Shown here one piece after another: positions 1-64,000 of a DNA stretch of 64,000 bases. Source of the DNA: Anaerolineaceae bacterium (GTDB taxonomy: Bacteria > Chloroflexota > Anaerolineae > Anaerolineales > Anaerolineaceae); assembly GCA_030653365.1 (NCBI GenBank), contig JAURZL010000015.1, forward strand, positions 1-64,000. Reading direction: 5' to 3'. The stretch's first letter is position 1, and each line of letters begins with the position of its first letter. A model generated the notes under the pieces. That model was not told the origin of the DNA. It saw only the letters and a list, made by a program, of their open reading frames with translations, and searched no databases. A program made the translations under genes and the position numbers.

Positions 1-2
1 TA

Positions 3-287
3 ATCAACTGGAACTCCCTCATCTCAAACACCATCTGGATCCTGGCATTAGCCTGGTTACTGGCTGTGCTCTCCATGGCTTATTGGTCCGCCCAGACCAA
101 CAACCGCAAGTTAATTGCAGAGCTGGATCGCCCTGAGCGACAAATGCAGCTAAACCTGGGTGGCATGCTATTTTGCGTCGGGTTAGCTCTCGTTTCCGAA
201 CAACTCTGGCAAATGTTAATCTTGATTGCTCTTGGGATCCTCTTCCTCGTTCAACTCGTTTTTGCCGCGCGAGCGCTTCAACGCTGA
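3..287 (+). CDS. C-terminal fragment of a small integral membrane protein (5' end outside window)
   Basis: The frame is open from the first bases of the window to the stop at 285-287, so the true start probably lies upstream; a GTG at 66 or ATG at 75 would otherwise be the first starts. The visible 94 codons hold two hydrophobic stretches, one around nt 30-95 (WILALAWLLAVLSMAYW) and a longer one around nt 160-270, joined by a charged loop (ELDRPERQMQ). I do not recognise a family. A two-helix subunit of a larger complex or a stand-alone membrane protein are both possible. Confidence 0.5.
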   Translation: MNWNSLISNTIWILALAWLLAVLSMAYWSAQTNNRKLIAELDRPERQMQLNLGGMLFCVGLALVSEQLWQMLILIALGILFLVQLVFAARALQR

Positions 288-346
288 CGACTACCTGAGG
301 AATTTACTTTACAATTCTGTAGATCTCTGTCATTTTCAGCAAACTA

Positions 347-355
347 TGGCATAAT
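347..355 (+). promoter_or_regulatory. Possible extended -10 promoter for the LysM gene
   Basis: TGGCATAAT fits the extended -10 pattern (TGn followed by a TATAAT-like hexamer with one mismatch). It lies about 30 nt before the TTG start at 388. The -35 position (327-332, CTGTCA) is poor, so the call rests on the extended -10 alone. Confidence 0.3.
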
Positions 356-387
356 AAATGTAACGATTTCGCCCGCAGGAGGGCTTT

Positions 388-1449
388 TTGAAAGCAGTCA
401 ATCGCTGCACGTACTTGGGTTTGGATGATGATCAATACACCTGCATGACTTTTGCCACCGAAAGTCATCATTGTTTTCGGCTGGCAAAGCACAAAGGTGT
501 TCCCCTCGATCATCAATACCAGTACTGTCTGAATGACAATCACATCCGCTGCCCCATCTTGCTGAGGGGTGATCAACTATTCCCAAAGGTTGTCGAATCA
601 CAGAAGAAATCAGCACAATCGAGCAAATTTCCATCAAGGAAAACGGTCTCAAAATCTGCAGTCAAATGGGTCATCGCTATTATTGCAATCCTTATTCTGG
701 CTTTTACCAGTTATTGGGTATTTGCCAATACCGATCTCTTTTCCCGGCCAGATCCTCCTGTTCAGGCTTTTGGTTCACTTCCTCCTGGCGTAACCCCTAC
801 CATTACCCGCACCGTTGTGGAATTTTCTCCCAATCTCACGCTTATCTATGACCTCACCGGTGTCGCATCCGACACGACTACCTCTTCGGAAACGCCTGGT
901 ATCACCAGTACCACTCAAAAAACACCCACACCTACGAATACTGCTTCCATAACCCCTACCGCAATATCAGTTGCTTGTTCTTTGCCGGATGGCTGGGTTG
1001 TTTATACGGTCAAATTTTGGGATACACTCTATTGGATCAGTCTTTCAGTTCGAACACCGATTGAAGAGATAATGGCGGTCAACTGCTTGACAAGTACCCG
1101 ATTGGTTGTTGGTCAACAGATTTTCTTACCCTATAATCCCCCAAGATCCAGCTTTACACCCACATTATCAATAACGCCTGGTCCACCAGACCCTACCCGA
1201 ACCTATACCCGCACATCCACTGCCACATCAACTCATACACCAACAACTACACCAACACGTACACCAACACCTACTTATACACCTATTCCACCTACAACCA
1301 CCCCAACTCCAACCAATACCCCAACACCTACTCCGACTGATACCCCAACCCCAACTCCGACCGACACACCAACCCCAACTCCAACCGATACACCAACCGA
1401 CGTGCCTACAGCAACCCCAACACCAACTGATGTTGACACTGGCGGATAA
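388..1449 (+). CDS. LysM-domain membrane-anchored cell-wall protein with Cys-rich N-terminus and Thr/Pro tail
   Basis: A 353-residue protein. Residues 1-60 hold five Cys (7, 19, 29, 47, 55) with nearby His, suggesting a metal-binding or disulfide domain. A single membrane helix follows at about 90-112 (WVIAIIAILILAFTSYWVFA). A LysM-like domain at about 195-250 begins after CSLPDGWVVYTVKFWDTLYWI and ends with GQQIFLP; LysM domains bind the glycan of peptidoglycan. The last 90 residues are almost pure Thr/Pro with a little Asp, probably an extended wall-spanning stalk. The TTG start is chosen because AGGAGGG lies at 377-383, although the gap of 4 nt is short. The Cys-rich part would be cytoplasmic if the LysM part is outside. 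LysM is the firmest call; the role of the N-terminal domain is unknown. Confidence 0.75.
   Translation: MKAVNRCTYLGLDDDQYTCMTFATESHHCFRLAKHKGVPLDHQYQYCLNDNHIRCPILLRGDQLFPKVVESQKKSAQSSKFPSRKTVSKSAVKWVIAIIAILILAFTSYWVFANTDLFSRPDPPVQAFGSLPPGVTPTITRTVVEFSPNLTLIYDLTGVASDTTTSSETPGITSTTQKTPTPTNTASITPTAISVACSLPDGWVVYTVKFWDTLYWISLSVRTPIEEIMAVNCLTSTRLVVGQQIFLPYNPPRSSFTPTLSITPGPPDPTRTYTRTSTATSTHTPTTTPTRTPTPTYTPIPPTTTPTPTNTPTPTPTDTPTPTPTDTPTPTPTDTPTDVPTATPTPTDVDTGG
1321..1392 (+). repeat. Three tandem 24-bp repeats encoding PTPTPTDT
   Basis: Units at 1321-1344, 1345-1368 and 1369-1392 are near-identical and keep frame, each coding eight residues. They form the core of the Thr/Pro tail of the LysM protein. 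Copy number could change by slippage without a frameshift. Confidence 0.85.
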
Positions 1450-1479
1450 TCCTGTACTCTATGTTGCATTGAAAAATTC

Positions 1480-2454
1480 ATGAAGTCTCCTGGCAATAAA
1501 TCTAATTTGACCAATGCCATCAAAATCACACTGGGATTGCTACTGCTCTATCTGGCATTTCAGCGTGTCGATTGGCAGCTTTTGCTCCAGTCGCTCCAAT
1601 CTGTCCGCATTTTCTGGCTTTCGCTTGCTATCCTCAGTGTCTTACTAAGTCTTAGTTTGAAAGTTCTGCGCTGGGATCTTCTTCTGCGAAATTATCAAGT
1701 ACACCTACCCCCTAAGCGCCTGATTTCAGCTTACTTTCTGGGGCAGGCAGCCAATATTTTGCTGATCATTCGCGGTGGCGAGATCGTTCGTGTCACCACG
1801 GCGCACCTGCCCGGAAAGGACGATTGGGTCGAGATCACCGCCACCATCGCGCTGGAAAAATATCTTGATCTGCTGCTCCTGGTCCTGCTGATGGTCTTCA
1901 CCGCCACCAACCTTCCGTCACTGGCATTGGAGAAAATGGGCAGCCTCAGTCCAATTCTCCTCGTTCTCACGCTCATGCTTCTGCTGCTGGTTACTTTGGG
2001 ACCAATCCTCTGGCACCGTCTGATGCCACAGCAAAGTTCAAGACCCTGGATCGCCAAAGTACAACTTAAACTGGATCAAATTGTTCAAGCGAGCCTCTGG
2101 CTGCGTGATCCCCGCAAGCTCCTGCCAGCTCTGGCTATCACCCTGCTGACCTGGGTTGTGATGGCATCCACCAACTGGCTGGTATTCCAGTCGCTTGCGC
2201 TTGATCTCAGCTGGGATGCAGCCATCCTGGTACTCATCCTCGTTTACCTGGGTGTATTGCCCGCTTTAATGCCCGGCAATGTTGGTCCTTTCACCTACTT
2301 CGCCCAGCTTGCACTCATCCCCTTTGCTGTAGGCAACGACCTCGCGTTGGCATTCGCCGTCATCCTGTATTTCATTGTCACAGTACCGCCTTTGTTGATC
2401 GCAGGCTTGACCATGTTGCTTCCTCTCAAACTTAATCGCAAGGCTGCCCCATGA
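1480..2454 (+). CDS. UPF0104/AglD-type integral membrane protein (lysylphosphatidylglycerol synthase TM-region family)
   Basis: A 324-residue, very hydrophobic protein with about eight membrane helices. It matches the family by the early KVLRWDLLL segment, the GEIVR motif after the second helix pair, and the late segment YLGVLPALMPGNVGPF. Relatives include the membrane half of MprF and proteins next to glycan genes that are thought to move lipids or lipid-linked sugars; no reaction can be assigned from sequence. The stop overlaps the next start (ATGA, 2451-2454), so it is translationally coupled to the glycosyltransferase fusion that follows. A flippase for lipid-linked glycan is a reasonable inference only. 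Confidence 0.75.
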   Translation: MKSPGNKSNLTNAIKITLGLLLLYLAFQRVDWQLLLQSLQSVRIFWLSLAILSVLLSLSLKVLRWDLLLRNYQVHLPPKRLISAYFLGQAANILLIIRGGEIVRVTTAHLPGKDDWVEITATIALEKYLDLLLLVLLMVFTATNLPSLALEKMGSLSPILLVLTLMLLLLVTLGPILWHRLMPQQSSRPWIAKVQLKLDQIVQASLWLRDPRKLLPALAITLLTWVVMASTNWLVFQSLALDLSWDAAILVLILVYLGVLPALMPGNVGPFTYFAQLALIPFAVGNDLALAFAVILYFIVTVPPLLIAGLTMLLPLKLNRKAAP

Positions 2455-4070
2455 CGGTGATGACCCCAAAGCTTTCCGTGATCGTCCCTGCCCGCGATTC
2501 AACTGGGACCATTGAAGCCTGCCTGAATTCTCTCCTCCACCAACAAGGCTACATTGCAGATCGTGATTATGAAGTCATCCTGGTCGATGATGGTTCTCAT
2601 GACAACACAGCGCAAATCGCAGAGCAGCTCGGGGTTCGTGTCATTTGTCAACCCAACGCTGGTCCTGCGGCAGCACGAAACACAGGCGTTGAAAAGGCGC
2701 GCGGAGAGCTGATCTTCTTCACCGATTCCGACTGCATCCCCACCCCGGATTGGTTATCCCGTATGGCCGCTCCTTTTGCTGATCCGACTGTGGTTGGTGT
2801 AAAAGGGGTGTATCTCTGCGAGGAAAAGAACGTGGTCGCACGCTTTGTGCAGCAGGAGTTCGAGTACAAGTACCGTTCCCTGAAAAGATTGCCTAAGATC
2901 GACTTCATCGACACCTACTCGGCAGCCTACCGAAAGAGCATCTTTATCGAAAATGGTGGATTTGATATCCGTTTCCCGGTTCCCTCCGTCGAAGACCAGG
3001 AGTTCTCCTTCCGCCTGTCTCGTAAAGGGTACCATCTGGTATTTCAACCTTCAGCGCAAGTTTATCATCGCCACGATCTCAATTTAAAACAGTATATACA
3101 AAGAAAGTGGGGCATTGGTTACTGGAAAGCCTTCATGTTGCGCTGGTTGCCGGAAAAGACCCTCTCAGACAGTTATACACCTGCTTCGCAACGAGCTCAA
3201 ATCGGATTGCTGGCAGTTATGCTCCTTTTAATCATTGGAAGCTTCTTTTATCAACCACTGATCTGGATAACGATATTCACATTCCTGGTCTTCCTGATCA
3301 CTGCCTTACCCTTCCTGAAAATGGTCTCCCAAAACGATCCTTCAATCACAATTCCAGCCTTCCCTTTGATAATGATACGGTCAGCAGCTTTGGGATTTGG
3401 TTTGTTGGCAGGATTTCTCTTCCCGCCGCGTCTCAAGTTGCCTCCACGCACCGGTCTGAACTTTGTCGAGCGCTTCTTCAAACGTTTGCTTGATATCTTC
3501 GCTGCGATCATTGGGCTGGTAATCTTCTCACCAATTATGCTGATAGCAGCTATCCTGATCCGCCAGGATTCACCAGGAAAAGTTATCTTTACCCAGGAAC
3601 GAATTGGTGAAAACGGGAAACCTTTTCGTATCTTTAAATTGCGCACCATGGTCGCTGATGCCGAACAGAAGGTGCACGAAGTACTGCAGCAAAATGATAT
3701 CAAACTCGCGCAGCCTGCCTTCAAAATCCCCGATGATCCGCGTGTCACCCGTGTTGGGCGATATTTGCGGCGTTGGAGTATCGACGAGATCCCACAATTT
3801 TGGAATATCCTTCGCGGAGAAATGAGCCTGGTGGGGCCCCGTCCGGAAGAATCCTGGATAGTCGCCATGTATAACGATTACCATCGCCAACGCCTGGCTG
3901 TAAAACCCGGATTGACCGGTCCAATGCAAATCAGTGGTCGCGGTGACCTGGATCTGGAGAGTCGCATGGCGGTGGAATTAGTTTATATCCAGCATTATTC
4001 CTTCTGGTTGGATCTGAAAATAATTTGGAAGTCGCTTGGTGTCTGGTTCTCCGGGAAAGGTGCTTATTGA
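2451..4070 (+). CDS. Fusion of family 2 glycosyltransferase and polyprenyl-phosphate sugar-1-phosphate transferase
   Basis: A 539-residue protein with two enzymes in one chain. Residues about 5-240 are a GT2 domain: SVIVPARDSTGTIEACL, DDGSHDNTA and the DxD-like FTDSDC. Residues about 255-335 are hydrophobic helices. Residues about 343-539 are a bacterial sugar transferase (WcaJ/WbaP catalytic core): KRLLDIFAAIIGLVIFSPIM, IFKLRTM, DEIPQFWNILRGEMSLVGPRPE and KPGLTGPMQISGR. Such cores move a sugar-1-phosphate onto undecaprenyl phosphate and so start glycan assembly; the GT2 part could add a later sugar. The start overlaps the previous gene by 4 nt. WcaJ-type enzymes usually carry an N-terminal membrane/CoA-binding-like region here, so the GT2 replacement is unusual. 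Confidence 0.85.
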   Translation: MTVMTPKLSVIVPARDSTGTIEACLNSLLHQQGYIADRDYEVILVDDGSHDNTAQIAEQLGVRVICQPNAGPAAARNTGVEKARGELIFFTDSDCIPTPDWLSRMAAPFADPTVVGVKGVYLCEEKNVVARFVQQEFEYKYRSLKRLPKIDFIDTYSAAYRKSIFIENGGFDIRFPVPSVEDQEFSFRLSRKGYHLVFQPSAQVYHRHDLNLKQYIQRKWGIGYWKAFMLRWLPEKTLSDSYTPASQRAQIGLLAVMLLLIIGSFFYQPLIWITIFTFLVFLITALPFLKMVSQNDPSITIPAFPLIMIRSAALGFGLLAGFLFPPRLKLPPRTGLNFVERFFKRLLDIFAAIIGLVIFSPIMLIAAILIRQDSPGKVIFTQERIGENGKPFRIFKLRTMVADAEQKVHEVLQQNDIKLAQPAFKIPDDPRVTRVGRYLRRWSIDEIPQFWNILRGEMSLVGPRPEESWIVAMYNDYHRQRLAVKPGLTGPMQISGRGDLDLESRMAVELVYIQHYSFWLDLKIIWKSLGVWFSGKGAY

Positions 4071-4528
4071 TTAATAACAACGCAGCTCACATAACAAACC
4101 ACAATCAAACAGCAATTGTCGGGCTAATCGTGGCAGCTATCATCGTTTTTTTCTATGGCATTTACCTGTTGATCAATCCCATGGTCAACATAGAATGGTC
4201 TACGGAAACAGAATTGGATACCTATGGGTTCAATCTTCTACGTGAGGAGGCTGAAAAATCCTCGTCTGCAAGCAAAATCAACCCCCAGATGATAATTGCA
4301 CGCGGATCTCCCATCGATGGGGCGACCTATCAATATATCGATCGTGATGTTCTGGCAGGTGCGTTCTACACATATCACCTGCAAGAGGTATTGTTGTCCA
4401 ATGAAACAGAAATCATCGAGACAATTGATGTTTATGTCAAATATCGCGGCTTGATGGAAATCGGGGTTGCGCTGGTCTTGTTCGCACTGGCGATCTATCT
4501 ATCACAACAGCATAAAAAATCACACTGA
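4067..4528 (+). CDS. Small two-helix membrane protein of unknown function
   Basis: A 153-residue protein read from the TTG at 4067, which overlaps the previous stop (TTGA) and has AAAGGTG at 4056-4062 as a likely ribosome site. An upstream TTG at 4025 in the same frame would lie inside the previous gene and lacks this site. A membrane helix lies near residues 15-40 (AIVGLIVAAIIVFFYGIYLL) and another at the C-terminus (LMEIGVALVLFALAIYL); the roughly 80 residues between probably face the outside. I do not recognise the family. Its position between the initiating transferase and the HprK-like protein suggests a part in the same glycan step. Confidence 0.6.
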   Translation: MINNNAAHITNHNQTAIVGLIVAAIIVFFYGIYLLINPMVNIEWSTETELDTYGFNLLREEAEKSSSASKINPQMIIARGSPIDGATYQYIDRDVLAGAFYTYHLQEVLLSNETEIIETIDVYVKYRGLMEIGVALVLFALAIYLSQQHKKSH

Positions 4529-4539
4529 GGTTGGCGTTA

Positions 4540-5361
4540 ATGGCAGAGTATTCCTTTAAGCTTCCAATAGGGGACTATTATCTTATTATAAATTCAGATC
4601 AACAGGATCTGCACCAAAGATTGAAACAATGGTTCCAATTTGCCCACAATACGTCCAATCTTCAAATAGGTACAATATCGATCTTTTCAACAGATGATGA
4701 TTTTTCTTCCCATTCACCAACCCCCACCACAGAATGGCAAAATCAAGATTGTCATTATTTCGCAAGGGGATGCAAAGGAATTGTGGGAGCTAACGACTTA
4801 GCAATCTTATGGGTAAATTTTCAAATTGATTTGATTTACATTGAACTCTTCATTCGTGTTGTGACAGCCATAAGAATTTTTAATCTGGGAGGATTATTAG
4901 TTCATGCTGCAGGTCTGGAGAGGAATAATCAGGGATATCTATTCACCGGACCTTCCGGTGCTGGGAAAACCACAGTTTGCCGCGTATCCACTGACTGCAA
5001 TATTCTAAATGACGATATGGTGATCCTTTATCCTGGCTCATCCAGCTGGATTATAAGCGCAACACCATTCTGGAACCCAACCCAGGTCCCACCAGGCACA
5101 GGATCTGTGCCATTACACATGATCCTCCACTTAAAACAGGCTAAACAACATAAAATCGAAAATGTATCGTTTTCCAAAGCTATTGCTGATCTATTGACTC
5201 ATATCCCTGCAGTATCCCAAAATCCACTCCATACATCATTATTACTGCAGCGTTGCAGCGAAATTGTTACAAAAGCGGTGGTTAGAGAACTCCAATTCTT
5301 GCCTGATTCTGGATTTTGGAAACTTTTAAACCAGGGAAATAACAGCATGTCTGAAATCTGA
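4540..5361 (+). CDS. HprK-like P-loop protein (serine-kinase/phosphorylase C-terminal fold)
   Basis: A 273-residue protein. The ATG at 4540 is chosen over the TTG at 4531 because TGAGG at 4526-4530 sits 9 nt before it. A Walker A motif, GPSGAGKT, lies at residues 137-144, preceded by GGLLVHAAGLE and followed by LNDDMVIL near 160, the arrangement seen in HprK-related kinases and in similar proteins beside exopolysaccharide and RiPP genes. True HPr kinase has an extra N-terminal domain and a longer signature not seen here, so HPr is unlikely to be the substrate. Last gene of the cluster, followed by a terminator. The substrate is unknown. Confidence 0.65.
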   Translation: MAEYSFKLPIGDYYLIINSDQQDLHQRLKQWFQFAHNTSNLQIGTISIFSTDDDFSSHSPTPTTEWQNQDCHYFARGCKGIVGANDLAILWVNFQIDLIYIELFIRVVTAIRIFNLGGLLVHAAGLERNNQGYLFTGPSGAGKTTVCRVSTDCNILNDDMVILYPGSSSWIISATPFWNPTQVPPGTGSVPLHMILHLKQAKQHKIENVSFSKAIADLLTHIPAVSQNPLHTSLLLQRCSEIVTKAVVRELQFLPDSGFWKLLNQGNNSMSEI

Positions 5362-5385
5362 TTTTGAGTGAACCGGATTTAAAAA

Positions 5386-5420
5386 CCAATCCTGACCTGA
5401 AGAGGTTGGGATTTTACTTT
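5386..5420 (+). terminator. Rho-independent terminator after the HprK-like gene
   Basis: AATCC (5388-5392) pairs with GGATT (5409-5413) and ACCT with AGGT around a GAAG loop, with a TG/TG internal mismatch. A T-rich run follows (TTTTACTTTTT). Confidence 0.6.
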
Positions 5421-5550
5421 TTAAATATCGATGATTCTTTGTTATAAGATAATTTGTGCGAGTTCAATTAAAATTTAGTTTTCCATTAAGGTTTATTTAT
5501 TCAAACATGAATTATAAGATTTTCAATGTATAAGTTTATCTTACAGAATC

Positions 5551-5578
5551 TTGCATTTTTGTAAGGTCGAGCTATACT
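5551..5578 (+). promoter_or_regulatory. Sigma-70-type promoter for the subtilase gene
   Basis: TTGCAT at 5551-5556 and TATACT at 5573-5578 are separated by 16 nt. Transcription from about 5585 would give a leader of roughly 250 nt before the start at 5834. Confidence 0.5.
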
Positions 5579-5584
5579 TTGGAT

Positions 5585-5833
5585 AGGAATTAAAAAAATT
5601 CCAATAAACCAAGTTCTAGCGAAATCAAAACAACAAACCATCTTTGATAGGACGAAAAGTAAAGGTTTGTCTTCACAGCAGTCGCTAGATGATCGCAGAT
5701 TATTCATTGAAATTGCAGTTCTGCTTTCATAATATTCATATTTAAAGGAGGTGATCATTCTTAACAATGATTGATTGTTCAGTGATTAACTGTTGTTAGT
5801 TTTTAAATTAATATTCTCAGGAGAAAAATTATT
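5585..5833 (+). promoter_or_regulatory. Long 5' leader with possible RNA structure and mini-ORF
   Basis: This gene-free leader holds three notable parts. ACAAACC (5633-5639) can pair with GGTTTGT (5664-5670), enclosing a second, mutually exclusive small hairpin (CCATC/GATaGG). The 13 bases AAAGGAGGTGATC at 5744-5756 are exactly complementary to the usual 16S rRNA 3' tail. An 11-codon frame (5767-5799, MIDCSVINCC) follows. AGGAG at 5819-5823 then serves the protease start. A regulated leader is inferred; no riboswitch class is claimed. Confidence 0.4.
5767..5799 (+). CDS. Possible 10-residue leader peptide MIDCSVINCC
   Basis: A complete small frame with ATG and TAG stop, rich in Cys (3 of 10). 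It follows a perfect anti-Shine-Dalgarno complement, but the core GGAGG ends 15 nt before the ATG, longer than the usual 5-9 nt. It ends 34 nt before the protease gene. It may be a translated leader or chance. Confidence 0.25.
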   Translation: MIDCSVINCC

Positions 5834-8800
5834 ATGAAACGAAAGTTTTTCTATATGTTTTTGGCATTTGTATTGGTTTTTTCCAATGTCGCTACCGTTT
5901 TTGCTCAGGATATTACACCTGATCGGTTTGAGGGACGGGAATTACCCGAGAGCATCCAAGCACTTAAACTGGAATCCCCTGTCGTGGTGGAAGACCAGTT
6001 TGGTGATGTACTGGATCGTGCCCTTATGGGAGCCGTTGGTTCTGGGCGTGTCATCATTCGGCTATCGGCTGATTCTGGCGCACAGGCGTATGCGAAAGGT
6101 CTGGATACTGTAAAAGCAAAAGCAAATGCCAAAGCCCAGCAGGATTCTTTTCTCACTACTGTGATGGCTGCTGATCCCAATGCTCGTGTTGTTGCCAAAG
6201 TACAGACTGTTTTGAATGCGGTTTTTGTAGAAGTAGATGCTTCTGTGCTGGAAAGTCTTGCCCAGGATTCCCGTGTGGTTCGAATTGCTCCCGTGGGAAA
6301 TTACGAAATGGACCTTTCAGAGACCGTACCGTACATTGGTGCATCAGCTGTGCAGGCAACTGGCGTTGATGGAAAAGGAATCAAAGTTGCTGTTCTGGAT
6401 AGTGGTATTGACTATACTCATGCCGCTTTTGGTGGTTCAGGTGATCCTATGGATTTTGATAATAATGATCCAACTGTGATCGAACCTGGCACTTTCCCGA
6501 CAGCAAAAGTTGTAGGTGGTTATGACTTTGTTGGCAGCAGTTGGCCAAACACCCCAGAAATCCCTGATCCCGACCCGTTGGATGATGGACCCGGCGGTGG
6601 ACATGGAACACATGTAGCTCATATCATTGGTGGTATGGGTGGTGTCGCCCCCGGCGTTGATCTGTATGCTGTCAAGGTTTGTTCCTCGGTATCAACATCC
6701 TGCTCAGGGATCGCTCTGGTTCAAGGAATGGATTTTGCTGTTGATCCGAATGGCGATGGAAAATATAATGACCGGGTTGATATTATCAACATGTCTCTCG
6801 GATCTTCCTATGGTCAACCCTTTGATGATGATCTATCATTAGCCGTTGAGAATGCAACTAAAGTTGGTATCCTTACAGTCGCATCTGCGGGTAATTCTTC
6901 TGATAAACCATATGCCAATGGAACCCCATCAGCTTCTCCATCAGCCCTTTCTGTGGCACAAACCAGTGTTCCCAGTGGGTTCCTCCAGTTAATGCAGATT
7001 CTTGAACCTGCGAATATTGTTGGCAGTTTCCCGGCAGTCTTCCAACCGTGGTCAGCACCATTAACTTCACCTATCGAAGCACCAGTGCAATATGGTAATG
7101 GCACAGGTGGTAATCTGAATGGATGTGCTGAGTTTGCTCCTGGCTCCTTGGCGGGTAAGATTGTACTTGTTGACCGCGGAGCTTGTAATTTCACCCTCAA
7201 GGTAAAAAATGTTGCTGATGCAGGTGGTTTAATTGGAATCATCGGTCTGATTGCTCCAGGTGATCCATTTGAAGGTGGTGATGGTGGAGAACGCCCCATC
7301 AATATTCCTGGTTACATGATCAGTCAGGCTGTATCAAACCTATTGAAATCAGGTTTACCCAACACAGTCGTTCGCTTTGACCCGAGTGTTGGTATTCCTT
7401 TAGCTGGCACTATGGTGGGAAGTTCCTCCCGCGGTCCACAACACGAAAATACAACTCTTATCAAACCCGAAATTGGTGCCCCTGGTGCCTCAGTCTCTGC
7501 CATTGCAGGTACAGGAACAGGTGAAGGACCATTTGGTGGAACATCTGGTGCTGCACCAATGGTTTCCGGTTCGGCTGCTTTAGTACTGCAAGGATTTGGT
7601 GGCACCAAGACAACTGCCAAAGGCACAGCTTCTGGAATTGGGTTAGGATTGTCTCCTGTTGAGGTAAAAGCCTTATTAATGAATAATGCTTACACAGAAA
7701 TTGTGAATGATGCTTTGACCGGTGCTTTAGCACCGATTACCCGAATTGGTGGTGGTGAAGTTCGCGTCGATCGCGCATTATCAGCGCCAGTGGTTGCCTG
7801 GGATCGAGATGTTCCGTCTGGATCTTTAAGTTTCGGATTTGTGAATGTTGCCGATGATGTTGTAACCATCACGAAAACAGTCAAAATTCGCAATCTGGAC
7901 AACAAGAAACATTCATACATAGTTACCCCAACCTTCCGTTTTGCTGATGATGATGTTAATGGAGCCGTATTGGTCTCTGCCCCTGCAAAGGTTGAAATCA
8001 AACCAGGAAAAGGAACTTTTACTTACTTTAATGTGACCTTAACGATCAATGGTGCGCTTTTGCGGGGCAACTTCATGAATTCTGGCAGTCAGGGTGCAAA
8101 TCCAGCTACCTTAACAACCAATGAATATGATGGTTATCTTGTTCTTAATGATGGTAAACATGAATTCCAGATTCCGTGGCATGTCTTACCCCGTAAAGAT
8201 GCACGGGTTTTACCTGATACCACTGGTCTTATTCCTGAATCTTTCCCACAGGTGATTGGTTTGAATAACACCGGTGTTGGAACCGCTCAGAATGATGCCT
8301 ATGCTTTGTTGGCGGTCAGTACGCAGGTACCAGTCGGTGGTATTGGTGAGCAATCCCCAAACCCAGATATCCGTGCAGTCGGTATCAACACCTTCCCGGT
8401 TCCAGCTGGCTTCTGTTCAGCGAATCCATCTTTCCTGTGGGTGTTCGCCATTAATACCTGGGAAACGCAACAGCATCTCTTGCCTGTCAGTCATCAGGTT
8501 TGGCTGGACACAAATCAAGATGGCGTTGATGATTATGTTGTCCTTAACCGCGACGCATCTGGTCTCGGGACGATCTCCGATGGTCGCCAGTTGGCATGGG
8601 TTTTGAACCTGACAACCGGAGCAGCCTCAGCTTTCTTCTTCGCGGAGCACTCCACCAACACTGGCAATACGGCCTTAACCATTTGTGGTGAACAGATCGG
8701 TATGAATGCAGCGAATTTATTAGCTACGAATGTAAACATGGCTGTCGTTGCTCAGGACTTTTATTATGGTGGACCTGGAGATCTGGTTGAAGGTTTAACC

Positions 8801-9013
8801 GTTACCCCATTGGGTGAACGATTCTATGGAGTTCCTTCAGATGTACCAGGGAAGACTAATGATCCTGCTGGTCTGGCTGTGTACGATTTTGGTCCTTTCC
8901 CAGGCAATACTCCTGAATTGGGGTTATTGTTATTCACCAATGGCGATCGTGGTGCTGGGAATCGTGGAGGTGCGACTCACTTTACGGAAGCTTTGATATT
9001 CGCTGTACCATAA
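5834..9013 (+). CDS. Secreted subtilisin-like serine protease (S8) with PA domain
   Basis: A 1059-residue exported protease. Residues 1-25 are a signal peptide ending FAQD. Residues about 70-160 resemble an inhibitor I9-type propeptide. The S8 catalytic triad is intact: Asp189 in AVLDSGIDYTH, His257 in GGGHGTHVAH and Ser571 in GGTSGAAPMVSG. A protease-associated domain is inserted at about 410-515 (GKIVLVDRGACNFTLKVKN), as in C5a-peptidase-like and plant subtilases. The last 400 residues look like beta-sandwich domains without a recognisable anchor. The ATG at 5834 has AGGAG 10 nt upstream. It has its own promoter and leader and is followed by a strong terminator, so it is monocistronic. Likely role: extracellular protein degradation. 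Confidence 0.93.
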   Translation: MKRKFFYMFLAFVLVFSNVATVFAQDITPDRFEGRELPESIQALKLESPVVVEDQFGDVLDRALMGAVGSGRVIIRLSADSGAQAYAKGLDTVKAKANAKAQQDSFLTTVMAADPNARVVAKVQTVLNAVFVEVDASVLESLAQDSRVVRIAPVGNYEMDLSETVPYIGASAVQATGVDGKGIKVAVLDSGIDYTHAAFGGSGDPMDFDNNDPTVIEPGTFPTAKVVGGYDFVGSSWPNTPEIPDPDPLDDGPGGGHGTHVAHIIGGMGGVAPGVDLYAVKVCSSVSTSCSGIALVQGMDFAVDPNGDGKYNDRVDIINMSLGSSYGQPFDDDLSLAVENATKVGILTVASAGNSSDKPYANGTPSASPSALSVAQTSVPSGFLQLMQILEPANIVGSFPAVFQPWSAPLTSPIEAPVQYGNGTGGNLNGCAEFAPGSLAGKIVLVDRGACNFTLKVKNVADAGGLIGIIGLIAPGDPFEGGDGGERPINIPGYMISQAVSNLLKSGLPNTVVRFDPSVGIPLAGTMVGSSSRGPQHENTTLIKPEIGAPGASVSAIAGTGTGEGPFGGTSGAAPMVSGSAALVLQGFGGTKTTAKGTASGIGLGLSPVEVKALLMNNAYTEIVNDALTGALAPITRIGGGEVRVDRALSAPVVAWDRDVPSGSLSFGFVNVADDVVTITKTVKIRNLDNKKHSYIVTPTFRFADDDVNGAVLVSAPAKVEIKPGKGTFTYFNVTLTINGALLRGNFMNSGSQGANPATLTTNEYDGYLVLNDGKHEFQIPWHVLPRKDARVLPDTTGLIPESFPQVIGLNNTGVGTAQNDAYALLAVSTQVPVGGIGEQSPNPDIRAVGINTFPVPAGFCSANPSFLWVFAINTWETQQHLLPVSHQVWLDTNQDGVDDYVVLNRDASGLGTISDGRQLAWVLNLTTGAASAFFFAEHSTNTGNTALTICGEQIGMNAANLLATNVNMAVVAQDFYYGGPGDLVEGLTVTPLGERFYGVPSDVPGKTNDPAGLAVYDFGPFPGNTPELGLLLFTNGDRGAGNRGGATHFTEALIFAVP

Positions 9014-9055
9014 TATTTCCAGAAACTAAATCAGTAAGAATAATCACTTAATACA

Positions 9056-9086
9056 AAAACGGAGCTCAACACAAGAGCTCCGTTTT
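9056..9086. terminator. Bidirectional terminator between convergent genes
   Basis: ACGGAGCTC (9059-9067) pairs perfectly with GAGCTCCGT (9075-9083) around AACACAA. The stem is flanked by AAAA on the left and TTTT on the right, so it can stop transcription from both the subtilase and the M50 protease genes. Confidence 0.9.
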
Positions 9087-9131
9087 CTGTCACCTATCCG
9101 TAATATTCGAAATCCAGGACCACTTTTACAT

Positions 9132-10232
9132 TTATCCAAAACCCAGTTTTGCGGAAGATCGTTTCAATGCAGATTGGATCATCAGGAATTCTCCAATATT
9201 GTCCATGGTCACTAATCCAATTAATTGTTCATTCTCAAAGATCGGCACGGTATGGCAGCCACAGGTTTGCAATCTTTCTGATACTCTTTCCAACATCTCA
9301 TTGGCATCAGCGGTGATAAAAGATTGATCCATTACACTGGCAATATTTACTGTTGGGCCATCCTTGGCAAGCCCCTGAACCAAACCAGACCGAGTTAAAA
9401 TTCCAACCATCTCATCCCCTTTCATGACCGGGAAATCCTGCTGATATCCGGTGAGAATGGCATCCACAGCATCTGATAATCGCTGGTTGTAATCAAGCGT
9501 TTGAAATTGTGTCAGCATGGCACGTTTAATAGGGATGCCTGAAATTGCTTCTCGCACCTGTACCGAACTGGATTCCTGACTTGCGCCAATCCAGACGAAG
9601 AAAGCGATAAAGAGCAGGAAGGGATTGAACAGAATTCCGACAAAACCAAACACCAATGCAAACCCCTGACCGATGGTCGCAGCAGTCTGCGTTGCCCGGG
9701 TATATTCCATTCTCATTGCCAGGAATGCGCGCAATACCCGTCCGCCATCCATGGGAAAGGCTGGGATCAGGTTGAACAGCAATAAAGTTACATTTACAAT
9801 GGCAAGCCTTTGTAACAAGGATCCTTCAGTCACGGTAGTGTTGATCAATCCACCCAAACCATTGGTGAGAAAAAGCCAACCAAATAACAAAACAGCCAGA
9901 ACCAAATTTACCAGCGGACCAGCCAAAGCAACCCACAATTCTTGTTTAGGCTCCTTGGGCATTCTTTCCAATCTCGCTAGACCTCCAATCGGTAAAAGGG
10001 TGATGTCTCGCGTGGCAATTCCATATTTACGAGCAGCCAAAGCATGTCCAAATTCATGCATGAGGACGAATAAAAACAATAACAGAATAAACACCACCCC
10101 ATTTACCACTGCATTTACAGACCTTTGGGTAATCCAATAAGAGAAGCCTATCCAGGCTATCAAAATAAAAAATGTGCTGTGAATAAACACATCAATTCCA
10201 GCGATTTTTGCAACTTTCCATGACCATTTCAT
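9132..10232 (-). CDS. Site-2 protease-type M50 zinc membrane peptidase with two CBS domains
   Basis: A 366-residue membrane protein. The zinc motif HEFGH (His59, Glu60, His63) lies in the second or third helix and the third ligand, Asp162, is in PAFPMDGGRVLRAF; both are typical of Rip3-like M50 proteases that cut within the membrane. The C-terminal 120 residues are a pair of CBS modules (IKRAMLTQFQTLDYNQRLSDA; FPVMKGDEMVGILTRSGL; IFENEQLIGLVTMDNIG) that usually bind adenine nucleotides and may regulate cleavage. Convergent with the subtilase gene and divergent from sod. A hairpin repeat (10263-10330) lies 30 nt upstream of its start and could affect its expression. The substrate is unknown. 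Confidence 0.92.
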   Translation of the reverse strand: MKWSWKVAKIAGIDVFIHSTFFILIAWIGFSYWITQRSVNAVVNGVVFILLLFLFVLMHEFGHALAARKYGIATRDITLLPIGGLARLERMPKEPKQELWVALAGPLVNLVLAVLLFGWLFLTNGLGGLINTTVTEGSLLQRLAIVNVTLLLFNLIPAFPMDGGRVLRAFLAMRMEYTRATQTAATIGQGFALVFGFVGILFNPFLLFIAFFVWIGASQESSSVQVREAISGIPIKRAMLTQFQTLDYNQRLSDAVDAILTGYQQDFPVMKGDEMVGILTRSGLVQGLAKDGPTVNIASVMDQSFITADANEMLERVSERLQTCGCHTVPIFENEQLIGLVTMDNIGEFLMIQSALKRSSAKLGFG

Positions 10233-10262
10233 TTTTATCTCCTAAAACGCAATCAATTTCGT

Positions 10263-10330
10263 GTATCTTTTCATCATAAGTCAGGGTGTTTTTGGTGGTG
10301 ATACCCACCAAAAACACCCGACATCTCTGG
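10263..10330 (-). repeat. Dispersed intergenic hairpin repeat, copy A
   Basis: A perfect 15-bp stem: GGGTGTTTTTGGTGG (10284-10298) pairs with CCACCAAAAACACCC (10305-10319) around TGATAC. Read on the minus strand it shares AACACCCTGACT and GATGAAAAGAT with copies at 12.4 and 58.2 kb. Orientation is given relative to the copy at 58.2 kb. Confidence 0.8.
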
Positions 10331-10470
10331 ATTATTAATATGAACCCATTTCATCTTAATTAAAACCGAATGATCAGGATTTATAAAACAATCATACAAT
10401 CTTTGTATATGAATTAGATAAAAACTCTCTGATTTTATCAATTTCTTATAAACTTCTTATACAAAGTTGG

Positions 10471-10500
10471 TTGACTTTAACGCCCAATGAATAATATAAT
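10471..10500 (+). promoter_or_regulatory. Sigma-70-type promoter for superoxide dismutase
   Basis: TTGACT (10471-10476), an 18-nt spacer and TATAAT (10495-10500). Transcription would begin near 10507, giving a leader of about 53 nt. The remaining gap between the divergent genes (10233-10559) holds hairpin copy A and AT-rich sequence. Confidence 0.8.
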
Positions 10501-10559
10501 AATTAATATGATAAATATCTAATAAATTCCCTTTTAGGGATTATAGAAAGAGGAAAAAA

Positions 10560-11177
10560 ATGTCAGAGAAATTTGTACTACCCGAATTAGGTTTTGCTTA
10601 CAATGCACTTGAAGCAGCGATCGATGCCCAGACGATGGAAATCCATCACGGAAAACATCATGCTGCTTATGTCAATAACCTGAATGCTGCCCTTGAAAAT
10701 GCTCCAAAATTCTTTATGGATTCAATTGAAGATGTTCTGCGTAACATTAATGATGTACCACAAGAAATTCGACAAGCTGTAATTAACAATGGTGGGGGGC
10801 ATGCCAACCATTCTTTATTCTGGAAAGTTCTTACACCTGGAGGCAATAATAGCCCGGTTGGTGAAGTCGCTCGAGAATTGAATGATAAATTTGGATCATT
10901 CGAGAGTTTTGTTGATACATTCTCTAAAGCCGGTGCTACCCGCTTTGGTTCTGGTTGGGCTTGGTTGGTATTGAACGGACAGAAGAAACTGGAAGTTTAC
11001 TCGACTGCTAATCAGGACAGCCCTTATATGCAAGGCCACATTCCGGTACTTGGACTTGATGTTTGGGAACATGCATATTATTTGCGTTATCAGAATCGAC
11101 GCCCTGATTATATCAAGGCATTCTGGTCAGTTGTAAATTGGGATAAGGTAAATCAATTCTATCTTGAGAATAAATAA
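10560..11177 (+). CDS. sodA: Superoxide dismutase, Mn/Fe family
   Basis: A 205-residue enzyme that converts superoxide to oxygen and hydrogen peroxide. All four metal ligands are present: His29 (MEIHHGKHHAAYV), His84 (GGHANHSLFW), Asp167 and His171 (DVWEHAYYLRYQNRRPDY). The GGGHANH segment and STANQDSP lean toward the manganese-type subgroup, but metal choice cannot be fixed from sequence. There is no signal peptide, so it is cytoplasmic. AGAGG precedes the ATG by a short A-rich spacer. A single gene with its own promoter and terminator. Confidence 0.96.
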   Translation: MSEKFVLPELGFAYNALEAAIDAQTMEIHHGKHHAAYVNNLNAALENAPKFFMDSIEDVLRNINDVPQEIRQAVINNGGGHANHSLFWKVLTPGGNNSPVGEVARELNDKFGSFESFVDTFSKAGATRFGSGWAWLVLNGQKKLEVYSTANQDSPYMQGHIPVLGLDVWEHAYYLRYQNRRPDYIKAFWSVVNWDKVNQFYLENK

Positions 11178-11196
11178 ACCTTAGCAAAAAAGAGTG

Positions 11197-11236
11197 AAGA
11201 GTTTATGTGGTTTTCTTATTCACATAAACTCTTTTA
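11197..11236. terminator. Terminator after sodA, shared with the convergent lipoprotein gene
   Basis: AAGAGTTTATGTG (11197-11209) pairs with CACATAAACTCTT (11221-11233) with 13 perfect pairs; TTTT follows on the plus strand and A-rich sequence precedes it. Confidence 0.85.
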
Positions 11237-12385
11237 ATTTAATTCCCAAAACTTAAATCGCAAACCTTCATCAGAACTCACCAGGATCGTACCATCTGGT
11301 GAGAACACAACCTGGGAAATTGCTGCATCATTCGAAACAAAATGATTGGTAACCGCAAGAGTATTCATATCAAGCATGGCGATTAAATTTCCATTTGCTA
11401 ATGCCAGGAGTGAATTGTCTGGGGAGAATTGAAGGCTATAAACAGATTTTTCAGTCGTAAATTTATGATCCAGCTCACCTGTTTTAAAATCGTAAAGGAA
11501 AACAGTTGGAAGAAACTCATCATTTGTTGCTTCGGCCGCAGAAGTAGCCAACAATGTGCCTGCATCATTCAAATCATACCCAATGATGAAATCCTGATGA
11601 AAGATAGCAGGAAATAATTGATTGGTTGCGATCTCACTGACCTGAATTGTTGCTCTCGCCATCCAGACAGCATATTCATTACTCTGTCCATAACGGACAT
11701 CATATACAGGGGCAGCCGTCTCAAACCCGGTCAGCGTTGTGATCTCTTCACCAATTTCCACATCAAAAATTGAAGCACCCCATTCATCCATTTTTGTAAG
11801 CATGATTTGAGTACCATCCGGAGAAAAAGCTGCACTCATAAATGGTGTATCGGTTTGAATAATATATTCATCATCAGATTCCCAATTCTTAATAGTGATA
11901 TCCTGATTATCAATTGTGGTCGCATAGGTTTTTCCATCGACATTAATATCCAAAAGAAATTCATTTTCCTGATTTTCATAATTAAATAATTCAGAGAAAT
12001 CAGGATAAGAGATTACTTTAAAATAACCATAACCAATCAAGGAAAAACAATTCTGATCCGCACACCATTTCATTCTTGCAGGTTCGTCAATGGAAAACTC
12101 TGAAATCAGATCCAGAGGACTGCTATTTTCCTCAGGAGGAGCTTCTGTGTTGATCGGATCAGGATAGGCATTAATGATTGGTGTTTCAGGTTTTGGAATT
12201 GGGTATCCATCGGTTTGTGTTTCAGAAACGATTGGTGCAGGATATGACTCGCTGGGTAAAACGTCAACATCATTGCTTTCTGTATCCTGATTTGCTTTAT
12301 TGCAGGATGACAATATTAATAAAACGACGATCAGAATCAGAATTAAGATTTTATTTGAGCTCATAATATTTCTTTCTTTACTCAT
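11234..12385 (-). CDS. Lipoprotein with beta-propeller (WD40/TolB-like) domain
   Basis: Up to 383 residues. A lipobox (LILSSC) follows a hydrophobic stretch, so the mature protein starts at that Cys and is membrane-anchored outside the cell. A Pro/Thr/Glu/Tyr linker (repeats of YPxP) follows, then about 270 residues of propeller-like repeats with SPDG and SPDN turns (AAFSPDGTQIML; LQFSPDNSLLALANG; VVFSPDGTILVSSDEGLRFKFW). Two starts are possible: ATG at 12385 or ATG at 12364 (MSSNKILIL); neither has a strong ribosome site and both leave the lipobox intact. The end of hairpin copy B lies against the 12385 start. Such propellers usually bind proteins or glycans; no target is evident. Confidence 0.75.
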   Translation of the reverse strand: MSKERNIMSSNKILILILIVVLLILSSCNKANQDTESNDVDVLPSESYPAPIVSETQTDGYPIPKPETPIINAYPDPINTEAPPEENSSPLDLISEFSIDEPARMKWCADQNCFSLIGYGYFKVISYPDFSELFNYENQENEFLLDINVDGKTYATTIDNQDITIKNWESDDEYIIQTDTPFMSAAFSPDGTQIMLTKMDEWGASIFDVEIGEEITTLTGFETAAPVYDVRYGQSNEYAVWMARATIQVSEIATNQLFPAIFHQDFIIGYDLNDAGTLLATSAAEATNDEFLPTVFLYDFKTGELDHKFTTEKSVYSLQFSPDNSLLALANGNLIAMLDMNTLAVTNHFVSNDAAISQVVFSPDGTILVSSDEGLRFKFWELN

Positions 12386-12470
12386 TATCTTTTCATCTTA
12401 TCGGTCCAGGTGTTTTTGTTGGTCATTATCACTAAAAACATCGACCGAATGCATTTCATTGAAATGATAC
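12386..12470 (-). repeat. Dispersed intergenic hairpin repeat, copy B
   Basis: An imperfect stem: TCGGTC (12401-12406) with GACCGA (12443-12448) and TGTTTTT (12411-12417) with AAAAACA (12434-12440). On the minus strand it shares GGTATCATTTCAAT, AAAACACC and GATAAGATGAAAAGAT with copy C at 58.2 kb. Confidence 0.7.
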
Positions 12471-12491
12471 CATTAAGACGATCCATTGATA

Positions 12492-14162
12492 TTAATTGTT
12501 CCTGATCGATAAGTTTTCTTCAACATCATCAAATGCCTGATCAAGAAGTCCATAAATTTTCCCTTCAGCCCATTCCAATGCCTTATCCCCTAATTTCGTA
12601 ATCTGAGCATGTATCCAGGATTCCATTCTACCCTTCTGATTATTTACAAGTCGATTCATACCGTCATCAATCCGAGAGGTCAAACTTGTCATCAGGTTTG
12701 GATTCTGTTGAATTAATATTACTGGAAATTCATTCACATAAATTGTGAGAGATTTATCGGAATCGACTGACAATTCCATTCCGCCATCAACACTTAAATC
12801 CAGCGTATCCGCAGCGTATGCACGATAATTTTTTCCTGGCAAATCGGAGAAGGTGATCGGGTAGGGTGCCTGTCCGCCAGAAGCAGTCCAGGCAATAATA
12901 ACCAGACGGCCTTCTTTTCGGAAGCGAAATTCATAAATTCCCAGATCCTGCGGGGTCCCATAGCTGCTGTTCTGTTGGAATTGGCCAAGGGATCTGGCAC
13001 CCCCCAGCAATCGTCCCAAATTGCGAATCGATTGTTGCCCTTCTGGACCTAAAACAAATCCAGGATATTCAGGATCCTCATATAGTGAATACCAGAAGAT
13101 TTTCTGAATACCTTCTTCCGAAATCAGAGGGATAATACTGCGGACAACATAATTAGCTTCTATTTTATCGGTACTCAGTTGGTGTTGTTCGGCAGGATAG
13201 GCTAACCAATTCTCATGCCAACCAATTTCTGTAATCCAGATCGGTTTATTTCCATTCTGATTTGCGTAATCACGAACCATCCGGACTTCATTTAATAAAT
13301 TGGAACTTTGGGTGCTGTTTGGATCACAGGTAGCAGTTTCAGAATCAATTTGTGGACCTCTGGGCATCCAGGCTTCCGGTGGATTATTGTCCCAATAAGG
13401 ATTTAGGGCAATCACATCAAAGTGCTTCCACGCACCTGCATTCTTGATTTCAGACAGGAACATGATCGGGCTTGTCAAACAATTGTTGACGGGAGAACTA
13501 TATAAGCCACCTAAAATTACAGTGTCTCTTGGATTGTGTTTTTTAATTATTTTGTTCGCGGTTGTTAATAATCTTGCATAAAGAAAAGGATTGGGTTCGC
13601 TTGTTGCATTAAGATTGGTAGGGAATAGTACCGTGCCCCAAATATCTGCGCGGTTTGCCTGTGGACTGATTTCCCAGTAATCGATCTGATCACCAAAGCG
13701 ATCCACCACCGCCTGGACATAGTTCTGCCAATTCTTCACCAACAAGTCCACATCCACACTTTGATCCGGATAGACATGGGGGAGATAAGCCGGACCTGTT
13801 GAAAGAACGGCCACTACTTCAAGATCATGCTTTTGTGCTTCTTCCAGCATAAATTGAAAATTTCGTTCAGTGTAACCATCGCTGTAATACCATTGATATT
13901 CACCGGGAACTTGCTCCACCTCTCGCCAGGGGATCTCCTCGCGAATCCAATGCACATTCATATCCTCGAGTTGTTGGTAAGCACCAGGGAGACCCTCGGT
14001 TCCCACCCTTAAATGCGTTGAGGAACCCATGCCAATAGTATCCAATTTGATCTGCTTGATTTCGCTGTCCTTCGGTTTAATGAAGGCACTGATCATAAGC
14101 AAAATCAGAATCACACCGGCAACTTTTATCCAGAAGAATGAAAGACTAAATCGAATACCCAT
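12492..14162 (-). CDS. Membrane-anchored TIM-barrel glycosidase-like protein (clan GH-A type)
   Basis: A 556-residue protein with an N-terminal anchor (VAGVILILLMISAFI) and an outside domain that reads like a GH-A (GH5/GH39/GH42-type) barrel: VHWIREEIPWREVE, VVAVLSTGPAYLP, FDVIALNPYW and PIWITEIGWHENW, whose Glu near residue 309 fits the nucleophile. The usual acid/base motif (NEP) is replaced near residue 162 by YWEISPQAN, so activity is doubtful or uses another residue. The C-terminal 150 residues include a beta domain and a charged tail. GAGG lies 5 nt before the ATG. The location next to glycan genes suggests trimming or binding of surface polysaccharide. Confidence 0.65.
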   Translation of the reverse strand: MGIRFSLSFFWIKVAGVILILLMISAFIKPKDSEIKQIKLDTIGMGSSTHLRVGTEGLPGAYQQLEDMNVHWIREEIPWREVEQVPGEYQWYYSDGYTERNFQFMLEEAQKHDLEVVAVLSTGPAYLPHVYPDQSVDVDLLVKNWQNYVQAVVDRFGDQIDYWEISPQANRADIWGTVLFPTNLNATSEPNPFLYARLLTTANKIIKKHNPRDTVILGGLYSSPVNNCLTSPIMFLSEIKNAGAWKHFDVIALNPYWDNNPPEAWMPRGPQIDSETATCDPNSTQSSNLLNEVRMVRDYANQNGNKPIWITEIGWHENWLAYPAEQHQLSTDKIEANYVVRSIIPLISEEGIQKIFWYSLYEDPEYPGFVLGPEGQQSIRNLGRLLGGARSLGQFQQNSSYGTPQDLGIYEFRFRKEGRLVIIAWTASGGQAPYPITFSDLPGKNYRAYAADTLDLSVDGGMELSVDSDKSLTIYVNEFPVILIQQNPNLMTSLTSRIDDGMNRLVNNQKGRMESWIHAQITKLGDKALEWAEGKIYGLLDQAFDDVEENLSIRNN

Positions 14163-14374
14163 AACAACCTCACAGTTTTGTTAGTGGTATGGGTGCAAGA
14201 TGTGTGCTAGGAGAGGGGGAGTTTTAAAGTCAATTCTCTTTTGGGATAACAAAGGGGGATTTTCAATTAAGATTTAAATGATGAAGTAAAATTTAATCTG
14301 AATACAATAAATTGTATCTAATACTTTTACGGATTACCCAAAATTTGCTTGCGCAAAAAAGAATAAATTCAAAT

Positions 14375-15994
14375 ATGAAATTATTTAAAAAGGAAATTTT
14401 CCTAAAAAACAATTTTTTCCAAATATATAAAGAACACATATTTCTATTCTTAATTTTTATCATATCATTTCTCATTCGTCGACTAGGATTACAGTATGGT
14501 TTTCCATTATTAACTCATCCAGACGAAGCGATTAGTCTGGATCCTGTATACAATATGACCTTTAATAAGTCGCTCAATTCTAATACATTCAATCGACCTG
14601 ACCAGATTTTACTCACATTAAATTTTGTTTACTTAAATCTTGTCAGTTATTTTCATTATGGAAAGAGTATGACCCATACATATTGGGAAAACCAATTGAC
14701 TTTTTATTATTATGGCAGGATGTTAATTTGTATATTAGGTTCGATAATTCCTTTAGTTGGTTATAAAATTGGAAAAGAATTTAAAATAAATTTTGCTGTT
14801 CCTGCAGCGATAATATTTGCTTTTTTTCCATCTTTTGTAATTCATTCTCATTATATAACTCCAGATATCCCAATAACGTTAATTACTATGTTGGTAATTC
14901 TTTTTGCAATAAAATATTTGAATGATGAAAAATCAATTTATTTATATATAGCAACCATTTTCTCAGCGATTAATACTGCTGAAAAGTATCCTGGTCTCTT
15001 ATCAATAGTTGTAATATTAGCAACTATTTCAATTCATGTTTTTCGAAATGATAAACTCACAATTCGAGATAAATTTGCTGAGTTATTAAAAGGTGGGCTT
15101 AGAATCCTTGGTATATTTTTGTTGGCTTTTTATGTAGTAGCTCCTAACATATTCATTGAGTTTGGAAAAGTAATTCAAACAATTCAATATGAAGCGAGAA
15201 GTACTCATCTGGGAGCTGATAATTTAGGGTGGTTCGGTAATCTGATTTTTTATATTGAAAGTTATTCTTCTTTTACAAATATATTTGCAACCATATTTAT
15301 GATCTTTGGAATATTACACCTTATTAAAAATAAAAACCCAAATTTAATCCTACTTTTCTATGGGACATTTTACTGGGTCTTTATGAGTTATTTGCCATTG
15401 CATTGGGAGCGCTGGGCGTTGCCGATGTATATTACTCCACTCTTGATAATTTCTATAGGTATAACATATTTATTTCATATAACTAGATATAAAAAGATTC
15501 TTCGAATTATATCTTTATTAATAATTGTTGGTTTTATATCCCATCAGTTTATGTATTCATTATCTTCTTCAATAAAATTATCTTTCACAGACACAAGGGT
15601 GGTTGCTCTTGATTATTGTATAGAAAATGGAATTACAAGTGAAAACAGCATATATGAAGGATATACGCCATTCAATCCCCAAAATCCAGGCAATATATTT
15701 GATTTTGATATAAACAATAATATAGATAAAAAATATATTATATTATCTTCTGGGATGTACGATCGATACCAATTTGAACCTAATAGATACAAAGATGCGG
15801 TAAAATTTTATAAAGAGGTGCGCAGTAACAACATAAAATTAAAAGAAATCAATGCGACAGATGTTAACCATGGAAACCCAAAAGAAACAGTAGAAAATAT
15901 TGTGTATTATATAAAAATTCTAACAAGGTTAATTCCAGTGGAAAGATATAATGGTCCAACAATTCAAATTTTTGAAATACCAACCAATCATTAA
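14375..15994 (+). CDS. GT39/ArnT-like membrane glycosyltransferase
   Basis: A 539-residue polytopic protein with about eleven helices. The ATG at 14375 is chosen over the earlier frame start at 14312, which would add a non-hydrophobic stretch. The first outside loop has the acidic motif HPDEAI after GLQYGFPLLT, the position where PMT/ArnT-type (GT-C) enzymes hold catalytic acids. These enzymes move a sugar from a polyprenyl-phosphate carrier to a lipid, glycan or protein. It opens the AT-rich block of glycan genes and has codon use unlike the genes before it, which suggests transfer from elsewhere. Acceptor unknown. Confidence 0.75.
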   Translation: MKLFKKEIFLKNNFFQIYKEHIFLFLIFIISFLIRRLGLQYGFPLLTHPDEAISLDPVYNMTFNKSLNSNTFNRPDQILLTLNFVYLNLVSYFHYGKSMTHTYWENQLTFYYYGRMLICILGSIIPLVGYKIGKEFKINFAVPAAIIFAFFPSFVIHSHYITPDIPITLITMLVILFAIKYLNDEKSIYLYIATIFSAINTAEKYPGLLSIVVILATISIHVFRNDKLTIRDKFAELLKGGLRILGIFLLAFYVVAPNIFIEFGKVIQTIQYEARSTHLGADNLGWFGNLIFYIESYSSFTNIFATIFMIFGILHLIKNKNPNLILLFYGTFYWVFMSYLPLHWERWALPMYITPLLIISIGITYLFHITRYKKILRIISLLIIVGFISHQFMYSLSSSIKLSFTDTRVVALDYCIENGITSENSIYEGYTPFNPQNPGNIFDFDINNNIDKKYIILSSGMYDRYQFEPNRYKDAVKFYKEVRSNNIKLKEINATDVNHGNPKETVENIVYYIKILTRLIPVERYNGPTIQIFEIPTNH

Positions 15995-16080
15995 TTATTA
16001 TGGAAATATTGGAACATTTATCTAAAAATCAAAGAATAAACTAAATCAAATATGACAAATCCATAATATCCAATCGCAAG

Positions 16081-17277
16081 TTGAAAATCATAATGAATTT
16101 TCCTGACATAAAAAATGATAAAGTTAAGAAACAAAAAAGGCTAACAGTTTGCTATTTTGGAACTTATAGATCAGAATATTCTCGTAACCGGATAATGATA
16201 AAAGGCTTGCTTAAGAATGAGGTGAATGTTATAGAATGTCATGAAAAACTATGGGAAGGCATAGAAGACAGAGTAAATGCAGTAAAATATGGTCTAATAA
16301 ATCCGAAATTTTGGAAAAGAATAATAACCACCTATATTCGTTTATTTCGAAAATTCAAAACTATACCCGTATCAAATTACGATGTTATTGTTGTTGGATA
16401 TCCTGGCCAATTCGATGTATTTTTTGCTAAATTATTTACTCTTTTTATTAAAAAACCAATCGTTTGGGATGTTTTCATGTCAATCTATCTTGTAGCCATT
16501 GAAAGAAACTTACACCGAAAAAATCCATTTTCTGTAAAATTGTTAAAAATAATAGAATATGTGGCTATGAGAATTCCAGAGAAATTAATCATAGATACTG
16601 AACAATACGCAACTTGGTTAAATAAACAGTATAGTATTCCTATCGATAAATTTTGTCTTGTTCCAACTGGAGCTGATGATGATATTTTTTTCCTCGAACA
16701 ATTTTCAGAATATGTTGGTAATGAGAAATTTAAAATTTTATATTATGGGACATTTATTCCAAACCATGGAGTTCCATATATTGTTGAAGCAGCAAATTTA
16801 TTAACGAATGACCCATCAATAATATTTCAATTTATTGGAAATGGACCAGAAATGAATATTTGTTTGGATTTAATTGAAAAATTTAAATTGAAAAATATTG
16901 AATTTTATCCATGGATGGGACAAGAAGAACTAAAGAACTACATTCGTGAAGCGGATGTCATTCTTGGTGCTTTTGGTAAAACTCCACAATCATTAATGAC
17001 GATTCAGAATAAGATTTATGAAGGTATGGCATTGGGTAAATGTATTATCTCAGGTGATAGTGAAGCTGTGAGAAATATCTTAAAAAATAAAAATGAAATT
17101 ACCTTAACAGATAGAAATAATCCGGAAAGTTTAAAAGAAGCAATATGTCTTATGAAAGAAAATTCAAATCTCATTAATCAAATATCTCGAAATGCATTTT
17201 TGACATTTAATCGCAATTACACTATAAGTTTAAATGGCCTACGGATGAAGAATTGTCTAAAAAACCTTACAATGTAA
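16081..17277 (+). CDS. Family 4-type (GT-B) glycosyltransferase
   Basis: Up to 398 residues. The C-terminal half has the GT4 pattern: KILYYGTFIPNHGVPYIVEA, FQFIGNGPE, EADVILGAFG and the nucleotide-sugar-binding stretch IQNKIYEGMALGKCIISGD. The N-terminal half is the acceptor-side Rossmann domain. The start may be TTG at 16081 or ATG at 16093; neither has a clear ribosome site. It shares the AT-rich composition of its neighbours and probably their transcript. Sugar and acceptor cannot be read from sequence. Confidence 0.8.
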   Translation: MKIIMNFPDIKNDKVKKQKRLTVCYFGTYRSEYSRNRIMIKGLLKNEVNVIECHEKLWEGIEDRVNAVKYGLINPKFWKRIITTYIRLFRKFKTIPVSNYDVIVVGYPGQFDVFFAKLFTLFIKKPIVWDVFMSIYLVAIERNLHRKNPFSVKLLKIIEYVAMRIPEKLIIDTEQYATWLNKQYSIPIDKFCLVPTGADDDIFFLEQFSEYVGNEKFKILYYGTFIPNHGVPYIVEAANLLTNDPSIIFQFIGNGPEMNICLDLIEKFKLKNIEFYPWMGQEELKNYIREADVILGAFGKTPQSLMTIQNKIYEGMALGKCIISGDSEAVRNILKNKNEITLTDRNNPESLKEAICLMKENSNLINQISRNAFLTFNRNYTISLNGLRMKNCLKNLTM

Positions 17278-17324
17278 AAGAAAAATGGTACTCTTAAATA
17301 TTTAATAATTCGGAGCTAAACTTT

Positions 17325-18236
17325 GTGAATGACATTTATGTAGTTGTTTTGAATTGGAATGGTAGAGATAACACGATTGATTGTTTATATTCTTTGAAAA
17401 AACAAAAAAATGTAAAAATAAATATTGTGATTGTTGATAACGGCTCTTCAGATAATTCAGTGGAAACAATTCTAAAAATATTTTCTGATATTATCATAAT
17501 TCAAAACAATGAAAATCTAGGGTATGCAGGGGGAATGAATAAAGGAATAAAATACGCTATTTCCAAAAATTCAAAATATGTACTAATTCTTAACAATGAC
17601 ATTATTGCCGATGAAAACTTAATTTGGCATTTACTATCAAATACCAAAAATAATGTTTATGTTACGAGTCCAGTAATCTATTATAGTAATAAACCTCACG
17701 AAATATGGTCTGTTGGAGGAAGAATCAATCCTTTGTTATTAGAAATGACTAAACCACATGGAGATGTTGTTAGACTACCTAATGAACCTGTTTTTAAAGA
17801 ATTTCTATCAGGTTGTGCATTATTTATTGATTGTTTTGTTTTTGAGAAAATCGGTTACTTTGATGAAAGATTTTTTCCTGGATATTATGAAGACCTTGAT
17901 TTTTGTCTACGAGCAAAAAAAAATAATTTAAAAATGCAAGTAATTCCTGAAGCTAGAATCTGGCATAAAGTATCACAATCGAGTGGAGGAAAAGAATCAC
18001 CTAATATTTATTTTCTTATGGCAAGAAACAGTGGTTATTATTTTAAGAAACATATGAAGCTATGGAATGCATTATTTATAATATTATTCAGACTTGGAAG
18101 TGCAATAAAAAAATCCACATTATTATTGACAAATAAAAAATTTAATTGTTTTATTGCATATTGGAGGGGATTAATAAACGGTTGGATAGGTCTTTTAAAA
18201 CAATATGAAGAAGTATATTTAAAGTTTTATAAGTAA
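17325..18236 (+). CDS. Family 2 glycosyltransferase (rhamnosyltransferase-like)
   Basis: A 303-residue GT-A enzyme. The N-terminal segment YVVVLNWNGRDNTIDCLYSL, VDNGSSDNS, ILNNDI (DxD equivalent) and GYYEDLDFCLRAKK are typical of WbbL/rhamnosyltransferase-like GT2 proteins. The GTG start at 17325 has CGGAG at 17311-17315. The C-terminal 60 residues are moderately hydrophobic and may touch the membrane. Part of the AT-rich glycan block. Confidence 0.88.
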   Translation: MNDIYVVVLNWNGRDNTIDCLYSLKKQKNVKINIVIVDNGSSDNSVETILKIFSDIIIIQNNENLGYAGGMNKGIKYAISKNSKYVLILNNDIIADENLIWHLLSNTKNNVYVTSPVIYYSNKPHEIWSVGGRINPLLLEMTKPHGDVVRLPNEPVFKEFLSGCALFIDCFVFEKIGYFDERFFPGYYEDLDFCLRAKKNNLKMQVIPEARIWHKVSQSSGGKESPNIYFLMARNSGYYFKKHMKLWNALFIILFRLGSAIKKSTLLLTNKKFNCFIAYWRGLINGWIGLLKQYEEVYLKFYK

Positions 18237-18243
18237 ATTTATT

Positions 18244-19422
18244 ATGCACATTTTATTTATTACTCTAAATCAAGTTGAAAAGGGAACATTCTTTCGCGTT
18301 CTTGGATTTGCAAAAGAATTATCCAGTAGAGGACATAAAGTAACCATAATTGCAACTTCAAGAAAAAGTAAAATAAAGGTAAAAGAAACAAGATTTGAAA
18401 ATAATATATTGTTAGTTGAGATGCCAGACCTTTTTAATGGACCACTTCGTTCAGGTTGGGATCTTTGGAATATAATTAATCGAATTATTTGGCTGAGGAA
18501 TAAAAAATTTGATTTAGTCCATTCTTTTGAATCGAGGCCAACGGTAATTTTTCCATCCCTTTATTTGAAAAAGAGAAAAATTCCAATAATTATGGATTGG
18601 GCTGATTGGTTTGGTAAGGGGGGTTCAGTAGAAGAACGTGAAAACCCGATTGTTAGATTTTTACTTCGTCCGATTGAAACATTTTTTGAAGAAAAATTCA
18701 GAACAAAAGCAGATTTCCATACTGTTATATGTACTGAATTAAGAGATAAATTAGTTTGTTTAGGAGTGTCAATCAATAATATTCTTTTAATCAGAAACGG
18801 GGTAGATTTACGCACCGAAATTCCAATAAATAAAATTCATGCCAGAGAAATATTAAATATTGACAAAGAAATGATAATAATTGGATGGCTTGGGTCAACA
18901 TTTAAAAAAGATGCTATATTAATGGCAACAGCATTTGAAATAATTTCTAAACAAAATAGCAATGTTTTTTTGTTAATTGCTGGATATTTTAATCATGATA
19001 TTAAGAAATTGTTCAATAATTCTAAGAAAATAATCGAGACAGGTTTTGTTGATCAGGAGGTATTGGATTATTATTTATCATCAGTTGATTTATTCTGGCT
19101 ACCATTAAGAAATACTAAGGCGAATCGAGGAAGATTTCCTTTTAAACTAACACAATACATGATGTTTGGAAAACCAATTGTTTCATCACCAGTTGGGGAT
19201 ATTACTGATATCTTTAAAAAAGATAAAATTGGTTGTCTAGTTCCTGATAATCCAGAAGATTATGCAATTAATACAATGATAATATTAGAACAAAAAGAGA
19301 CAATGGTTCTGATGGGACAAAACGCAAGAAGATTAGTTGAAAGGGATTTCACTTGGAAAGTAATTTCTAATGAACTGGAAGCGTTATATATAACGTTAGT
19401 TGAAAGAAATAATAAACTCTGA
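18244..19422 (+). CDS. Family 4 glycosyltransferase
   Basis: A 392-residue GT-B enzyme. N-terminal HILFITLNQVEKGTFFRVLG and the late segment PFKLTQYMMFGKPIVSSPVGD mark a GT4 protein; the Glu usual in the EALA-type motif is replaced by Gln/Tyr (LTQYMMFGKP), seen in some distant members. It starts 8 nt after the previous gene, so the two are co-transcribed. Donor and acceptor unknown. Confidence 0.85.
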   Translation: MHILFITLNQVEKGTFFRVLGFAKELSSRGHKVTIIATSRKSKIKVKETRFENNILLVEMPDLFNGPLRSGWDLWNIINRIIWLRNKKFDLVHSFESRPTVIFPSLYLKKRKIPIIMDWADWFGKGGSVEERENPIVRFLLRPIETFFEEKFRTKADFHTVICTELRDKLVCLGVSINNILLIRNGVDLRTEIPINKIHAREILNIDKEMIIIGWLGSTFKKDAILMATAFEIISKQNSNVFLLIAGYFNHDIKKLFNNSKKIIETGFVDQEVLDYYLSSVDLFWLPLRNTKANRGRFPFKLTQYMMFGKPIVSSPVGDITDIFKKDKIGCLVPDNPEDYAINTMIILEQKETMVLMGQNARRLVERDFTWKVISNELEALYITLVERNNKL

Positions 19423-19600
19423 TAAATAGATAATTTAAATTACAAAATCTTTATTTGAAATCATAATAGTATAAAGTGCTTTTATTATTAGAATTAGAAT
19501 GACTTAGATTAGGATGGATATGGAAATCCACGAAGAATAATAATTTTTCGCTAAATCATTTATTACTATATTTTATATATGTGGTTAATTTGGAGATTAA

Positions 19601-20527
19601 ATGAAATGTATTATTTGTGACGGAGAAGATTTTAAATTGAAATTTTCAGGTAGAGATTTACTTCATGACCTTGATGGAAATTTCCAATTGTTCGAATGTA
19701 AGAATTGTAAATTAGTGACTTTGGATCCAAAATTAACAGATGATGAATTTGAAAAATATTATCCTAATGATTATTTATCCTTTCCTTTGTCTATAGAAAC
19801 TGAAAAAAATTTATTTAAAAAGATTGATAGACAATTCGGAGTAAATAAAAGAGTAAATAGAATTTTGAAAAAAGAAAAAAAATCTGGAAAGATATTAGAT
19901 ATTGGGTGTGCAACAGGAATTTTTTTAAATGAAATGAAAAACAAAGGTTGGGATTGTTATGGGGTTGAACCGAATAACTTTGCCGCAAATTATGGAAAAG
20001 AGTACTTCGATCTAAATATCATTAATAAACCATTTGAACAAACGAATTTTTTGAATTCTTTTTTTGATGTAGTAACTATGTGGGATGTTCTTGAACACGT
20101 GGAAAATCCTGATTTGGTTGCTAAGGAGTTGTACCGTATTTTAAAACCAGATGGATTATTGGTTGTTAGTATGCCGAATTCAGACTCAATCGAATGTAAG
20201 ATTTTTGGTAAATATTGGGCTGGTTGGGATATTCCTAGGCATAACAACATTTTTGATTCGAAAAATATTAATAATTATTTTTCAAAATATAATCTTTATT
20301 CTGAAGGAATTTCAAGTTTTACAGGTAGACACGGAGTTATTGTCTTAAGCATAAATTTTTATCTAAATCAAAAAAAATATCCTAAGAAAATTAAAAAAAT
20401 TATAAATCTGGTTATTAAATCAACAATAGCGAGGGTGATTACCTATCCTTATTATATGATAATTGATCGCCTAAACAAAAGTTCAATAATGACTCTATTT
20501 ATTAGGAAAAGAAAATTTGACTTGTAA
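19601..20527 (+). CDS. SAM-dependent methyltransferase with N-terminal zinc-ribbon-like motif
   Basis: A 308-residue class I methyltransferase. Cys pairs at 3/6 and 33/36 suggest a small zinc ribbon at the N-terminus. Motif I is ILDIGCATGIFL and the post-motif segment is DVVTMWDVLEHVENP, typical of the Methyltransf_23-like group common in sugar and polyketide modification clusters. GGAG precedes the ATG. It may methylate a sugar in the glycan made by its neighbours, but the substrate is not evident. Confidence 0.85.
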   Translation: MKCIICDGEDFKLKFSGRDLLHDLDGNFQLFECKNCKLVTLDPKLTDDEFEKYYPNDYLSFPLSIETEKNLFKKIDRQFGVNKRVNRILKKEKKSGKILDIGCATGIFLNEMKNKGWDCYGVEPNNFAANYGKEYFDLNIINKPFEQTNFLNSFFDVVTMWDVLEHVENPDLVAKELYRILKPDGLLVVSMPNSDSIECKIFGKYWAGWDIPRHNNIFDSKNINNYFSKYNLYSEGISSFTGRHGVIVLSINFYLNQKKYPKKIKKIINLVIKSTIARVITYPYYMIIDRLNKSSIMTLFIRKRKFDL

Positions 20528-21473
20528 ATTTCAGGTAATATTCTCTCACTTAACGAAATTTCTTCGGAAAAAAACAGTACAAAATATTTTTGTAACTATA
20601 TTTTTATTTTTTCTTGTAATATATTTATATTTTTTCATTGAAGATAATTATGTGGATATAATAAAAATATTTGTGAACTTAAATGTTACGTATTTTATTT
20701 ATTCTTGCCTTTTATATATTCTATTATTATTTTTTGCATCATTTCTTTGGTCTTCAATTGTGAAAGAATTTGGAGTGGACTTAAATTGGAAGATCAATGT
20801 AAAAATTTATCTTTCAACCTTAGCGGCTAGAAGATTGCCTGGCTCAATAATTCATGTTTTAGGTAGAGTGAGTCTTTATAAATTACTTGGACAAAGTCTT
20901 AAACGAATTGCATTAGCAAGTGCATTAGAATACATTTTGATTGTTTGGTCAGGTGTTATTTTAACAATTCTTTTTACATTCATTAATTTTCACATTATTG
21001 ATAAATTTTGGATACTCATATTAATTGGATTGGTAATTTTTATGGTTACTATTAATCCAAAATTTATTAATTTTTTACTTAATAAATTGAACAGAGAAGA
21101 ATATAAAACCCAACTCAATTATTGGAAAATTCTTTATTGGTTAATTGGTTATTCAATAATTTGGCTTCTTGGTGGTTTCTTTTTAATTTTAATAATTTAT
21201 ACAATTAATTCAGATTTAAAATTTCTTTGGTATCAATCAGTACTTCCATGGATTTCATCAGGAATTATTGGCATGATTATCACTTTTTTACCATCTGGAT
21301 TAGGTGTTGTAGAAATAACTTTAAGTTCATACCTCTCAAAATTTGTGGGAATTTCCATCGCTTTATCTGCCGCGTTATTATCTCGAATTATTCAAACTTT
21401 TATTGATGTAATAATTTCCTTCCTTTTTTTATTATTAAACAAGCTATGTAATCCAAAAGAGTTATTGAAATAA
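20517..21473 (+). CDS. UPF0104-family integral membrane protein
   Basis: A 318-residue protein with about eight helices; its TTG start overlaps the previous gene by 11 nt, with AGGA about 10 nt before. Family marks are LAARRLPGSIIHVLGRVSLY and the late helix pair with GIIGMIITFLPSGLGVVEI, which parallels PGNVGPF in the gene at 1480. It is the second UPF0104 copy beside a glycan cluster in this window, which supports a role in moving or handling lipid-linked glycan. That role is inferred, not shown. Confidence 0.75.
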   Translation: MTCKFQVIFSHLTKFLRKKTVQNIFVTIFLFFLVIYLYFFIEDNYVDIIKIFVNLNVTYFIYSCLLYILLLFFASFLWSSIVKEFGVDLNWKINVKIYLSTLAARRLPGSIIHVLGRVSLYKLLGQSLKRIALASALEYILIVWSGVILTILFTFINFHIIDKFWILILIGLVIFMVTINPKFINFLLNKLNREEYKTQLNYWKILYWLIGYSIIWLLGGFFLILIIYTINSDLKFLWYQSVLPWISSGIIGMIITFLPSGLGVVEITLSSYLSKFVGISIALSAALLSRIIQTFIDVIISFLFLLLNKLCNPKELLK

Positions 21474-21536
21474 TTACCAATATAGTAAATACTAAAACCA
21501 GATTATTAATTATGAACATTGAAAGGTAGGATTTAA

Positions 21537-22940
21537 ATGCTAAAAAAGATATTAATTGCATTGTTAGTTGTTTGTTTTATCTCTGGGTCAAATTTCATGA
21601 CTGTGAGTGCCGTTACCCCATCTTCATATGAATCTGGTTTTCAAATTAGGAACCTGAGCTCAACAACTTCAGCCACGATAAATATTGATTTCTACAATTT
21701 GGATGGAGTCAAAGTATTGAGCTTGGCGGACTCAGTGGCAGCAAACTCTACAAATACTTATTTTCCATTGAGTGATCAACTCGCGACTGGGTTTAAAGGC
21801 TCGATAATAATTTCATCGAATCAGCCTGTAGTTTCGATGTCAAATTTAGTTGGAAAAAATTCATCCAATTCTCCTATTTCATATGCCAGTTACAGTGCTT
21901 TTCTTTCAGGAAGTGCGACGGTTTCTGTACCTCTTCTAATGAAAAATAACTACGGCTATAACACGAATTTAACGGTTCAAAATACAGGCTCAATCTCTAC
22001 TGACGTTAATGTTAATTACTCAGATGGCACATCAAAATCGAAGATTGGATTACAACCAGGAGCATCCGTTACATTTGATCAAGCTACAGAAACACATTCA
22101 CAAGCAGTATTTTCAGCAACGATTTCCTCAACAGGGAGTGTTCCTTTAGCGGCAGTTGTAATTGAGGTCGGACCAGATACATTATTTGCGTATGGAGGTT
22201 TTGGTGCAGGCTCAACTAATCCAGTGATGCCATTAATTAATGAAAATAATTACGGTTATTTCACTGGTGTACAAATTCAGAATCAGGGAAGTCAAAGCAC
22301 GCAAGTCACTGTTGCATTCACACCAGCACCAGGAATGCCTGGAACAGCATGTACTGAAGTTCGAACAATTGCTGCTAATTCTAGCACTATTTTTGCTCAA
22401 AATGTATTCACGAGTTCAACAGATCCTGCAACTTTAATTTCGACGACATGTATACGTGGAGCAACATTTGTTGGATCTGGAAAAGTGACAACAAATTCTA
22501 CATCTCAGCCGTTAGTCGCCGTAGTAAATCAATTAAATATTGGAGCTAAAAAAGGTGCAGCATATATGGGATTTAATCCCGATGCAGGAAAATCCAAAGT
22601 TGTTATGCCATTAATTATGGATCGAAATTATGGCTATTTTACAAGTTGGAGCATCGTAAATGTAGGTGGTACCACTATTAATTCTGGAGACATCTCTTGT
22701 TTGGTAACTGGAACTGATAAAAGTGGTGCTTCAGTATCGAAAACTATTCTATCGTCTACTAGTCTATTATCTGGAGGTAGCTGGACTTTAAACCATCAAA
22801 ATATCATATCTGATGGTTTTGTTGGTGGGGCTACATGTAGTGGTCCAGTTGGGTCAAAATTAGTTGGGTCGGTAAACCAATTAGCAAATAGCACTATTGA
22901 CTCATTTCTTGTGTATGAAGGATTTTCTGTTGACCCGTAA
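21537..22940 (+). CDS. Secreted protein made of four beta-rich repeats
   Basis: A 467-residue exported protein with a signal peptide (MLKKILIALLVVCFISG... ending VSA near residue 25). Three later repeats begin with the same signature: PLLMKNNYGYNTNLTVQNTG (about 137), PLINENNYGYFTGVQIQNQG (about 231) and PLIMDRNYGYFTSWSIVNVG (about 357); a first degenerate copy starts near residue 30 (YESGFQIRNLSS). Each repeat is about 95-125 residues and reads as beta-strands with a closing Y.GF motif. The family is not one I recognise. It lacks an anchor, so it is either released or held by other surface parts. AGGTAGGA precedes the ATG. Confidence 0.7.
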   Translation: MLKKILIALLVVCFISGSNFMTVSAVTPSSYESGFQIRNLSSTTSATINIDFYNLDGVKVLSLADSVAANSTNTYFPLSDQLATGFKGSIIISSNQPVVSMSNLVGKNSSNSPISYASYSAFLSGSATVSVPLLMKNNYGYNTNLTVQNTGSISTDVNVNYSDGTSKSKIGLQPGASVTFDQATETHSQAVFSATISSTGSVPLAAVVIEVGPDTLFAYGGFGAGSTNPVMPLINENNYGYFTGVQIQNQGSQSTQVTVAFTPAPGMPGTACTEVRTIAANSSTIFAQNVFTSSTDPATLISTTCIRGATFVGSGKVTTNSTSQPLVAVVNQLNIGAKKGAAYMGFNPDAGKSKVVMPLIMDRNYGYFTSWSIVNVGGTTINSGDISCLVTGTDKSGASVSKTILSSTSLLSGGSWTLNHQNIISDGFVGGATCSGPVGSKLVGSVNQLANSTIDSFLVYEGFSVDP

Positions 22941-22963
22941 AATTAAATAAAATATGGCCCTAC

Positions 22964-23002
22964 AACAACACTCCATGAATTATAATTTCATGGAGTGTTG
23001 TT
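22964..23002. terminator. Perfect 16-bp hairpin after the four-repeat protein
   Basis: AACAACACTCCATGAA (22964-22979) pairs with TTCATGGAGTGTTGTT (22987-23002) around a 7-nt AT loop. A-tract rather than T-tract follows, so it is either a weak terminator or an RNA-stability hairpin. Confidence 0.45.
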
Positions 23003-23053
23003 AAAAAAATCATTTAGAATATTTATAAGGATAATAATCGGAGATATATAATT

Positions 23054-23500
23054 GTGATAAAAAAAATAACGATCTTGATTTTGGTATTATTCTTTCTATC
23101 AGGTTGTCAAAGTGAAGAAACAAATTCAAATATTACGATTACAAATTCAGATTTTGCGATCCAAACTCCTGAACCTGGTAAAGGAAATGTTGGGGGTAAA
23201 TTATTAGAGTCTACGACAAAAGATCCTTATGAAGCGAGTTTGTTTTTATCAAAAAATTTAACAGCTGATTATCCTGGATATCCACCAGTAATTTCTTTTT
23301 CTTATCAATCAAATCCTAGAGCTGCACAGGACGATGAAGGTAATTTTCTTTTCAAAAATATTGAACCGGATAAATACGTAATAGTTTTATATAGACCAAC
23401 TGGTCAGGAATTCATAAAAGATCAAGAAACTGGGTTGCCAATAATGTATGAAGTGATTGAAAATCAGATATTGAATTTGGGTATAATCGAATACCCATAA
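23054..23500 (+). CDS. Small lipoprotein with carboxypeptidase-regulatory-like beta domain
   Basis: A 148-residue protein with GTG start and lipobox FLSGC at about residue 20. The mature part has a short Thr/Pro linker, then GNVGGKLLES, EGNFLFKNIEPDKYVIVLY and a closing strand ILNLGIIEYP, the layout of a prealbumin-like (CarboxypepD_reg/SpaA-like) beta-sandwich. It sits at the end of the AT-rich block. It probably has a structural or binding role on the cell surface. Confidence 0.65.
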   Translation: MIKKITILILVLFFLSGCQSEETNSNITITNSDFAIQTPEPGKGNVGGKLLESTTKDPYEASLFLSKNLTADYPGYPPVISFSYQSNPRAAQDDEGNFLFKNIEPDKYVIVLYRPTGQEFIKDQETGLPIMYEVIENQILNLGIIEYP

Positions 23501-23523
23501 TTAAATTCAATGGTTAATAATTT

Positions 23524-24456
23524 CTATGGATGATCACGATTATTAATCATTATCTCTTCCAGCATCTTCCGATTGCTCGCAATCAAATCAGCCAGCAGAC
23601 CATTCAACATTGTCTGAAAGCCGACGATCAGTAAAATCGCTGCCAGGATTACCGACTGCACATGGCCGGCACCCTGACCTTGAAGGAAGAAGACGAAATA
23701 CCGAACGGCCAAAGCTCCACCCGCAAGGATGAGAATCAGCCCAATACTAAAAAATACACGAATGGCTCTGTACATGGCATATGCTCTAATAATCGTGATA
23801 GTGGAGTGAATCAGGTAATCATAGATCCCATGCATTAAACGAGATGGACGGCGTGGGGGGTTGGTGCGCACAGGAACTGAGGTCACGCTGATATTGCGAT
23901 TACCTGCCTGGATCAGAGTCTCCAGCGTGTAGGAGTAATTAGAAAGCACGTTGGTTTTTAGCGCAGTCTCGCGAGTCATTGCCCGAAAACCGCTGGTAGC
24001 GTCGGGAATATCCAGACCAGAGGCTTTGGAGACTACATAACTGCCAAATGTCTGCAGTTTTCGTTTTAAGGGGGTAAAAGCTTCTTCTGTTGCTACCCCT
24101 CTGTCCCCAATCACAAGTTCAGCCTTTTCATTTAATATTGGTTGAATTAATTTTGGAATATCAGCGGAAACATACTGATTATCCGCATCGGTGTTGACAA
24201 TAATATCAGCACCCAGGCGTATGCAGGCATCCAGACCTGCTTTGAAAGCCCCAGCCAACCCATGGTTTTTCTTGAGACGAATAACATGATCAGCACCGTG
24301 TTCTTTTGCCACCTCAGCGGTATTATCGTCACTGCCATCATCGATGATTAAATACTCGATTTGATCAATCCCCTCAATCTTTCGAGGTAAAGTCTTCAGC
24401 GTTTCAGGCAGTGTCAAGGCTTCGTTAAAACAGGGAATCTGAATGATTAGTTTCAT
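23524..24456 (-). CDS. DPM1-like family 2 glycosyltransferase with C-terminal membrane helices
   Basis: A 310-residue protein. The GT2 domain has [31 protein letters not shown] and NTDADNQY (DxD). This subgroup usually loads a sugar onto polyprenyl phosphate. Two membrane helices follow near 230-285 ([39 protein letters not shown]), as in bacterial DPM1/ArnC relatives. Its product would suit the GT39-like enzymes in this window (14375 and 51122), which use lipid-linked donors; that link is inferred. It stands alone on the minus strand. Confidence 0.88.
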
Positions 24457-24635
24457 TTATTTCTGAGCGATTTGATAGATTATTTCTGCTAAGTATATCA
24501 TAAGCACAATTTTTGAAATCCAAATTTTGGCTCTCCATAATTCCATAAACGCGATTTTTAGTTAGTAGAAACGTTGCTTAAGGCACAAGACTTGCATCTT
24601 AATCCACCATAAAGCTAGTTATATCGGAGGTTCAA

Positions 24636-25595
24636 ATGAAACGTGGTTTATTAATTGTAATGTTTGGTCTGATTTTGGTAGCGGCATGGTTTCGTTGGTT
24701 CGATGAGATCGAGCCGGAGATGGTGAAGGAAGAAGCTCAAATTCAGCTTGCGTTCCTTAAGGAAAGGTTCCAGGATTTTTCCCTGAAAGCAGAGCTCGCA
24801 CAAATTAACTCTGCACTGGATAGTTTCTTTTCCCCTAAGGAAGAATTGGTAGAAGATGAAATGGTTCTGGTTGTAGAGACGGAAATGCCAGAAAAAGAAC
24901 CGGTGTGGGAGCTGACAATCACTGATGAAAACCTGGTTCCGGAGGAGGAGTTGTCAGTGAGTCCAACCGAAGAACACACTACTGAACCTGCAGAATTGCC
25001 AGTAGAAGTGCAACCGACAATGGAATCCGCAATTACTGTAACTGAAGGATATCCTGCACCTGGGATGGCACCAGCATTGGATTATGCAGCTGTAGCTGAA
25101 CCTTCTGAAGCGCCTCAGGAAGCAACTGAAACAGAGTCATCTTTGATGGAATTTAATCAGCTACAAGAAACTGTGCCTGGTTCTTTCTTGCCTTATGATC
25201 TTCAATCAGTCGAACCACTCTATATGGCTAATTTTGTTCATCCAGAAGAAGGTTGTAATTGGATGGGAGTGGCAGGGCAGATATTCGATGAGAATCTTCA
25301 ACCGAAAGATGGTATGGTAGTCGTCGTAGAAGGTGTTGTAAATAACACCATGGTGGAGTTTTTAGGTTTTAGTGGATTGGCGCAAACCTATGGTCCCGGT
25401 GGATACGAATTAGTTCTTAGCCAGGGTAATAGTCCTGGAATTTTCTGGATCCAATTATTTGATGTTGCTGGAAATCCTCTCAGTGGAATCTATTCTTTCC
25501 AAATGGATGGAACCTGTGAAAAGAATCTGGCAGTCATTAATTTCTCAATAAAAAGCGATGCTGAAAGTAAATATGTTCCTACAGTAACCCCATAA
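24636..25595 (+). CDS. Membrane-anchored acidic protein with C-terminal beta domain
   Basis: A 319-residue protein. Residues 4-19 form a hydrophobic anchor or signal (GLLIVMFGLILVAAWF). Residues about 65-180 are rich in Glu, Pro, Thr and Val, a flexible linker. Residues about 200-310 form a compact domain (EEGCNWMGVAGQIFDENLQP; GPGGYELVLS; GIFWIQLFDVAGNPLSG) with two Cys that may bond; it reads like a prealbumin-like beta-sandwich. CGGAGG lies just before the ATG and a terminator follows. The family is not recognised. Confidence 0.6.
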   Translation: MKRGLLIVMFGLILVAAWFRWFDEIEPEMVKEEAQIQLAFLKERFQDFSLKAELAQINSALDSFFSPKEELVEDEMVLVVETEMPEKEPVWELTITDENLVPEEELSVSPTEEHTTEPAELPVEVQPTMESAITVTEGYPAPGMAPALDYAAVAEPSEAPQEATETESSLMEFNQLQETVPGSFLPYDLQSVEPLYMANFVHPEEGCNWMGVAGQIFDENLQPKDGMVVVVEGVVNNTMVEFLGFSGLAQTYGPGGYELVLSQGNSPGIFWIQLFDVAGNPLSGIYSFQMDGTCEKNLAVINFSIKSDAESKYVPTVTP

Positions 25596-25651
25596 TTGTC
25601 CACTACCAATTTAATTCTGAAATAAATAACCGGTTTCAATTTATAACAACC

Positions 25652-25692
25652 AGGCACATCCTCAGTCAAATTGAGGGTGTGCTTCTTATTTT
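25652..25692 (+). terminator. Rho-independent terminator after the acidic anchored protein
   Basis: GCACATCCTCA (25654-25664) pairs with TGAGGGTGTGC (25672-25682) with one G-T pair, followed by TTCTTATTTT. It insulates the polysaccharide operon that starts downstream. Confidence 0.75.
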
Positions 25693-25809
25693 GTGACACA
25701 ACGATGTGGTGACAATCGAAATACCTTTTTCTAATCCACCAAATTATTCAATCCAATCGATCAGTTGATTTATTATCGTCATTCTCCATAACCATTGGGA
25801 ATTTTTCGC

Positions 25810-25838
25810 TTGACCGTTATGCCTACAGGGTTTATAAT
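25810..25838 (+). promoter_or_regulatory. Consensus promoter of the polysaccharide operon
   Basis: TTGACC (25810-25815), a 17-nt spacer and TATAAT (25833-25838). Transcription would start near 25845, only about 15 nt before the ATG of the regulator, which has no Shine-Dalgarno site. No other strong promoter was noticed up to 53.4 kb. Confidence 0.8.
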
Positions 25839-25859
25839 TCAGCGACTGAATATTGAATT

Positions 25860-27295
<1,436 letters not shown>

Positions 27296-27311
27296 TAGTA
27301 GGAAACCCTTT

Positions 27312-28193
27312 TTGAAACAGAATATGGTAAAAAATAAAAATCAAATTCCAATCGAAGATCGATCACTGATCACGTACCTTAAACCTGCCAAAGGATTGGC
27401 TGCTTTAAATTTAAAGGATCTGTGGGATTACAGGGAATTAATTTATTTCCTTACCTGGCGTGATCTAAAAGTGCGATATAAACAAACTCTACTGGGATTT
27501 ACCTGGGTAATTTTGCAGCCAGTGATCAATATGGTTGTTTTTACTATTTTATTTGGCCAATTACTTAAAGTGCCAACGGACGGGATTCCATATCCAATTT
27601 TCTCTTTCGCAGCGCTGCTACCCTGGTTGTATTTTGCTGGTTCCTTGTCCAGATCCTCGACGACTTTGGTGGGAAGTGCGAATTTGATTAGTAAGGTGTA
27701 TTTCCCAAGAATGGTCATTCCAATTGCTGGAGTTTTGTCAGGGATTGTGGACTTTCTGGTTTCATTGATCGTGTTAATTGGCATGATGTTGTTTTACAAG
27801 ATTATACCAACCTGGAATTTACTTCTGTTACCAGTATTTTTATTCCTGGCAATGTTAACAGCTTTGGGATTTGGATTTTGGTTCTCAGCCTTGAATGTTC
27901 GTTTTCGTGATGTAAATCATCTCGTACCATTCATTATAGAAATCTGGAAATATGCAACCCCGGTTATTTATGGTGCCACATTAATTCCTGAACGATTTCG
28001 ATTTTTATTGGGATTAAATCCAATGACAGGAGTTGTTGAAGGATTTCGATGGGCTATTCTGGGCAGTAAGTATGTGGAAAGTTTCAATCCTGGCCCATTA
28101 TTTATCATTTCAATCTCGATAACTTTGGTTGTTCTGATTTCAGGGGTGATTTTCTTCCGAAATACGGAAAGAACTTTTGCGGATATTATATAA
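27312..28193 (+). CDS. wzm: ABC-2 polysaccharide export permease (Wzm-like)
   Basis: A 293-residue inner-membrane permease with six helices. The TTG at 27312 is chosen because AGTAGGAAA (27297-27305) lies 8 nt before it; ATG at 27324 is the alternative. Family marks are YRELIYFLTWRDLKVRYKQT, GFTWVILQPVINMVVF and the final helices with FRDVNHLVPFIIEIWKYATP. With the next gene it forms the exporter that moves a finished, lipid-linked polysaccharide across the membrane. It starts 16 nt after the previous gene. Confidence 0.93.
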   Translation: MKQNMVKNKNQIPIEDRSLITYLKPAKGLAALNLKDLWDYRELIYFLTWRDLKVRYKQTLLGFTWVILQPVINMVVFTILFGQLLKVPTDGIPYPIFSFAALLPWLYFAGSLSRSSTTLVGSANLISKVYFPRMVIPIAGVLSGIVDFLVSLIVLIGMMLFYKIIPTWNLLLLPVFLFLAMLTALGFGFWFSALNVRFRDVNHLVPFIIEIWKYATPVIYGATLIPERFRFLLGLNPMTGVVEGFRWAILGSKYVESFNPGPLFIISISITLVVLISGVIFFRNTERTFADII

Positions 28194-29453
28194 ATGACAG
28201 ACATAGCGATTCATGTAGAAAATCTTTCAAAAAAATACACCTTGGGTGCAATGTATGAACGGCAGGATACATTACGGGATTTACTTGTCTCAACGTTCCG
28301 ATCTCCATTTCGCAAAAAAGAAAAGCGAGAAAACCAGATTCTCTGGGCGTTAAAGGATATCAGCTTTGATATTGAAAAAGGTTCAGTAGTAGGAATCGTG
28401 GGGCGCAATGGAGCAGGAAAAAGCACCTTATTGAAGGTTCTTTCTCGTGTTACTGATCCAACCAGCGGGATTGGTGAAATTCATGGTCGGGTTGGGTCTC
28501 TTTTGGAAGTTGGCACCGGGTTTCATCCAGAATTAACAGGTCGAGAGAATATTTATCTCAATGGTGCGATTCTGGGGATGAAACGCGCTGAGATTGAAAA
28601 AAAATATGATGAAATAGTCGATTTCTCGGAGGTAAGTAAATTTATTGATACCCCTGTGAAAAGGTATTCCAGTGGTATGTATCTGCGCTTGGCTTTTGCA
28701 GTTGCTGCTCATCTGGAGCCTGATATTCTTGTGGTCGATGAGGTGCTTGCTGTTGGTGATGCTGAATTTCAAAGAAAGTGTCTTGGGAAGATGAGTGAAG
28801 TGGCGGAGCAAGGCAGAACCGTACTTTTTGTCTCACACAATATGTCAGCCATTCTTCGTTTGACCAGTGAAACGTTGGTGATGGAAAAGGGAAAAATTGT
28901 AAAACGAGCGCCATCCAATGAGGCAGTTGATTACTACCTCTCAAGTGGATTTGCAGAAACAGGTGAACGAGTATGGGATCATGATGAAATCCCCGAAAAT
29001 TCTGCACCTTTCCAACCCAAAGTTTTGAGAATCAGAAATGAACAGGGTCTGGTTGTCAATACTATTCGATCCACTGAAAAAATGACAATCGAATTTGAAT
29101 ACGAGCTCGAAGAAGCAATTACCGGCTTACGAGTTGGATATTATTTGATGAGTTCACGTGGTGAGTATGTTTTCACAACTTTTGATACGGATGAACCACA
29201 AATGTATGATCGTTATTCAGCAAGAGATAAAGGACATTATATAAGTCGCTGCGAGATTCCGGCAGACACATTTAATGACGGACGTTTTATCGTAGGGATT
29301 AATGCGAGTACATATAGGATTCGCCGGTATTTTCAGGATGAACGAGCAATATCATTTAACATTGATCCAGCTGGAGCACCAGGGATGCAATGGCCAGAAC
29401 AGAGATTGGGACCAATTCGTCCCAGATTAAATTGGGAAATAGAGAAGAGATAA
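28194..29453 (+). CDS. wzt: Polysaccharide export ATPase with C-terminal substrate-binding domain (Wzt-like)
   Basis: A 419-residue ATPase. Walker A GRNGAGKST is at residues 70-78, the signature YSSGM near 158 and Walker B DILVVDEVLAVGD near 175-187. Residues about 260-410 are a Wzt-C-like beta domain (MTIEFEYELEEAITGLRVGY; GHYISRCEIPADTFNDGRF). In E. coli O8/O9a this domain recognises the capped end of the finished chain, so the exporter here may read a terminal modification such as methylation. It starts directly after wzm. Confidence 0.93.
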   Translation: MTDIAIHVENLSKKYTLGAMYERQDTLRDLLVSTFRSPFRKKEKRENQILWALKDISFDIEKGSVVGIVGRNGAGKSTLLKVLSRVTDPTSGIGEIHGRVGSLLEVGTGFHPELTGRENIYLNGAILGMKRAEIEKKYDEIVDFSEVSKFIDTPVKRYSSGMYLRLAFAVAAHLEPDILVVDEVLAVGDAEFQRKCLGKMSEVAEQGRTVLFVSHNMSAILRLTSETLVMEKGKIVKRAPSNEAVDYYLSSGFAETGERVWDHDEIPENSAPFQPKVLRIRNEQGLVVNTIRSTEKMTIEFEYELEEAITGLRVGYYLMSSRGEYVFTTFDTDEPQMYDRYSARDKGHYISRCEIPADTFNDGRFIVGINASTYRIRRYFQDERAISFNIDPAGAPGMQWPEQRLGPIRPRLNWEIEKR

Positions 29454-29454
29454 A

Positions 29455-31074
29455 ATGGCAATTGTTGGAAAAGAAGCAATAAAGAAATTCTTTGGAAATA
29501 TTCCATATACTGCTGAACTATATTGGTTATTCAGACAACAGGGCAAACCAATTAATCGGTTTTCGTTACAAAATCTGGATAAAAACCTTCCAGAAATAGT
29601 GAGCCAAACCGCAGAACTTAGAGCGTTGGCTCCTAAAGGGAAGAAAGTATTTATTTTTGCCACGTTACATTATTGGATAGAACACGCCTCTCTGGTTGGG
29701 TTGGCATTGGCTGCGCAAGGACACGACGTGACTTTGGGATATTTACCATTTAGTGAATGGCGTTTCCCGATTAATCGATTTGATCTCCGACGACAAAATG
29801 TCTATGCCAAAAAAGTATTGAATAAAACTTCACCAGTCATGGAAACTGTTTCGTTTTTATCCAAACGTGCGCCTTATGTACCTCTTTCAAAAGATTTAGA
29901 ACATTCTGTCAAAGAAGTGTCAATTTTTGATTCTCAATATACAGACCAGATTGAAGATATTGATCCTAACAGTGAAATTTACAAATTAAGATACCGCCGC
30001 AATCGGGATGCTGCACAGACAATTTTGTCCTGGCTGAGGAAAGAAAAACCGGACGTTGTCATTGTTCCGAACGGGACGATTATGGAATTGGGAGTTTGTT
30101 ATCGGGTATCGAGATCTTTAAAAATTCCGACAATGACGTATGAGTTTAGCGATCAAAGAAATCGATTTTGGATTGCTCAGAATAGTGAAATTATGCGTCA
30201 GGATACGAATGATCTATGGAATGGTCGGATGGAGGAAAAACTCGCAGATGAGCAATTGGAAAAAGTTCGTTCTCTGATGATATCTCGCCAGAAAGCGAGC
30301 TTGTTTGAAAATTTTTCTCGATTGTGGCAGGGTGTGCCAACTCAGGGTGCTGAAAAAACACGCAAGAATCTTGGTCTCGATCATCGTCCCATTGTTTTAC
30401 TTGCTACTAATGTTTTGGGAGATAGTCTGACCCTTGGCCGTCAGGTCTTTACGAAAAGCATGGCAGAATGGATTGAAAGAACGGTTCAATATTTTGTTGC
30501 ACGCAGTGACGCTCAACTGGTGGTCCGAATTCATCCGGGGGAGATAAAGTCACGTGGAATTTCAATGGTAGAAATCATCCACCGGTTGATGCCGGAATTG
30601 CCTGAACATATCCATTTAATAAAACCTGAAGATAAAGTGAATACTTACGATTTGGTTGAAATTGCTGACATTGGACTGGTTTACACCACCACAGTCGGAA
30701 TGGAAATGGCTATGAGCGGTATCCCTTCTATAGTTGTTGGAGATACACATTATCGCAATAGGGGCTTTACCATTGATCCAGAATCTTATGTAAATTATTA
30801 CAAATTACTGGGTGCCATGTTGGAAAACCCCGCGAGTTTTCGATTGTCGAAAGAAAAAATTGATTTAGCCTGGAAATATGCCTACCACTTTTTCTTTGAT
30901 TTTCCCAAACCATTCCCCTGGCATCTTGTGAGAATGTGGGAAGATTACAAACAACACGATTTTAATGATGTTTTCAGCCCTAAAGGTCTTGAAGAGTACA
31001 AAGAATCATTTGAGAATTTGATTGGAAAACCGATCCATTGGACAGTTGAAAATAAAGAAGGTAATTCCACGTGA
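29455..31074 (+). CDS. Large GT-B-like capsule-biosynthesis protein
   Basis: A 539-residue cytoplasmic protein with no signal peptide. The C-terminal half holds VVRIHPGEIKSRG and DIGLVYTTTVGMEMAMSGIPSIV, the pattern shared by capsule synthesis (KpsS/KpsC-type) and CDP-glycerol transferase-like GT-B enzymes; the N-terminal part starts KVFIFATLHYWIEHASLVGL. This suggests a glycosyl or glycerol-phosphate transferase acting on the exported glycan, but the donor is not known. It starts 1 nt after wzt. The proteins at 38848 and 44308 share the same late motif. Confidence 0.6.
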   Translation: MAIVGKEAIKKFFGNIPYTAELYWLFRQQGKPINRFSLQNLDKNLPEIVSQTAELRALAPKGKKVFIFATLHYWIEHASLVGLALAAQGHDVTLGYLPFSEWRFPINRFDLRRQNVYAKKVLNKTSPVMETVSFLSKRAPYVPLSKDLEHSVKEVSIFDSQYTDQIEDIDPNSEIYKLRYRRNRDAAQTILSWLRKEKPDVVIVPNGTIMELGVCYRVSRSLKIPTMTYEFSDQRNRFWIAQNSEIMRQDTNDLWNGRMEEKLADEQLEKVRSLMISRQKASLFENFSRLWQGVPTQGAEKTRKNLGLDHRPIVLLATNVLGDSLTLGRQVFTKSMAEWIERTVQYFVARSDAQLVVRIHPGEIKSRGISMVEIIHRLMPELPEHIHLIKPEDKVNTYDLVEIADIGLVYTTTVGMEMAMSGIPSIVVGDTHYRNRGFTIDPESYVNYYKLLGAMLENPASFRLSKEKIDLAWKYAYHFFFDFPKPFPWHLVRMWEDYKQHDFNDVFSPKGLEEYKESFENLIGKPIHWTVENKEGNST

Positions 31075-31943
31075 GTGATATTGAGATAAAACAACAGGTA
31101 CGTAATTTCTATGATCAGATTGGCTGGAAGATGGAATCCGATGGATTTTATCAGAATGCGCGCTATGAGGATTTACGACCTGTATCCCAAAATTATATTG
31201 AGAGCTGTCATCTGAGGGTCAATCGACACTTGAAAAGATCGGGTAAGTATTTACTGGATGCTGGTTGTGGGCCGATTCAATATCCGGCTTATTTGACCTA
31301 CATGGAAGGATACCAATATCGATTATGTATGGATATTTCCATCGTAGCATTACAGGAAGCACGTAAAAGAATTGGTGAACGTGGGTTATTTGTTGTTGGA
31401 GATATCGCTAATCTCCCCTTCACATCAAGTATTTTTGAAGGCATCGTGTCTTTACACACCTTACACCACTTACCAATCACGGAACAAAAAAAGGCTTATA
31501 AAGATCTATATCGAACATTAAAATCCGGACAAAATGCTGTTCTGGTAAATGGTTGGACTGAATCTCCCTTAATGATGCGCTGGTCATGGATGGTAAAAAT
31601 CATGGATAGATTGAGTGGAATTATTCAAAAAATCCTTGGTAAAAAACCAATTGTGACACAAGAAAAAAATCAAGAAAATAAGACCGAAAAAATTACCAAA
31701 AATGAAACCACAGGCACTTTTATTGAAAAATTAAATGCAGAATGGTTACGAAAAGAATTGTCTGAGATGGAAATAAATATTTTGGTGTGGCGCAGTGTAA
31801 GTGTGCGTTTTCTCCGGTCTGTAATTCACAGTTGGCTCGGTGGAAAAATTTGGTTGAAACTTCTTTTTGCATTAGAAGAAAGAAATCCTGAGTATTACGG
31901 TGAAAACGGTCAATACCCACTGATTGTTATTCGAAAAAAATAA
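31071..31943 (+). CDS. SAM-dependent methyltransferase
   Basis: A 290-residue class I methyltransferase. Motif I is LLDAGCGPIQYP, the acidic partner is in RLCMDISIVAL and the segment FEGIVSLHTLHHLPITEQK is typical of the Methyltransf_11/25 group. The GTG start overlaps the previous stop (GTGA). Because it lies directly after a Wzt with a chain-end-binding domain, a role in capping the glycan is plausible but unproven. Confidence 0.85.
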   Translation: MSDIEIKQQVRNFYDQIGWKMESDGFYQNARYEDLRPVSQNYIESCHLRVNRHLKRSGKYLLDAGCGPIQYPAYLTYMEGYQYRLCMDISIVALQEARKRIGERGLFVVGDIANLPFTSSIFEGIVSLHTLHHLPITEQKKAYKDLYRTLKSGQNAVLVNGWTESPLMMRWSWMVKIMDRLSGIIQKILGKKPIVTQEKNQENKTEKITKNETTGTFIEKLNAEWLRKELSEMEINILVWRSVSVRFLRSVIHSWLGGKIWLKLLFALEERNPEYYGENGQYPLIVIRKK

Positions 31944-31957
31944 GATGGAGATGAGCT

Positions 31958-32962
31958 ATGGATTGGTCTAAAAAAGTTGTTTTGATAACAGGTGGAACAG
32001 GTTCATTTGGAAAAAAATTAACCCGAATAATGTTGGATGAGTACAATCCCTCCAAAATCATCGTATTCAGTCGGGATGAATTAAAACAACATGAAATGCG
32101 TGCAGCTGGATATGACGCTCATAATTTACGCTACTTTATTGGAGATGTTAGAGATTTGGATCGAATGCGTCGTGCTTTTGAAGGCGTAGATATCGTTGTT
32201 CATGCAGCAGCATTGAAACAGGTGCCCGCATGTGAATATAATCCCATGGAAGCGATCAAGACTAATATTTTAGGAAGCAGCAATGTGATCGACGCCGCAT
32301 TGGATGCAGGTGTTGAACGCGTAGTTGCTTTAAGCACAGATAAAGCTGTCAATCCTATTAACCTTTATGGTGCCACCAAATTAGCTGCTGAAAAATTATT
32401 CATTCAAAGCAATTCATATGCCGGTGGAAGAAAGACCCGCTTTGCATGTGTTCGTTATGGGAATGTAGTTGGAAGTCGTGGCAGTGTCGTTCCGGTGTTT
32501 TTACGACAAAGAGAAAGTGGAGAAGTTACCATCACAGATGACAGAATGACCCGCTTCTGGATCTCTCTTGAACAAGGCGTGCGCTTTGTGATTCGTTGTG
32601 CAGAACAAATGCATGGTGGTGAAGTTTTTGTTCCAAAAATTCCGAGTATGTCAATTGTCGATCTGGCAAAATCAATTGTCCCTGATGCAAAAATAAATGT
32701 GATTGGAATTCGTCCTGGTGAAAAACTCCATGAAGTTCTCATTTCTGAAGATGAAGCACGCACAACGGTGGAATTGGAAGATATGTATGTAGTTCAACCA
32801 GCTGAAGCCTTATGGTTTGGACGGGATTGGGAAAAACTAGGTAGACTAATGACGGAAGAATTCCGCTATGCAAGTAATACGAATTCAAGTTGGCTGGATG
32901 TGAACCAGATAAATTCAATCATTTCGCCCATCGAACAGGACTATTTAGCAGGAAAACTTTAA
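31958..32962 (+). CDS. pseB: UDP-GlcNAc 4,6-dehydratase (PseB/FlaA1/CapE type)
   Basis: A 334-residue soluble SDR. It has VLITGGTGSFGKKL, VHAAALKQVPACEYNPMEA, STDKAVNP and YGATKLAAEKL, then GNVVGSRGSVVPVF and ITDDRMTRFWI, all hallmarks of the inverting 4,6-dehydratase/5-epimerase group. The product, a UDP-4-keto-6-deoxy-L-arabino-HexNAc, leads to pseudaminic acid (with PseC, H, G) or to L-FucNAc/L-RhaNAc-type sugars. No PseC-like aminotransferase is in the window and the next gene is a reductase, so the second branch is also possible. AGATGGAGATGAG precedes the ATG. Confidence 0.88.
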   Translation: MDWSKKVVLITGGTGSFGKKLTRIMLDEYNPSKIIVFSRDELKQHEMRAAGYDAHNLRYFIGDVRDLDRMRRAFEGVDIVVHAAALKQVPACEYNPMEAIKTNILGSSNVIDAALDAGVERVVALSTDKAVNPINLYGATKLAAEKLFIQSNSYAGGRKTRFACVRYGNVVGSRGSVVPVFLRQRESGEVTITDDRMTRFWISLEQGVRFVIRCAEQMHGGEVFVPKIPSMSIVDLAKSIVPDAKINVIGIRPGEKLHEVLISEDEARTTVELEDMYVVQPAEALWFGRDWEKLGRLMTEEFRYASNTNSSWLDVNQINSIISPIEQDYLAGKL

Positions 32963-33885
32963 TGACTCGGTATGTGGTAACTGGTGCAAGTGGTTTACTT
33001 GGTCTCAATTTATCATTACAAATTTTTGCTAATGACGAGGTTCTTGGAATTGCCAATACAAGCCCTTTGAAAGGACTGCCTTTCGAAATTCAGGAAATGG
33101 ACCTTGTGAGCGAAAATTTTGAAGAAGGCATACTTGAAACTTACAAGCCAGATGTAGTTATCCATTGCGCAGCCATTGCGAATTTAGAAGATTGTGAAAA
33201 GAATTCAGAACTTGCTCACCAGACCAATACGATCGTTCCTGGTAAGATCGCTAATCAATGCAGGAAAAGAGGTATGAAATTTGTTCATATCTCTACAGAC
33301 GCAGTCTTTGATGGTAAATCCGGTAATTATTCTGAAGATGATCCTACCAATCCACTCTCAGTTTATGCAAAAACTAAAAGAGCTGGGGAAGAAAATGTTC
33401 AAAACCAGAATTCTGATGCCATCATAGCTAGGGTAAATTTCTTTGGTTGGAGTCTCAGCGGGACGCGAAGTTTGGGAGAATTTTTTGTTAATAATTTACT
33501 TTCGAAAAATCCCATTAATGGATTTGTTGATGTAAATTTTTGCCCATTGTATGTATCACATTTATCAGATCTATTATTGGCGATGGTCAGAGCTGATCTA
33601 TCAGGTATTTATCACGTTGTCAGTTCAGATCATATGTCAAAATACGAATTTGGATGTGCAATTGCTGATAAATTTGGATTAGATCACACGCTCATCAATC
33701 CAATTTTTGTTACGAAAAGTAATTTATTGGCTGAAAGATCATTAAATTTAACGCTTTCAACGGAAAAGTTATCAACAGACCTACATCTAACCATACCAAC
33801 CCCTCTAGATGGAATAAGTCAATTTTATAAAGATTATCAACGTGGTTATGCTCAAAACATCAGAAATTATTCAGTAGAGGATTAG
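32962..33885 (+). CDS. RmlD-like NAD(P)-dependent sugar reductase
   Basis: A 307-residue enzyme of the RmlD family. The ATG at 32962 shares one base with the previous TAA and has AGGA at 32950-32953; longer starts inside pseB are unlikely. Motifs are YVVTGASGLLGLNL, HCAAIANLEDCE, HISTDAVFDGKSG and YAKTKRAGEE. RmlD reduces dTDP-4-keto-L-rhamnose; relatives reduce UDP-4-keto-HexNAc to UDP-L-RhaNAc-type products after a PseB-like dehydratase, which matches this position. No dTDP-rhamnose genes (rmlABC) are seen nearby. Confidence 0.8.
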   Translation: MTRYVVTGASGLLGLNLSLQIFANDEVLGIANTSPLKGLPFEIQEMDLVSENFEEGILETYKPDVVIHCAAIANLEDCEKNSELAHQTNTIVPGKIANQCRKRGMKFVHISTDAVFDGKSGNYSEDDPTNPLSVYAKTKRAGEENVQNQNSDAIIARVNFFGWSLSGTRSLGEFFVNNLLSKNPINGFVDVNFCPLYVSHLSDLLLAMVRADLSGIYHVVSSDHMSKYEFGCAIADKFGLDHTLINPIFVTKSNLLAERSLNLTLSTEKLSTDLHLTIPTPLDGISQFYKDYQRGYAQNIRNYSVED

Positions 33886-33913
33886 TGTCAGTGCTTAAGA
33901 AAGGCAGAAAAAA

Positions 33914-34978
33914 ATGGAACTAAAAATTGGAAATCGAATGATTGGTGATGCACATCCAACATATTTTATTGCTGATATTGCAGCAAATCATGATGGAAGT
34001 TTGGAACGAGCGAAGTATTTAATTCGACTTGCCAAAAAAGCTGGTGCGGACGCGGCAAAATTCCAGAATTTTCAGGCGTCAAAAATTGTCTCGGATTATG
34101 GTTTCAAAAATCTGGGTGATCAACAATCACATCAATCCCAATGGAAAAAATCAGTTTTTGAAGTTTATCATGATGCATCCGTTCCATTTGACTGGTCCGA
34201 AGAACTAAAAAAAGTTTGTGATGAAGTAGAGATCGACTATTTTTCTTCCCCATATGATTTTGAGGCGATAGATTATCTGGATCAATATATGCCAGCTTAT
34301 AAAGTGGGATCGGGTGAAATCGATTGGATCGAGGCATTGGAAAGAATGGCTTCTAAAGGAAAGCCAGTGATTTTAGCAACTGGGGCATCCAATATTGGTG
34401 AAGTTCAACGAGCAGTTCATGCAATTCTGAAGATTAATCCTCAATTGGTTTTGATGCAATGCAATACGAATTACACTGGTAGCCTGGAAAACTTGAAATT
34501 TGTAAACTTAAATGTATTGAAAACTTATGAAACGCTTTTTCCGCAAGTCGTTTTGGGATTATCAGATCATACTCCAGGTCATGCAACCGTATTAGGTGCT
34601 GTTACATTGGGGGCACGTGTTATTGAAAAGCATTTCACAGATGACACCAAAAGAGCAGGACCGGATCATCCATTCTCAATGGATCCCGAAGCCTGGGCTG
34701 AAATGGTGTTGCGTACACGTGAATTGGAAAATGCTTTAGGAAGTACGGATAAAATAATTGTTGAAAACGAGATAGATACATCTGTAATTCAGCGACGATG
34801 CGTTCGGGCGGCAAGAGAATTGAAGGCTGGTGAAGTTGTAACGAGAGATATGCTTGATGTTCTCAGACCTGCCACCATCGGTGCGGTTAAACCCAACGAG
34901 ATAAACGCTGTAATTGGAACGAAAGTTAATCTTGATATTCCAGCAGGAAAAGAGATTCGTTGGACTGATGTTGTATAA
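33914..34978 (+). CDS. NeuB-family nonulosonic acid synthase with C-terminal SAF domain
   Basis: A 354-residue enzyme that condenses phosphoenolpyruvate with a hexosamine-type sugar to make a nine-carbon acid (sialic, legionaminic or pseudaminic). Residues about 10-270 are the TIM barrel: FIADIAANHDGSLERAKYLI, AKFQNFQASKIV, YKVGSGEIDW, MQCNTNYTG, GLSDHTPGH and EKHFTDD. Residues about 295-354 are the SAF domain that closes the active site of the partner chain (RRCVRAARELKAGEVVTRD; TIGAVKPNEI). Two genes later lies an SpsF-type cytidylyltransferase, which recalls the spsE-spsF pair of Bacillus spore-coat glycans. The precise sugar is undetermined. Confidence 0.9.
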   Translation: MELKIGNRMIGDAHPTYFIADIAANHDGSLERAKYLIRLAKKAGADAAKFQNFQASKIVSDYGFKNLGDQQSHQSQWKKSVFEVYHDASVPFDWSEELKKVCDEVEIDYFSSPYDFEAIDYLDQYMPAYKVGSGEIDWIEALERMASKGKPVILATGASNIGEVQRAVHAILKINPQLVLMQCNTNYTGSLENLKFVNLNVLKTYETLFPQVVLGLSDHTPGHATVLGAVTLGARVIEKHFTDDTKRAGPDHPFSMDPEAWAEMVLRTRELENALGSTDKIIVENEIDTSVIQRRCVRAARELKAGEVVTRDMLDVLRPATIGAVKPNEINAVIGTKVNLDIPAGKEIRWTDVV

Positions 34979-34992
34979 GGTGAAGATGGAAA

Positions 34993-36144
34993 ATGGATTT
35001 TCCCAAACGTGTTTTATATTTCAGTCGTAATTTTTCAACACACGATATTCGTTTTTTGACATCCTTGGCAGATACTGAATATGATGTTTATTTCTTACGG
35101 CTGGAAAATCAGAAATCCAACCTGCGGGTGGATGTTTTGCCATCAAAAATCAAAGTTTTACCACCTCTGAACAAAAACCAAGAATTTACATTTTTGAACA
35201 TTCCAGGAAATGCAATAGATTTACGAAACATAATCAAGCAAATCACTCCTGATATTATTCATGCTGGTCCAATCCAATCCTGTGGTTTTCTCGCTGCGTT
35301 GGCAGGCTTTTCCCCCCTGGTTACCATGTCCTGGGGTTCTGATATCCTGGTCGATAGTGAGAGAAATATCTTTTTAAAATGGATTACGAAATATACATTA
35401 AAGAAAACGGCAATCTTAATCGGGGATTGTGAAGCTGTTAAAAACAAAGTTATTCAATTTAATTTTTCTGAGAACAGAATTGTTTTATTTCCCTGGGGAA
35501 TTGATTTACAAAAATATCAACCAGGAAAAAACGAAGAATATAGAAAAAAATTAGGGTGGCTTGATAAGTTCGTTTTACTCTCATTAAGGTCGTGGGAGAG
35601 AATCTATGGGGTGGATATTGTCGTAAATGGATTCATTGAAGCAATAAAATCAGAACCAGATCTTAGACTTATCCTTTTAGGAAATGGTTCACAGACAGAA
35701 ATAATTAAATCAATCATAAAAGAAGCTGGATTGTCCGATCGGGTATTCTTTGGTGGTGTTGTTGATCAAAATGATCTGCCTGGTTATTACCAGGCATCCG
35801 ATCTTTATATCAGTGCATCTTATAGTGATGGTTCCTCTGTTTCATTAATGGAAGCATTGGCTTGTGGTATTCCTGTGCTGGTTTCTGATATCCCAGGGAA
35901 CAAAGAATGGATTGAAACTGATAAAAATGGCTGGATGTTCCAATCCGGCGACTATTTAAGTCTGGCTAACTCAATCATTAAAATATGTAAAAATAAAAAA
36001 GATCTTCCGTCTATAAGTCTCAAAGCGAGAAAAACAGCAGAAAGAAAAGCTAACTGGAACGAAAACTTTCAAAAAAACCAGCATGCTTATGAATTGGCTT
36101 TGAACCTTAATCATAATAGAGAGGAAATTTCAGGTTTGACCTGA
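34993..36144 (+). CDS. Family 4 glycosyltransferase
   Basis: A 383-residue GT-B enzyme. C-terminal marks are LSLRSWERIYGVDIVVNGFI, RLILLGNGSQTEI, YISASYSDGSSVSLMEALAC and GIPVLVSDIPG; the E-x7-E pair (SLMEALACGIP) is complete. It has no signal or membrane helix. It begins 14 nt after the NeuB gene. The sugar it moves is unknown. Confidence 0.92.
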   Translation: MDFPKRVLYFSRNFSTHDIRFLTSLADTEYDVYFLRLENQKSNLRVDVLPSKIKVLPPLNKNQEFTFLNIPGNAIDLRNIIKQITPDIIHAGPIQSCGFLAALAGFSPLVTMSWGSDILVDSERNIFLKWITKYTLKKTAILIGDCEAVKNKVIQFNFSENRIVLFPWGIDLQKYQPGKNEEYRKKLGWLDKFVLLSLRSWERIYGVDIVVNGFIEAIKSEPDLRLILLGNGSQTEIIKSIIKEAGLSDRVFFGGVVDQNDLPGYYQASDLYISASYSDGSSVSLMEALACGIPVLVSDIPGNKEWIETDKNGWMFQSGDYLSLANSIIKICKNKKDLPSISLKARKTAERKANWNENFQKNQHAYELALNLNHNREEISGLT

Positions 36145-36154
36145 TAAACTTTGA

Positions 36155-36937
36155 ATGAATCAGAATAATAAAATTGTTGCCATAATACAGGCTCGAATGA
36201 CATCTAGTCGATTGCCAGGAAAAGTGCTAAAGGAAATAGCAGGTATTCCAATGATTGCACATGTAATCAATCGTGTTTCTAAAGCAAGATTTGTTGATCA
36301 AGTCATTATTGCCACCACGGACGACCCGGCAGATGATTTAATTGAAAAATTTTGTAACGAGAGCGGTTACACTTGTTTTCGTGGGCATCCTTTTGATGTT
36401 TTAGATCGTTATTACCGGGCGGCATTAAAATTTCAAGCGGATACTATCGTTAGAATTACTGCAGATTGTCCTTTGATGGATGCAGATTTGATTGATCAAA
36501 TCATCCTATCGTTTTTGGAGATGGAGGTTGACTTTGCTGCAAATCGATTACCACCACCCTGGAAACGATCCTTCCCAATCGGACTGGATATTGAAGTTGT
36601 TCGTTTTGAAGCATTGGAAAAAGCCTGGCAAAACGCTGTTTTACCTTTTGAACGAGAACATGTATTACCATATCTTTATGACCAGCCATATCGGTTTAAG
36701 ATATTATTGATGCACCACGAACCAGACTATGGAATCAAACGATGGACGGTTGATACTCCCCAGGATTTAGATTTGGTAGAAAGAATTTTTAATCATTTTT
36801 CACCTGAAATTAATTTTTCATGGTTGAAAGTAATAAAACTCTTTGAGGAAAATCCTGAATTGGAAACGATCAACACTGAAATATCAGCAAAAAATGTGAA
36901 TGATGTTGATGGTCGCTTTGTGGACCAAAAGAGATAA
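36155..36937 (+). CDS. SpsF/CMP-KDO synthetase-like cytidylyltransferase
   Basis: A 260-residue nucleotidyltransferase. The N-terminal loop IIQARMTSSRLPGKVL is the SpsF-type signature; ADTIVRITADCPLMDADLID is the metal and sugar site. It probably joins CMP to the acid made by the SAF-containing NeuB (33914). It is one of three cytidylyltransferases in the operon. It ends 5 nt before the next gene. Confidence 0.88.
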   Translation: MNQNNKIVAIIQARMTSSRLPGKVLKEIAGIPMIAHVINRVSKARFVDQVIIATTDDPADDLIEKFCNESGYTCFRGHPFDVLDRYYRAALKFQADTIVRITADCPLMDADLIDQIILSFLEMEVDFAANRLPPPWKRSFPIGLDIEVVRFEALEKAWQNAVLPFEREHVLPYLYDQPYRFKILLMHHEPDYGIKRWTVDTPQDLDLVERIFNHFSPEINFSWLKVIKLFEENPELETINTEISAKNVNDVDGRFVDQKR

Positions 36938-36942
36938 AGATA

Positions 36943-37884
36943 ATGGAACCTGAATTAACGATCTTTACAGCACCCAAACCTTTTAGCGATCCGCATATAT
37001 CTACGATTCAATATAATGCAATTCGGTCATGGAAAGAACTGGAACCTGAAGTCTCGATCGTGCTAATTGGTAATGAAGCTGGTGTTGAATCAGTAGCAAA
37101 AGAACTTGGTGTTCATTTTTTTTCTGATGTAAAGAGAAATTTGCATGGAACGCCATTGATTTCCTCAATTTTCGAAATTGGAAGAAGCCTGAATTCAAGT
37201 CCATTGTTGGCATATGTTAATGCGGATATCATTCTCTTTTCTGATTTTTTGAATGTATCCAAGCAAACATTGAATCAAATTAACAAATTTCTTTTAGTTG
37301 GCCAGCGCTGGGATATGGATATTCTAAATAAAATCCATTTGTCTCCAGAATGGGATAAAAACTTAAAACAGGATTGCAAAGAGGCTGGCAGATTACACCC
37401 AAGAGGGGGGAGTGATTATTTTATCTATCCCAGAACATGTTTTACCTGGCTGCCAGATTTCGCCGTTGGCAGAGCTGGGTGGGATAATTGGATGTTTTAT
37501 CAGGCACGAAAGAATAAATGGGCATGTGTTGACGCATCCAAATCAATTCAAATCATCCATCAAAACCATGATTATTCACATTTGCCAGGTGGACAATCAC
37601 ACTATCGCCTTCCGGAGACAAACGAAAATGTTCGTCTTGCTGGTGGTCGCCGAACGATTTTTACTTTAATGGATGTTAATTATGAATTCAACCAGGGAAA
37701 AGTACAAAAAACGCCTTTGAACTGGAGGAAATTCTGGAGAGAAGTAGAAATATTTCCCTTAATATCATTAAAATCTAAATGGATGGCAATATTATTTTTT
37801 TCAATTTTCCATCCCAAAAAAGCATATCTTGAGTTCAGATCATCCGACCAAAAGAACAAAAATGATAGGAATAATTATGCGTAA
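36943..37884 (+). CDS. Glycosyltransferase-like protein of unclear family
   Basis: A 313-residue cytoplasmic protein. It starts like a GT-A fold (LTIFTAPKPFSDPHISTIQY), has VNADIILFSD where a DxD motif would be expected (Asp kept, first Asp replaced by Asn) and RAGWDNWMFYQARK later, a place where GT2 proteins bind the acceptor. It lacks the VDDGS core, so a distant GT-A family is likely. The end is basic and moderately hydrophobic and may touch the membrane. It overlaps the next gene by 8 nt. Confidence 0.55.
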   Translation: MEPELTIFTAPKPFSDPHISTIQYNAIRSWKELEPEVSIVLIGNEAGVESVAKELGVHFFSDVKRNLHGTPLISSIFEIGRSLNSSPLLAYVNADIILFSDFLNVSKQTLNQINKFLLVGQRWDMDILNKIHLSPEWDKNLKQDCKEAGRLHPRGGSDYFIYPRTCFTWLPDFAVGRAGWDNWMFYQARKNKWACVDASKSIQIIHQNHDYSHLPGGQSHYRLPETNENVRLAGGRRTIFTLMDVNYEFNQGKVQKTPLNWRKFWREVEIFPLISLKSKWMAILFFSIFHPKKAYLEFRSSDQKNKNDRNNYA

Positions 37885-38827
37885 AGGTCAAAATCCTGCA
37901 AAATTTGTCAATACTGTGGCTAAACCTGCCGAAATCACGGTAGCTGTTTTAAGTTACATCCCATACCTGAGTGGGTTTTATGCAGATGCCTTGAAAGTCC
38001 TGGATGCCTGCCTGAATAGTATAAAAAAAGAAACAAAGCTTGAATATGATTTGTTAGTATTTGATAATGGAAGTTGTGATGAAGTTCAAAATTATTTGCT
38101 TAATGAACAAAGATCTGAAAAGATCCAATTTTTAATTCTTTCTGACAAAAATCTCGGAAAAGGTGGAGCCTGGAATCTAATTTTCAAAGCGGCACCGGGG
38201 AATATTATCGCTTATGCTGACAGTGATGTTTTGTTTCATGAAGATTGGTTGTCCAAGAGTAAAGAAATCCTTGATCTCTTTCCAAATGTTGGAATGGTTA
38301 CTTCCAGACCCTTTATAACCAAGAAGGAGTTTATTACCAGTACTGTTAAATGGGCGGCAGAAACAGAGGAAGTGAAAATTGAGAGTGGTAAATTTGTTCC
38401 CTGGGAAATTTTTGCTGAATTTAATCTCAGTCTGGGACAAAATATTGAGGATATTAAAAAAGATTACGATCTTAATGATATAGAAAAAATTATGTATAAA
38501 GATAAGACTGTCTATGCAGGTGCATCTCATTGGCAATTCCTGACCACAAGATCCATTATCAATCAATTTTTACCTTTTGATATGGACAGACCAATGGGGC
38601 AGGTGAAGCAATTGGATCAACGCATGAATGATGCAGGCTATTTAAGGTTAATGACCCCTGAAGCGCTGGCTGACAATATGAGCAATAGTCTTGAAAAATT
38701 AGGGATCCAAAAAGCTAACGAAAATGAAAAACGAACGAAGACAAATCGCCTTATTGATTTTCCATTGCTAAAACGGTTTTTATTATTTATTCATCACAGA
38801 ATTTTCATTGCATACTATGATCGATGA
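37877..38827 (+). CDS. Family 2 glycosyltransferase
   Basis: A 316-residue GT-A enzyme. The ATG at 37877 is chosen since AGGA (37867-37870) lies 6 nt before it; earlier in-frame starts fall deeper inside the previous gene. Motifs are VAVLSYIPYLSGFYADAL, VFDNGSCDEVQNYLL, NLGKGGAWNLIFKA and AYADSDVLFHEDW (DxD). The C-terminal 100 residues are less typical. Donor and acceptor are unknown. Confidence 0.85.
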   Translation: MRKGQNPAKFVNTVAKPAEITVAVLSYIPYLSGFYADALKVLDACLNSIKKETKLEYDLLVFDNGSCDEVQNYLLNEQRSEKIQFLILSDKNLGKGGAWNLIFKAAPGNIIAYADSDVLFHEDWLSKSKEILDLFPNVGMVTSRPFITKKEFITSTVKWAAETEEVKIESGKFVPWEIFAEFNLSLGQNIEDIKKDYDLNDIEKIMYKDKTVYAGASHWQFLTTRSIINQFLPFDMDRPMGQVKQLDQRMNDAGYLRLMTPEALADNMSNSLEKLGIQKANENEKRTKTNRLIDFPLLKRFLLFIHHRIFIAYYDR

Positions 38828-38847
38828 AAAGGATTTGGAGAAATTGA

Positions 38848-40302
38848 ATGGGTGTAAAAACTATTTTTATCTCAGCGGATCATGGATTGGCAATTGTTTA
38901 TTTTTTACAAACAGATGTTGTCAAAACACTCCTGTCAAAAGGAGTGGAAATCATCTTCTTGACCGATGATGCATTATTGGATCAAATAGAAAAAAGATTT
39001 GGACAACCAGGGATTAAGTTTGAAGGCTTAAGGACACACAAAGCCAGAAAATATAGTGAATCAGAGAAACCAACCGTTCAATATTGGCTTCATCATTTGC
39101 GTCGATTTGGATCCTCTAAAAACATAAACACAGCTGCTTTGGATAGCCAAATCCCACAGGTTGAATTTGAGGCAAAGGGAAAAAGGCGTTTGATATTACC
39201 TTTGATCAGATTCAGTATTATTTTGATGCGTAATTTTCGGTTCGTGAGAAATTTTATATATAAGCAACAATTGAAATTCACGCCAGAAATATATACAGAT
39301 TTATTCAATAAATACAAACCTGCCTTGGTGGTAGCGAGCTCGCCTGGTTGGCGCTACGATCGATACTTATTACGAGAAGCTGCAAACCACGGTATTCCGA
39401 CTGCTGCAGTTATTGTGGGTTGGGATAACCCCAGCAGCTATAGTATTTCCGGAGCTCCGATAGATTGGATCAGTTGCTGGTCAGAGATTCAAAAAGAGGA
39501 ATTGGTAGATGGGTCAGATTGGAATCCCCAACAGATAAACGTTGGAGGTATCCCAACCTATGATGGTTATTATAAAAAATTATGGCTAATGTCGAAAGAT
39601 GATTATTATGTTTTGCATCACCTGGATGTAAATCGAAAATTAATTTCCTATGCGTGTAGTTTTGTCACCTTTTCCCCAAATATAGAAAATATCAGGACTC
39701 TTGTGGATCTTATTGAAAATAACAAGTTGGATCAACCTGCACAATTATTGATTCGATTACATCCAAATCATTTCTTGGATGATCCATATTTCAAAGGCGA
39801 ACAGGAATCTATTCGAAAATTAGCATTGGAGAACAAATATATCCATATGGTTGAGCCTGTACCCTTAGGAGGGGAGTTGGGTTATTATTCGGGGGAAGAC
39901 ATGCCGGAAAAAACATCGATGATGGCTTATTCGGATGTGTTTACGACTGTCTATTCAACGATGGTTGTGGAAGCTGCTATTCATAATAGACCGATTGTCA
40001 GTATTTGTATTGACGTGCCTGGTGGTTGGAATGATCCACATAAATATTCCCTTTCCCTTAAAGAAATTAGTGAATGGCCAACCCACCAAAGATTTCGGGA
40101 AGCAGAAGCCGGGCAGGTTGCTTTTGATAAAGGGGCATTAAAAACTGCACTTAACCGAGCTTTGAATCAGAGTAATTATCAAGAAGATAATCGAAAGAAA
40201 TTTATTGAAAATGAAATAACTTTTACTGATGCTAGTTCGGGAATTCATGTTGCAGATTTCTTGTTTTCAAAAATTGGGAAACATTATCGGAAGGGAGAAT
40301 AA
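38848..40302 (+). CDS. GT-B-like capsule-biosynthesis protein
   Basis: A 484-residue protein with N-terminal KTIFISADHGLAIVYFLQTD and VEIIFLTDDALLD, then VVASSPGWRYDRYLLREAAN and the late motif set LLIRLHPNHFLDD, MMAYSDVFTTVYSTMVVEAA and NRPIVSI. This matches the CDP-glycerol/KpsS-like GT-B layout seen in the proteins at 29455 and 44308. It is probably a transferase, but no substrate can be named. It starts 20 nt after the previous gene and ends 2 nt before the next. Confidence 0.6.
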   Translation: MGVKTIFISADHGLAIVYFLQTDVVKTLLSKGVEIIFLTDDALLDQIEKRFGQPGIKFEGLRTHKARKYSESEKPTVQYWLHHLRRFGSSKNINTAALDSQIPQVEFEAKGKRRLILPLIRFSIILMRNFRFVRNFIYKQQLKFTPEIYTDLFNKYKPALVVASSPGWRYDRYLLREAANHGIPTAAVIVGWDNPSSYSISGAPIDWISCWSEIQKEELVDGSDWNPQQINVGGIPTYDGYYKKLWLMSKDDYYVLHHLDVNRKLISYACSFVTFSPNIENIRTLVDLIENNKLDQPAQLLIRLHPNHFLDDPYFKGEQESIRKLALENKYIHMVEPVPLGGELGYYSGEDMPEKTSMMAYSDVFTTVYSTMVVEAAIHNRPIVSICIDVPGGWNDPHKYSLSLKEISEWPTHQRFREAEAGQVAFDKGALKTALNRALNQSNYQEDNRKKFIENEITFTDASSGIHVADFLFSKIGKHYRKGE

Positions 40303-40304
40303 CC

Positions 40305-41288
40305 ATGCGTTTTTTAATTGCTGGGTTTGGTTCAATAGGTCGCAGACATTTCAGGAATTTAATAACTTTAGGCTATGATGATATTGTTCTCTATCGTTCA
40401 AATAAAAGCACCCTGGATACCGATGAAATAAAGAATTTCGTGGTTGAAACTGATTTGGAAAAAGCATTGGCACATAAACCTGATGTTGTCATAATATCTA
40501 ATCCTACTGCTTTACATCTTGATGTCGCCATCCCCGCTGGGTTACTGGGTTGCCATCTTTTTTTTGAAAAACCGATTTCTGATTCCCTTGAAAGAATTCC
40601 AGAATTAAGGAAAGCCTTGGAAATTGGTGGTGGCAAAGCAATGACCGGGTTCCAATATCGTTTTCATCCCGGATTGCAGCAAGTGAAGAAATGGATTGAA
40701 GACGGTACTATTGGAAATGTAGTATCTGCTCGGGCACATTGGGGTGAGTATCAACCCGGATGGCATCCCTGGGAAGACCATCGCAATAGTTATTCTGCAA
40801 GAAAAGACCTGGGTGGTGGAGTAATTCTTACGCTCTGTCATCCGATAGACTATTTCCGCTGGATGTTTGGTGAGATTCAATCCGTGTGGAGTGCCTATGA
40901 CAACATTCAAAGTTTACAGATTGACACAGAAAGTGTAGCGGATATTGGTCTGTTATTTGATGATGTAATCGGTCATGTTCACCTCAATTACATACAACGT
41001 CCAGGCAAGCATGTGATAGAAATCATTGGTGATTCAGGTACAATAACCTGGGATAATAAAGATGGTGTAGCCAGATATTATTCAGTAAAAGAAGAACAAT
41101 GGCTGGAATACATTCCTCCATTGGACTTTGAAAGAAATACATTATTTATCGATGAAATGAAGAATTTTATTGACTATATATCAGACAAATCCGAACCGAT
41201 GTGTACATTGGAGGATGGAATCAAAATACAAGAAATTGTTTCCGCCATTTATTTAAGTCAAGCAGAAAAAAGAAGGATCGATTTATAA
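40305..41288 (+). CDS. Gfo/Idh/MocA-family sugar oxidoreductase
   Basis: A 327-residue NAD(P) enzyme. The dinucleotide loop is IAGFGSIGRRHFRNL, and FFEKPISDS holds the family EKP motif with the catalytic Lys. Residues 120-320 form the alpha/beta substrate domain (GGGVILTLCHPIDYFRWMFG). Such enzymes oxidise or reduce hydroxyls of nucleotide sugars. With the following SDR, NeuA-HAD and NeuB it forms a likely sub-cluster for one nonulosonic acid; similar Gfo/Idh and SDR genes accompany legionaminic acid loci (PtmA-like). The exact step is unknown. Confidence 0.85.
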   Translation: MRFLIAGFGSIGRRHFRNLITLGYDDIVLYRSNKSTLDTDEIKNFVVETDLEKALAHKPDVVIISNPTALHLDVAIPAGLLGCHLFFEKPISDSLERIPELRKALEIGGGKAMTGFQYRFHPGLQQVKKWIEDGTIGNVVSARAHWGEYQPGWHPWEDHRNSYSARKDLGGGVILTLCHPIDYFRWMFGEIQSVWSAYDNIQSLQIDTESVADIGLLFDDVIGHVHLNYIQRPGKHVIEIIGDSGTITWDNKDGVARYYSVKEEQWLEYIPPLDFERNTLFIDEMKNFIDYISDKSEPMCTLEDGIKIQEIVSAIYLSQAEKRRIDL

Positions 41289-41363
41289 AATTTTTGAAAA
41301 AATTCTTTCGTAATTGAAGAATAATCTTGAATCACAGATGATTTATTTTTAAAGGAACTGACC

Positions 41364-42185
41364 ATGGGAAATATTTTCGATAAATTTGACATGAAAAACC
41401 AGGCTGTTATTGTGACGGGTGGGGCTGGACTATTAGGACGTCAATTCGCAAAAACCCTTGCTGAAGCTGGCGCTGGAGTTGTTGTTGCGGATTTATTTTC
41501 AGAGAAAGCAGAACAGGTTGCCGTTGAATTACGAAATTCTGGTTTCCAGGCAATTGGTGTACAGGTTGACGTAACTGATAAAAATTCAGTTGAATCTATG
41601 GTTGCCAGAACAATTAAAGAATTTGGAATTTTGAGTGCAATTATCAATAGTGCTGCGATGGATCCCAAATTTGATAGTGAACATGCAGGTCAGCACAATA
41701 ACAATTTTGAGGATTATCCGGTAGAGATGTTTCGGTCAGCGCTGGATGTAAATTTGACAGGAATGTTTTTGTGTTCACAGGCTGCTGTCAAAGCTATGTT
41801 AAAAAATAAAAAAGGATCGATCGTTAATATTTGCTCAACGTATGGTCTGGTCGGGCCTGATCAGCGCTTATATGAACGGGAAGGACAGCCAAAACAGTAT
41901 AAACCGGTATTTTATACTGTCTCAAAAGCTGGTGTCCTGGGTTTGACCCGTTATATGGCTACCTATTATATGGGAACTCAAATTCGGGTGAATGCGTTAA
42001 CGCCGGGTGGGGTGTACAATCAACATGATGAAATCTTCACCGAACGTTATTCGGCTAAAACGGTTTTAGGTCGTATGGCTGACCAGGATGAGATGAATGG
42101 GGCATGTCTGTTTCTTGCCTCTGATGCGTCCTCTTATATGACCGGAGCAAATTTGGTGGTTGATGGTGGATGGACAGCATGGTAA
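41364..42185 (+). CDS. Short-chain dehydrogenase/reductase
   Basis: A 273-residue classical SDR. It has VTGGAGLLGRQFAKT, NSAAMDP (in place of NNAG), the catalytic Ser in IVNICSTYGLVGPDQ, YTVSKAGVLGLTRY (Tyr and Lys) and the C-terminal YMTGANLVVDGGWTAW. PtmA-type SDRs of this build lie in legionaminic-acid loci, and the neighbours here are NeuA and NeuB, so action on a sugar precursor is likely. It is preceded by a 75-nt gap, the largest in the central part of the operon; no promoter is clear in it. Confidence 0.88.
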   Translation: MGNIFDKFDMKNQAVIVTGGAGLLGRQFAKTLAEAGAGVVVADLFSEKAEQVAVELRNSGFQAIGVQVDVTDKNSVESMVARTIKEFGILSAIINSAAMDPKFDSEHAGQHNNNFEDYPVEMFRSALDVNLTGMFLCSQAAVKAMLKNKKGSIVNICSTYGLVGPDQRLYEREGQPKQYKPVFYTVSKAGVLGLTRYMATYYMGTQIRVNALTPGGVYNQHDEIFTERYSAKTVLGRMADQDEMNGACLFLASDASSYMTGANLVVDGGWTAW

Positions 42186-43408
42186 AAACAAAACCTGAAA
42201 TTTTGGCAGTTATTCCTGCCAGAGGTGGATCAAAGGGCATACCAAGAAAAAATATAAAGAATTTTGCTGGTTATCCATTGATTGCGTATAGTATACAGGC
42301 AGCTTTGAATTCCAAATACGTAACCCGGACCATCGTTTCCACAGATGACGAGGAAATCGCGAATGTTTCCAAGGCTTTTGGGGCAGAAATTCCATTTCTG
42401 CGGCCCGCAGAATTTGCTCAAGATACCACACTGGATTTCCCGGTTTTCGAAAATCTTCTCAAAACTTTACAAGAATCAGAAAATTATTTTCCTGATCTGG
42501 TTATTCAATTACGGCCAACTTCTCCCATTCGCCCCATAGGACTCTTAGACGATGCAATTGAAATACTTCTCAATAATCCCGTAATTGATTCTGTCAGGGG
42601 GGTTGTTCCATCCGGACAGAATCCTTACAAGATGTGGAAGATTGATAAAGATAGTGGTCTTATGACAGGGTTATTGAATGTCGAAGGGATCGAAGAGCCT
42701 TATAATTCTGCTCGCCAAGCATTACCGGACACTTATTGGCAAACCGGCCATATTGATGTGATTCGCACAAATGTTATCCTTGAAAAAAGATCGATGTCCG
42801 GCGAAAAAATCAAACCAATTCTGATCAATCCGGATTATACGGTTGATATTGATAAACCTTCCGACTGGCAAAGGTCCGAGTGGTTGGTCTGGTATGGTGG
42901 GCTGGATATGGTTGTGCCAGGGAATACAAGAAGAGCATTACCAGATGAAGTTGAACTGGTTGTTTTTGATTTTGATGGGGTAATGACAGATGATCGAGTT
43001 TATGTGAACCAGGACGGGATTGAGATGGTCGCTGCCAACCGCCGCGATGGAATGGGTGTTACTCTGTTGCATAAAGCCGGCATAAAAATGATAATTCTTT
43101 CATCCGAAAAAAATCCTGTGGTACAGGCACGCGCGAAAAAGTTAAATTTACCTGTTATTCAAGGTGTTGACGAAAAATCGTCTGTTCTTCATCAATATTT
43201 AGAAGAGAACAGAATTGACCATAAGAAAGTAATTTTTGTTGGAAATGATATTAATGACATCTCTTGTTTCTCTATGGTTGGCTGTGCAGTGGTTGTAGCA
43301 GATGCTCATCCTGTGGCATTAAGACAGGCGGATGTAGTCCTGCAACACAAAGGTGGTCGGGGTGCAGTTCGAGAAGTTTGTGATTTATTGTTACAATCCA
43401 AAAGATAA
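42179..43408 (+). CDS. Bifunctional acylneuraminate cytidylyltransferase fused to a KdsC-type HAD phosphatase
   Basis: A 409-residue fusion. The ATG at 42179 has GGTGGA at 42165-42170; ATG at 42170 is too close to it. Residues about 5-235 are the CMP-sialic acid synthetase-type domain: ILAVIPARGGSKGIPRKNIK, VSTDDEEIA, QLRPTSPIRP and IDKPSDW. Residues about 255-405 are a HAD domain with an intact catalytic set: DFDGVMTD (Asp264, Asp266), ILSSEK and GNDINDISCF (from Gly355). Vertebrate CMAS has the same order, but its HAD part is inactive; here the residues look complete. The phosphatase would suit a route through a nonulosonate 9-phosphate. It overlaps the SDR stop by 7 nt. Confidence 0.9.
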   Translation: MVKTKPEILAVIPARGGSKGIPRKNIKNFAGYPLIAYSIQAALNSKYVTRTIVSTDDEEIANVSKAFGAEIPFLRPAEFAQDTTLDFPVFENLLKTLQESENYFPDLVIQLRPTSPIRPIGLLDDAIEILLNNPVIDSVRGVVPSGQNPYKMWKIDKDSGLMTGLLNVEGIEEPYNSARQALPDTYWQTGHIDVIRTNVILEKRSMSGEKIKPILINPDYTVDIDKPSDWQRSEWLVWYGGLDMVVPGNTRRALPDEVELVVFDFDGVMTDDRVYVNQDGIEMVAANRRDGMGVTLLHKAGIKMIILSSEKNPVVQARAKKLNLPVIQGVDEKSSVLHQYLEENRIDHKKVIFVGNDINDISCFSMVGCAVVVADAHPVALRQADVVLQHKGGRGAVREVCDLLLQSKR

Positions 43409-43429
43409 TTAATGGCGTAAGGAGTAAAA

Positions 43430-44308
43430 ATGGCAAAAGAAATTCAGATTGATAAAAAGATGGTTGGTGCAGGAAATCCGGTCTATATTATAGGAGAAAT
43501 TGGCATCAATCATAATGGTGACATTAATATTGCTAAGAAATTAATCAGGGAAGCTTATTTGGCTGGTTTGGATGCTGTTAAATTTCAAAAGCGCACTCCT
43601 GAAATTTGTGTACCAAAAGAACAACAATCTCAAATGCGGGATACACCCTGGGGATATATCAGCTATTTGGATTATCGATACAAAGTAGAATTTAATGAAC
43701 AGGACTATCGGGAAATTGATAATTTATGTGAAGAATTAGGAATGACCTGGTTTGTTTCCGTCTGGGATGAGCCATCAGTTGATTTTATGGAACAGTTTTC
43801 TCCTGCCTGTTACAAAGTTCCTTCTGCATCGATGACTGATTTACCGCTATTAAATAAATTACGGGCAACTGGAAAACCAATCATTTTATCGACGGGAATG
43901 TCCACGATGGATCAGATTCGTAAGGCGATCCATGAGATTGGAAGTGAAGATTTGGTCATCACCCATACAACCAGTGCTTATCCATGCCCACCGGATCAAC
44001 TTAATTTACGAATGATTGAGACATTACAAAAAGAATTTGATTGTCCGATTGGATATTCTGGTCACGAAGTTGGTCTGGTTCCATCCGCTGTCGCTGTTGC
44101 GTTAGGAGCCTGTCTGGTAGAACGTCACATAACGCTTGATCGCGCAATGTGGGGATCTGATCAGGCTGCGTCTGTTGAACCACAAGGAATGGAGAAACTG
44201 GTCAAATACATCAGAGTAACCGAACAGGCTCTGGGGGATGGCGTTAAGAAAGTATATGATAGTGAAAAATCATCCTTACAGAAATTGCGCAGGGTTACCT
44301 CCTTCTAA
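43430..44308 (+). CDS. NeuB-family nonulosonic acid synthase without SAF domain
   Basis: A 292-residue TIM-barrel enzyme: YIIGEIGINHNGDINIAKKL, AVKFQKRTPEICVPKEQQ, YKVPSASMTDLPLL, GYSGHEVGL and ERHITLDRAMWGSDQAAS. The chain stops where the SAF domain would begin (LRRVTSF), so it is about 60 residues shorter than the paralogue at 33914. It directly follows the NeuA-HAD fusion and probably makes the acid, possibly as a 9-phosphate, that this fusion then dephosphorylates and activates. How it closes its active site without SAF is open. Confidence 0.9.
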   Translation: MAKEIQIDKKMVGAGNPVYIIGEIGINHNGDINIAKKLIREAYLAGLDAVKFQKRTPEICVPKEQQSQMRDTPWGYISYLDYRYKVEFNEQDYREIDNLCEELGMTWFVSVWDEPSVDFMEQFSPACYKVPSASMTDLPLLNKLRATGKPIILSTGMSTMDQIRKAIHEIGSEDLVITHTTSAYPCPPDQLNLRMIETLQKEFDCPIGYSGHEVGLVPSAVAVALGACLVERHITLDRAMWGSDQAASVEPQGMEKLVKYIRVTEQALGDGVKKVYDSEKSSLQKLRRVTSF

Positions 44309-45915
44309 TGATTCGAACGATTAAGAAAATTAAATCTGGAGTTCGCCAACGCTGGTTGCATCACTCAAATGATCTCCGATTAGCGAAACTTGCAGGTGGA
44401 ATAAAAAATAATTCCAAAGCTGCCAATAATGCACCGGTAATATTTATGGGTGTCTCCACTCGCTTGCAGGGAATGAGTCTGAATGCTGGTTTTGCATTGA
44501 TAACAAAATGGAGTCTTCAACTTCAAGGAATTCCGGTCATTCAATTTGTTTGTGATTCCGGGATGGATCATTGTATGTTAGGAAGTACGCTCAATCATCC
44601 ATTAGACAAACCTCCCTGCGCAATTTGCATAAGACAATCCAAAAATATGTTTAAACATTCAGAGGTGGTCTGGTTCAAAAATTCACCTTCCTCGGAATTG
44701 AAAGATCAAATTGAAAATTTTTCAACTCAGCAATTATCAGCCTACGAATTTGATGGAATACCATTAGGTGCGTTGGTCTTGCCTGCGATTCGATGGGTTC
44801 TACGGTGTTATCATTTACCAGAAATTGAAGAAAACAAAATTCTCTACAGATCCTATATTCTTGCAGCTTACAATATCGCGCAAAAGTTTGAGAAGTTAAT
44901 TGAAATTGAAAATCCTCAAAAAGTAATTGTATTTAATGGAATGTCTTTTCCTGAAGCAACGGTAAAGTGGGTCGCACAAAAAAATAATATTCCTGTTGTT
45001 ACTCATGAAGTAGGATTGCAGCCATTTACCGCATTCTTCACCTACGATCAAGCAACTGCTTACCCGATTGAAGTACCTGAACAATTTGAATTAAGTGTGA
45101 GTCAAAATAAAACCTTGGATCAATATCTTGAACAGAGATTTCAAGGAAACTTTACAATGGCTGGAGTGCGTTTTTGGCCAACCATTAAAACTATGAGTGA
45201 TTCTTTCAATAACCTTTCATCCAGTTTTGCTCAAATTGTTCCAATCTTTACCAATGTAATATTTGATACTAGCCAATCACATGCCAACGTCCTCTTTGAT
45301 CATATGTTTGATTGGCTTGATCATGTTCTTACGATTATTCAGAGTCATCCCGAAACTTTATTTGTGATTCGGGCACATCCGGATGAAGCCAGACCAGGTA
45401 AATCGAGCCGGGAAAGTGTGGCAGAATGGGCTAAATTAAATAGAGTTGATACGCTTGAAAATGTTGTTTTATTTGATTCAAACGAATATTTTAGTTCATA
45501 TGAATTAATCCAAAAATCCAAATTTGTGATGATTTACAATTCAACAATAGGATTGGAAGCGACATTATTAGGAATTCCAGTTTTATGTGCTGGTAAATCC
45601 CGGTTTACTCAAATAGAAACAGTTTACTATCCAAAAAGCCAAATTGATTATATCCAAACTTTTGAGAATTTCTTAAAGACAGAAAAGATAGAAACACCTG
45701 AACTTTTCATAAAAAACACAAGAAAATTTTTATACACACAATTATATCGGGTATCATTGCCATTTGACCGGTTTTTGGAAGAGGACAGGGTTTGGAAAGG
45801 ATATGTTCAACTAAAAGAATTTAATTGGCAGGATCTGTTACCTGAGAATTCCAAAACAATGAAAATTATCACCGAAGGGATATTGAAAGACTCTGCTTTC
45901 GTACTGGAAATATGA
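44308..45915 (+). CDS. Large GT-B-like capsule-biosynthesis protein
   Basis: A 535-residue protein whose ATG shares one base with the previous stop (TAATG). A cluster of Cys occurs near 92-110 (CMLGSTLNHPLDKPPCAIC), which may bind metal. The late part has VIRAHPDEARPGKSSRESV and KFVMIYNSTIGLEATLLGIP, the same capsule-type GT-B motif as at 29455 and 38848. It follows the synthase/cytidylyltransferase pair and could transfer the activated acid, but this is only inferred from position. Confidence 0.55.
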   Translation: MIRTIKKIKSGVRQRWLHHSNDLRLAKLAGGIKNNSKAANNAPVIFMGVSTRLQGMSLNAGFALITKWSLQLQGIPVIQFVCDSGMDHCMLGSTLNHPLDKPPCAICIRQSKNMFKHSEVVWFKNSPSSELKDQIENFSTQQLSAYEFDGIPLGALVLPAIRWVLRCYHLPEIEENKILYRSYILAAYNIAQKFEKLIEIENPQKVIVFNGMSFPEATVKWVAQKNNIPVVTHEVGLQPFTAFFTYDQATAYPIEVPEQFELSVSQNKTLDQYLEQRFQGNFTMAGVRFWPTIKTMSDSFNNLSSSFAQIVPIFTNVIFDTSQSHANVLFDHMFDWLDHVLTIIQSHPETLFVIRAHPDEARPGKSSRESVAEWAKLNRVDTLENVVLFDSNEYFSSYELIQKSKFVMIYNSTIGLEATLLGIPVLCAGKSRFTQIETVYYPKSQIDYIQTFENFLKTEKIETPELFIKNTRKFLYTQLYRVSLPFDRFLEEDRVWKGYVQLKEFNWQDLLPENSKTMKIITEGILKDSAFVLEI

Positions 45916-46868
45916 GCCCAACCTGTTCCATCATTATCCGTGCATTTAATGAAGAAAACCATATTTCCCGATTACTGGATGGTATTCGATATCAGAACAT
46001 TCAGGATGTACAATTAATTCTGGTTGATTCGGGATCCTCAGATAATACCATTCGAATTGCTCAACAATATGGGGTAGAGATTGTAAATATCCAACCACAA
46101 GAGTTCACTTTTGGGAGATCACTTAATCTTGGGCTTTCTAGTGCTCTCGCAGAATTTGTTGTCTTTGCCAGCGCACATGTGTATCCAGTGTATCCAGATT
46201 GGCTGGAACGGCTTCTCGAACCCTTTGAGGATGAGAAAGTAGCAATCAGTTATGGGAAACAACGTGGTATGGAGACGACTCAGTTTTCGGAACATAGAAT
46301 TTTCGAGCACTGGTTTCCTGACGTCTCGACCAGTAATCAGGGTCATCCATTCTGTAATAATGCCAATGCAGCCATCCGAAAAAAACTTTGGGAACAAAAT
46401 GCCTATAATGAAACCTTACCTGGTTTGGAAGATTTAGCCTGGGCACGCTGGGCTCATGAACAAGGATATCGGATAGCTTATGTAGCAGAAGCAGAAATCA
46501 TTCATGTACATAATGAATCCTGGCAAGGAATTTCAAACCGATATCGCCGTGAAGGAATGGCGTTTAAAACAATCTATCCTCAGGAACAGTTTGGTATTTT
46601 GGATCTCGTTACAGCGTTTATTTCTAATGTAAAAAATGACCTGATGATTGCCAGAAGAGATAAAATCATTAATAAGGTCTGGAAAGATATTTTGGGTTTT
46701 CGGTGGAACCAATTTTATGGTACTTATTTAGGTTATCGCCAATCAGGACCTTTGACTTGGCAATTAAAACAGACTTTTTATTATCCAAGGAATGGTCAAC
46801 AGATTAAGAAGAACGATCGTGGAATAAAACCTATTCATTACCAGGTTTTGGATGGAAAGGATGAATGA
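45912..46868 (+). CDS. Family 2 glycosyltransferase
   Basis: A 318-residue GT-A enzyme overlapping the previous stop (ATGA). Motifs are SIIIRAFNEENHISRLLDGI, LVDSGSSDNTIRIAQ, FVVFASAHVYPVYPDW (an Ala-His variant at the DxD place, as in some bacterial GT2) and LPGLEDLAWARWAHEQGY. The last 80 residues are basic with short hydrophobic parts. Sugar unknown. Confidence 0.85.
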   Translation: MSPTCSIIIRAFNEENHISRLLDGIRYQNIQDVQLILVDSGSSDNTIRIAQQYGVEIVNIQPQEFTFGRSLNLGLSSALAEFVVFASAHVYPVYPDWLERLLEPFEDEKVAISYGKQRGMETTQFSEHRIFEHWFPDVSTSNQGHPFCNNANAAIRKKLWEQNAYNETLPGLEDLAWARWAHEQGYRIAYVAEAEIIHVHNESWQGISNRYRREGMAFKTIYPQEQFGILDLVTAFISNVKNDLMIARRDKIINKVWKDILGFRWNQFYGTYLGYRQSGPLTWQLKQTFYYPRNGQQIKKNDRGIKPIHYQVLDGKDE

Positions 46869-47557
46869 TGAATAAAAATTTGAAAATTGCTGCTCTTGTT
46901 CCAATGCGTCACTATTCAGTAAGGGTGCCTGAGAAGAACTTCAGGCTAATTGCTGGAAAACCCTTATACCATTACATCCTGACGAGTTTGCAGGCAGTGA
47001 AGGAAATCGATCAAATTGTTGTTGATACCGATAGTGAAAAAATTGTTGAAGGAATAAAAATTGATTTTCCTTCCATTAAAATTATCAACCGACCTGAACA
47101 TTTGCGAGCAGATACAATCCCGATGAATGAAATCCTGTTACATGATACGGATATTATTAAAGCAGATCTATATCTACAGACTCACAGCACAAATCCATTA
47201 TTAAAGCCTGAGACTATATCAAATGCCATTAATCTATTATTTGACAACATGCCGGCATATGATTCTCTTTTTTCTGTTACAAAACTTCTAACTCGATTAT
47301 GGGATCAATTAACCAGACCCATCAATCATAATCCATCCATATTGTTAAGAACCCAGGATCTTCCTCCAATTTATGAAGAAAACTCCTGTATTTATATTTT
47401 CCAACGAAAAACATTAGTTGAACACAGGAATCGAATTGGTGAAATGCCATTGATGTTTGAGGTTGATCGCTCAGAAGCTTTTGACATCGATGAGGAACTT
47501 GATTTTCTATTAGCAGATTTGATGATTTCACATCAGTCGAAAAGCGATTTGGTATAA
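46865..47557 (+). CDS. Acylneuraminate cytidylyltransferase (NeuA-like)
   Basis: A 230-residue CMP-sugar synthetase. It begins AALVPMRHYSVRVPEKNFRL (a changed form of the usual PARGGSKRIPxKN loop: Met-Arg-His-Tyr-Ser replaces Ala-Arg-Gly-Gly-Ser), then VVDTDSEKI, LQTHSTNPLLKPETI and FDIDEELDFLLAD. The changed loop means that nucleotide choice and activity need testing. It is the third cytidylyltransferase of the operon. ATGA overlap with the previous gene; the next codon is also ATG (46868). Confidence 0.8.
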   Translation: MMNKNLKIAALVPMRHYSVRVPEKNFRLIAGKPLYHYILTSLQAVKEIDQIVVDTDSEKIVEGIKIDFPSIKIINRPEHLRADTIPMNEILLHDTDIIKADLYLQTHSTNPLLKPETISNAINLLFDNMPAYDSLFSVTKLLTRLWDQLTRPINHNPSILLRTQDLPPIYEENSCIYIFQRKTLVEHRNRIGEMPLMFEVDRSEAFDIDEELDFLLADLMISHQSKSDLV

Positions 47558-47588
47558 TCCATAACGATACCTGATTCCTGGGAGATTT

Positions 47589-48551
47589 ATGAAACCAACT
47601 GTTTTATTGTCAGCACCTTATATGATTCCATTTAAGGATAGGTTTGTTCCAATCCTTGAATCCTTTGGTATCAATGTCATCATTCCAGATGTACACGAGC
47701 GATTGTCTGAAGAGGAAATTCTGATTTATGCTGGCAGGATAGATGGTGTTATTTGTGGAGATGACCGCTTCACAAAACAGGTAATTAAAGCCTGCCTCCC
47801 TCGTTTGAAAGTGATTTCTAAATGGGGAACTGGAATAGACTCAATTGACAAAATTTATGCGAATTCAGTGGGCGTCATGGTAGGAAATACCCCTAATGCA
47901 TTCTCTATTCCGGTAGCTGATAGTGTTATTGGTTATGTTTTAGCTTTTGCACGACGATTACCATGGATGGATTCCGCAATGAAGGTAGGAAAATGGGATA
48001 AAATTCCCGGTCGATCCTTGAGTGAATGTACGCTGGGTGTGATCGGTGTAGGCAACGTTGGAAAATCTGTAATACGAAGGGCTAAAGCATTTGGTTTGAA
48101 ATTAATAGGGAATGATATTAAGGAGATTGATCCTGATTTTATTCTTGAGCATGGGTTGAAAATGGTCTCTCTCAAGGAATTGTTGAGTCAATCTGATTTT
48201 ATCAGTGTCAACTGTGATTTAAACGAAACCAGTCACCGCCTGATCAACGAAGAATCTCTTTCTTTCGTTAAGCAAGAAGCTGTTCTGATCAATACAGCTC
48301 GTGGACCGATTGTGGATGAAAGCGCCCTCATTCAATATTTGCAATCCGGCAAAATTTCTGGTGCAGCCCTTGATGTATTTGAAGTGGAGCCTTTACCTCA
48401 CAATTCCCCTTTGTTATTAATGGAGAATGTACTACTCGCGCCTCATAATTCGAATTCAAGTCCGCAGGCGTGGGAGCGAGTGCATTGGAATACGATCAAG
48501 AATTTGTTGGTTGGATTGAATATGGATACTTCTACCCTTGAAAAATTTTAG
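47589..48551 (+). CDS. D-2-hydroxyacid dehydrogenase (SerA-like)
   Basis: A 320-residue NAD enzyme. It has KVISKWGTGIDSIDKIYA, the dinucleotide loop LGVIGVGNVGKSVIRRA, INTARGPIVDESALI (catalytic Arg) and the His in LLAPHNSNSSPQAWERV. It lacks the C-terminal ACT domain of many 3-phosphoglycerate dehydrogenases. In a glycan operon it may make a small acid (such as a glycerate) that decorates a sugar, or act on a sugar acid; neither is shown. Confidence 0.85.
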   Translation: MKPTVLLSAPYMIPFKDRFVPILESFGINVIIPDVHERLSEEEILIYAGRIDGVICGDDRFTKQVIKACLPRLKVISKWGTGIDSIDKIYANSVGVMVGNTPNAFSIPVADSVIGYVLAFARRLPWMDSAMKVGKWDKIPGRSLSECTLGVIGVGNVGKSVIRRAKAFGLKLIGNDIKEIDPDFILEHGLKMVSLKELLSQSDFISVNCDLNETSHRLINEESLSFVKQEAVLINTARGPIVDESALIQYLQSGKISGAALDVFEVEPLPHNSPLLLMENVLLAPHNSNSSPQAWERVHWNTIKNLLVGLNMDTSTLEKF

Positions 48552-48570
48552 ACAGCAGAGGCAGGATTCT

Positions 48571-49308
48571 ATGAAAAAAAATCCGAGAGTTATGCTAATT
48601 ACGGGGGCAGCTGGTGGTGTCGGCAGGGCAACTGTCCAACTGTTTCACGAGAAAGATTGGATCGTCATCGGCGTAGACCGAAACGATTATGGAGAACCTT
48701 TTCCATCCAATGGTCTTTTCATTCAGGCTGATATTTCAGATCCTTCCAATCTGGAAAAGATTTACCAGGCAGTAATGAATTTTACTGATAAATTAGATGC
48801 TGTTATCAATAATGCAGCATTACAAGTTGTTAAACCCCTTCTCGAGACATCAGTGGAAGAGTGGGATGCAGTAATGGCATCCAATCTACGGTCAGTGTTT
48901 TTAGGAGCAAAGCTTGCCTATCCCTTATTAACGAATCGAGGAGGGGGAGCGATTGTAAATATCTCATCGGTTCATGCGATTGCTACGTCTTCCGGAGTGA
49001 GTAGTTATGCAGCCAGCAAAGGTGGATTGTTGGCTTTAACAAGGTCGATGGCAATTGAATTTGCAAATGATAACATCAGGGTTAACGCAATATTGCCTGG
49101 TGCTGTTGATACACCGATGCTTTCCGCTCATCTCGATCAAATTCGGCTCGAGAATTTAGCAAAACGGACTGTGAATGGCCGAATTGGTTTGCCATCTGAA
49201 TTGGCACATGCGATTTATTTTCTGGCAGATGAAGAACAATCATCATTCATGACTGGTCAATCCATCGTAGTTGATGGTGGGGCAACAGCGAAACTCAGCA
49301 CGGAATAA
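48571..49308 (+). CDS. Short-chain dehydrogenase/reductase
   Basis: A 245-residue SDR. The ATG at 48571 has AGAGGCAGGA just before it; a longer frame from 48538 would overlap the preceding stop. Motifs are LITGAAGGVGRATV, NNAALQVV, IVNISSVHAIATSSG, YAASKGGLLALTR and FMTGQSIVVDGGA. It ends 4 nt before the DUF115 gene. The substrate is unknown; together with 47589 it may form a two-step oxidation pair. Confidence 0.88.
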   Translation: MKKNPRVMLITGAAGGVGRATVQLFHEKDWIVIGVDRNDYGEPFPSNGLFIQADISDPSNLEKIYQAVMNFTDKLDAVINNAALQVVKPLLETSVEEWDAVMASNLRSVFLGAKLAYPLLTNRGGGAIVNISSVHAIATSSGVSSYAASKGGLLALTRSMAIEFANDNIRVNAILPGAVDTPMLSAHLDQIRLENLAKRTVNGRIGLPSELAHAIYFLADEEQSSFMTGQSIVVDGGATAKLSTE

Positions 49309-49312
49309 CTCA

Positions 49313-50119
49313 ATGAAGGATCAACTAAAGAAAATTCTTCCCCAGCCTGCCCAAGTTGTGATCCGTGATTCCCTGGATGCGATTAAACGTATAAAAGATA
49401 TTCCTGACGCTTATTTCCATCCTTGGCGGTCTCAATCGCGAAAAGACTTACACAAATTTCATGACATCCACAAAGGAAAAAGATGTTTTATCCTCGGGAA
49501 TGGTCCCAGCCTAAAACATACAGACCTTTCGAAGCTAAAAAATGAATTTACCTTCGGCATGAATCGTATCTATCTTGCTTTTGAGGATATGGGTTATGAA
49601 ACCAGCTATTATGTGTCCGTTAATGATCTGGTCATTGAACAATGTGCTCAGGAAATAATGAATTTGAAAATCCCCCGTTTTGTTTCCTGGCGGGCTGGAA
49701 AACGCTTGTTAACCCAACAGGAAAATCTTTTTTTCTTGTATACAACTTATACCGAACCAAAATTTGCTAAGGATATCAGGAAACGTTTGTGGGAAAGTGC
49801 TACGGTTACTTATGTGGCATTACAAATCTCATTTTTTATGGGATTTGATGAAGTGATTTTGATTGGTGTTGATCATAACTTTGAGACGAAAGGTAAAGCT
49901 AACACTACAATTGTCTCACAGGGAGATGATCCTAACCATTTTCATCCTGGATATTTTGGAAAAGGATTTCGCTGGCAATTACCCGATTTGGAAATGTCTG
50001 AAGTGGGCTATAAAATGGCAAAAGATGTTTTTGAAAAAGACAATCGCAAGGTTCTTGATGCAACAATTGGTGGAAAATTAACAATTTTTGATAAGGTTGA
50101 TTTCGATAGTCTTTTTTAA
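49313..50119 (+). CDS. DUF115-like protein with GNGPSL motif; candidate nonulosonic-acid transferase
   Basis: A 268-residue protein read from ATG 49313. Residues about 50-75 are GKRCFILGNGPSLKHTDLSK, followed by FTFGMNRIYLAFEDMGY, and later YVALQISFFMGFDEVILIGV and DHNFE. The GNGPSL motif with a following N-R/C-N acceptor segment is shared by DUF115 (the core of flagellin-modifying Maf proteins) and the CstII-type sialyltransferases (GT42), which use CMP-activated nonulosonic acids. The operon supplies such donors, so a transferase role fits. This is inference; some DUF115 proteins have other roles. Confidence 0.65.
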   Translation: MKDQLKKILPQPAQVVIRDSLDAIKRIKDIPDAYFHPWRSQSRKDLHKFHDIHKGKRCFILGNGPSLKHTDLSKLKNEFTFGMNRIYLAFEDMGYETSYYVSVNDLVIEQCAQEIMNLKIPRFVSWRAGKRLLTQQENLFFLYTTYTEPKFAKDIRKRLWESATVTYVALQISFFMGFDEVILIGVDHNFETKGKANTTIVSQGDDPNHFHPGYFGKGFRWQLPDLEMSEVGYKMAKDVFEKDNRKVLDATIGGKLTIFDKVDFDSLF

Positions 50120-50146
50120 ATTAATTTATTTGGGAATTTTTTGATA

Positions 50147-51121
50147 ATGCTGTCCTCTAAAAATATGAACCATAAACCCCTCATTTCCATCATAACGCCC
50201 TCTTATAATCAATCGGATTATTTGGAAAAGTCCATGCTTTCTGTTTTAAATCAGAATTATCCCAACATAGAATATTTAGTCGTGGATGGAAATTCAACTG
50301 ATGGCAGTCAGGAAATTATCAGAAAATATGAGGATCGATTAGATTGGTGGATTTCAGAAAAAGATAATGGTCAGGCAGATGCTTTCAATAAAGGTCTCCA
50401 GTATGTAAATGGAAAATATGTTGGTTGGCTAAATTCTGATGACCTTTTTTTAGAGGGAACGATTTCAGAAGCTGTTGACATTCTCGAATCAGATCCTGAA
50501 TTAGCCTTCGTTTTTGGAGATGTTGAAGCGATTAATGCTAAAGGTGAAATTACCAATATCATGAAATATGGAAACTGGAATCTGATAGATTTGATGCAAT
50601 TCAAAATCATTGGTCAACCAGCAGTTTTTATGAGAACAAATTTATTGAAAACCGTTGGCGGACTGGATATGTCTTTTCATTATTTATTGGACCATCATCT
50701 TTGGTTAAAATTAGCAGCCAGGGGGCCGATAAAATACTCAGGGAAATTGTGGGCGGCTGCTCGTTTCCACGCCGAAGCAAAGAATGTCGCACATGCTTCG
50801 GAATTTGGACAGGAAGCATACCGTCTGGTTGCCTGGATGGAAAAAAATCCAGAGACGAATCAAATATTTTTATCAGAACATAAAAAAATTCTTGCTGGTG
50901 CTCATCGAATGAATGCCCGTTATCTCCTGGATGGGGGTCAATATTCGGATGCCCGAGATGCTTACTGGCAAGGGTTGAAATTAAATTTTTTTACAATATT
51001 ACCAGAATGGCATCGTTTTCTATTTGCGATATTTGCTCCTCTAGGTTTGATTAAATTGAAAGACATATACTTGAGATTAAGATTTTGGATGAATAGACCA
51101 GACTTAAGAGGAAAAAAATAA
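50147..51121 (+). CDS. Family 2 glycosyltransferase
   Basis: A 324-residue GT-A enzyme. ATG 50147 has GGGAA 10 nt upstream; TTG 50141 and ATG 50165 are alternatives. Motifs are ISIITPSYNQSDYLEKSMLS, NYPNIEYLVVDGNSTDGS, GWLNSDDLF (DxD) and YLLDHHLWLKLAARG. It is clearly related to the protein at 52674 (VLNQNYPNIEY and DGNSTD shared), so one is probably a copy of the other. Its last 80 residues form an extra helical and hydrophobic part that the paralogue lacks. Confidence 0.88.
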   Translation: MLSSKNMNHKPLISIITPSYNQSDYLEKSMLSVLNQNYPNIEYLVVDGNSTDGSQEIIRKYEDRLDWWISEKDNGQADAFNKGLQYVNGKYVGWLNSDDLFLEGTISEAVDILESDPELAFVFGDVEAINAKGEITNIMKYGNWNLIDLMQFKIIGQPAVFMRTNLLKTVGGLDMSFHYLLDHHLWLKLAARGPIKYSGKLWAAARFHAEAKNVAHASEFGQEAYRLVAWMEKNPETNQIFLSEHKKILAGAHRMNARYLLDGGQYSDARDAYWQGLKLNFFTILPEWHRFLFAIFAPLGLIKLKDIYLRLRFWMNRPDLRGKK

Positions 51122-52669
51122 ATGAATTCCGAGTCAATTCCAGTGGAAATTGAAATGAATGAAGGAAAAGTCTTCAATAAGCATCATAAACTGTACATTT
51201 TTACCATCATAATAATTCTACTCATAGGATTGGTCATCCGTTTTTATGATTTGACTGATGCACCACTGGATTTTCACCCGACAAGACAACTTTATTCAGC
51301 ATTAAAAGCCAGGGGAATGTTTTATGAAAATCTGGAATCTGCCACTGAATGGCAAAGAGAGTTTGCTGTAAAACAATGGAAAATACAAGGCCTGATCGAA
51401 CCGCCAGTGATGGAAAGATTAACTGCAACAGTTTACAAATTAGCTGGTCAGGAACTACTCTGGATCCCTCGCGTTTTATCAATCCTATTCTGGACGATTG
51501 GAGGATTGGCTTTATTATCATTGACCAGATTAATGATTGATAAAAATGCTGCGATATTTGCTTTTTTGTTGTTTATGATTACACCTTACACAGCGATTGC
51601 CAGCCGGGCATTTCAACCAGATCCATTGATGGTCATGTTGATGATTATTGCATTATGGGGATTGGTTCGGTGGATTGATGAGGAAAATCTAAAGAACGCA
51701 ATGATTGCTGGTATTTTTGCAGGACTTGCCATTTTCATAAAATCTGTTGTCATATTCCCAATCGCTTTTTCGTTTATTGCTGTCGTTTTATGGAAAAAGA
51801 GATCTTTTAAATTAATTGTTAGAAATTCAACCATTTGGGTGATGGGTTTGTTGGCTTTACTGCCATATATAATTTATCTGGTGTATGGTCTGGTGATCAT
51901 CGGTACGTTGCAATCCCAATTTAATTTAAGGTTTTTCCCACAATTGTGGATTGATCCGGTTTTCTGGTTACGGTGGAATGAAATGATTTCCAAAGTTGTT
52001 GGATTGGAATTCTTTCTTGCATCAATTTTAGGTATCTTTTTACTTCGAAAATCAATATTTCGGATCATGCTGGCAGCCTTGTTTGTTGGATATTTTGTCT
52101 ATGGTTTAACCCTTTCTTATCATATATCTACCCATGATTATTATCAATTGCCTCTGGTACCCATTGTAATTCTTGGCGCATCAGCTGTTTTCAGTAAAAT
52201 CATTTCATCCCTTAAGGGTCCAAAGATGCTTATCAACATTATCGTTTTTGGAGTCATTGTATTTTATTCGGCGATCAATGCCTGGGATGTCCGGGTTACC
52301 TTAAAAAGAAATGACTATAAGGGTGAAGTCTCATTTTGGGAAAAAATGAATGGTGTCTTTGATCCAAATGATTCAATCATCGGGATCACCCAGGATTATG
52401 GGTATCGATTAAATTATTGGGGGTGGACCGCTATTGAAAATTGGATGGCTACTTATGATTTTTCAGTGCGTCAATTAGCTGGCCAAGAGTTTGATATGCG
52501 TGTTTTGTTTGATGAACAAACCCAGGGAAAAGATTATTTTCTGGTGACGCAGCTATCAGAATTGGATAACCAGCCTGAGATAAAAAGAATTCTTTTTGAA
52601 GGTTACAAGATTCATCAGGAGACTGGTGATTATATAATTTTTGATCTTAAGCAGAAAATCGAGAATTGA
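51122..52669 (+). CDS. GT39/ArnT-like membrane glycosyltransferase
   Basis: A 515-residue polytopic protein with about eleven helices, starting directly after the previous stop. The first outside loop reads DAPLDFHPTRQLYSALKARG; Asp-Phe-His takes the place of the Asp-Glu pair normally found at this spot, so the catalytic acid is probably the Asp before FHP. The remaining helices and the C-terminal outside domain fit the PMT/ArnT type. It would use a polyprenyl-phosphate sugar, perhaps from the enzyme at 23524. Acceptor unknown. Confidence 0.75.
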   Translation: MNSESIPVEIEMNEGKVFNKHHKLYIFTIIIILLIGLVIRFYDLTDAPLDFHPTRQLYSALKARGMFYENLESATEWQREFAVKQWKIQGLIEPPVMERLTATVYKLAGQELLWIPRVLSILFWTIGGLALLSLTRLMIDKNAAIFAFLLFMITPYTAIASRAFQPDPLMVMLMIIALWGLVRWIDEENLKNAMIAGIFAGLAIFIKSVVIFPIAFSFIAVVLWKKRSFKLIVRNSTIWVMGLLALLPYIIYLVYGLVIIGTLQSQFNLRFFPQLWIDPVFWLRWNEMISKVVGLEFFLASILGIFLLRKSIFRIMLAALFVGYFVYGLTLSYHISTHDYYQLPLVPIVILGASAVFSKIISSLKGPKMLINIIVFGVIVFYSAINAWDVRVTLKRNDYKGEVSFWEKMNGVFDPNDSIIGITQDYGYRLNYWGWTAIENWMATYDFSVRQLAGQEFDMRVLFDEQTQGKDYFLVTQLSELDNQPEIKRILFEGYKIHQETGDYIIFDLKQKIEN

Positions 52670-52673
52670 TTTA

Positions 52674-53450
52674 ATGGAACCGCTTGTTTCAATTATTACA
52701 CCATCTTTCAATCAGGGAGCATATCTGGAAAGAACTATTCTTTCGGTTTTAAATCAGAATTACCCTAACATCGAATATATAGTTATGGATGGAAACTCCA
52801 CTGACGAAAGTGTGGAAATCATCAAGAAATACTCATCCAGAATTGGTTATTGGCAATCTGAGAAGGATAAAGGACAAACGGATGCGATTAATCAGGGTTT
52901 TTCGCACGCACATGGGCAGTTCTTTGCCTGGATAAACTCAGATGATACATATGAACCGAACGCGGTCTCTCAAGCTGTGAATTATCTTCTCAACCATTCA
53001 GAAGTAGGAATGGTCTATGGAGATTGTAATTTTATTGATGCGGAGGACAGAGTCATTGGAAAATTTAATGCAAAACCAACGGACTATCAGAAATTACGAA
53101 CTGGATATGTTCATATTCCCCAACAGTCATCTTTTTGGCGGGCAGAATTGTGGCATCAGGTTGCTCCATTAGACACATCCATTTATTTCGCAATGGATTA
53201 TGATTTGTGGTTACGTTTATCAAAGATCAGTAATATTGTTTACACTCCTCAACTGTGGGCAAATTTTCGATTACATGGAGATGCAAAAACAATCTCAGAA
53301 GATGACCGCTGTTGGCCAGATATGTTGAGGATTCATTATCGCGATGGGGGAAAATGGTGGCAGCCTATTGTTTGGAAGTATTGGATTAGAAAATTGGTTG
53401 CTCCATATTTGAAGTGCAAACGAAAAAAAATGATCAACGAACAATCCTGA
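52674..53450 (+). CDS. Family 2 glycosyltransferase (paralogue of the gene at 50147)
   Basis: A 258-residue GT-A enzyme. The ATG at 52674 is used; a longer frame would overlap the membrane protein. Motifs are VSIITPSFNQGAYLERTILS, NYPNIEYIVMDGNSTDES, FAWINSDDTYEPN and YFAMDYDLWLRLSKI. This is the last gene of the operon; no convincing terminator was noticed after it. Sugar unknown. Confidence 0.9.
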   Translation: MEPLVSIITPSFNQGAYLERTILSVLNQNYPNIEYIVMDGNSTDESVEIIKKYSSRIGYWQSEKDKGQTDAINQGFSHAHGQFFAWINSDDTYEPNAVSQAVNYLLNHSEVGMVYGDCNFIDAEDRVIGKFNAKPTDYQKLRTGYVHIPQQSSFWRAELWHQVAPLDTSIYFAMDYDLWLRLSKISNIVYTPQLWANFRLHGDAKTISEDDRCWPDMLRIHYRDGGKWWQPIVWKYWIRKLVAPYLKCKRKKMINEQS

Positions 53451-53494
53451 ATAGTCTAAACAATATATTTTCTTTCGGAATCAATGGATGTGAT

Positions 53495-53503
53495 TGTTAT
53501 AAT
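53495..53503 (+). promoter_or_regulatory. Extended -10 promoter for the sugar-dehydrogenase lipoprotein
   Basis: TGTTATAAT is a complete extended -10 element (TGn plus TATAAT). The -35 region is weak. It lies 45 nt before the ATG at 53549. Confidence 0.5.
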
Positions 53504-53548
53504 TGAATTAAAATGAATTGGATTGAATTTAAGGATCAGGTTTAAGCA

Positions 53549-54850
53549 ATGAAAAAGATTTTCATAAAGCCATTTTTTATTCTGGCAGTTCTATTATTGA
53601 CAGCCTGTACAGATGATATCCAGTCAACATTTACCCCGCCAGTAATTGATGTTCCAAAAGCGACCAATACGGTTGTTATTACCCAAAGCCCCACAGAAAC
53701 AAGTGGTCAAATTCCAACAGAAGAGTTAATTTCGGAGACCATCGAACCTGCTATTATTCCTCAGGTATCAGTAACAGATTTTCCAGACCCTACTCAATAT
53801 GAATGGGTAACGATCGTTTCTGGTTTTAATAAGCCTTTAGGGATGACATCTTTTTATGGTGATCGCCTCTTGATTTATGTTCTTGAACAGGGTGGTGTAA
53901 TCCGAATAATCGAAAATGAGGAAATGAGAAGTGACCCATTTCTGGATATCTCAAACAAAATAAGAACCCAAGGATCAGAACAAGGCTTGTTAGGGATAGC
54001 TTTGGATCCAAATTTCTCCATAAATGGAATCTTCTACTTGAATTATTCCAATCGGGATGGGGACACTGTGATTGCACGTTTCCAGGCGGATGAAGATCGT
54101 TATACGGCAAATCCTGAAAGTGAACAAATCATACTGACCTATAACCAACCTTATTCAAATCATAATGGTGGAAACCTCATGTTTGGTCCAGATGGATTCC
54201 TCTATATTGGATTGGGTGATGGCGGGTCGGGAGGTGATCCGGAGATGAGAGCTCAAAATCCAGATACATTATTAGGAAAGATGCTGAGAATTTCAGTCCA
54301 GGATCAGGATCTGTATGCAATTCCTTCTGATAATCCTTATCAAGGTGGTGGTGGAAGGGGAGAAATCTGGGCTATGGGATTGCGAAATCCCTGGCGGTAT
54401 TCGTTTGATCGACTGACAGGAGATTTATGGATCGCTGATGTGGGTCAGGGAAATTGGGAAGAAATCAACTTCACACCAGCCAATTCACTGCCAGGGCTGA
54501 ATTATGGTTGGTATTATCGTGAAGGTACTCATCCATTCAAAGGGGAACCACCCAATCCCTCAGAATTAATCGATCCGGTTTATGAATATGACCACAGTAT
54601 GGGTAGTTGTTCTGTCACAGGAGGATTTGTATACCGCGGAGAGCAATTACCAGAATGGTATGGGGTTTATCTATTTGGTGACTTTTGTAATGGCAAAGTT
54701 TGGGGAATTCTTCAGACGGATGATGGCGGATGGCGTGTGGATTCATTATTTGAGACGGGTGTAAATATCAGTTCATTCGGTGAGGATGTTTTTGGTGAAC
54801 TTTATTTGATTGCCCATAATGGAACTTTATATCAGTTAAGATCGAAGTAG
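53549..54850 (+). CDS. Lipoprotein of the glucose/sorbosone dehydrogenase (PQQ-type propeller) family
   Basis: A 433-residue exported protein with lipobox LLTAC near residue 20, a Thr/Pro/Glu linker to about residue 75 and a six-bladed propeller. Family marks are SEQGLLGIALDPNF, SNHNGGNLMFGPDGFLYIGL, GDGGSGGDPE, LGKMLRISV and EIWAMGLRNPWRYSFD. These proteins oxidise sugars with PQQ, though many members lack activity; the His/Arg positions around the cofactor (NHNGG, LRNPWR) are kept. It is anchored outside the cell and has its own promoter. Confidence 0.9.
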   Translation: MKKIFIKPFFILAVLLLTACTDDIQSTFTPPVIDVPKATNTVVITQSPTETSGQIPTEELISETIEPAIIPQVSVTDFPDPTQYEWVTIVSGFNKPLGMTSFYGDRLLIYVLEQGGVIRIIENEEMRSDPFLDISNKIRTQGSEQGLLGIALDPNFSINGIFYLNYSNRDGDTVIARFQADEDRYTANPESEQIILTYNQPYSNHNGGNLMFGPDGFLYIGLGDGGSGGDPEMRAQNPDTLLGKMLRISVQDQDLYAIPSDNPYQGGGGRGEIWAMGLRNPWRYSFDRLTGDLWIADVGQGNWEEINFTPANSLPGLNYGWYYREGTHPFKGEPPNPSELIDPVYEYDHSMGSCSVTGGFVYRGEQLPEWYGVYLFGDFCNGKVWGILQTDDGGWRVDSLFETGVNISSFGEDVFGELYLIAHNGTLYQLRSK

Positions 54851-54939
54851 TAGGTGTGTCAGAAAAGTAAACTTGATACCCTGACCGACTTAGAAAAATT
54901 TGACTTTTGGAAGTGTAATAATTTATCTTGGAGGTAAAA

Positions 54940-55167
54940 ATGGCAGAAAAGAAATGGTACCCTGCGAAAAAACAATTCTGTAAACATGCCGGTGGTGACG
55001 TTGAATTAGAGGTGCATGTCGTCTTGCCGCCTGAATATCTGCCCGATCAACCACCTCGTATCATCGGGCATCGATGCTCGCACGGAATGCAATGTAATCT
55101 GCTCACTCAACCGTCTTGCACCTGGGCTGGGACAAATCCGACTTATGATCCTTTCACAGATCAATAA
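54940..55167 (+). CDS. Small Cys/His protein, uncharacterised
   Basis: A 75-residue soluble protein. ATG 54940 has GGAGG at 54930-54934; an upstream TTG would overlap this site. Cys at 14, 46, 52 and 60 with His at 16, 44 and 48 (RCSHGMQCNLL) suggest zinc or iron-sulfur binding. I do not recognise the family. It stands alone before the convergent kbl gene. Confidence 0.65.
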   Translation: MAEKKWYPAKKQFCKHAGGDVELEVHVVLPPEYLPDQPPRIIGHRCSHGMQCNLLTQPSCTWAGTNPTYDPFTDQ

Positions 55168-55181
55168 GATTTTTTAGTAGA

Positions 55182-55200
55182 AAAAAATTAGCAATTTTTT
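55182..55200. terminator. A/T hairpin between convergent genes
   Basis: AAAAAATT (55182-55189) pairs with AATTTTTT (55193-55200) around AGC. A weak, all-A/T stem, but it could end both transcripts. Confidence 0.4.
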
Positions 55201-56380
55201 AAATCACCTTTAATTTTCTCCCTACCCGTTCAAATGCTTGCAGGCCTTTATCAAGATCATTTTTAGAGTGTGTGGCGGAAATCATCACGCGTATTCTAGC
55301 TTTTCCTATTGGCACGGTTGGAAAACCCAACGCCATCGCAAAAACACCTTCATTAAACAATTCTTTGCTGAAATCCTTTGCCAAGTTGGCATCACCGAGC
55401 ATCACTGGGGTAATAGGTGTTTGGGATAATCCGGTATCAAATCCTAATTTTTTCATCTCAGCTTTGAAATAATTTCCATTTTTCCATAAACGATCAACCA
55501 ATTCTGTAGATTCTTCCAGAAGATCAACGGCTGTTAAACACGCAGCTACATCTGCTGGGGTTAATGCAGAGGAAAAAATAAAAGGTCTACCTCGTTGACG
55601 TATCCATTCAATCAATTTGGCATTTCCAGCGACCATACCGCCCATCACACCAAATGCTTTTGACATGGTGCCAACTTCGATATCCACTTTCCCGTGAAGA
55701 CCAAAATGATCAACGATTCCACGACCGCCTTTTCCAACAACACCCTCCCCGTGGGCGTCGTCCACCATGAGCATCACATCATGTTTACTCGTAACTTCGT
55801 AGATTTTATCAAGCGGTGCAAGATCTCCATCCATACTGAAAACCCCGTCTGTGATTGTTAATAATCTACGATAGTTCTCTTTGTTTTCAATGATTTTCTT
55901 TTCTAAATCTTCTGCGTCAGCATGGTTAAAGCGAATAATTGTTGCACCCGATAAGCGACAACCATCGATGATAGAAGCATGATTGAGTTCATCAGATAAG
56001 ATTCCATCTTCTTTTCCAACCAGGCAGGGAATGGTTGCCAGATTGGCTGAAAATCCTGACTGAAAGGAAATGCAGGCTTCTACTCCCTTGAATTTTGCTA
56101 ATCGATCTTCTAATTCCAGGTGAACATCCATTGTACCTGCGATGGATCGAACTGCCCCTGGACCTACGCCATATTTGTCTACAATGCCTTTTACTGCTGC
56201 CACCATTTTTGGATGATTTGCCAGCCCAAGGTAATTATTTGAACAGAAATTGAGAACTTTCTTGCCATCTACGACCAGCCATGCTCCTTGTGGAGAGCTA
56301 ATGGTACGGATTTGATTGAATAATCCTTTTTCTTTTAACGATTGAAGCTCTTCTTCAGCCCAGACTAAGCGGTGTGACAT
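55199..56380 (-). CDS. kbl: Glycine C-acetyltransferase (2-amino-3-ketobutyrate CoA ligase)
   Basis: A 393-residue PLP enzyme. It has [63 protein letters not shown] and the PLP Lys in [14 protein letters not shown]. Together with threonine dehydrogenase (not seen here) it breaks threonine into glycine and acetyl-CoA. KBL and other alpha-oxoamine synthases (BioF, HemA) are close; [17 protein letters not shown] at the end and overall length favour KBL. GAGGT lies just before the ATG; a TATAAT-like box lies at 56423-56428 on the same strand. Confidence 0.88.
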
Positions 56381-56510
56381 GGTGACCTCTTTTCAAGGGA
56401 AAAAAATAAAATAGATAGTTTGATTATATCCCATGCAGGTAAAGCTAGAATTATAATAAAACATGTTTTTAAATGGAAAATGATAGTTTTTTTAATTAAT
56501 TTGGCTTAAT

Positions 56511-58127
56511 TTATTCACTTAAATAACCCAATTCAATTAAAGTCTTCCGAATTTGTTCCATGCCATTTGGATTAATGGCTGCAGTATTTGGATTAAGAAT
56601 CGCTTGAATAAATTTATTTACTGGTGAGGTTTGTAGTTGAGCAATTGCTTCGGGATCTGATACTTTCAAAAGGACCACATTGCTAAAATAAGCCTGGGTG
56701 CCATTCTGTTCCCATCTTTCTAAGGCATGCTTTAATTTGGGAGGAAATGAGTGGGTTAAGGAGGATTGAACAAGCTTCAGAAAATGACTTATTTTCAAAC
56801 CCTGATCTTTTGACCGATTCAGCGATTTTGGGGAAATATTGTAGATATATCCATCTTTTGATCTTCCATTCCATTCACAAAATCGAGAGACCTGATAACG
56901 AATTGCCCTGGAAAAATGAAAAGGAATCAATATTTTTCCATAAGAATCAATATGGATTTTCTCTTCTTTTGCTATCATTCCTTTAGGTGGTTGGTTTGAC
57001 AATAAATCGATACACTGGGTTGAACATTTGAATGCAACAGGCTGATTTTCAGCGCTGGTGGAGGATAAATCAATCAATCCCAACCAATGTAAAGGACCAG
57101 TAACCATATAACGGATAAATGCTCCATCAATGCGATGCCAATTCTCGAATCCTCGTAAATATTCTCCAGTCTCAGGATCTTTTATGTACCATGTATCATA
57201 ATTACCTGCAGGGCGCTGAAAATCAGGGTTTGTCTGATAGACATAATTAACAAAACTTTCCAAATTCCACCATAGATCTGAGGGGATTAAGGAAATCTGA
57301 TCTATTAGGAACTTCCTCGTCTTAACAGAATTATGATCCAACATCCCCTCAATTACCAAACTTGAAACGAATTCCATTTCATTTATTTGAATACTTTCCA
57401 GCCAATATTTTACAATTTGGATAAATGCGGTTTCACCAGGTGCTTCTAAAAATAATCGAATCTGATCAGGATCTACAGTGCCATTCGCTGAAACTAGCTT
57501 CATTTCGGTAAGGATTACACGTAGAAATGATACTGGGATTTCCAGCAGATCTTTGTGTTCTTCAATTGGTAGATTATTCCGATACATGGCAAGTACAGTA
57601 CATAGGTCATCAAGAATTTTTTCTGACACGTGCTGAATAAATTGGGTCTCTTTAGGGGTTGCTTTCCTGCCAGGAATTTGTTTTTTTTGAATGTGGATTG
57701 GCTCGAGGCAGGAAAAGATTTCTTCCGGAATATATGCAAATTCTTGAGGTTCTGAATCCATTCCGAGAAATGCGCGTCCAATGAAAGCTCGGTACCAAAG
57801 ATATTCAGTTGGAGATTTTGGTTTGAGATCTGGCCTTTCCCGATCCCTTTTTGCCGATCCCATTACCTGAATTTCTCCAAATTCACGTGAGAATTTTGCC
57901 CAGGGGATTTTTCCATTCAATTCCAGGAGAGAATTAAATGCATTTCTAGCATCTTCAGGTAATGCTTCAAAAATTTCTTTAATGATTTCCGGATTATCCA
58001 TTTCTGCAGCCAGATGTGTTCTGGCAGTGTAGGCGTCTGGGGCTTTGATTTCTATTCCCCAGGCATTCGCAATTATCTTGAGAAAACCTAAATCCTGACC
58101 ATTGAGTGTACTAAGAATATTTAGCAT
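56511..58127 (-). CDS. Uncharacterised 538-residue protein, helicase-associated-like
   Basis: A soluble protein without signal or membrane helices. It begins LNILSTLNGQDLGFLKIIAN and ARTHLAAEM, EALPEDARNAFNSLLELNGK, a winged-helix-like opening also seen in XPB/Ssl2-type helicase N-terminal domains of bacteria. The middle (LWWNLESFVNYVYQ; GAFIRYMVTGPLHWLGLIDL) also fits that group. No helicase motif follows, so it is not a helicase itself. It stands alone between kbl and hairpin copy C. The family call is tentative. Confidence 0.45.
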   Translation of the reverse strand: MLNILSTLNGQDLGFLKIIANAWGIEIKAPDAYTARTHLAAEMDNPEIIKEIFEALPEDARNAFNSLLELNGKIPWAKFSREFGEIQVMGSAKRDRERPDLKPKSPTEYLWYRAFIGRAFLGMDSEPQEFAYIPEEIFSCLEPIHIQKKQIPGRKATPKETQFIQHVSEKILDDLCTVLAMYRNNLPIEEHKDLLEIPVSFLRVILTEMKLVSANGTVDPDQIRLFLEAPGETAFIQIVKYWLESIQINEMEFVSSLVIEGMLDHNSVKTRKFLIDQISLIPSDLWWNLESFVNYVYQTNPDFQRPAGNYDTWYIKDPETGEYLRGFENWHRIDGAFIRYMVTGPLHWLGLIDLSSTSAENQPVAFKCSTQCIDLLSNQPPKGMIAKEEKIHIDSYGKILIPFHFSRAIRYQVSRFCEWNGRSKDGYIYNISPKSLNRSKDQGLKISHFLKLVQSSLTHSFPPKLKHALERWEQNGTQAYFSNVVLLKVSDPEAIAQLQTSPVNKFIQAILNPNTAAINPNGMEQIRKTLIELGYLSE

Positions 58128-58151
58128 TGAAAATTCCAGATCCTTTTTTTC

Positions 58152-58220
58152 GTATCATCTCAATAAAGTGTGATTGGTGGGTGTTTTTGGCAAAACACCC
58201 TGACTGCTAAGATGAAAAGA
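58152..58220 (+). repeat. Dispersed intergenic hairpin repeat, copy C
   Basis: GGGTGTTTT (58179-58187) pairs with AAAACACCC (58192-58200) around TGGC. It starts GTATCATCTCAATAAA and ends CTAAGATGAAAAGA, the most complete form of the shared edges. The rest of the gap 58128-58515 holds AT-rich sequence and the promoter at 58454. Confidence 0.8.
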
Positions 58221-58453
58221 GATTTTATGCTAATTTATAAAAAAATATTCCAATTCTATTTTAGGCGAAATTATACAGGAGAATCAAGTCAATCCGATAG
58301 CTTCAAGAAATTCGGCTCAAAAAATTATAGAATAAAGAGCTTATTTGTATTTTTTATCAATTATAGGATATTAGTTCTAATATGTCAAAAATAGAAGTTC
58401 ATATCAAAACCCTGTCCATTTTGTTACTTATCGAATTCGTAAATAAAATTTAA

Positions 58454-58482
58454 TTGACTTAGATGATGCTTACTTGTATAAT
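58454..58482 (+). promoter_or_regulatory. Consensus promoter of the GTPase cassette
   Basis: TTGACT (58454-58459), a 17-nt spacer and TATAAT (58477-58482). Transcription from about 58489 excludes the earlier frame start at 58474 and supports ATG 58516. Confidence 0.85.
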
Positions 58483-58515
58483 TTCAAAAGTCAAGCTTCT
58501 TATTTTGGAATCTAC

Positions 58516-59331
58516 ATGGCCTTAAAAGGAAATCTTCGCGATTTTACCATAACGCAATTATTGAATTTGGTTAATCTTGCCTGTAAAACAGGAACTTTGG
58601 TTGTTGAAGGTCCTGTGGAAATAGCCAAGATTACTTTTCGTGATGGTAAATTGATCTATGCTCAATTGGAGCATCAGGATAATACACTGGCAGGGATACT
58701 GAGAAGAAGTAAGAAAATTAGTTCCCGTCAATATACAATCCTTACTGAACGCGCTGCCAGCATGAATGATAAAGAATTAGGTATATTGTTGATTAATGCC
58801 GGTTATTTAAGCCAATTCGATATTATTGATAGTTTGCAACAGAATTTTGTTGGAATTGTCCGCCAATTATTTACCTGGGTGGAAGGTATGTTTCATTTTG
58901 AAGTTAATTCTTTGCCGCCTTCCGATAAAATTCCCATTCGAATGGATCTGGAAAATTTAATCATTGAAGGTTCAAGACAATTACGTGAATGGGAACAATT
59001 ACAGCAGGAAATCCCCTCCTTGGACATGTCCTTAAAATTTAGTGATCGACCAGGCATCAATATTCGCAATATAAACCTCAGTGTGGAAGAGTGGCGAGTG
59101 GTTTATTATGTAAATCCAAAAAACACGATGCGACAAATTGCAAAAGCAACAAAATTAAATGATTTAGAAATCAGGCGAATTGTCTATTCTTTGTTACAGG
59201 CTGGATTGATCGAGATAATTCGACCAGGTGAACCATCTGTTGCATTGCAGCCAAGAGCTTTTCCAAAAACCAACAAAACAGAACAAAAATCATTGATCAA
59301 CAGGATTATTGATCGAATTCGAGCAATTTGA
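58516..59331 (+). CDS. DUF4388-domain protein with C-terminal winged-helix-like region
   Basis: A 271-residue cytoplasmic protein. The first 100 residues follow the DUF4388 pattern (MALKGNLRDFTITQLLNLVN, KTGTLVVEG, ITFRDGKLIYAQL). Residues about 190-250 (LSVEEWRVVYYVNPKNTMRQ; LEIRRIVYSLLQAGLIEII) look like a winged helix. DUF4388 proteins accompany small GTPases and response regulators in motility and polarity systems of other bacteria. It is the first gene of a five-gene cassette and ends 15 nt before the GTPase. Likely a partner or effector of that GTPase. Confidence 0.8.
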   Translation: MALKGNLRDFTITQLLNLVNLACKTGTLVVEGPVEIAKITFRDGKLIYAQLEHQDNTLAGILRRSKKISSRQYTILTERAASMNDKELGILLINAGYLSQFDIIDSLQQNFVGIVRQLFTWVEGMFHFEVNSLPPSDKIPIRMDLENLIIEGSRQLREWEQLQQEIPSLDMSLKFSDRPGINIRNINLSVEEWRVVYYVNPKNTMRQIAKATKLNDLEIRRIVYSLLQAGLIEIIRPGEPSVALQPRAFPKTNKTEQKSLINRIIDRIRAI

Positions 59332-59346
59332 GATAAAAGGAATTTT

Positions 59347-59880
59347 ATGCAGACTGTAAAAATCGTTGTTACAGGCCCGTTCAGTTCAGGAAAAACAGAG
59401 TTTATTCAATCAATTAGTGAAATAGACGTTGTCTCTACTGAACGAAAAATAACAATGGAGTCTGAAAAAATTAAAAATGCGACAACGGTTGCTATGGATT
59501 TTGGCAGAATTACTGTTGATAAAGAACTGGTGTTATACCTCTTTGGTACGCCGGGACAAAGAAGATTTGATTTTATGTGGGAAATTCTCTCTGAAGGCAT
59601 GTTGGGGTTTATTGTCATGGTCGATAGTTCCAGACCTGAGACTTTCCGTGAAGCCAGATTCATTTTGGAAACATTCCGGGCTTACGCACCAACGCCTTAT
59701 GTTGTGACCGCTAATAAACAGGATCTTAATGATGCCTGGGATTTAGAGGATATGCGTTTTGCACTTCGACTAGATCCCAAAGTGAAACTTTTACCCTGTG
59801 TCGCTCATGACAAAAACTCGGTTAAGAAGGTTCTACTGGAACTTCTTTATACAATACTGGGTGAGATGGAGGCGAAATAA
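59347..59880 (+). CDS. MglA/Ras-like small GTPase
   Basis: A 177-residue GTPase. G1 is GPFSSGKT (residues 10-17), the G3 region is YLFGTPGQRRFDFMW, in which Gly replaces the usual Asp as in many bacterial Ras-like proteins, and G4 is TANKQD (NKxD). MglA-like proteins switch between GTP and GDP forms with a roadblock or similar partner. No roadblock gene is present; the neighbours (DUF4388, V4R-like) may serve instead. It starts 15 nt after the DUF4388 gene. Confidence 0.92.
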   Translation: MQTVKIVVTGPFSSGKTEFIQSISEIDVVSTERKITMESEKIKNATTVAMDFGRITVDKELVLYLFGTPGQRRFDFMWEILSEGMLGFIVMVDSSRPETFREARFILETFRAYAPTPYVVTANKQDLNDAWDLEDMRFALRLDPKVKLLPCVAHDKNSVKKVLLELLYTILGEMEAK

Positions 59881-59889
59881 GTTTCGCCA

Positions 59890-60687
59890 ATGTCATCCAT
59901 TACAACTGATAAAGGAATATTACATTATGAGGTTTTTGGAAAAGGAAAACCGGTAATATTTTTACATGGATGGTTAGGATCATGGGGATTGTGGCAAGAA
60001 ACCATGTCCTACATTGGCAAAACAAACCGGACCTATGCCCTTGATTTTTGGGGTTTTGGGGAATCGGATGGAAAGTTGAGCTCCTATCAAGTTTATGACT
60101 TTGTTGATCTTGTAAGACAATTTATGGATCAATTAGGGATTGATCATGCTCCTTTGGTCGGGCACAGTATGGGAGGAACAGTCAGCTTGATGGCAGCAAT
60201 CAATTATCAAAGCCGAGTTGATAAAGTAGCGGTAATTGGTTCACCAATTGTGGGGTCTTCATTAAGTGTTCCATTGCGTTTGGCAGGAAAGAGGGCTATT
60301 GCTGTTAATTTATTTCGATATTTTGGATCGTTTCGAAAAACATTACGGTGGGTTTCTCCACTCATATGTAAGAATCCGAAATTTCCAGAAATAATCGATC
60401 ATGATTTGTCCAGGACCAATCTCGAGTCATTTCTAAATAGTATCCGTTCATTAAACCGAATTGATTTGAGACAAGAGTTACAAAAAATCAAAATTCCGGT
60501 ATTGGGTTTGTATGGAAAACGTGATAATATAGTAGCACCCGCTCAGTATAAACTGCTGATACAAGGGATTCCAAACGCACGTATCGAACTATTTCCTCAA
60601 TCCGGTCACTTTATTATGCTTGATGAACCGGATTTATGTATGCAACTAATAAAAGAATTCATTAATGAGGAGTCAGATTTGACATAA
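59890..60687 (+). CDS. Alpha/beta hydrolase
   Basis: A 265-residue hydrolase. The nucleophile Ser is in GHSMGG, the acid Asp in GKRDNIVAP and the His in SGHFIMLDEP; the oxyanion segment is FLHGWLGSWG. No signal peptide. This is the common fold of esterases, lipases and related enzymes, so the substrate cannot be told. Its stop is joined to the next start (TAATG), which ties it to the GTPase cassette. Confidence 0.9.
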   Translation: MSSITTDKGILHYEVFGKGKPVIFLHGWLGSWGLWQETMSYIGKTNRTYALDFWGFGESDGKLSSYQVYDFVDLVRQFMDQLGIDHAPLVGHSMGGTVSLMAAINYQSRVDKVAVIGSPIVGSSLSVPLRLAGKRAIAVNLFRYFGSFRKTLRWVSPLICKNPKFPEIIDHDLSRTNLESFLNSIRSLNRIDLRQELQKIKIPVLGLYGKRDNIVAPAQYKLLIQGIPNARIELFPQSGHFIMLDEPDLCMQLIKEFINEESDLT

Positions 60688-61313
60688 TGGAAAAACAATC
60701 AACTCTAAATTGCTCTGGCATGATGACTGATATTTTGCTGGAGGGGGCAAGAGAAATGATTGGGACAGCTGGAAAAATATCAAAAAAAGATGTCGATCTT
60801 CAATCTGGAAAATCGATACCTTCATTAGATAAATATTCAGATATGGAATCGCTACAACAAGAAGATTTGATTTTATTATTAGATTCAGCACCTCTTTTAT
60901 ATGGTGAAAGAGGTGCATCTGGAATTGCCCTGCGAATCGGTGAAGCGAGTTTCCGTTGCTTTTTACGAACACACGGGGAACAATATTCATTAACTGATAT
61001 CGCTTACCGATTAATGAATTCTCAACACAGAATCGTTTTTGGTTTAAAACAATTAGCCAAATTTGCCCATCAGAATTGTGGGGCAAAGATAGAAATCTCT
61101 GAAGATGACCAAAAGTGGTATTGGAATGTGTTGATGGATAAGTCGTTCTTACGATGGAACAGTTTATATTCACCCTATATTTTTGGTTTATTACGGGAAT
61201 TTTTTATCTGGACGAGTGGTGGCCGGTATTACATGTTGGAAGAGATATTAGATGAGACTGATACTCAATCAATCTTCCAGATAGCGATCAAAAAACAGCC
61301 TTTGGGTAATTAA
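60687..61313 (+). CDS. V4R/Bet3-like small-ligand-binding protein
   Basis: A 208-residue protein. LLYGERGASGIALRIGEASF near residue 75 and the closing part SPYIFGLLREFFIWTSGGRY, YMLEEI and SIFQIAI match the layout of V4R domains, which bind small hydrophobic ligands and share their fold with the Bet3 subunit of eukaryotic TRAPP. The Cys residues common in V4R are missing here. It is coupled to both neighbours by TAATG junctions. Inferred: a ligand or membrane sensor for the GTPase; the domain call is by eye. Confidence 0.6.
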   Translation: MEKQSTLNCSGMMTDILLEGAREMIGTAGKISKKDVDLQSGKSIPSLDKYSDMESLQQEDLILLLDSAPLLYGERGASGIALRIGEASFRCFLRTHGEQYSLTDIAYRLMNSQHRIVFGLKQLAKFAHQNCGAKIEISEDDQKWYWNVLMDKSFLRWNSLYSPYIFGLLREFFIWTSGGRYYMLEEILDETDTQSIFQIAIKKQPLGN

Positions 61314-62572
61314 TGATAGGTTTTCGAATCGCGCTCAAAAGCAAAAGAAATGTTTTGCCGTTTAATGAGCCAGCCAGAGATTTAAGGATTCTTAATAAGC
61401 CTTTATGGCTCATTCAAAGAGATGTATTAGCGCCTTATACGAAACAGGAAATTGATATAAATAACGTAGAGGATTTACCGGAGCTTAGAGAATCCTTTAT
61501 AGTTTTTCGAGACAACTTGTTTTTTGACGACAATTACATTAAATTATTCATTGATCAAGCAAAAGAAAAGAATTGCGCCGTTCGTGCTGCATTCACCATT
61601 AATGACCCTGCTTTTCGAGAACATTGTTTACCGCTATCAGATTCATATAAAAAAATCGGTGATCTATATTATGCCGACCTCTGGTATTACCCCAAAGGAC
61701 TTGAAGAAAAGGTTGAACCATTAATTATTGATCTCGAATCACAGGAGATTGGTTACTATCATGTGCCTACTTATATGGCATTTAACCAGGGAGATCTTGT
61801 ATACCAGGTACCATTGCGTAGCCTTCTTGCAATCGATTCATGGGTGCATGTTCTGATTGCCGATGCTATTTTTGGTTTATTCGCACGCGGTGCCCGTTTT
61901 GAACTAAGCTTGAAAAAAGACCCAAGTTTCATGGTAAAAGTACTTTTCACGTCCATGTATGAAGGCAAACAATTATTGTCTTGTTCGAAATTGGTAAAAA
62001 TTGGACGAAATTGCTCCATAGATCCCAGTGCGGTTATTCATGGTCCCACAACCATTGGAGATAATGTTACGATCGGTGCAGGAGTGGTTATTGAAAATTG
62101 TATTGTTGGAAACAATGTAAACATTTCTCAAGGCTGTAATTTGATGTTATCTGTTATAAGTGATGGCGCATTTTTACCTTTTCGTGCCTCATTATTTATG
62201 ACAACATTGATGGACAATAGCATGGTTGCACAAAATACGTGCCTGCAGATGAGTGTTATTGGAAGAAATTCTTTTATTGGCGCAGGTACCACTTTTACTG
62301 ACTTCAATTTATTGACCGTAGAATTGCGCGCCAGGGATGCAAAAGGCGAACTCAAAAATGCCAACCGTCCGGTGCTTGGGGGGTGTGTCGGACACAATTG
62401 TCGAATCGGATCTGGTCTGGTAGTTTATCCAGCCCGAACAATTGAATCTGATGTGATCTTAATAAGCTCAAATGACCGGCGTGTGATTGATCATGATATT
62501 ACTTATGAAGAAAGTGACCATCATAAATTTTCATTCTCTGATCTTCATCAACAACAATATCCCAGAGAATAA
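61313..62572 (+). CDS. Left-handed beta-helix (hexapeptide) protein with degenerate nucleotidyltransferase-like N-terminus
   Basis: A 419-residue protein. Residues about 20-225 (LNKPLWLIQRDVLAPY; FIVFRDNLFFDDNYIKLFID) look like a worn sugar-nucleotidyltransferase half without its catalytic loop. Residues about 235-400 are hexapeptide repeats (CSIDPSAVIHGPTTIGDNVT; IGAGVVIENCIVGNNVNISQ; GCVGHNCRIGSGLVV) that form a left-handed beta-helix like that of GlmU. It may bind or acylate a sugar, or act as a scaffold. It is the last gene of the cassette; hairpin copy D follows. Confidence 0.7.
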   Translation: MIGFRIALKSKRNVLPFNEPARDLRILNKPLWLIQRDVLAPYTKQEIDINNVEDLPELRESFIVFRDNLFFDDNYIKLFIDQAKEKNCAVRAAFTINDPAFREHCLPLSDSYKKIGDLYYADLWYYPKGLEEKVEPLIIDLESQEIGYYHVPTYMAFNQGDLVYQVPLRSLLAIDSWVHVLIADAIFGLFARGARFELSLKKDPSFMVKVLFTSMYEGKQLLSCSKLVKIGRNCSIDPSAVIHGPTTIGDNVTIGAGVVIENCIVGNNVNISQGCNLMLSVISDGAFLPFRASLFMTTLMDNSMVAQNTCLQMSVIGRNSFIGAGTTFTDFNLLTVELRARDAKGELKNANRPVLGGCVGHNCRIGSGLVVYPARTIESDVILISSNDRRVIDHDITYEESDHHKFSFSDLHQQQYPRE

Positions 62573-62582
62573 AACCTTTTGA

Positions 62583-62655
62583 ATCTTCTCAATAAAACTG
62601 GCGGGTGGGTGTTTTTGTCGTAGATGCTCATGCAAAACACCGTAAGTGCTAATTA
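62583..62655 (+). repeat. Dispersed intergenic hairpin repeat, copy D
   Basis: GGTGTTTT (62608-62615) pairs with AAAACACC (62634-62641). It shares TCTCAATAAA and GGTGGGTGTTTTTG with copy C. Placed right after a stop, it may also act as a weak terminator. The rest of the gap to 62830 holds a TATAAT box at 62741-62746 without a good -35. Confidence 0.7.
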
Positions 62656-62830
62656 TTATTTAGATACTATCTTTGGAAACAATCATTTCTAAATCTACGA
62701 ACTTGTCTCGTTTTTCGATACATTAGAATTTTGGATTAAGTATAATTAGAATCATACTTTATGACGTAAAAAAATTCTATTCAATTTAAAAAGACTGTTT
62801 ACAACTGACAAATAATTTTGGGAGGTAAGT

Positions 62831-63721
62831 ATGGGCAAGGCTCGCTTATTAATTGTAGAAGATGATCATGATATTTCAAATATGTTAAATATTTATTTTA
62901 CTGGTCAGGGATATGACGTGGATATTGCTCCTCGAGGGGAGGATGCACTTGATAAAACACGACAAATCATGCCTCACTTGATTGTTTTGGATATTATGTT
63001 ACCCGATATTGATGGTTATGAGGTATGTCGGCGTTTAAGGATTAATACAAGAACAAGTCATATCCCTGTGATTTTCCTGACCCAGAAGGATGAACGCAGT
63101 GATAAATTACAGGGTTTGGAACTGGGTGCAGACGACTATATTACAAAACCATTTGATATAGAAGAATTACGATTACGTGTGCAAAATGCCATAGCCAGAG
63201 CAGAACGCGAAAGTCTAACCGATGCTCAGTCAGGATTACCCTCCGGGAGATTAATCGAAGATCAATTACGTCGAATTATTCGTGAAAAGGATTGGGTATT
63301 GTTCGATATCAGAATCAATCATCTTGAACCATTCAAAGAGGTTTATGGATTTATTGCTGCCAACGATGTTCTTCGATTTACCGGAATGTTATTAGGGGAT
63401 ATTCTTGATGAAGTTGGCACCAATCAATTTGATTTTATTGGTCATGCCGGGGGCGATAATTTTATTGTGATTTCCGATTATGAAAGATCAGAAAAACTAA
63501 ATTCGAGACTTAAGGAAAAATTTTCTGAAACGATAAAAACGCATTATAACTTTATGGATCGAGATCAAGGTTATCTATTGGTTCAAAAAGAAAAAAGTGA
63601 ATCTGAAAAAATTCCATTTATGACATTATCGATTGGAATGGTATCCCCCCGGACACATCAATTTGCTGATATCCGGGAAATTACTGAATTAGCAGCGGAA
63701 GACCGAAGAAAAGAATCTTAA
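62831..63721 (+). CDS. Response regulator with degenerate GGDEF domain
   Basis: A 296-residue protein. The receiver domain (residues 1-120) is complete: acidic pair in IVEDDHD, phospho-acceptor Asp54 in VLDIMLPD and Lys106 in YITKPFD. Residues about 130-290 are GGDEF-like, but the signature is AGGDNF in place of GGDEF, so diguanylate cyclase activity is unlikely; it may bind c-di-GMP or GTP or be structural. GGAGGT lies 4 nt before the ATG. The next gene, a membrane sensor fragment, may be its partner. Confidence 0.9.
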   Translation: MGKARLLIVEDDHDISNMLNIYFTGQGYDVDIAPRGEDALDKTRQIMPHLIVLDIMLPDIDGYEVCRRLRINTRTSHIPVIFLTQKDERSDKLQGLELGADDYITKPFDIEELRLRVQNAIARAERESLTDAQSGLPSGRLIEDQLRRIIREKDWVLFDIRINHLEPFKEVYGFIAANDVLRFTGMLLGDILDEVGTNQFDFIGHAGGDNFIVISDYERSEKLNSRLKEKFSETIKTHYNFMDRDQGYLLVQKEKSESEKIPFMTLSIGMVSPRTHQFADIREITELAAEDRRKES

Positions 63722-63742
63722 TCATTAATTTGGAAAATTTTG

Positions 63743-64000
63743 GTGATCATACAGCTATTAACTGGTTTGATGATAATTGCAATTATTGGAATCCTCTGGA
63801 TTTCGATAAGAATTTTTATTTCTCTAAAATCAGATCAAACCACACATATTTCTGAGCCGATTAACAATATTAATTATTCCCACCCAGTAATGATTATTGA
63901 AAAAGGTGGAAAGGTAAAGTATACAAGCGACAATTTGCTTGCATTGTTTGATATTCAAAAAGGACATAAACTTGATCTCTTTTCAATGTCAAAGAAAACG
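63743..64000 (+). CDS. N-terminal part of a membrane sensor, PAS-like (runs off window)
   Basis: The frame is open from GTG 63743 (TTG 63740 also possible, GGA at 63732-63734) to the window end. The first 30 residues are a membrane helix (GLMIIAIIGILWISIRIFI). From about residue 50 the sequence HPVMIIEKGGKVKYTSDNLL reads like the start of a PAS domain (HPVxxID..G.V.Y.N). This suggests a sensor kinase or c-di-GMP protein, following a response regulator 21 nt upstream. Confidence 0.5.
   Translation, partial: MIIQLLTGLMIIAIIGILWISIRIFISLKSDQTTHISEPINNINYSHPVMIIEKGGKVKYTSDNLLALFDIQKGHKLDLFSMSKKT

Follow-up and report, generated by a model that had tools for sequence, protein, structure and literature searches.

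Two NeuB-family synthases and three cytidylyltransferases in one polysaccharide locus of an Anaerolineaceae bacterium

Introduction

The Kdn-9-P pathway, as described in PMC6200933 for Bacteroides thetaiotaomicron and Prymnesium parvum, shares with one branch of the locus analysed here (NeuB2) a NeuB-family synthase, a 9-phosphatase and a CMP synthetase, and has no need of NeuC. The branch differs in that phosphatase and CMP synthetase are fused, the synthase is SAF-less, and an SDR (SDR1) and a Gfo/Idh oxidoreductase are added; its substrate is putative. The same three NeuA-HAD-NeuB domains occur in Nonomuraea gerenzanensis (56% identity over NeuB2), but there they form one 730-aa frame. By analogy, this frame may be linked to the Kdn teichulosonic acid that PMC7831098 and PMC11481543 describe in Streptomyces walls.

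The pseudaminic acid pathway (PseB-C-H-G-I-F) has PseB in common with the locus, and the C4-C6 region of the first synthase, NeuB1, is PseI-like, whereas the cluster has an RmlD-like gene and an SpsF-type activator, NeuB1 lies outside the PseI clade, and the genome carries neither PseC nor PseG above cut-off. Fusaminic acid, for which PMC7371886 mentions a trideoxy counterpart, is a 9-deoxy mono-amino nonulosonic acid and as such the product to be expected of PseB, a 4-reductase and NeuB; this likeness is one of product type, and the C2-site residue of NeuB1 argues against direct use of a PseB-type sugar. The third cytidylyltransferase, NeuA3, resembles KdsB in the basic residue two positions after the P-loop Ser (R or K in 86/86 entries), and differs from this CMP-Kdo synthetase in a fold nearer NeuA.

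The PEP-dependent synthases are the only sources known so far of CMP-activated acids in glycans. If the acid activated by NeuA3 is truly not NeuB-made, such acids would extend beyond the products of these synthases, and the name 'acylneuraminate cytidylyltransferase' may be wrong for annotated genes that neighbour a hydroxyacid dehydrogenase. In this locus, one bacterial order provides a source that can be tested.

Results

The window, a stretch of 64,000 nucleotides, holds a polysaccharide cluster on its + strand with two NeuB-family synthases, of which NeuB1 alone has a SAF domain, and three cytidylyltransferases, all above the CTP_transf_3 cut-off of 22.6 bits (Table 1); both counts agree with an earlier note made from the letters of the sequence. 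The start that it gave for NeuA-HAD, 42179, is an in-frame ATG, but the longer frame begins at 42170. Across all 4.5 Mb of the genome (20 contigs; contamination 6.18%), there was no further PF03102 match and only two more, weak PF02348 matches (32 and 25.7 bits). The cluster is a conserved lineage trait and not a peculiarity of one genome: NeuA3 is present in 43 of the 46 genomes listed of the source bacterium's order, and the pairs proposed earlier from position, NeuB1 with SpsF and NeuB2 with NeuA-HAD, both recur among relatives. Eleven related cluster stretches, picked for having a SAF-type NeuB, were compared; eight of them contain a homologue of the MarR-type regulator that heads the cluster.

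Table 1. Genes of the polysaccharide cluster and the basis of their names.
Feature	Position	Strand	Basis
MarR-type winged-helix regulator, head of cluster	25860..26348	+	TIGR04176 MarR_EPS 62.7 bits, cut-off 88 not reached
GDP-fucose synthase-like SDR	26345..27295	+	Named from sequence; homologues in related stretches
ABC polysaccharide exporter permease (Wzm-like)	27324..28193	+	Named from sequence; homologues in related stretches
ABC exporter ATPase (Wzt-like)	28194..29453	+	Named from sequence; homologues in related stretches
Capsule_synth-like protein	29455..31074	+	PF05159 19.2 bits, marginally under cut-off 20
PseB, UDP-GlcNAc 4,6-dehydratase (inverting)	31958..32962	+	TIGR03589 496.7 bits, above cut-off 407.75
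RmlD-like reductase, candidate 4-keto reductase of PseB product	32959..33885	+	PF04321 185.7 bits
NeuB1, NeuB synthase with SAF	33914..34978	+	PF03102 243.1 bits; PF08666 (SAF) 32.1 bits
GT4 glycosyltransferase between NeuB1 and SpsF	34993..36144	+	PF00534 105.1 bits; in 11/11 stretches
SpsF-type cytidylyltransferase, positional partner of NeuB1	36155..36937	+	PF02348 119.0 bits
Gfo/Idh/MocA oxidoreductase	40305..41288	+	PF01408, PF02894
SDR1, overlaps start of NeuA-HAD	41364..42185	+	PF13561
NeuA-HAD, cytidylyltransferase fused to KdsC-type phosphatase	42170..43408	+	PF02348 82.1 bits; TIGR01670 above cut-off
NeuB2, SAF-less NeuB synthase, partner of NeuA-HAD	43430..44308	+	PF03102 260.8 bits
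Capsule_synth GT-B protein, candidate CMP-ulosonate transferase	44308..45915	+	PF05159 29.0 bits
GT2 glycosyltransferase, overlaps NeuA3	45912..46868	+	PF00535
NeuA3, cytidylyltransferase without NeuB partner	46865..47557	+	PF02348 101.8 bits
HADH, D-2-hydroxyacid dehydrogenase, NeuA3 companion	47589..48551	+	PF02826, PF00389
SDR2, after HADH	48571..49308	+	PF13561
MptE-like protein, candidate ulosonate transferase	49313..50119	+	PF01973 49.3 bits

The earlier note had asked whether the two synthases share one subfamily and active site. They fell into separate clades in the tree, and the residues at NmNeuB positions 25/134/214/314 are D/E/D/R in NeuB1 of the window and E/S/G/none in its NeuB2; because of these differences, two nonulosonic acids are likely to be made at the locus. 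No equivalog cut-off was reached by either synthase, be it that of NeuB/NnaB (399.65 bits; NeuB1 278.6, NeuB2 256.2) or that of PseI (340.25 bits; 253.9 and 211.1). Of the two or three nine-carbon acids proposed earlier, two thus appear likely, but a third cytidylyltransferase need not mean a third nine-carbon acid.

In the NeuB1 branch, the order PseB-RmlD-NeuB1-GT4-SpsF was kept in 11/11 stretches, and a Maritalea plasmid carries PseB (57% identical) and NeuB1 (50% identical) in one gene run, in which no RmlD homologue was found. PseB matched the LegB model at only 69.6 bits (cut-off 475), the reductase reached 174.5 bits against TIGR01214 (cut-off 224.05), and the nearest solved sequence to SpsF was 6oew (E 2.1e-40). 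The earlier note had seen no PseC or PseG homologue in the window, and neither model had a match above cut-off: genome-wide, the best PseC match had 350.6 bits (cut-off 423.5), with all three matches, of the DegT family and below that cut-off, outside the window, and the best PseG match had 25.6 bits (cut-off 153.55). NeuB1 forms its own clade, separate from PseI (support 100/100). Its C4-C6 region was PseI-like in 11/11, by a pattern derived from these same sequences, and its C2 site has Gly where PseI has Phe (sites after PMC7371886). This Gly is Neu/Leg-like, so a sugar coming directly from PseB would need 2-epimerisation; no enzyme for this step was identified, which counts against the NeuB1 route. 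PseB had not figured in the earlier note, lying just outside its range of 33914-47557 and separated from NeuB1 by the RmlD-like gene.

In the NeuB2 branch, SAF-less NeuB2 was coupled with a HAD-bearing NeuA in 46/46 pairs, and the HAD-less NeuAs (n=5) were paired with NeuB2-like proteins of NeuB-SAF-AP_endonuc_2 make-up in 5/5. The motif [ST]P[WF]G..Y..Y[RK], first spotted in the NeuB alignment and then counted, occurred in 47/48 SAF-less-size NeuB2, 0/5 SAF-TIM forms and 0/11 NeuB1; phosphate-route NeuBs may possibly be recognisable by partner phosphatase and motif. The HAD half of NeuA-HAD is KdsC-type (TIGR01670 114.4 bits, cut-off 106.95) and stays under the Kdn-9-P-phosphatase equivalog cut-off (99.4 vs 180 bits); its phosphatase catalytic residues are intact, with D267, D269, K336, D360 and D363 invariant in 41/41 aligned homologues. 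Likewise invariant were E88, K89 and P90 of the Gfo/Idh/MocA oxidoreductase (21/21 homologues) and Y184 and K188 of SDR1 (38/38), which in Methylomagnum has a homologue adjoining both NeuB2 and a HAD gene. The NanE model had no match in the whole genome. Epimerase_2 had two above cut-off, one beside a UDP-sugar dehydrogenase-like gene and one beside a PseB-like gene, which from these neighbours would be of WecB and FnlC type; a third was below cut-off.

NeuA3 forms a clade with support 100/100, and its conserved Asp pair, D207 and D209, was invariant (31/31). HADH lies downstream in 71 of the 78 entries with room for it and SDR2 in 64 of 74, with R238 and E267 of HADH (69/69) and Y146 and K150 of SDR2 (61/61) invariant; in many loci a GT2 glycosyltransferase precedes NeuA3. 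NeuB accompanies NeuA3 in 23/23 genomes of the window's order and in 50/50 genomes behind the closest NeuA3 loci. Among seven NeuA3 genomes outside this order NeuB was present in two and not found in five, bearing in mind that drafts can miss genes: one had no match at all and four had DAHP synthase alone, their weak matches lying above DAHP synthase cut-offs. NeuB was found in 0/5 alphaproteobacterial plasmid records with adjacent NeuA3-HADH; the dehydrogenase partner was retained where no NeuB was found. An HpcH/HpaI aldolase lies near NeuA3 in two of the five NeuB-less genomes and in Acuticoccus; none was seen next to the window's own NeuA3.

Discussion

I put at about an even chance the proposal that the locus builds and exports one surface polysaccharide, with three routes supplying its CMP-activated acids, of which there would be at least two and probably three. 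All substrates and products, and the union of three acids in one glycan, are what I infer; the genes present, their conservation, the placement of the synthases in separate clades, the intactness of catalytic residues and NeuA3 in genomes without detectable NeuB are observed.

The position of NeuB1 after PseB and the RmlD-like reductase, with PseC and PseG missing, suggests a 9-deoxy acid: PseB and the reductase would convert UDP-GlcNAc to a 6-deoxy amino sugar; from this sugar in its free form and PEP, NeuB1 would make a nonulosonic acid that is 9-deoxy and mono-amino, and SpsF would then activate that acid with CMP. Alternatively, the product of NeuB1 might be ordinary pseudaminic or legionaminic acid, if genes that are distant or went unrecognised provide the aminotransferase, the acetyltransferase and the hydrolase; a PseB above cut-off, the PseI-like C4-C6 region and the DegT-family matches would agree with this, but the lack of PseC and PseG matches above cut-off, the position and score of NeuB1 outside PseI and the RmlD-like gene following PseB in every stretch make it unlikely. 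L-FucNAc is made by routes with PseB-like, RmlD-like and epimerase enzymes, and PseB and RmlD could similarly supply the glycan with a 6-deoxy-HexNAc as a residue of its own, unconnected to NeuB1. The C2-site residue and the Epimerase_2 gene adjoining a PseB-like gene elsewhere favour this, yet the constant order PseB-RmlD-NeuB1 and the Maritalea gene run, even with no RmlD homologue found, leave it somewhat improbable. For NeuB2, the intact phosphatase fused to its partner NeuA points to a sugar-6-phosphate, Kdn-9-P-type route without NeuC: NeuB2 would join PEP to a hexose 6-phosphate (in the simplest case mannose-6-P, giving Kdn-9-P), the HAD half would remove the phosphate, the NeuA half would form the CMP sugar, and SDR1 and Gfo/Idh may modify the acid. 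Human Neu5Ac is also made by a sugar-6-phosphate route (PMC6200933), and the product could be ordinary Neu5Ac via ManNAc-6-P; with no NanE match there is no obvious source of ManNAc-6-P, SDR1 is an additional recurrent partner, and I regard this as unlikely. The precursor enzymes, which the earlier note had placed elsewhere or seen replaced, are not simply missing.

NeuA3 departs from the expectation of one synthase per cytidylyltransferase, as it accompanies HADH and not NeuB. Its occurrence with HADH in genomes without detectable NeuB implies that, alongside HADH and SDR2, it probably activates a 2-keto acid not produced by any NeuB; of the three cytidylyltransferases, it is thus the one that may act on a non-nonulosonate sugar, an outcome that the earlier note had allowed for. 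Going further, NeuA3 and HADH could represent a new class of NeuB-independent CMP-ulosonate activation in surface glycans of Chloroflexota and alphaproteobacteria, the 2-keto acid (possibly C7/C8, such as heptulosaric acid) arising via a pyruvate-type HpcH/HpaI aldolase or by oxidation of a 2-hydroxy acid, and, in the window's order, sharing a polysaccharide with two acids made by NeuBs; this I hold tentatively, at less than an even chance. Several observations count against a non-NeuB acid: the model has a NeuA fold, closer to NeuA than to KdsB (V. cholerae NeuA and Prymnesium CMP-Kdn synthetase both at TM 0.82; 6ifd, 9t4z), which fits a nine-carbon acid; an E. coli/Enterobacter branch of the clade adjoins NeuB and a monophosphatase; the window's NeuA3 has no noticed aldolase neighbour; and NeuB does occur in two of the seven outside genomes and in 23/23 of the order. 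A special KdsB is dedicated to 8-amino-Kdo, and NeuA3 might by this precedent activate a NeuB1 or NeuB2 product tailored by HADH and SDR2, giving three nine-carbon acids from two synthases. The fit to CMP-nonulosonate synthetases and the NeuB alongside throughout the order and the closest loci speak for it, but NeuB is missing from most of the outside genomes and from all five plasmid records with the dehydrogenase kept, and I consider it rather unlikely.

As for candidate transferases, the MptE-like protein matched WaaZ weakly (20.8 bits, cut-off 200), and the AF2 model of the Capsule_synth GT-B protein resembles, at low TM, UDP-GlcNAc 2-epimerases and the Kdo-transferase domain of WbbB.

Gene content and conservation of the cluster

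A MarR-type regulator at 25860 opens the cluster, which is encoded on the + strand and extends to about 53450, taking in an ABC exporter, PseB, two NeuB synthases, three cytidylyltransferases and many glycosyltransferases; it lies in a 4.5-Mb draft genome of 20 contigs with 6.18% contamination. Domain searches bore out the earlier note in placing two NeuB-type synthases and three cytidylyltransferases in one cluster: the whole-genome search found no NeuB besides NeuB1 and NeuB2, and CTP_transf_3 had two further matches elsewhere in the genome, both weak. The suggestion that each pair serves its own acid held in part, as the two synthases fall in separate clades and the locus likely makes two different nonulosonic acids, while the third cytidylyltransferase, NeuA3, probably acts on an acid from a different source. 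The locus encodes a variant of the known pathways to CMP-ulosonates and is shared by two families of its order, Anaerolineales. No publication on nonulosonic acids in this lineage was found among the open-licence papers searched.

Features of the cluster and of related loci (L, related locus)
Feature	Location	Strand	Observation
MarR-type EPS regulator	25860-26348	+	homologue present in 8/11 stretches of related clusters
PseB	31958-32962	+	over curated cut-off; overlooked in the earlier note
NeuB1	33914-34978	+	NeuB and SAF domains
SpsF	36155-36937	+	CTP_transf_3 protein
NeuA-HAD	42170-43408	+	CTP_transf_3 protein
NeuB2	43430-44308	+	NeuB domain only
Capsule_synth protein	44308-45915	+	
NeuA3	46865-47557	+	CTP_transf_3 protein
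NeuB-SAF-AP_endonuc_2 fusion (xylose-isomerase-like TIM barrel)	L051:3605-5527		replaces the NeuA-HAD/SAF-less NeuB pair
same	L064:1224-3122		same
same	L071:695-2593		same
same	L086:2831-4717		same
same	L087:4464-6350		same
NeuA-HAD-NeuB, Nonomuraea gerenzanensis	L120:6672-8864		single 730-aa frame
PF04199 'cyclase' gene	L132:9376-10020		just upstream of NeuA3
PF04199 'cyclase' gene	L135:10471-11151		just upstream of NeuA3

Named genome contigs were scanned with NeuA3; out of 171 related loci, the 80 best were retained and compared by blastp against the window's proteins; the nearest named NeuA3 relatives, in Anaerolineaceae/Chloroflexi genomes, were 90 and 89% identical. Among these 80 loci, a block of SDR1, NeuA-HAD, NeuB2, the Capsule_synth protein, a GT2, NeuA3, the D-2-hydroxyacid dehydrogenase HADH, SDR2, an MptE-like protein and glycosyltransferases was broadly colinear, with many loci cut by contig ends and some lacking members. 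The preceding block (exporter, glycosyltransferases, PseB, RmlD, NeuB1, GT4, SpsF) was colinear in 11 stretches from related genomes, picked for holding a SAF-type NeuB, and PseB-RmlD-NeuB1-GT4-SpsF was present in all 11. NeuB was found in 50/50 genomes searched behind the best 80 loci, which are the closest relatives and hence no blind sample, usually as one frame of ~300 aa and one of ~360-400 aa. One locus (L073) held two NeuB2-like copies. Cultured relatives with NeuA3 include Longilinea arvoryzae (L028), Levilinea saccharolytica (L053), Ornatilinea apprima (L061) and Thermanaerothrix daxensis (L043).

NeuA3 occurred in 24 of 247 genomes of the class, namely 23 of the 24 listed order genomes, all 23 with strong NeuB matches, and one other. 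Across the phylum it was found in 49 of 399 genomes (43 of 46 listed order genomes and six outside the order; five of the matches span a stop, one in each, and a further two are incomplete), with the 330 genomes without a match not itemised. Of the 43, 14 belong to the same family as the window and the other 29 to a sister family, and the three listed order genomes in which the phylum search found no NeuA3 belong to three other families.

The NeuB1 branch

In a 40-row tree, NeuB1 grouped with a Maritalea homologue (clade support 100/100), separately from NeuB2 and from the clade of PseI (100/99); several reference branches were long, and the places of the Enterobacter, Leptospira and NmNeuB sequences are unsure. 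At the active-site positions 25/134/214/314 of NmNeuB, the window's NeuB1 reads D/E/D/R and NeuB2 E/S/G/none; position 134 varies, being E or D among NeuB1 homologues and S, A or L among those of NeuB2. According to a published comparison of active sites, positions 70-85 determine C4-C6 specificity and position 132 determines C2 specificity (PMC7371886). The C4-C6 region of NeuB1 was PseI-like by pattern match in 11/11 homologues, this pattern and the NeuB2 motif treated in the next section having been written after seeing the alignment, as descriptions and not as blind tests. The C2 site holds Gly as in NmNeuB, against the Phe of PseI (in my own alignment, one position further on than published). 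Taken together, these residues suggest that the substrate would be a 6-deoxy sugar with a C2 configuration unlike that of PseI's.

The earlier note had the precursor enzymes encoded elsewhere or replaced, but PseB lies within the cluster itself; like the note, which saw no PseC or PseG homologue, the genome search gave no match over cut-off for either. A direct Pse assignment of NeuB1 was rejected on score, on clade and on the missing PseC and PseG. Since PseB adjoins an RmlD-like reductase and PseC and PseG are not over cut-off, the simplest product predicted for NeuB1 would be a 9-deoxy mono-amino nonulosonic acid, although the C2-site residue counts against this simple version, as does the gap still left for a UDP-releasing enzyme.

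The NeuB2 branch

A HAD-bearing NeuA partnered a SAF-less NeuB2 in 46/46 pairs, five of these NeuAs being cut by the contig start and judged from their C-ends (L024, L028, L055, L066, L080), and four (G243, L030, L033, L088) missing the HAD motif pattern while aligning, at 414-418 aa, with all catalytic residues, which were invariant across 41/41 full-length homologues. Five NeuAs that lack HAD have a NeuB2-like partner, and a domain check of all five cases showed this partner to be a NeuB that carries SAF and a xylose-isomerase-like domain; a sixth HAD-less NeuA (L018) has a NeuB-like fragment upstream and no NeuB downstream. The motif [ST]P[WF]G..Y..Y[RK] in the C4-C6 region was present in 47 of 48 NeuB2 of SAF-less size, the sole sequence without P[WF]G being a 465-aa frame at the edge of locus L046, and in the Nonomuraea, Methylomagnum, Hymenobacter and Enterobacter homologues. 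It was found in none of the five SAF-TIM forms, 11 NeuB1 or nine other references.

Beyond the Nonomuraea fusion, a HAD gene adjoins NeuB2 in Methylomagnum, together with an SDR1 homologue, and in Enterobacter a monophosphatase gene stands beside NeuB; for the Hymenobacter NeuB2 homologue no phosphatase was identified. A Kdn-9-P-type pathway from Man-6-P has been described for B. thetaiotaomicron and Prymnesium (PMC6200933). The NeuB2/HAD pairing and the lack of a NanE match in the window's genome favour such a Man-6-P/Kdn-9-P-type pathway for NeuB2, by analogy, and the product of this branch may be Kdn. On Enterobacter and E. coli plasmids (L122 and L126), a three-gene set of a NeuA relative, an inositol-monophosphatase-family gene and a 1545-base NeuB-family gene is apparently another phosphate-route variant.

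NeuA3 and the source of its acid

NeuA3 and its relatives formed a 100/100 clade in a tree with a long SpsF branch of unsure place, and the NeuA3 model (pLDDT 85.3) had a NeuA fold, with a TM-score of 0.82 to V. cholerae NeuA and the Prymnesium CMP-Kdn synthetase and slightly less to others. Loss of a universal substrate Arg was considered for NeuA3 and dropped, as the solved CMP-Pse synthetase 9ftb also has no Arg immediately before its Gln (RSQD); a pattern count at this site (T in 59/86 entries) is weightless, the pattern having matched elsewhere in some rows.

A 2-hydroxyacid dehydrogenase followed NeuA3 in 71/78 entries with room, by gene order and with some genomes counted twice among the entries (e.g. 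L088 and G243, L076 and G133); a distance criterion, broken by extended ORF starts and inserted genes, gave 58-59/78. The entries without it downstream were L031, L037, L043, L044, L060, L090 and L092, with the dehydrogenase of L043 in opposite orientation. It was also on the same strand within 2.5 kb of NeuA3 in 6/6 stretches examined outside the order, and immediately followed NeuA3 in the best five out of 60 plasmid records, all from alphaproteobacteria by their taxonomy lines. No NeuB was found in these five plasmid records, taken by themselves. Phages gave no NeuA3 match.

Seven NeuA3-carrying genomes outside the order were examined for NeuB with PF03102, whose low cut-off of 22.1 bits made seven of eight genomes searched nominally positive. 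G311 (238 bits) and G552 (289 bits) have a real NeuB, and G360 (98% complete) had no match. G488, G579, G555 and G124 (98, 95, 90 and 90% complete) each gave a single match, at 21.8-34.5 bits and nominally above the cut-off; these four, and the weak match of G200, scanned as a control, are DAHP synthases over the DAHP family's own cut-offs. Matches of 35 bits or less were set aside because all five scanned were DAHP synthases, which leaves five of the seven without NeuB.

In two of these (G360, locus L133; G579, locus L136), an HpcH/HpaI aldolase follows NeuA3, directly or one gene on. Next come genes for the dehydrogenase, a SIS protein, an SDR, an AroB-like protein, which in G360 scores over the TIGR04425 cut-off, and a Gfo/Idh protein; G579 has another CTP_transf_3 gene ahead of NeuA3. 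These clusters are putative acid or cyclitol pathways. Acuticoccus has the order aldolase-NeuA3-dehydrogenase. On the most economical reading, NeuA3 probably activates a 2-keto acid from a non-NeuB source. Against this stand the E. coli/Enterobacter branch of the NeuA3 clade, which sits beside NeuB, the window itself, in which no aldolase was noticed adjoining NeuA3, and the fact that draft genomes can miss genes. No publication on the cytidylyltransferase/hydroxyacid dehydrogenase/aldolase set was found among the open-licence papers searched. In two genomes outside the order, a PF04199 gene lies next to NeuA3 (table).

Candidate transferases

The proteins starting at 44308 and 49313 are candidate ulosonate transferases. 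The latter is MptE-like with a weak WaaZ match, and the model of the former (pLDDT 89.6) is a GT-B fold, which fits a transferase or an epimerase alike: it matched UDP-GlcNAc 2-epimerases and the WbbB Kdo-transferase domain, the latter with the highest TM-scores (0.32/0.42) among the 50 matches listed. Four cysteines of the 44308 protein (C82, C89, C104 and C107) were invariant across 28 aligned sequences and perhaps form a metal site.
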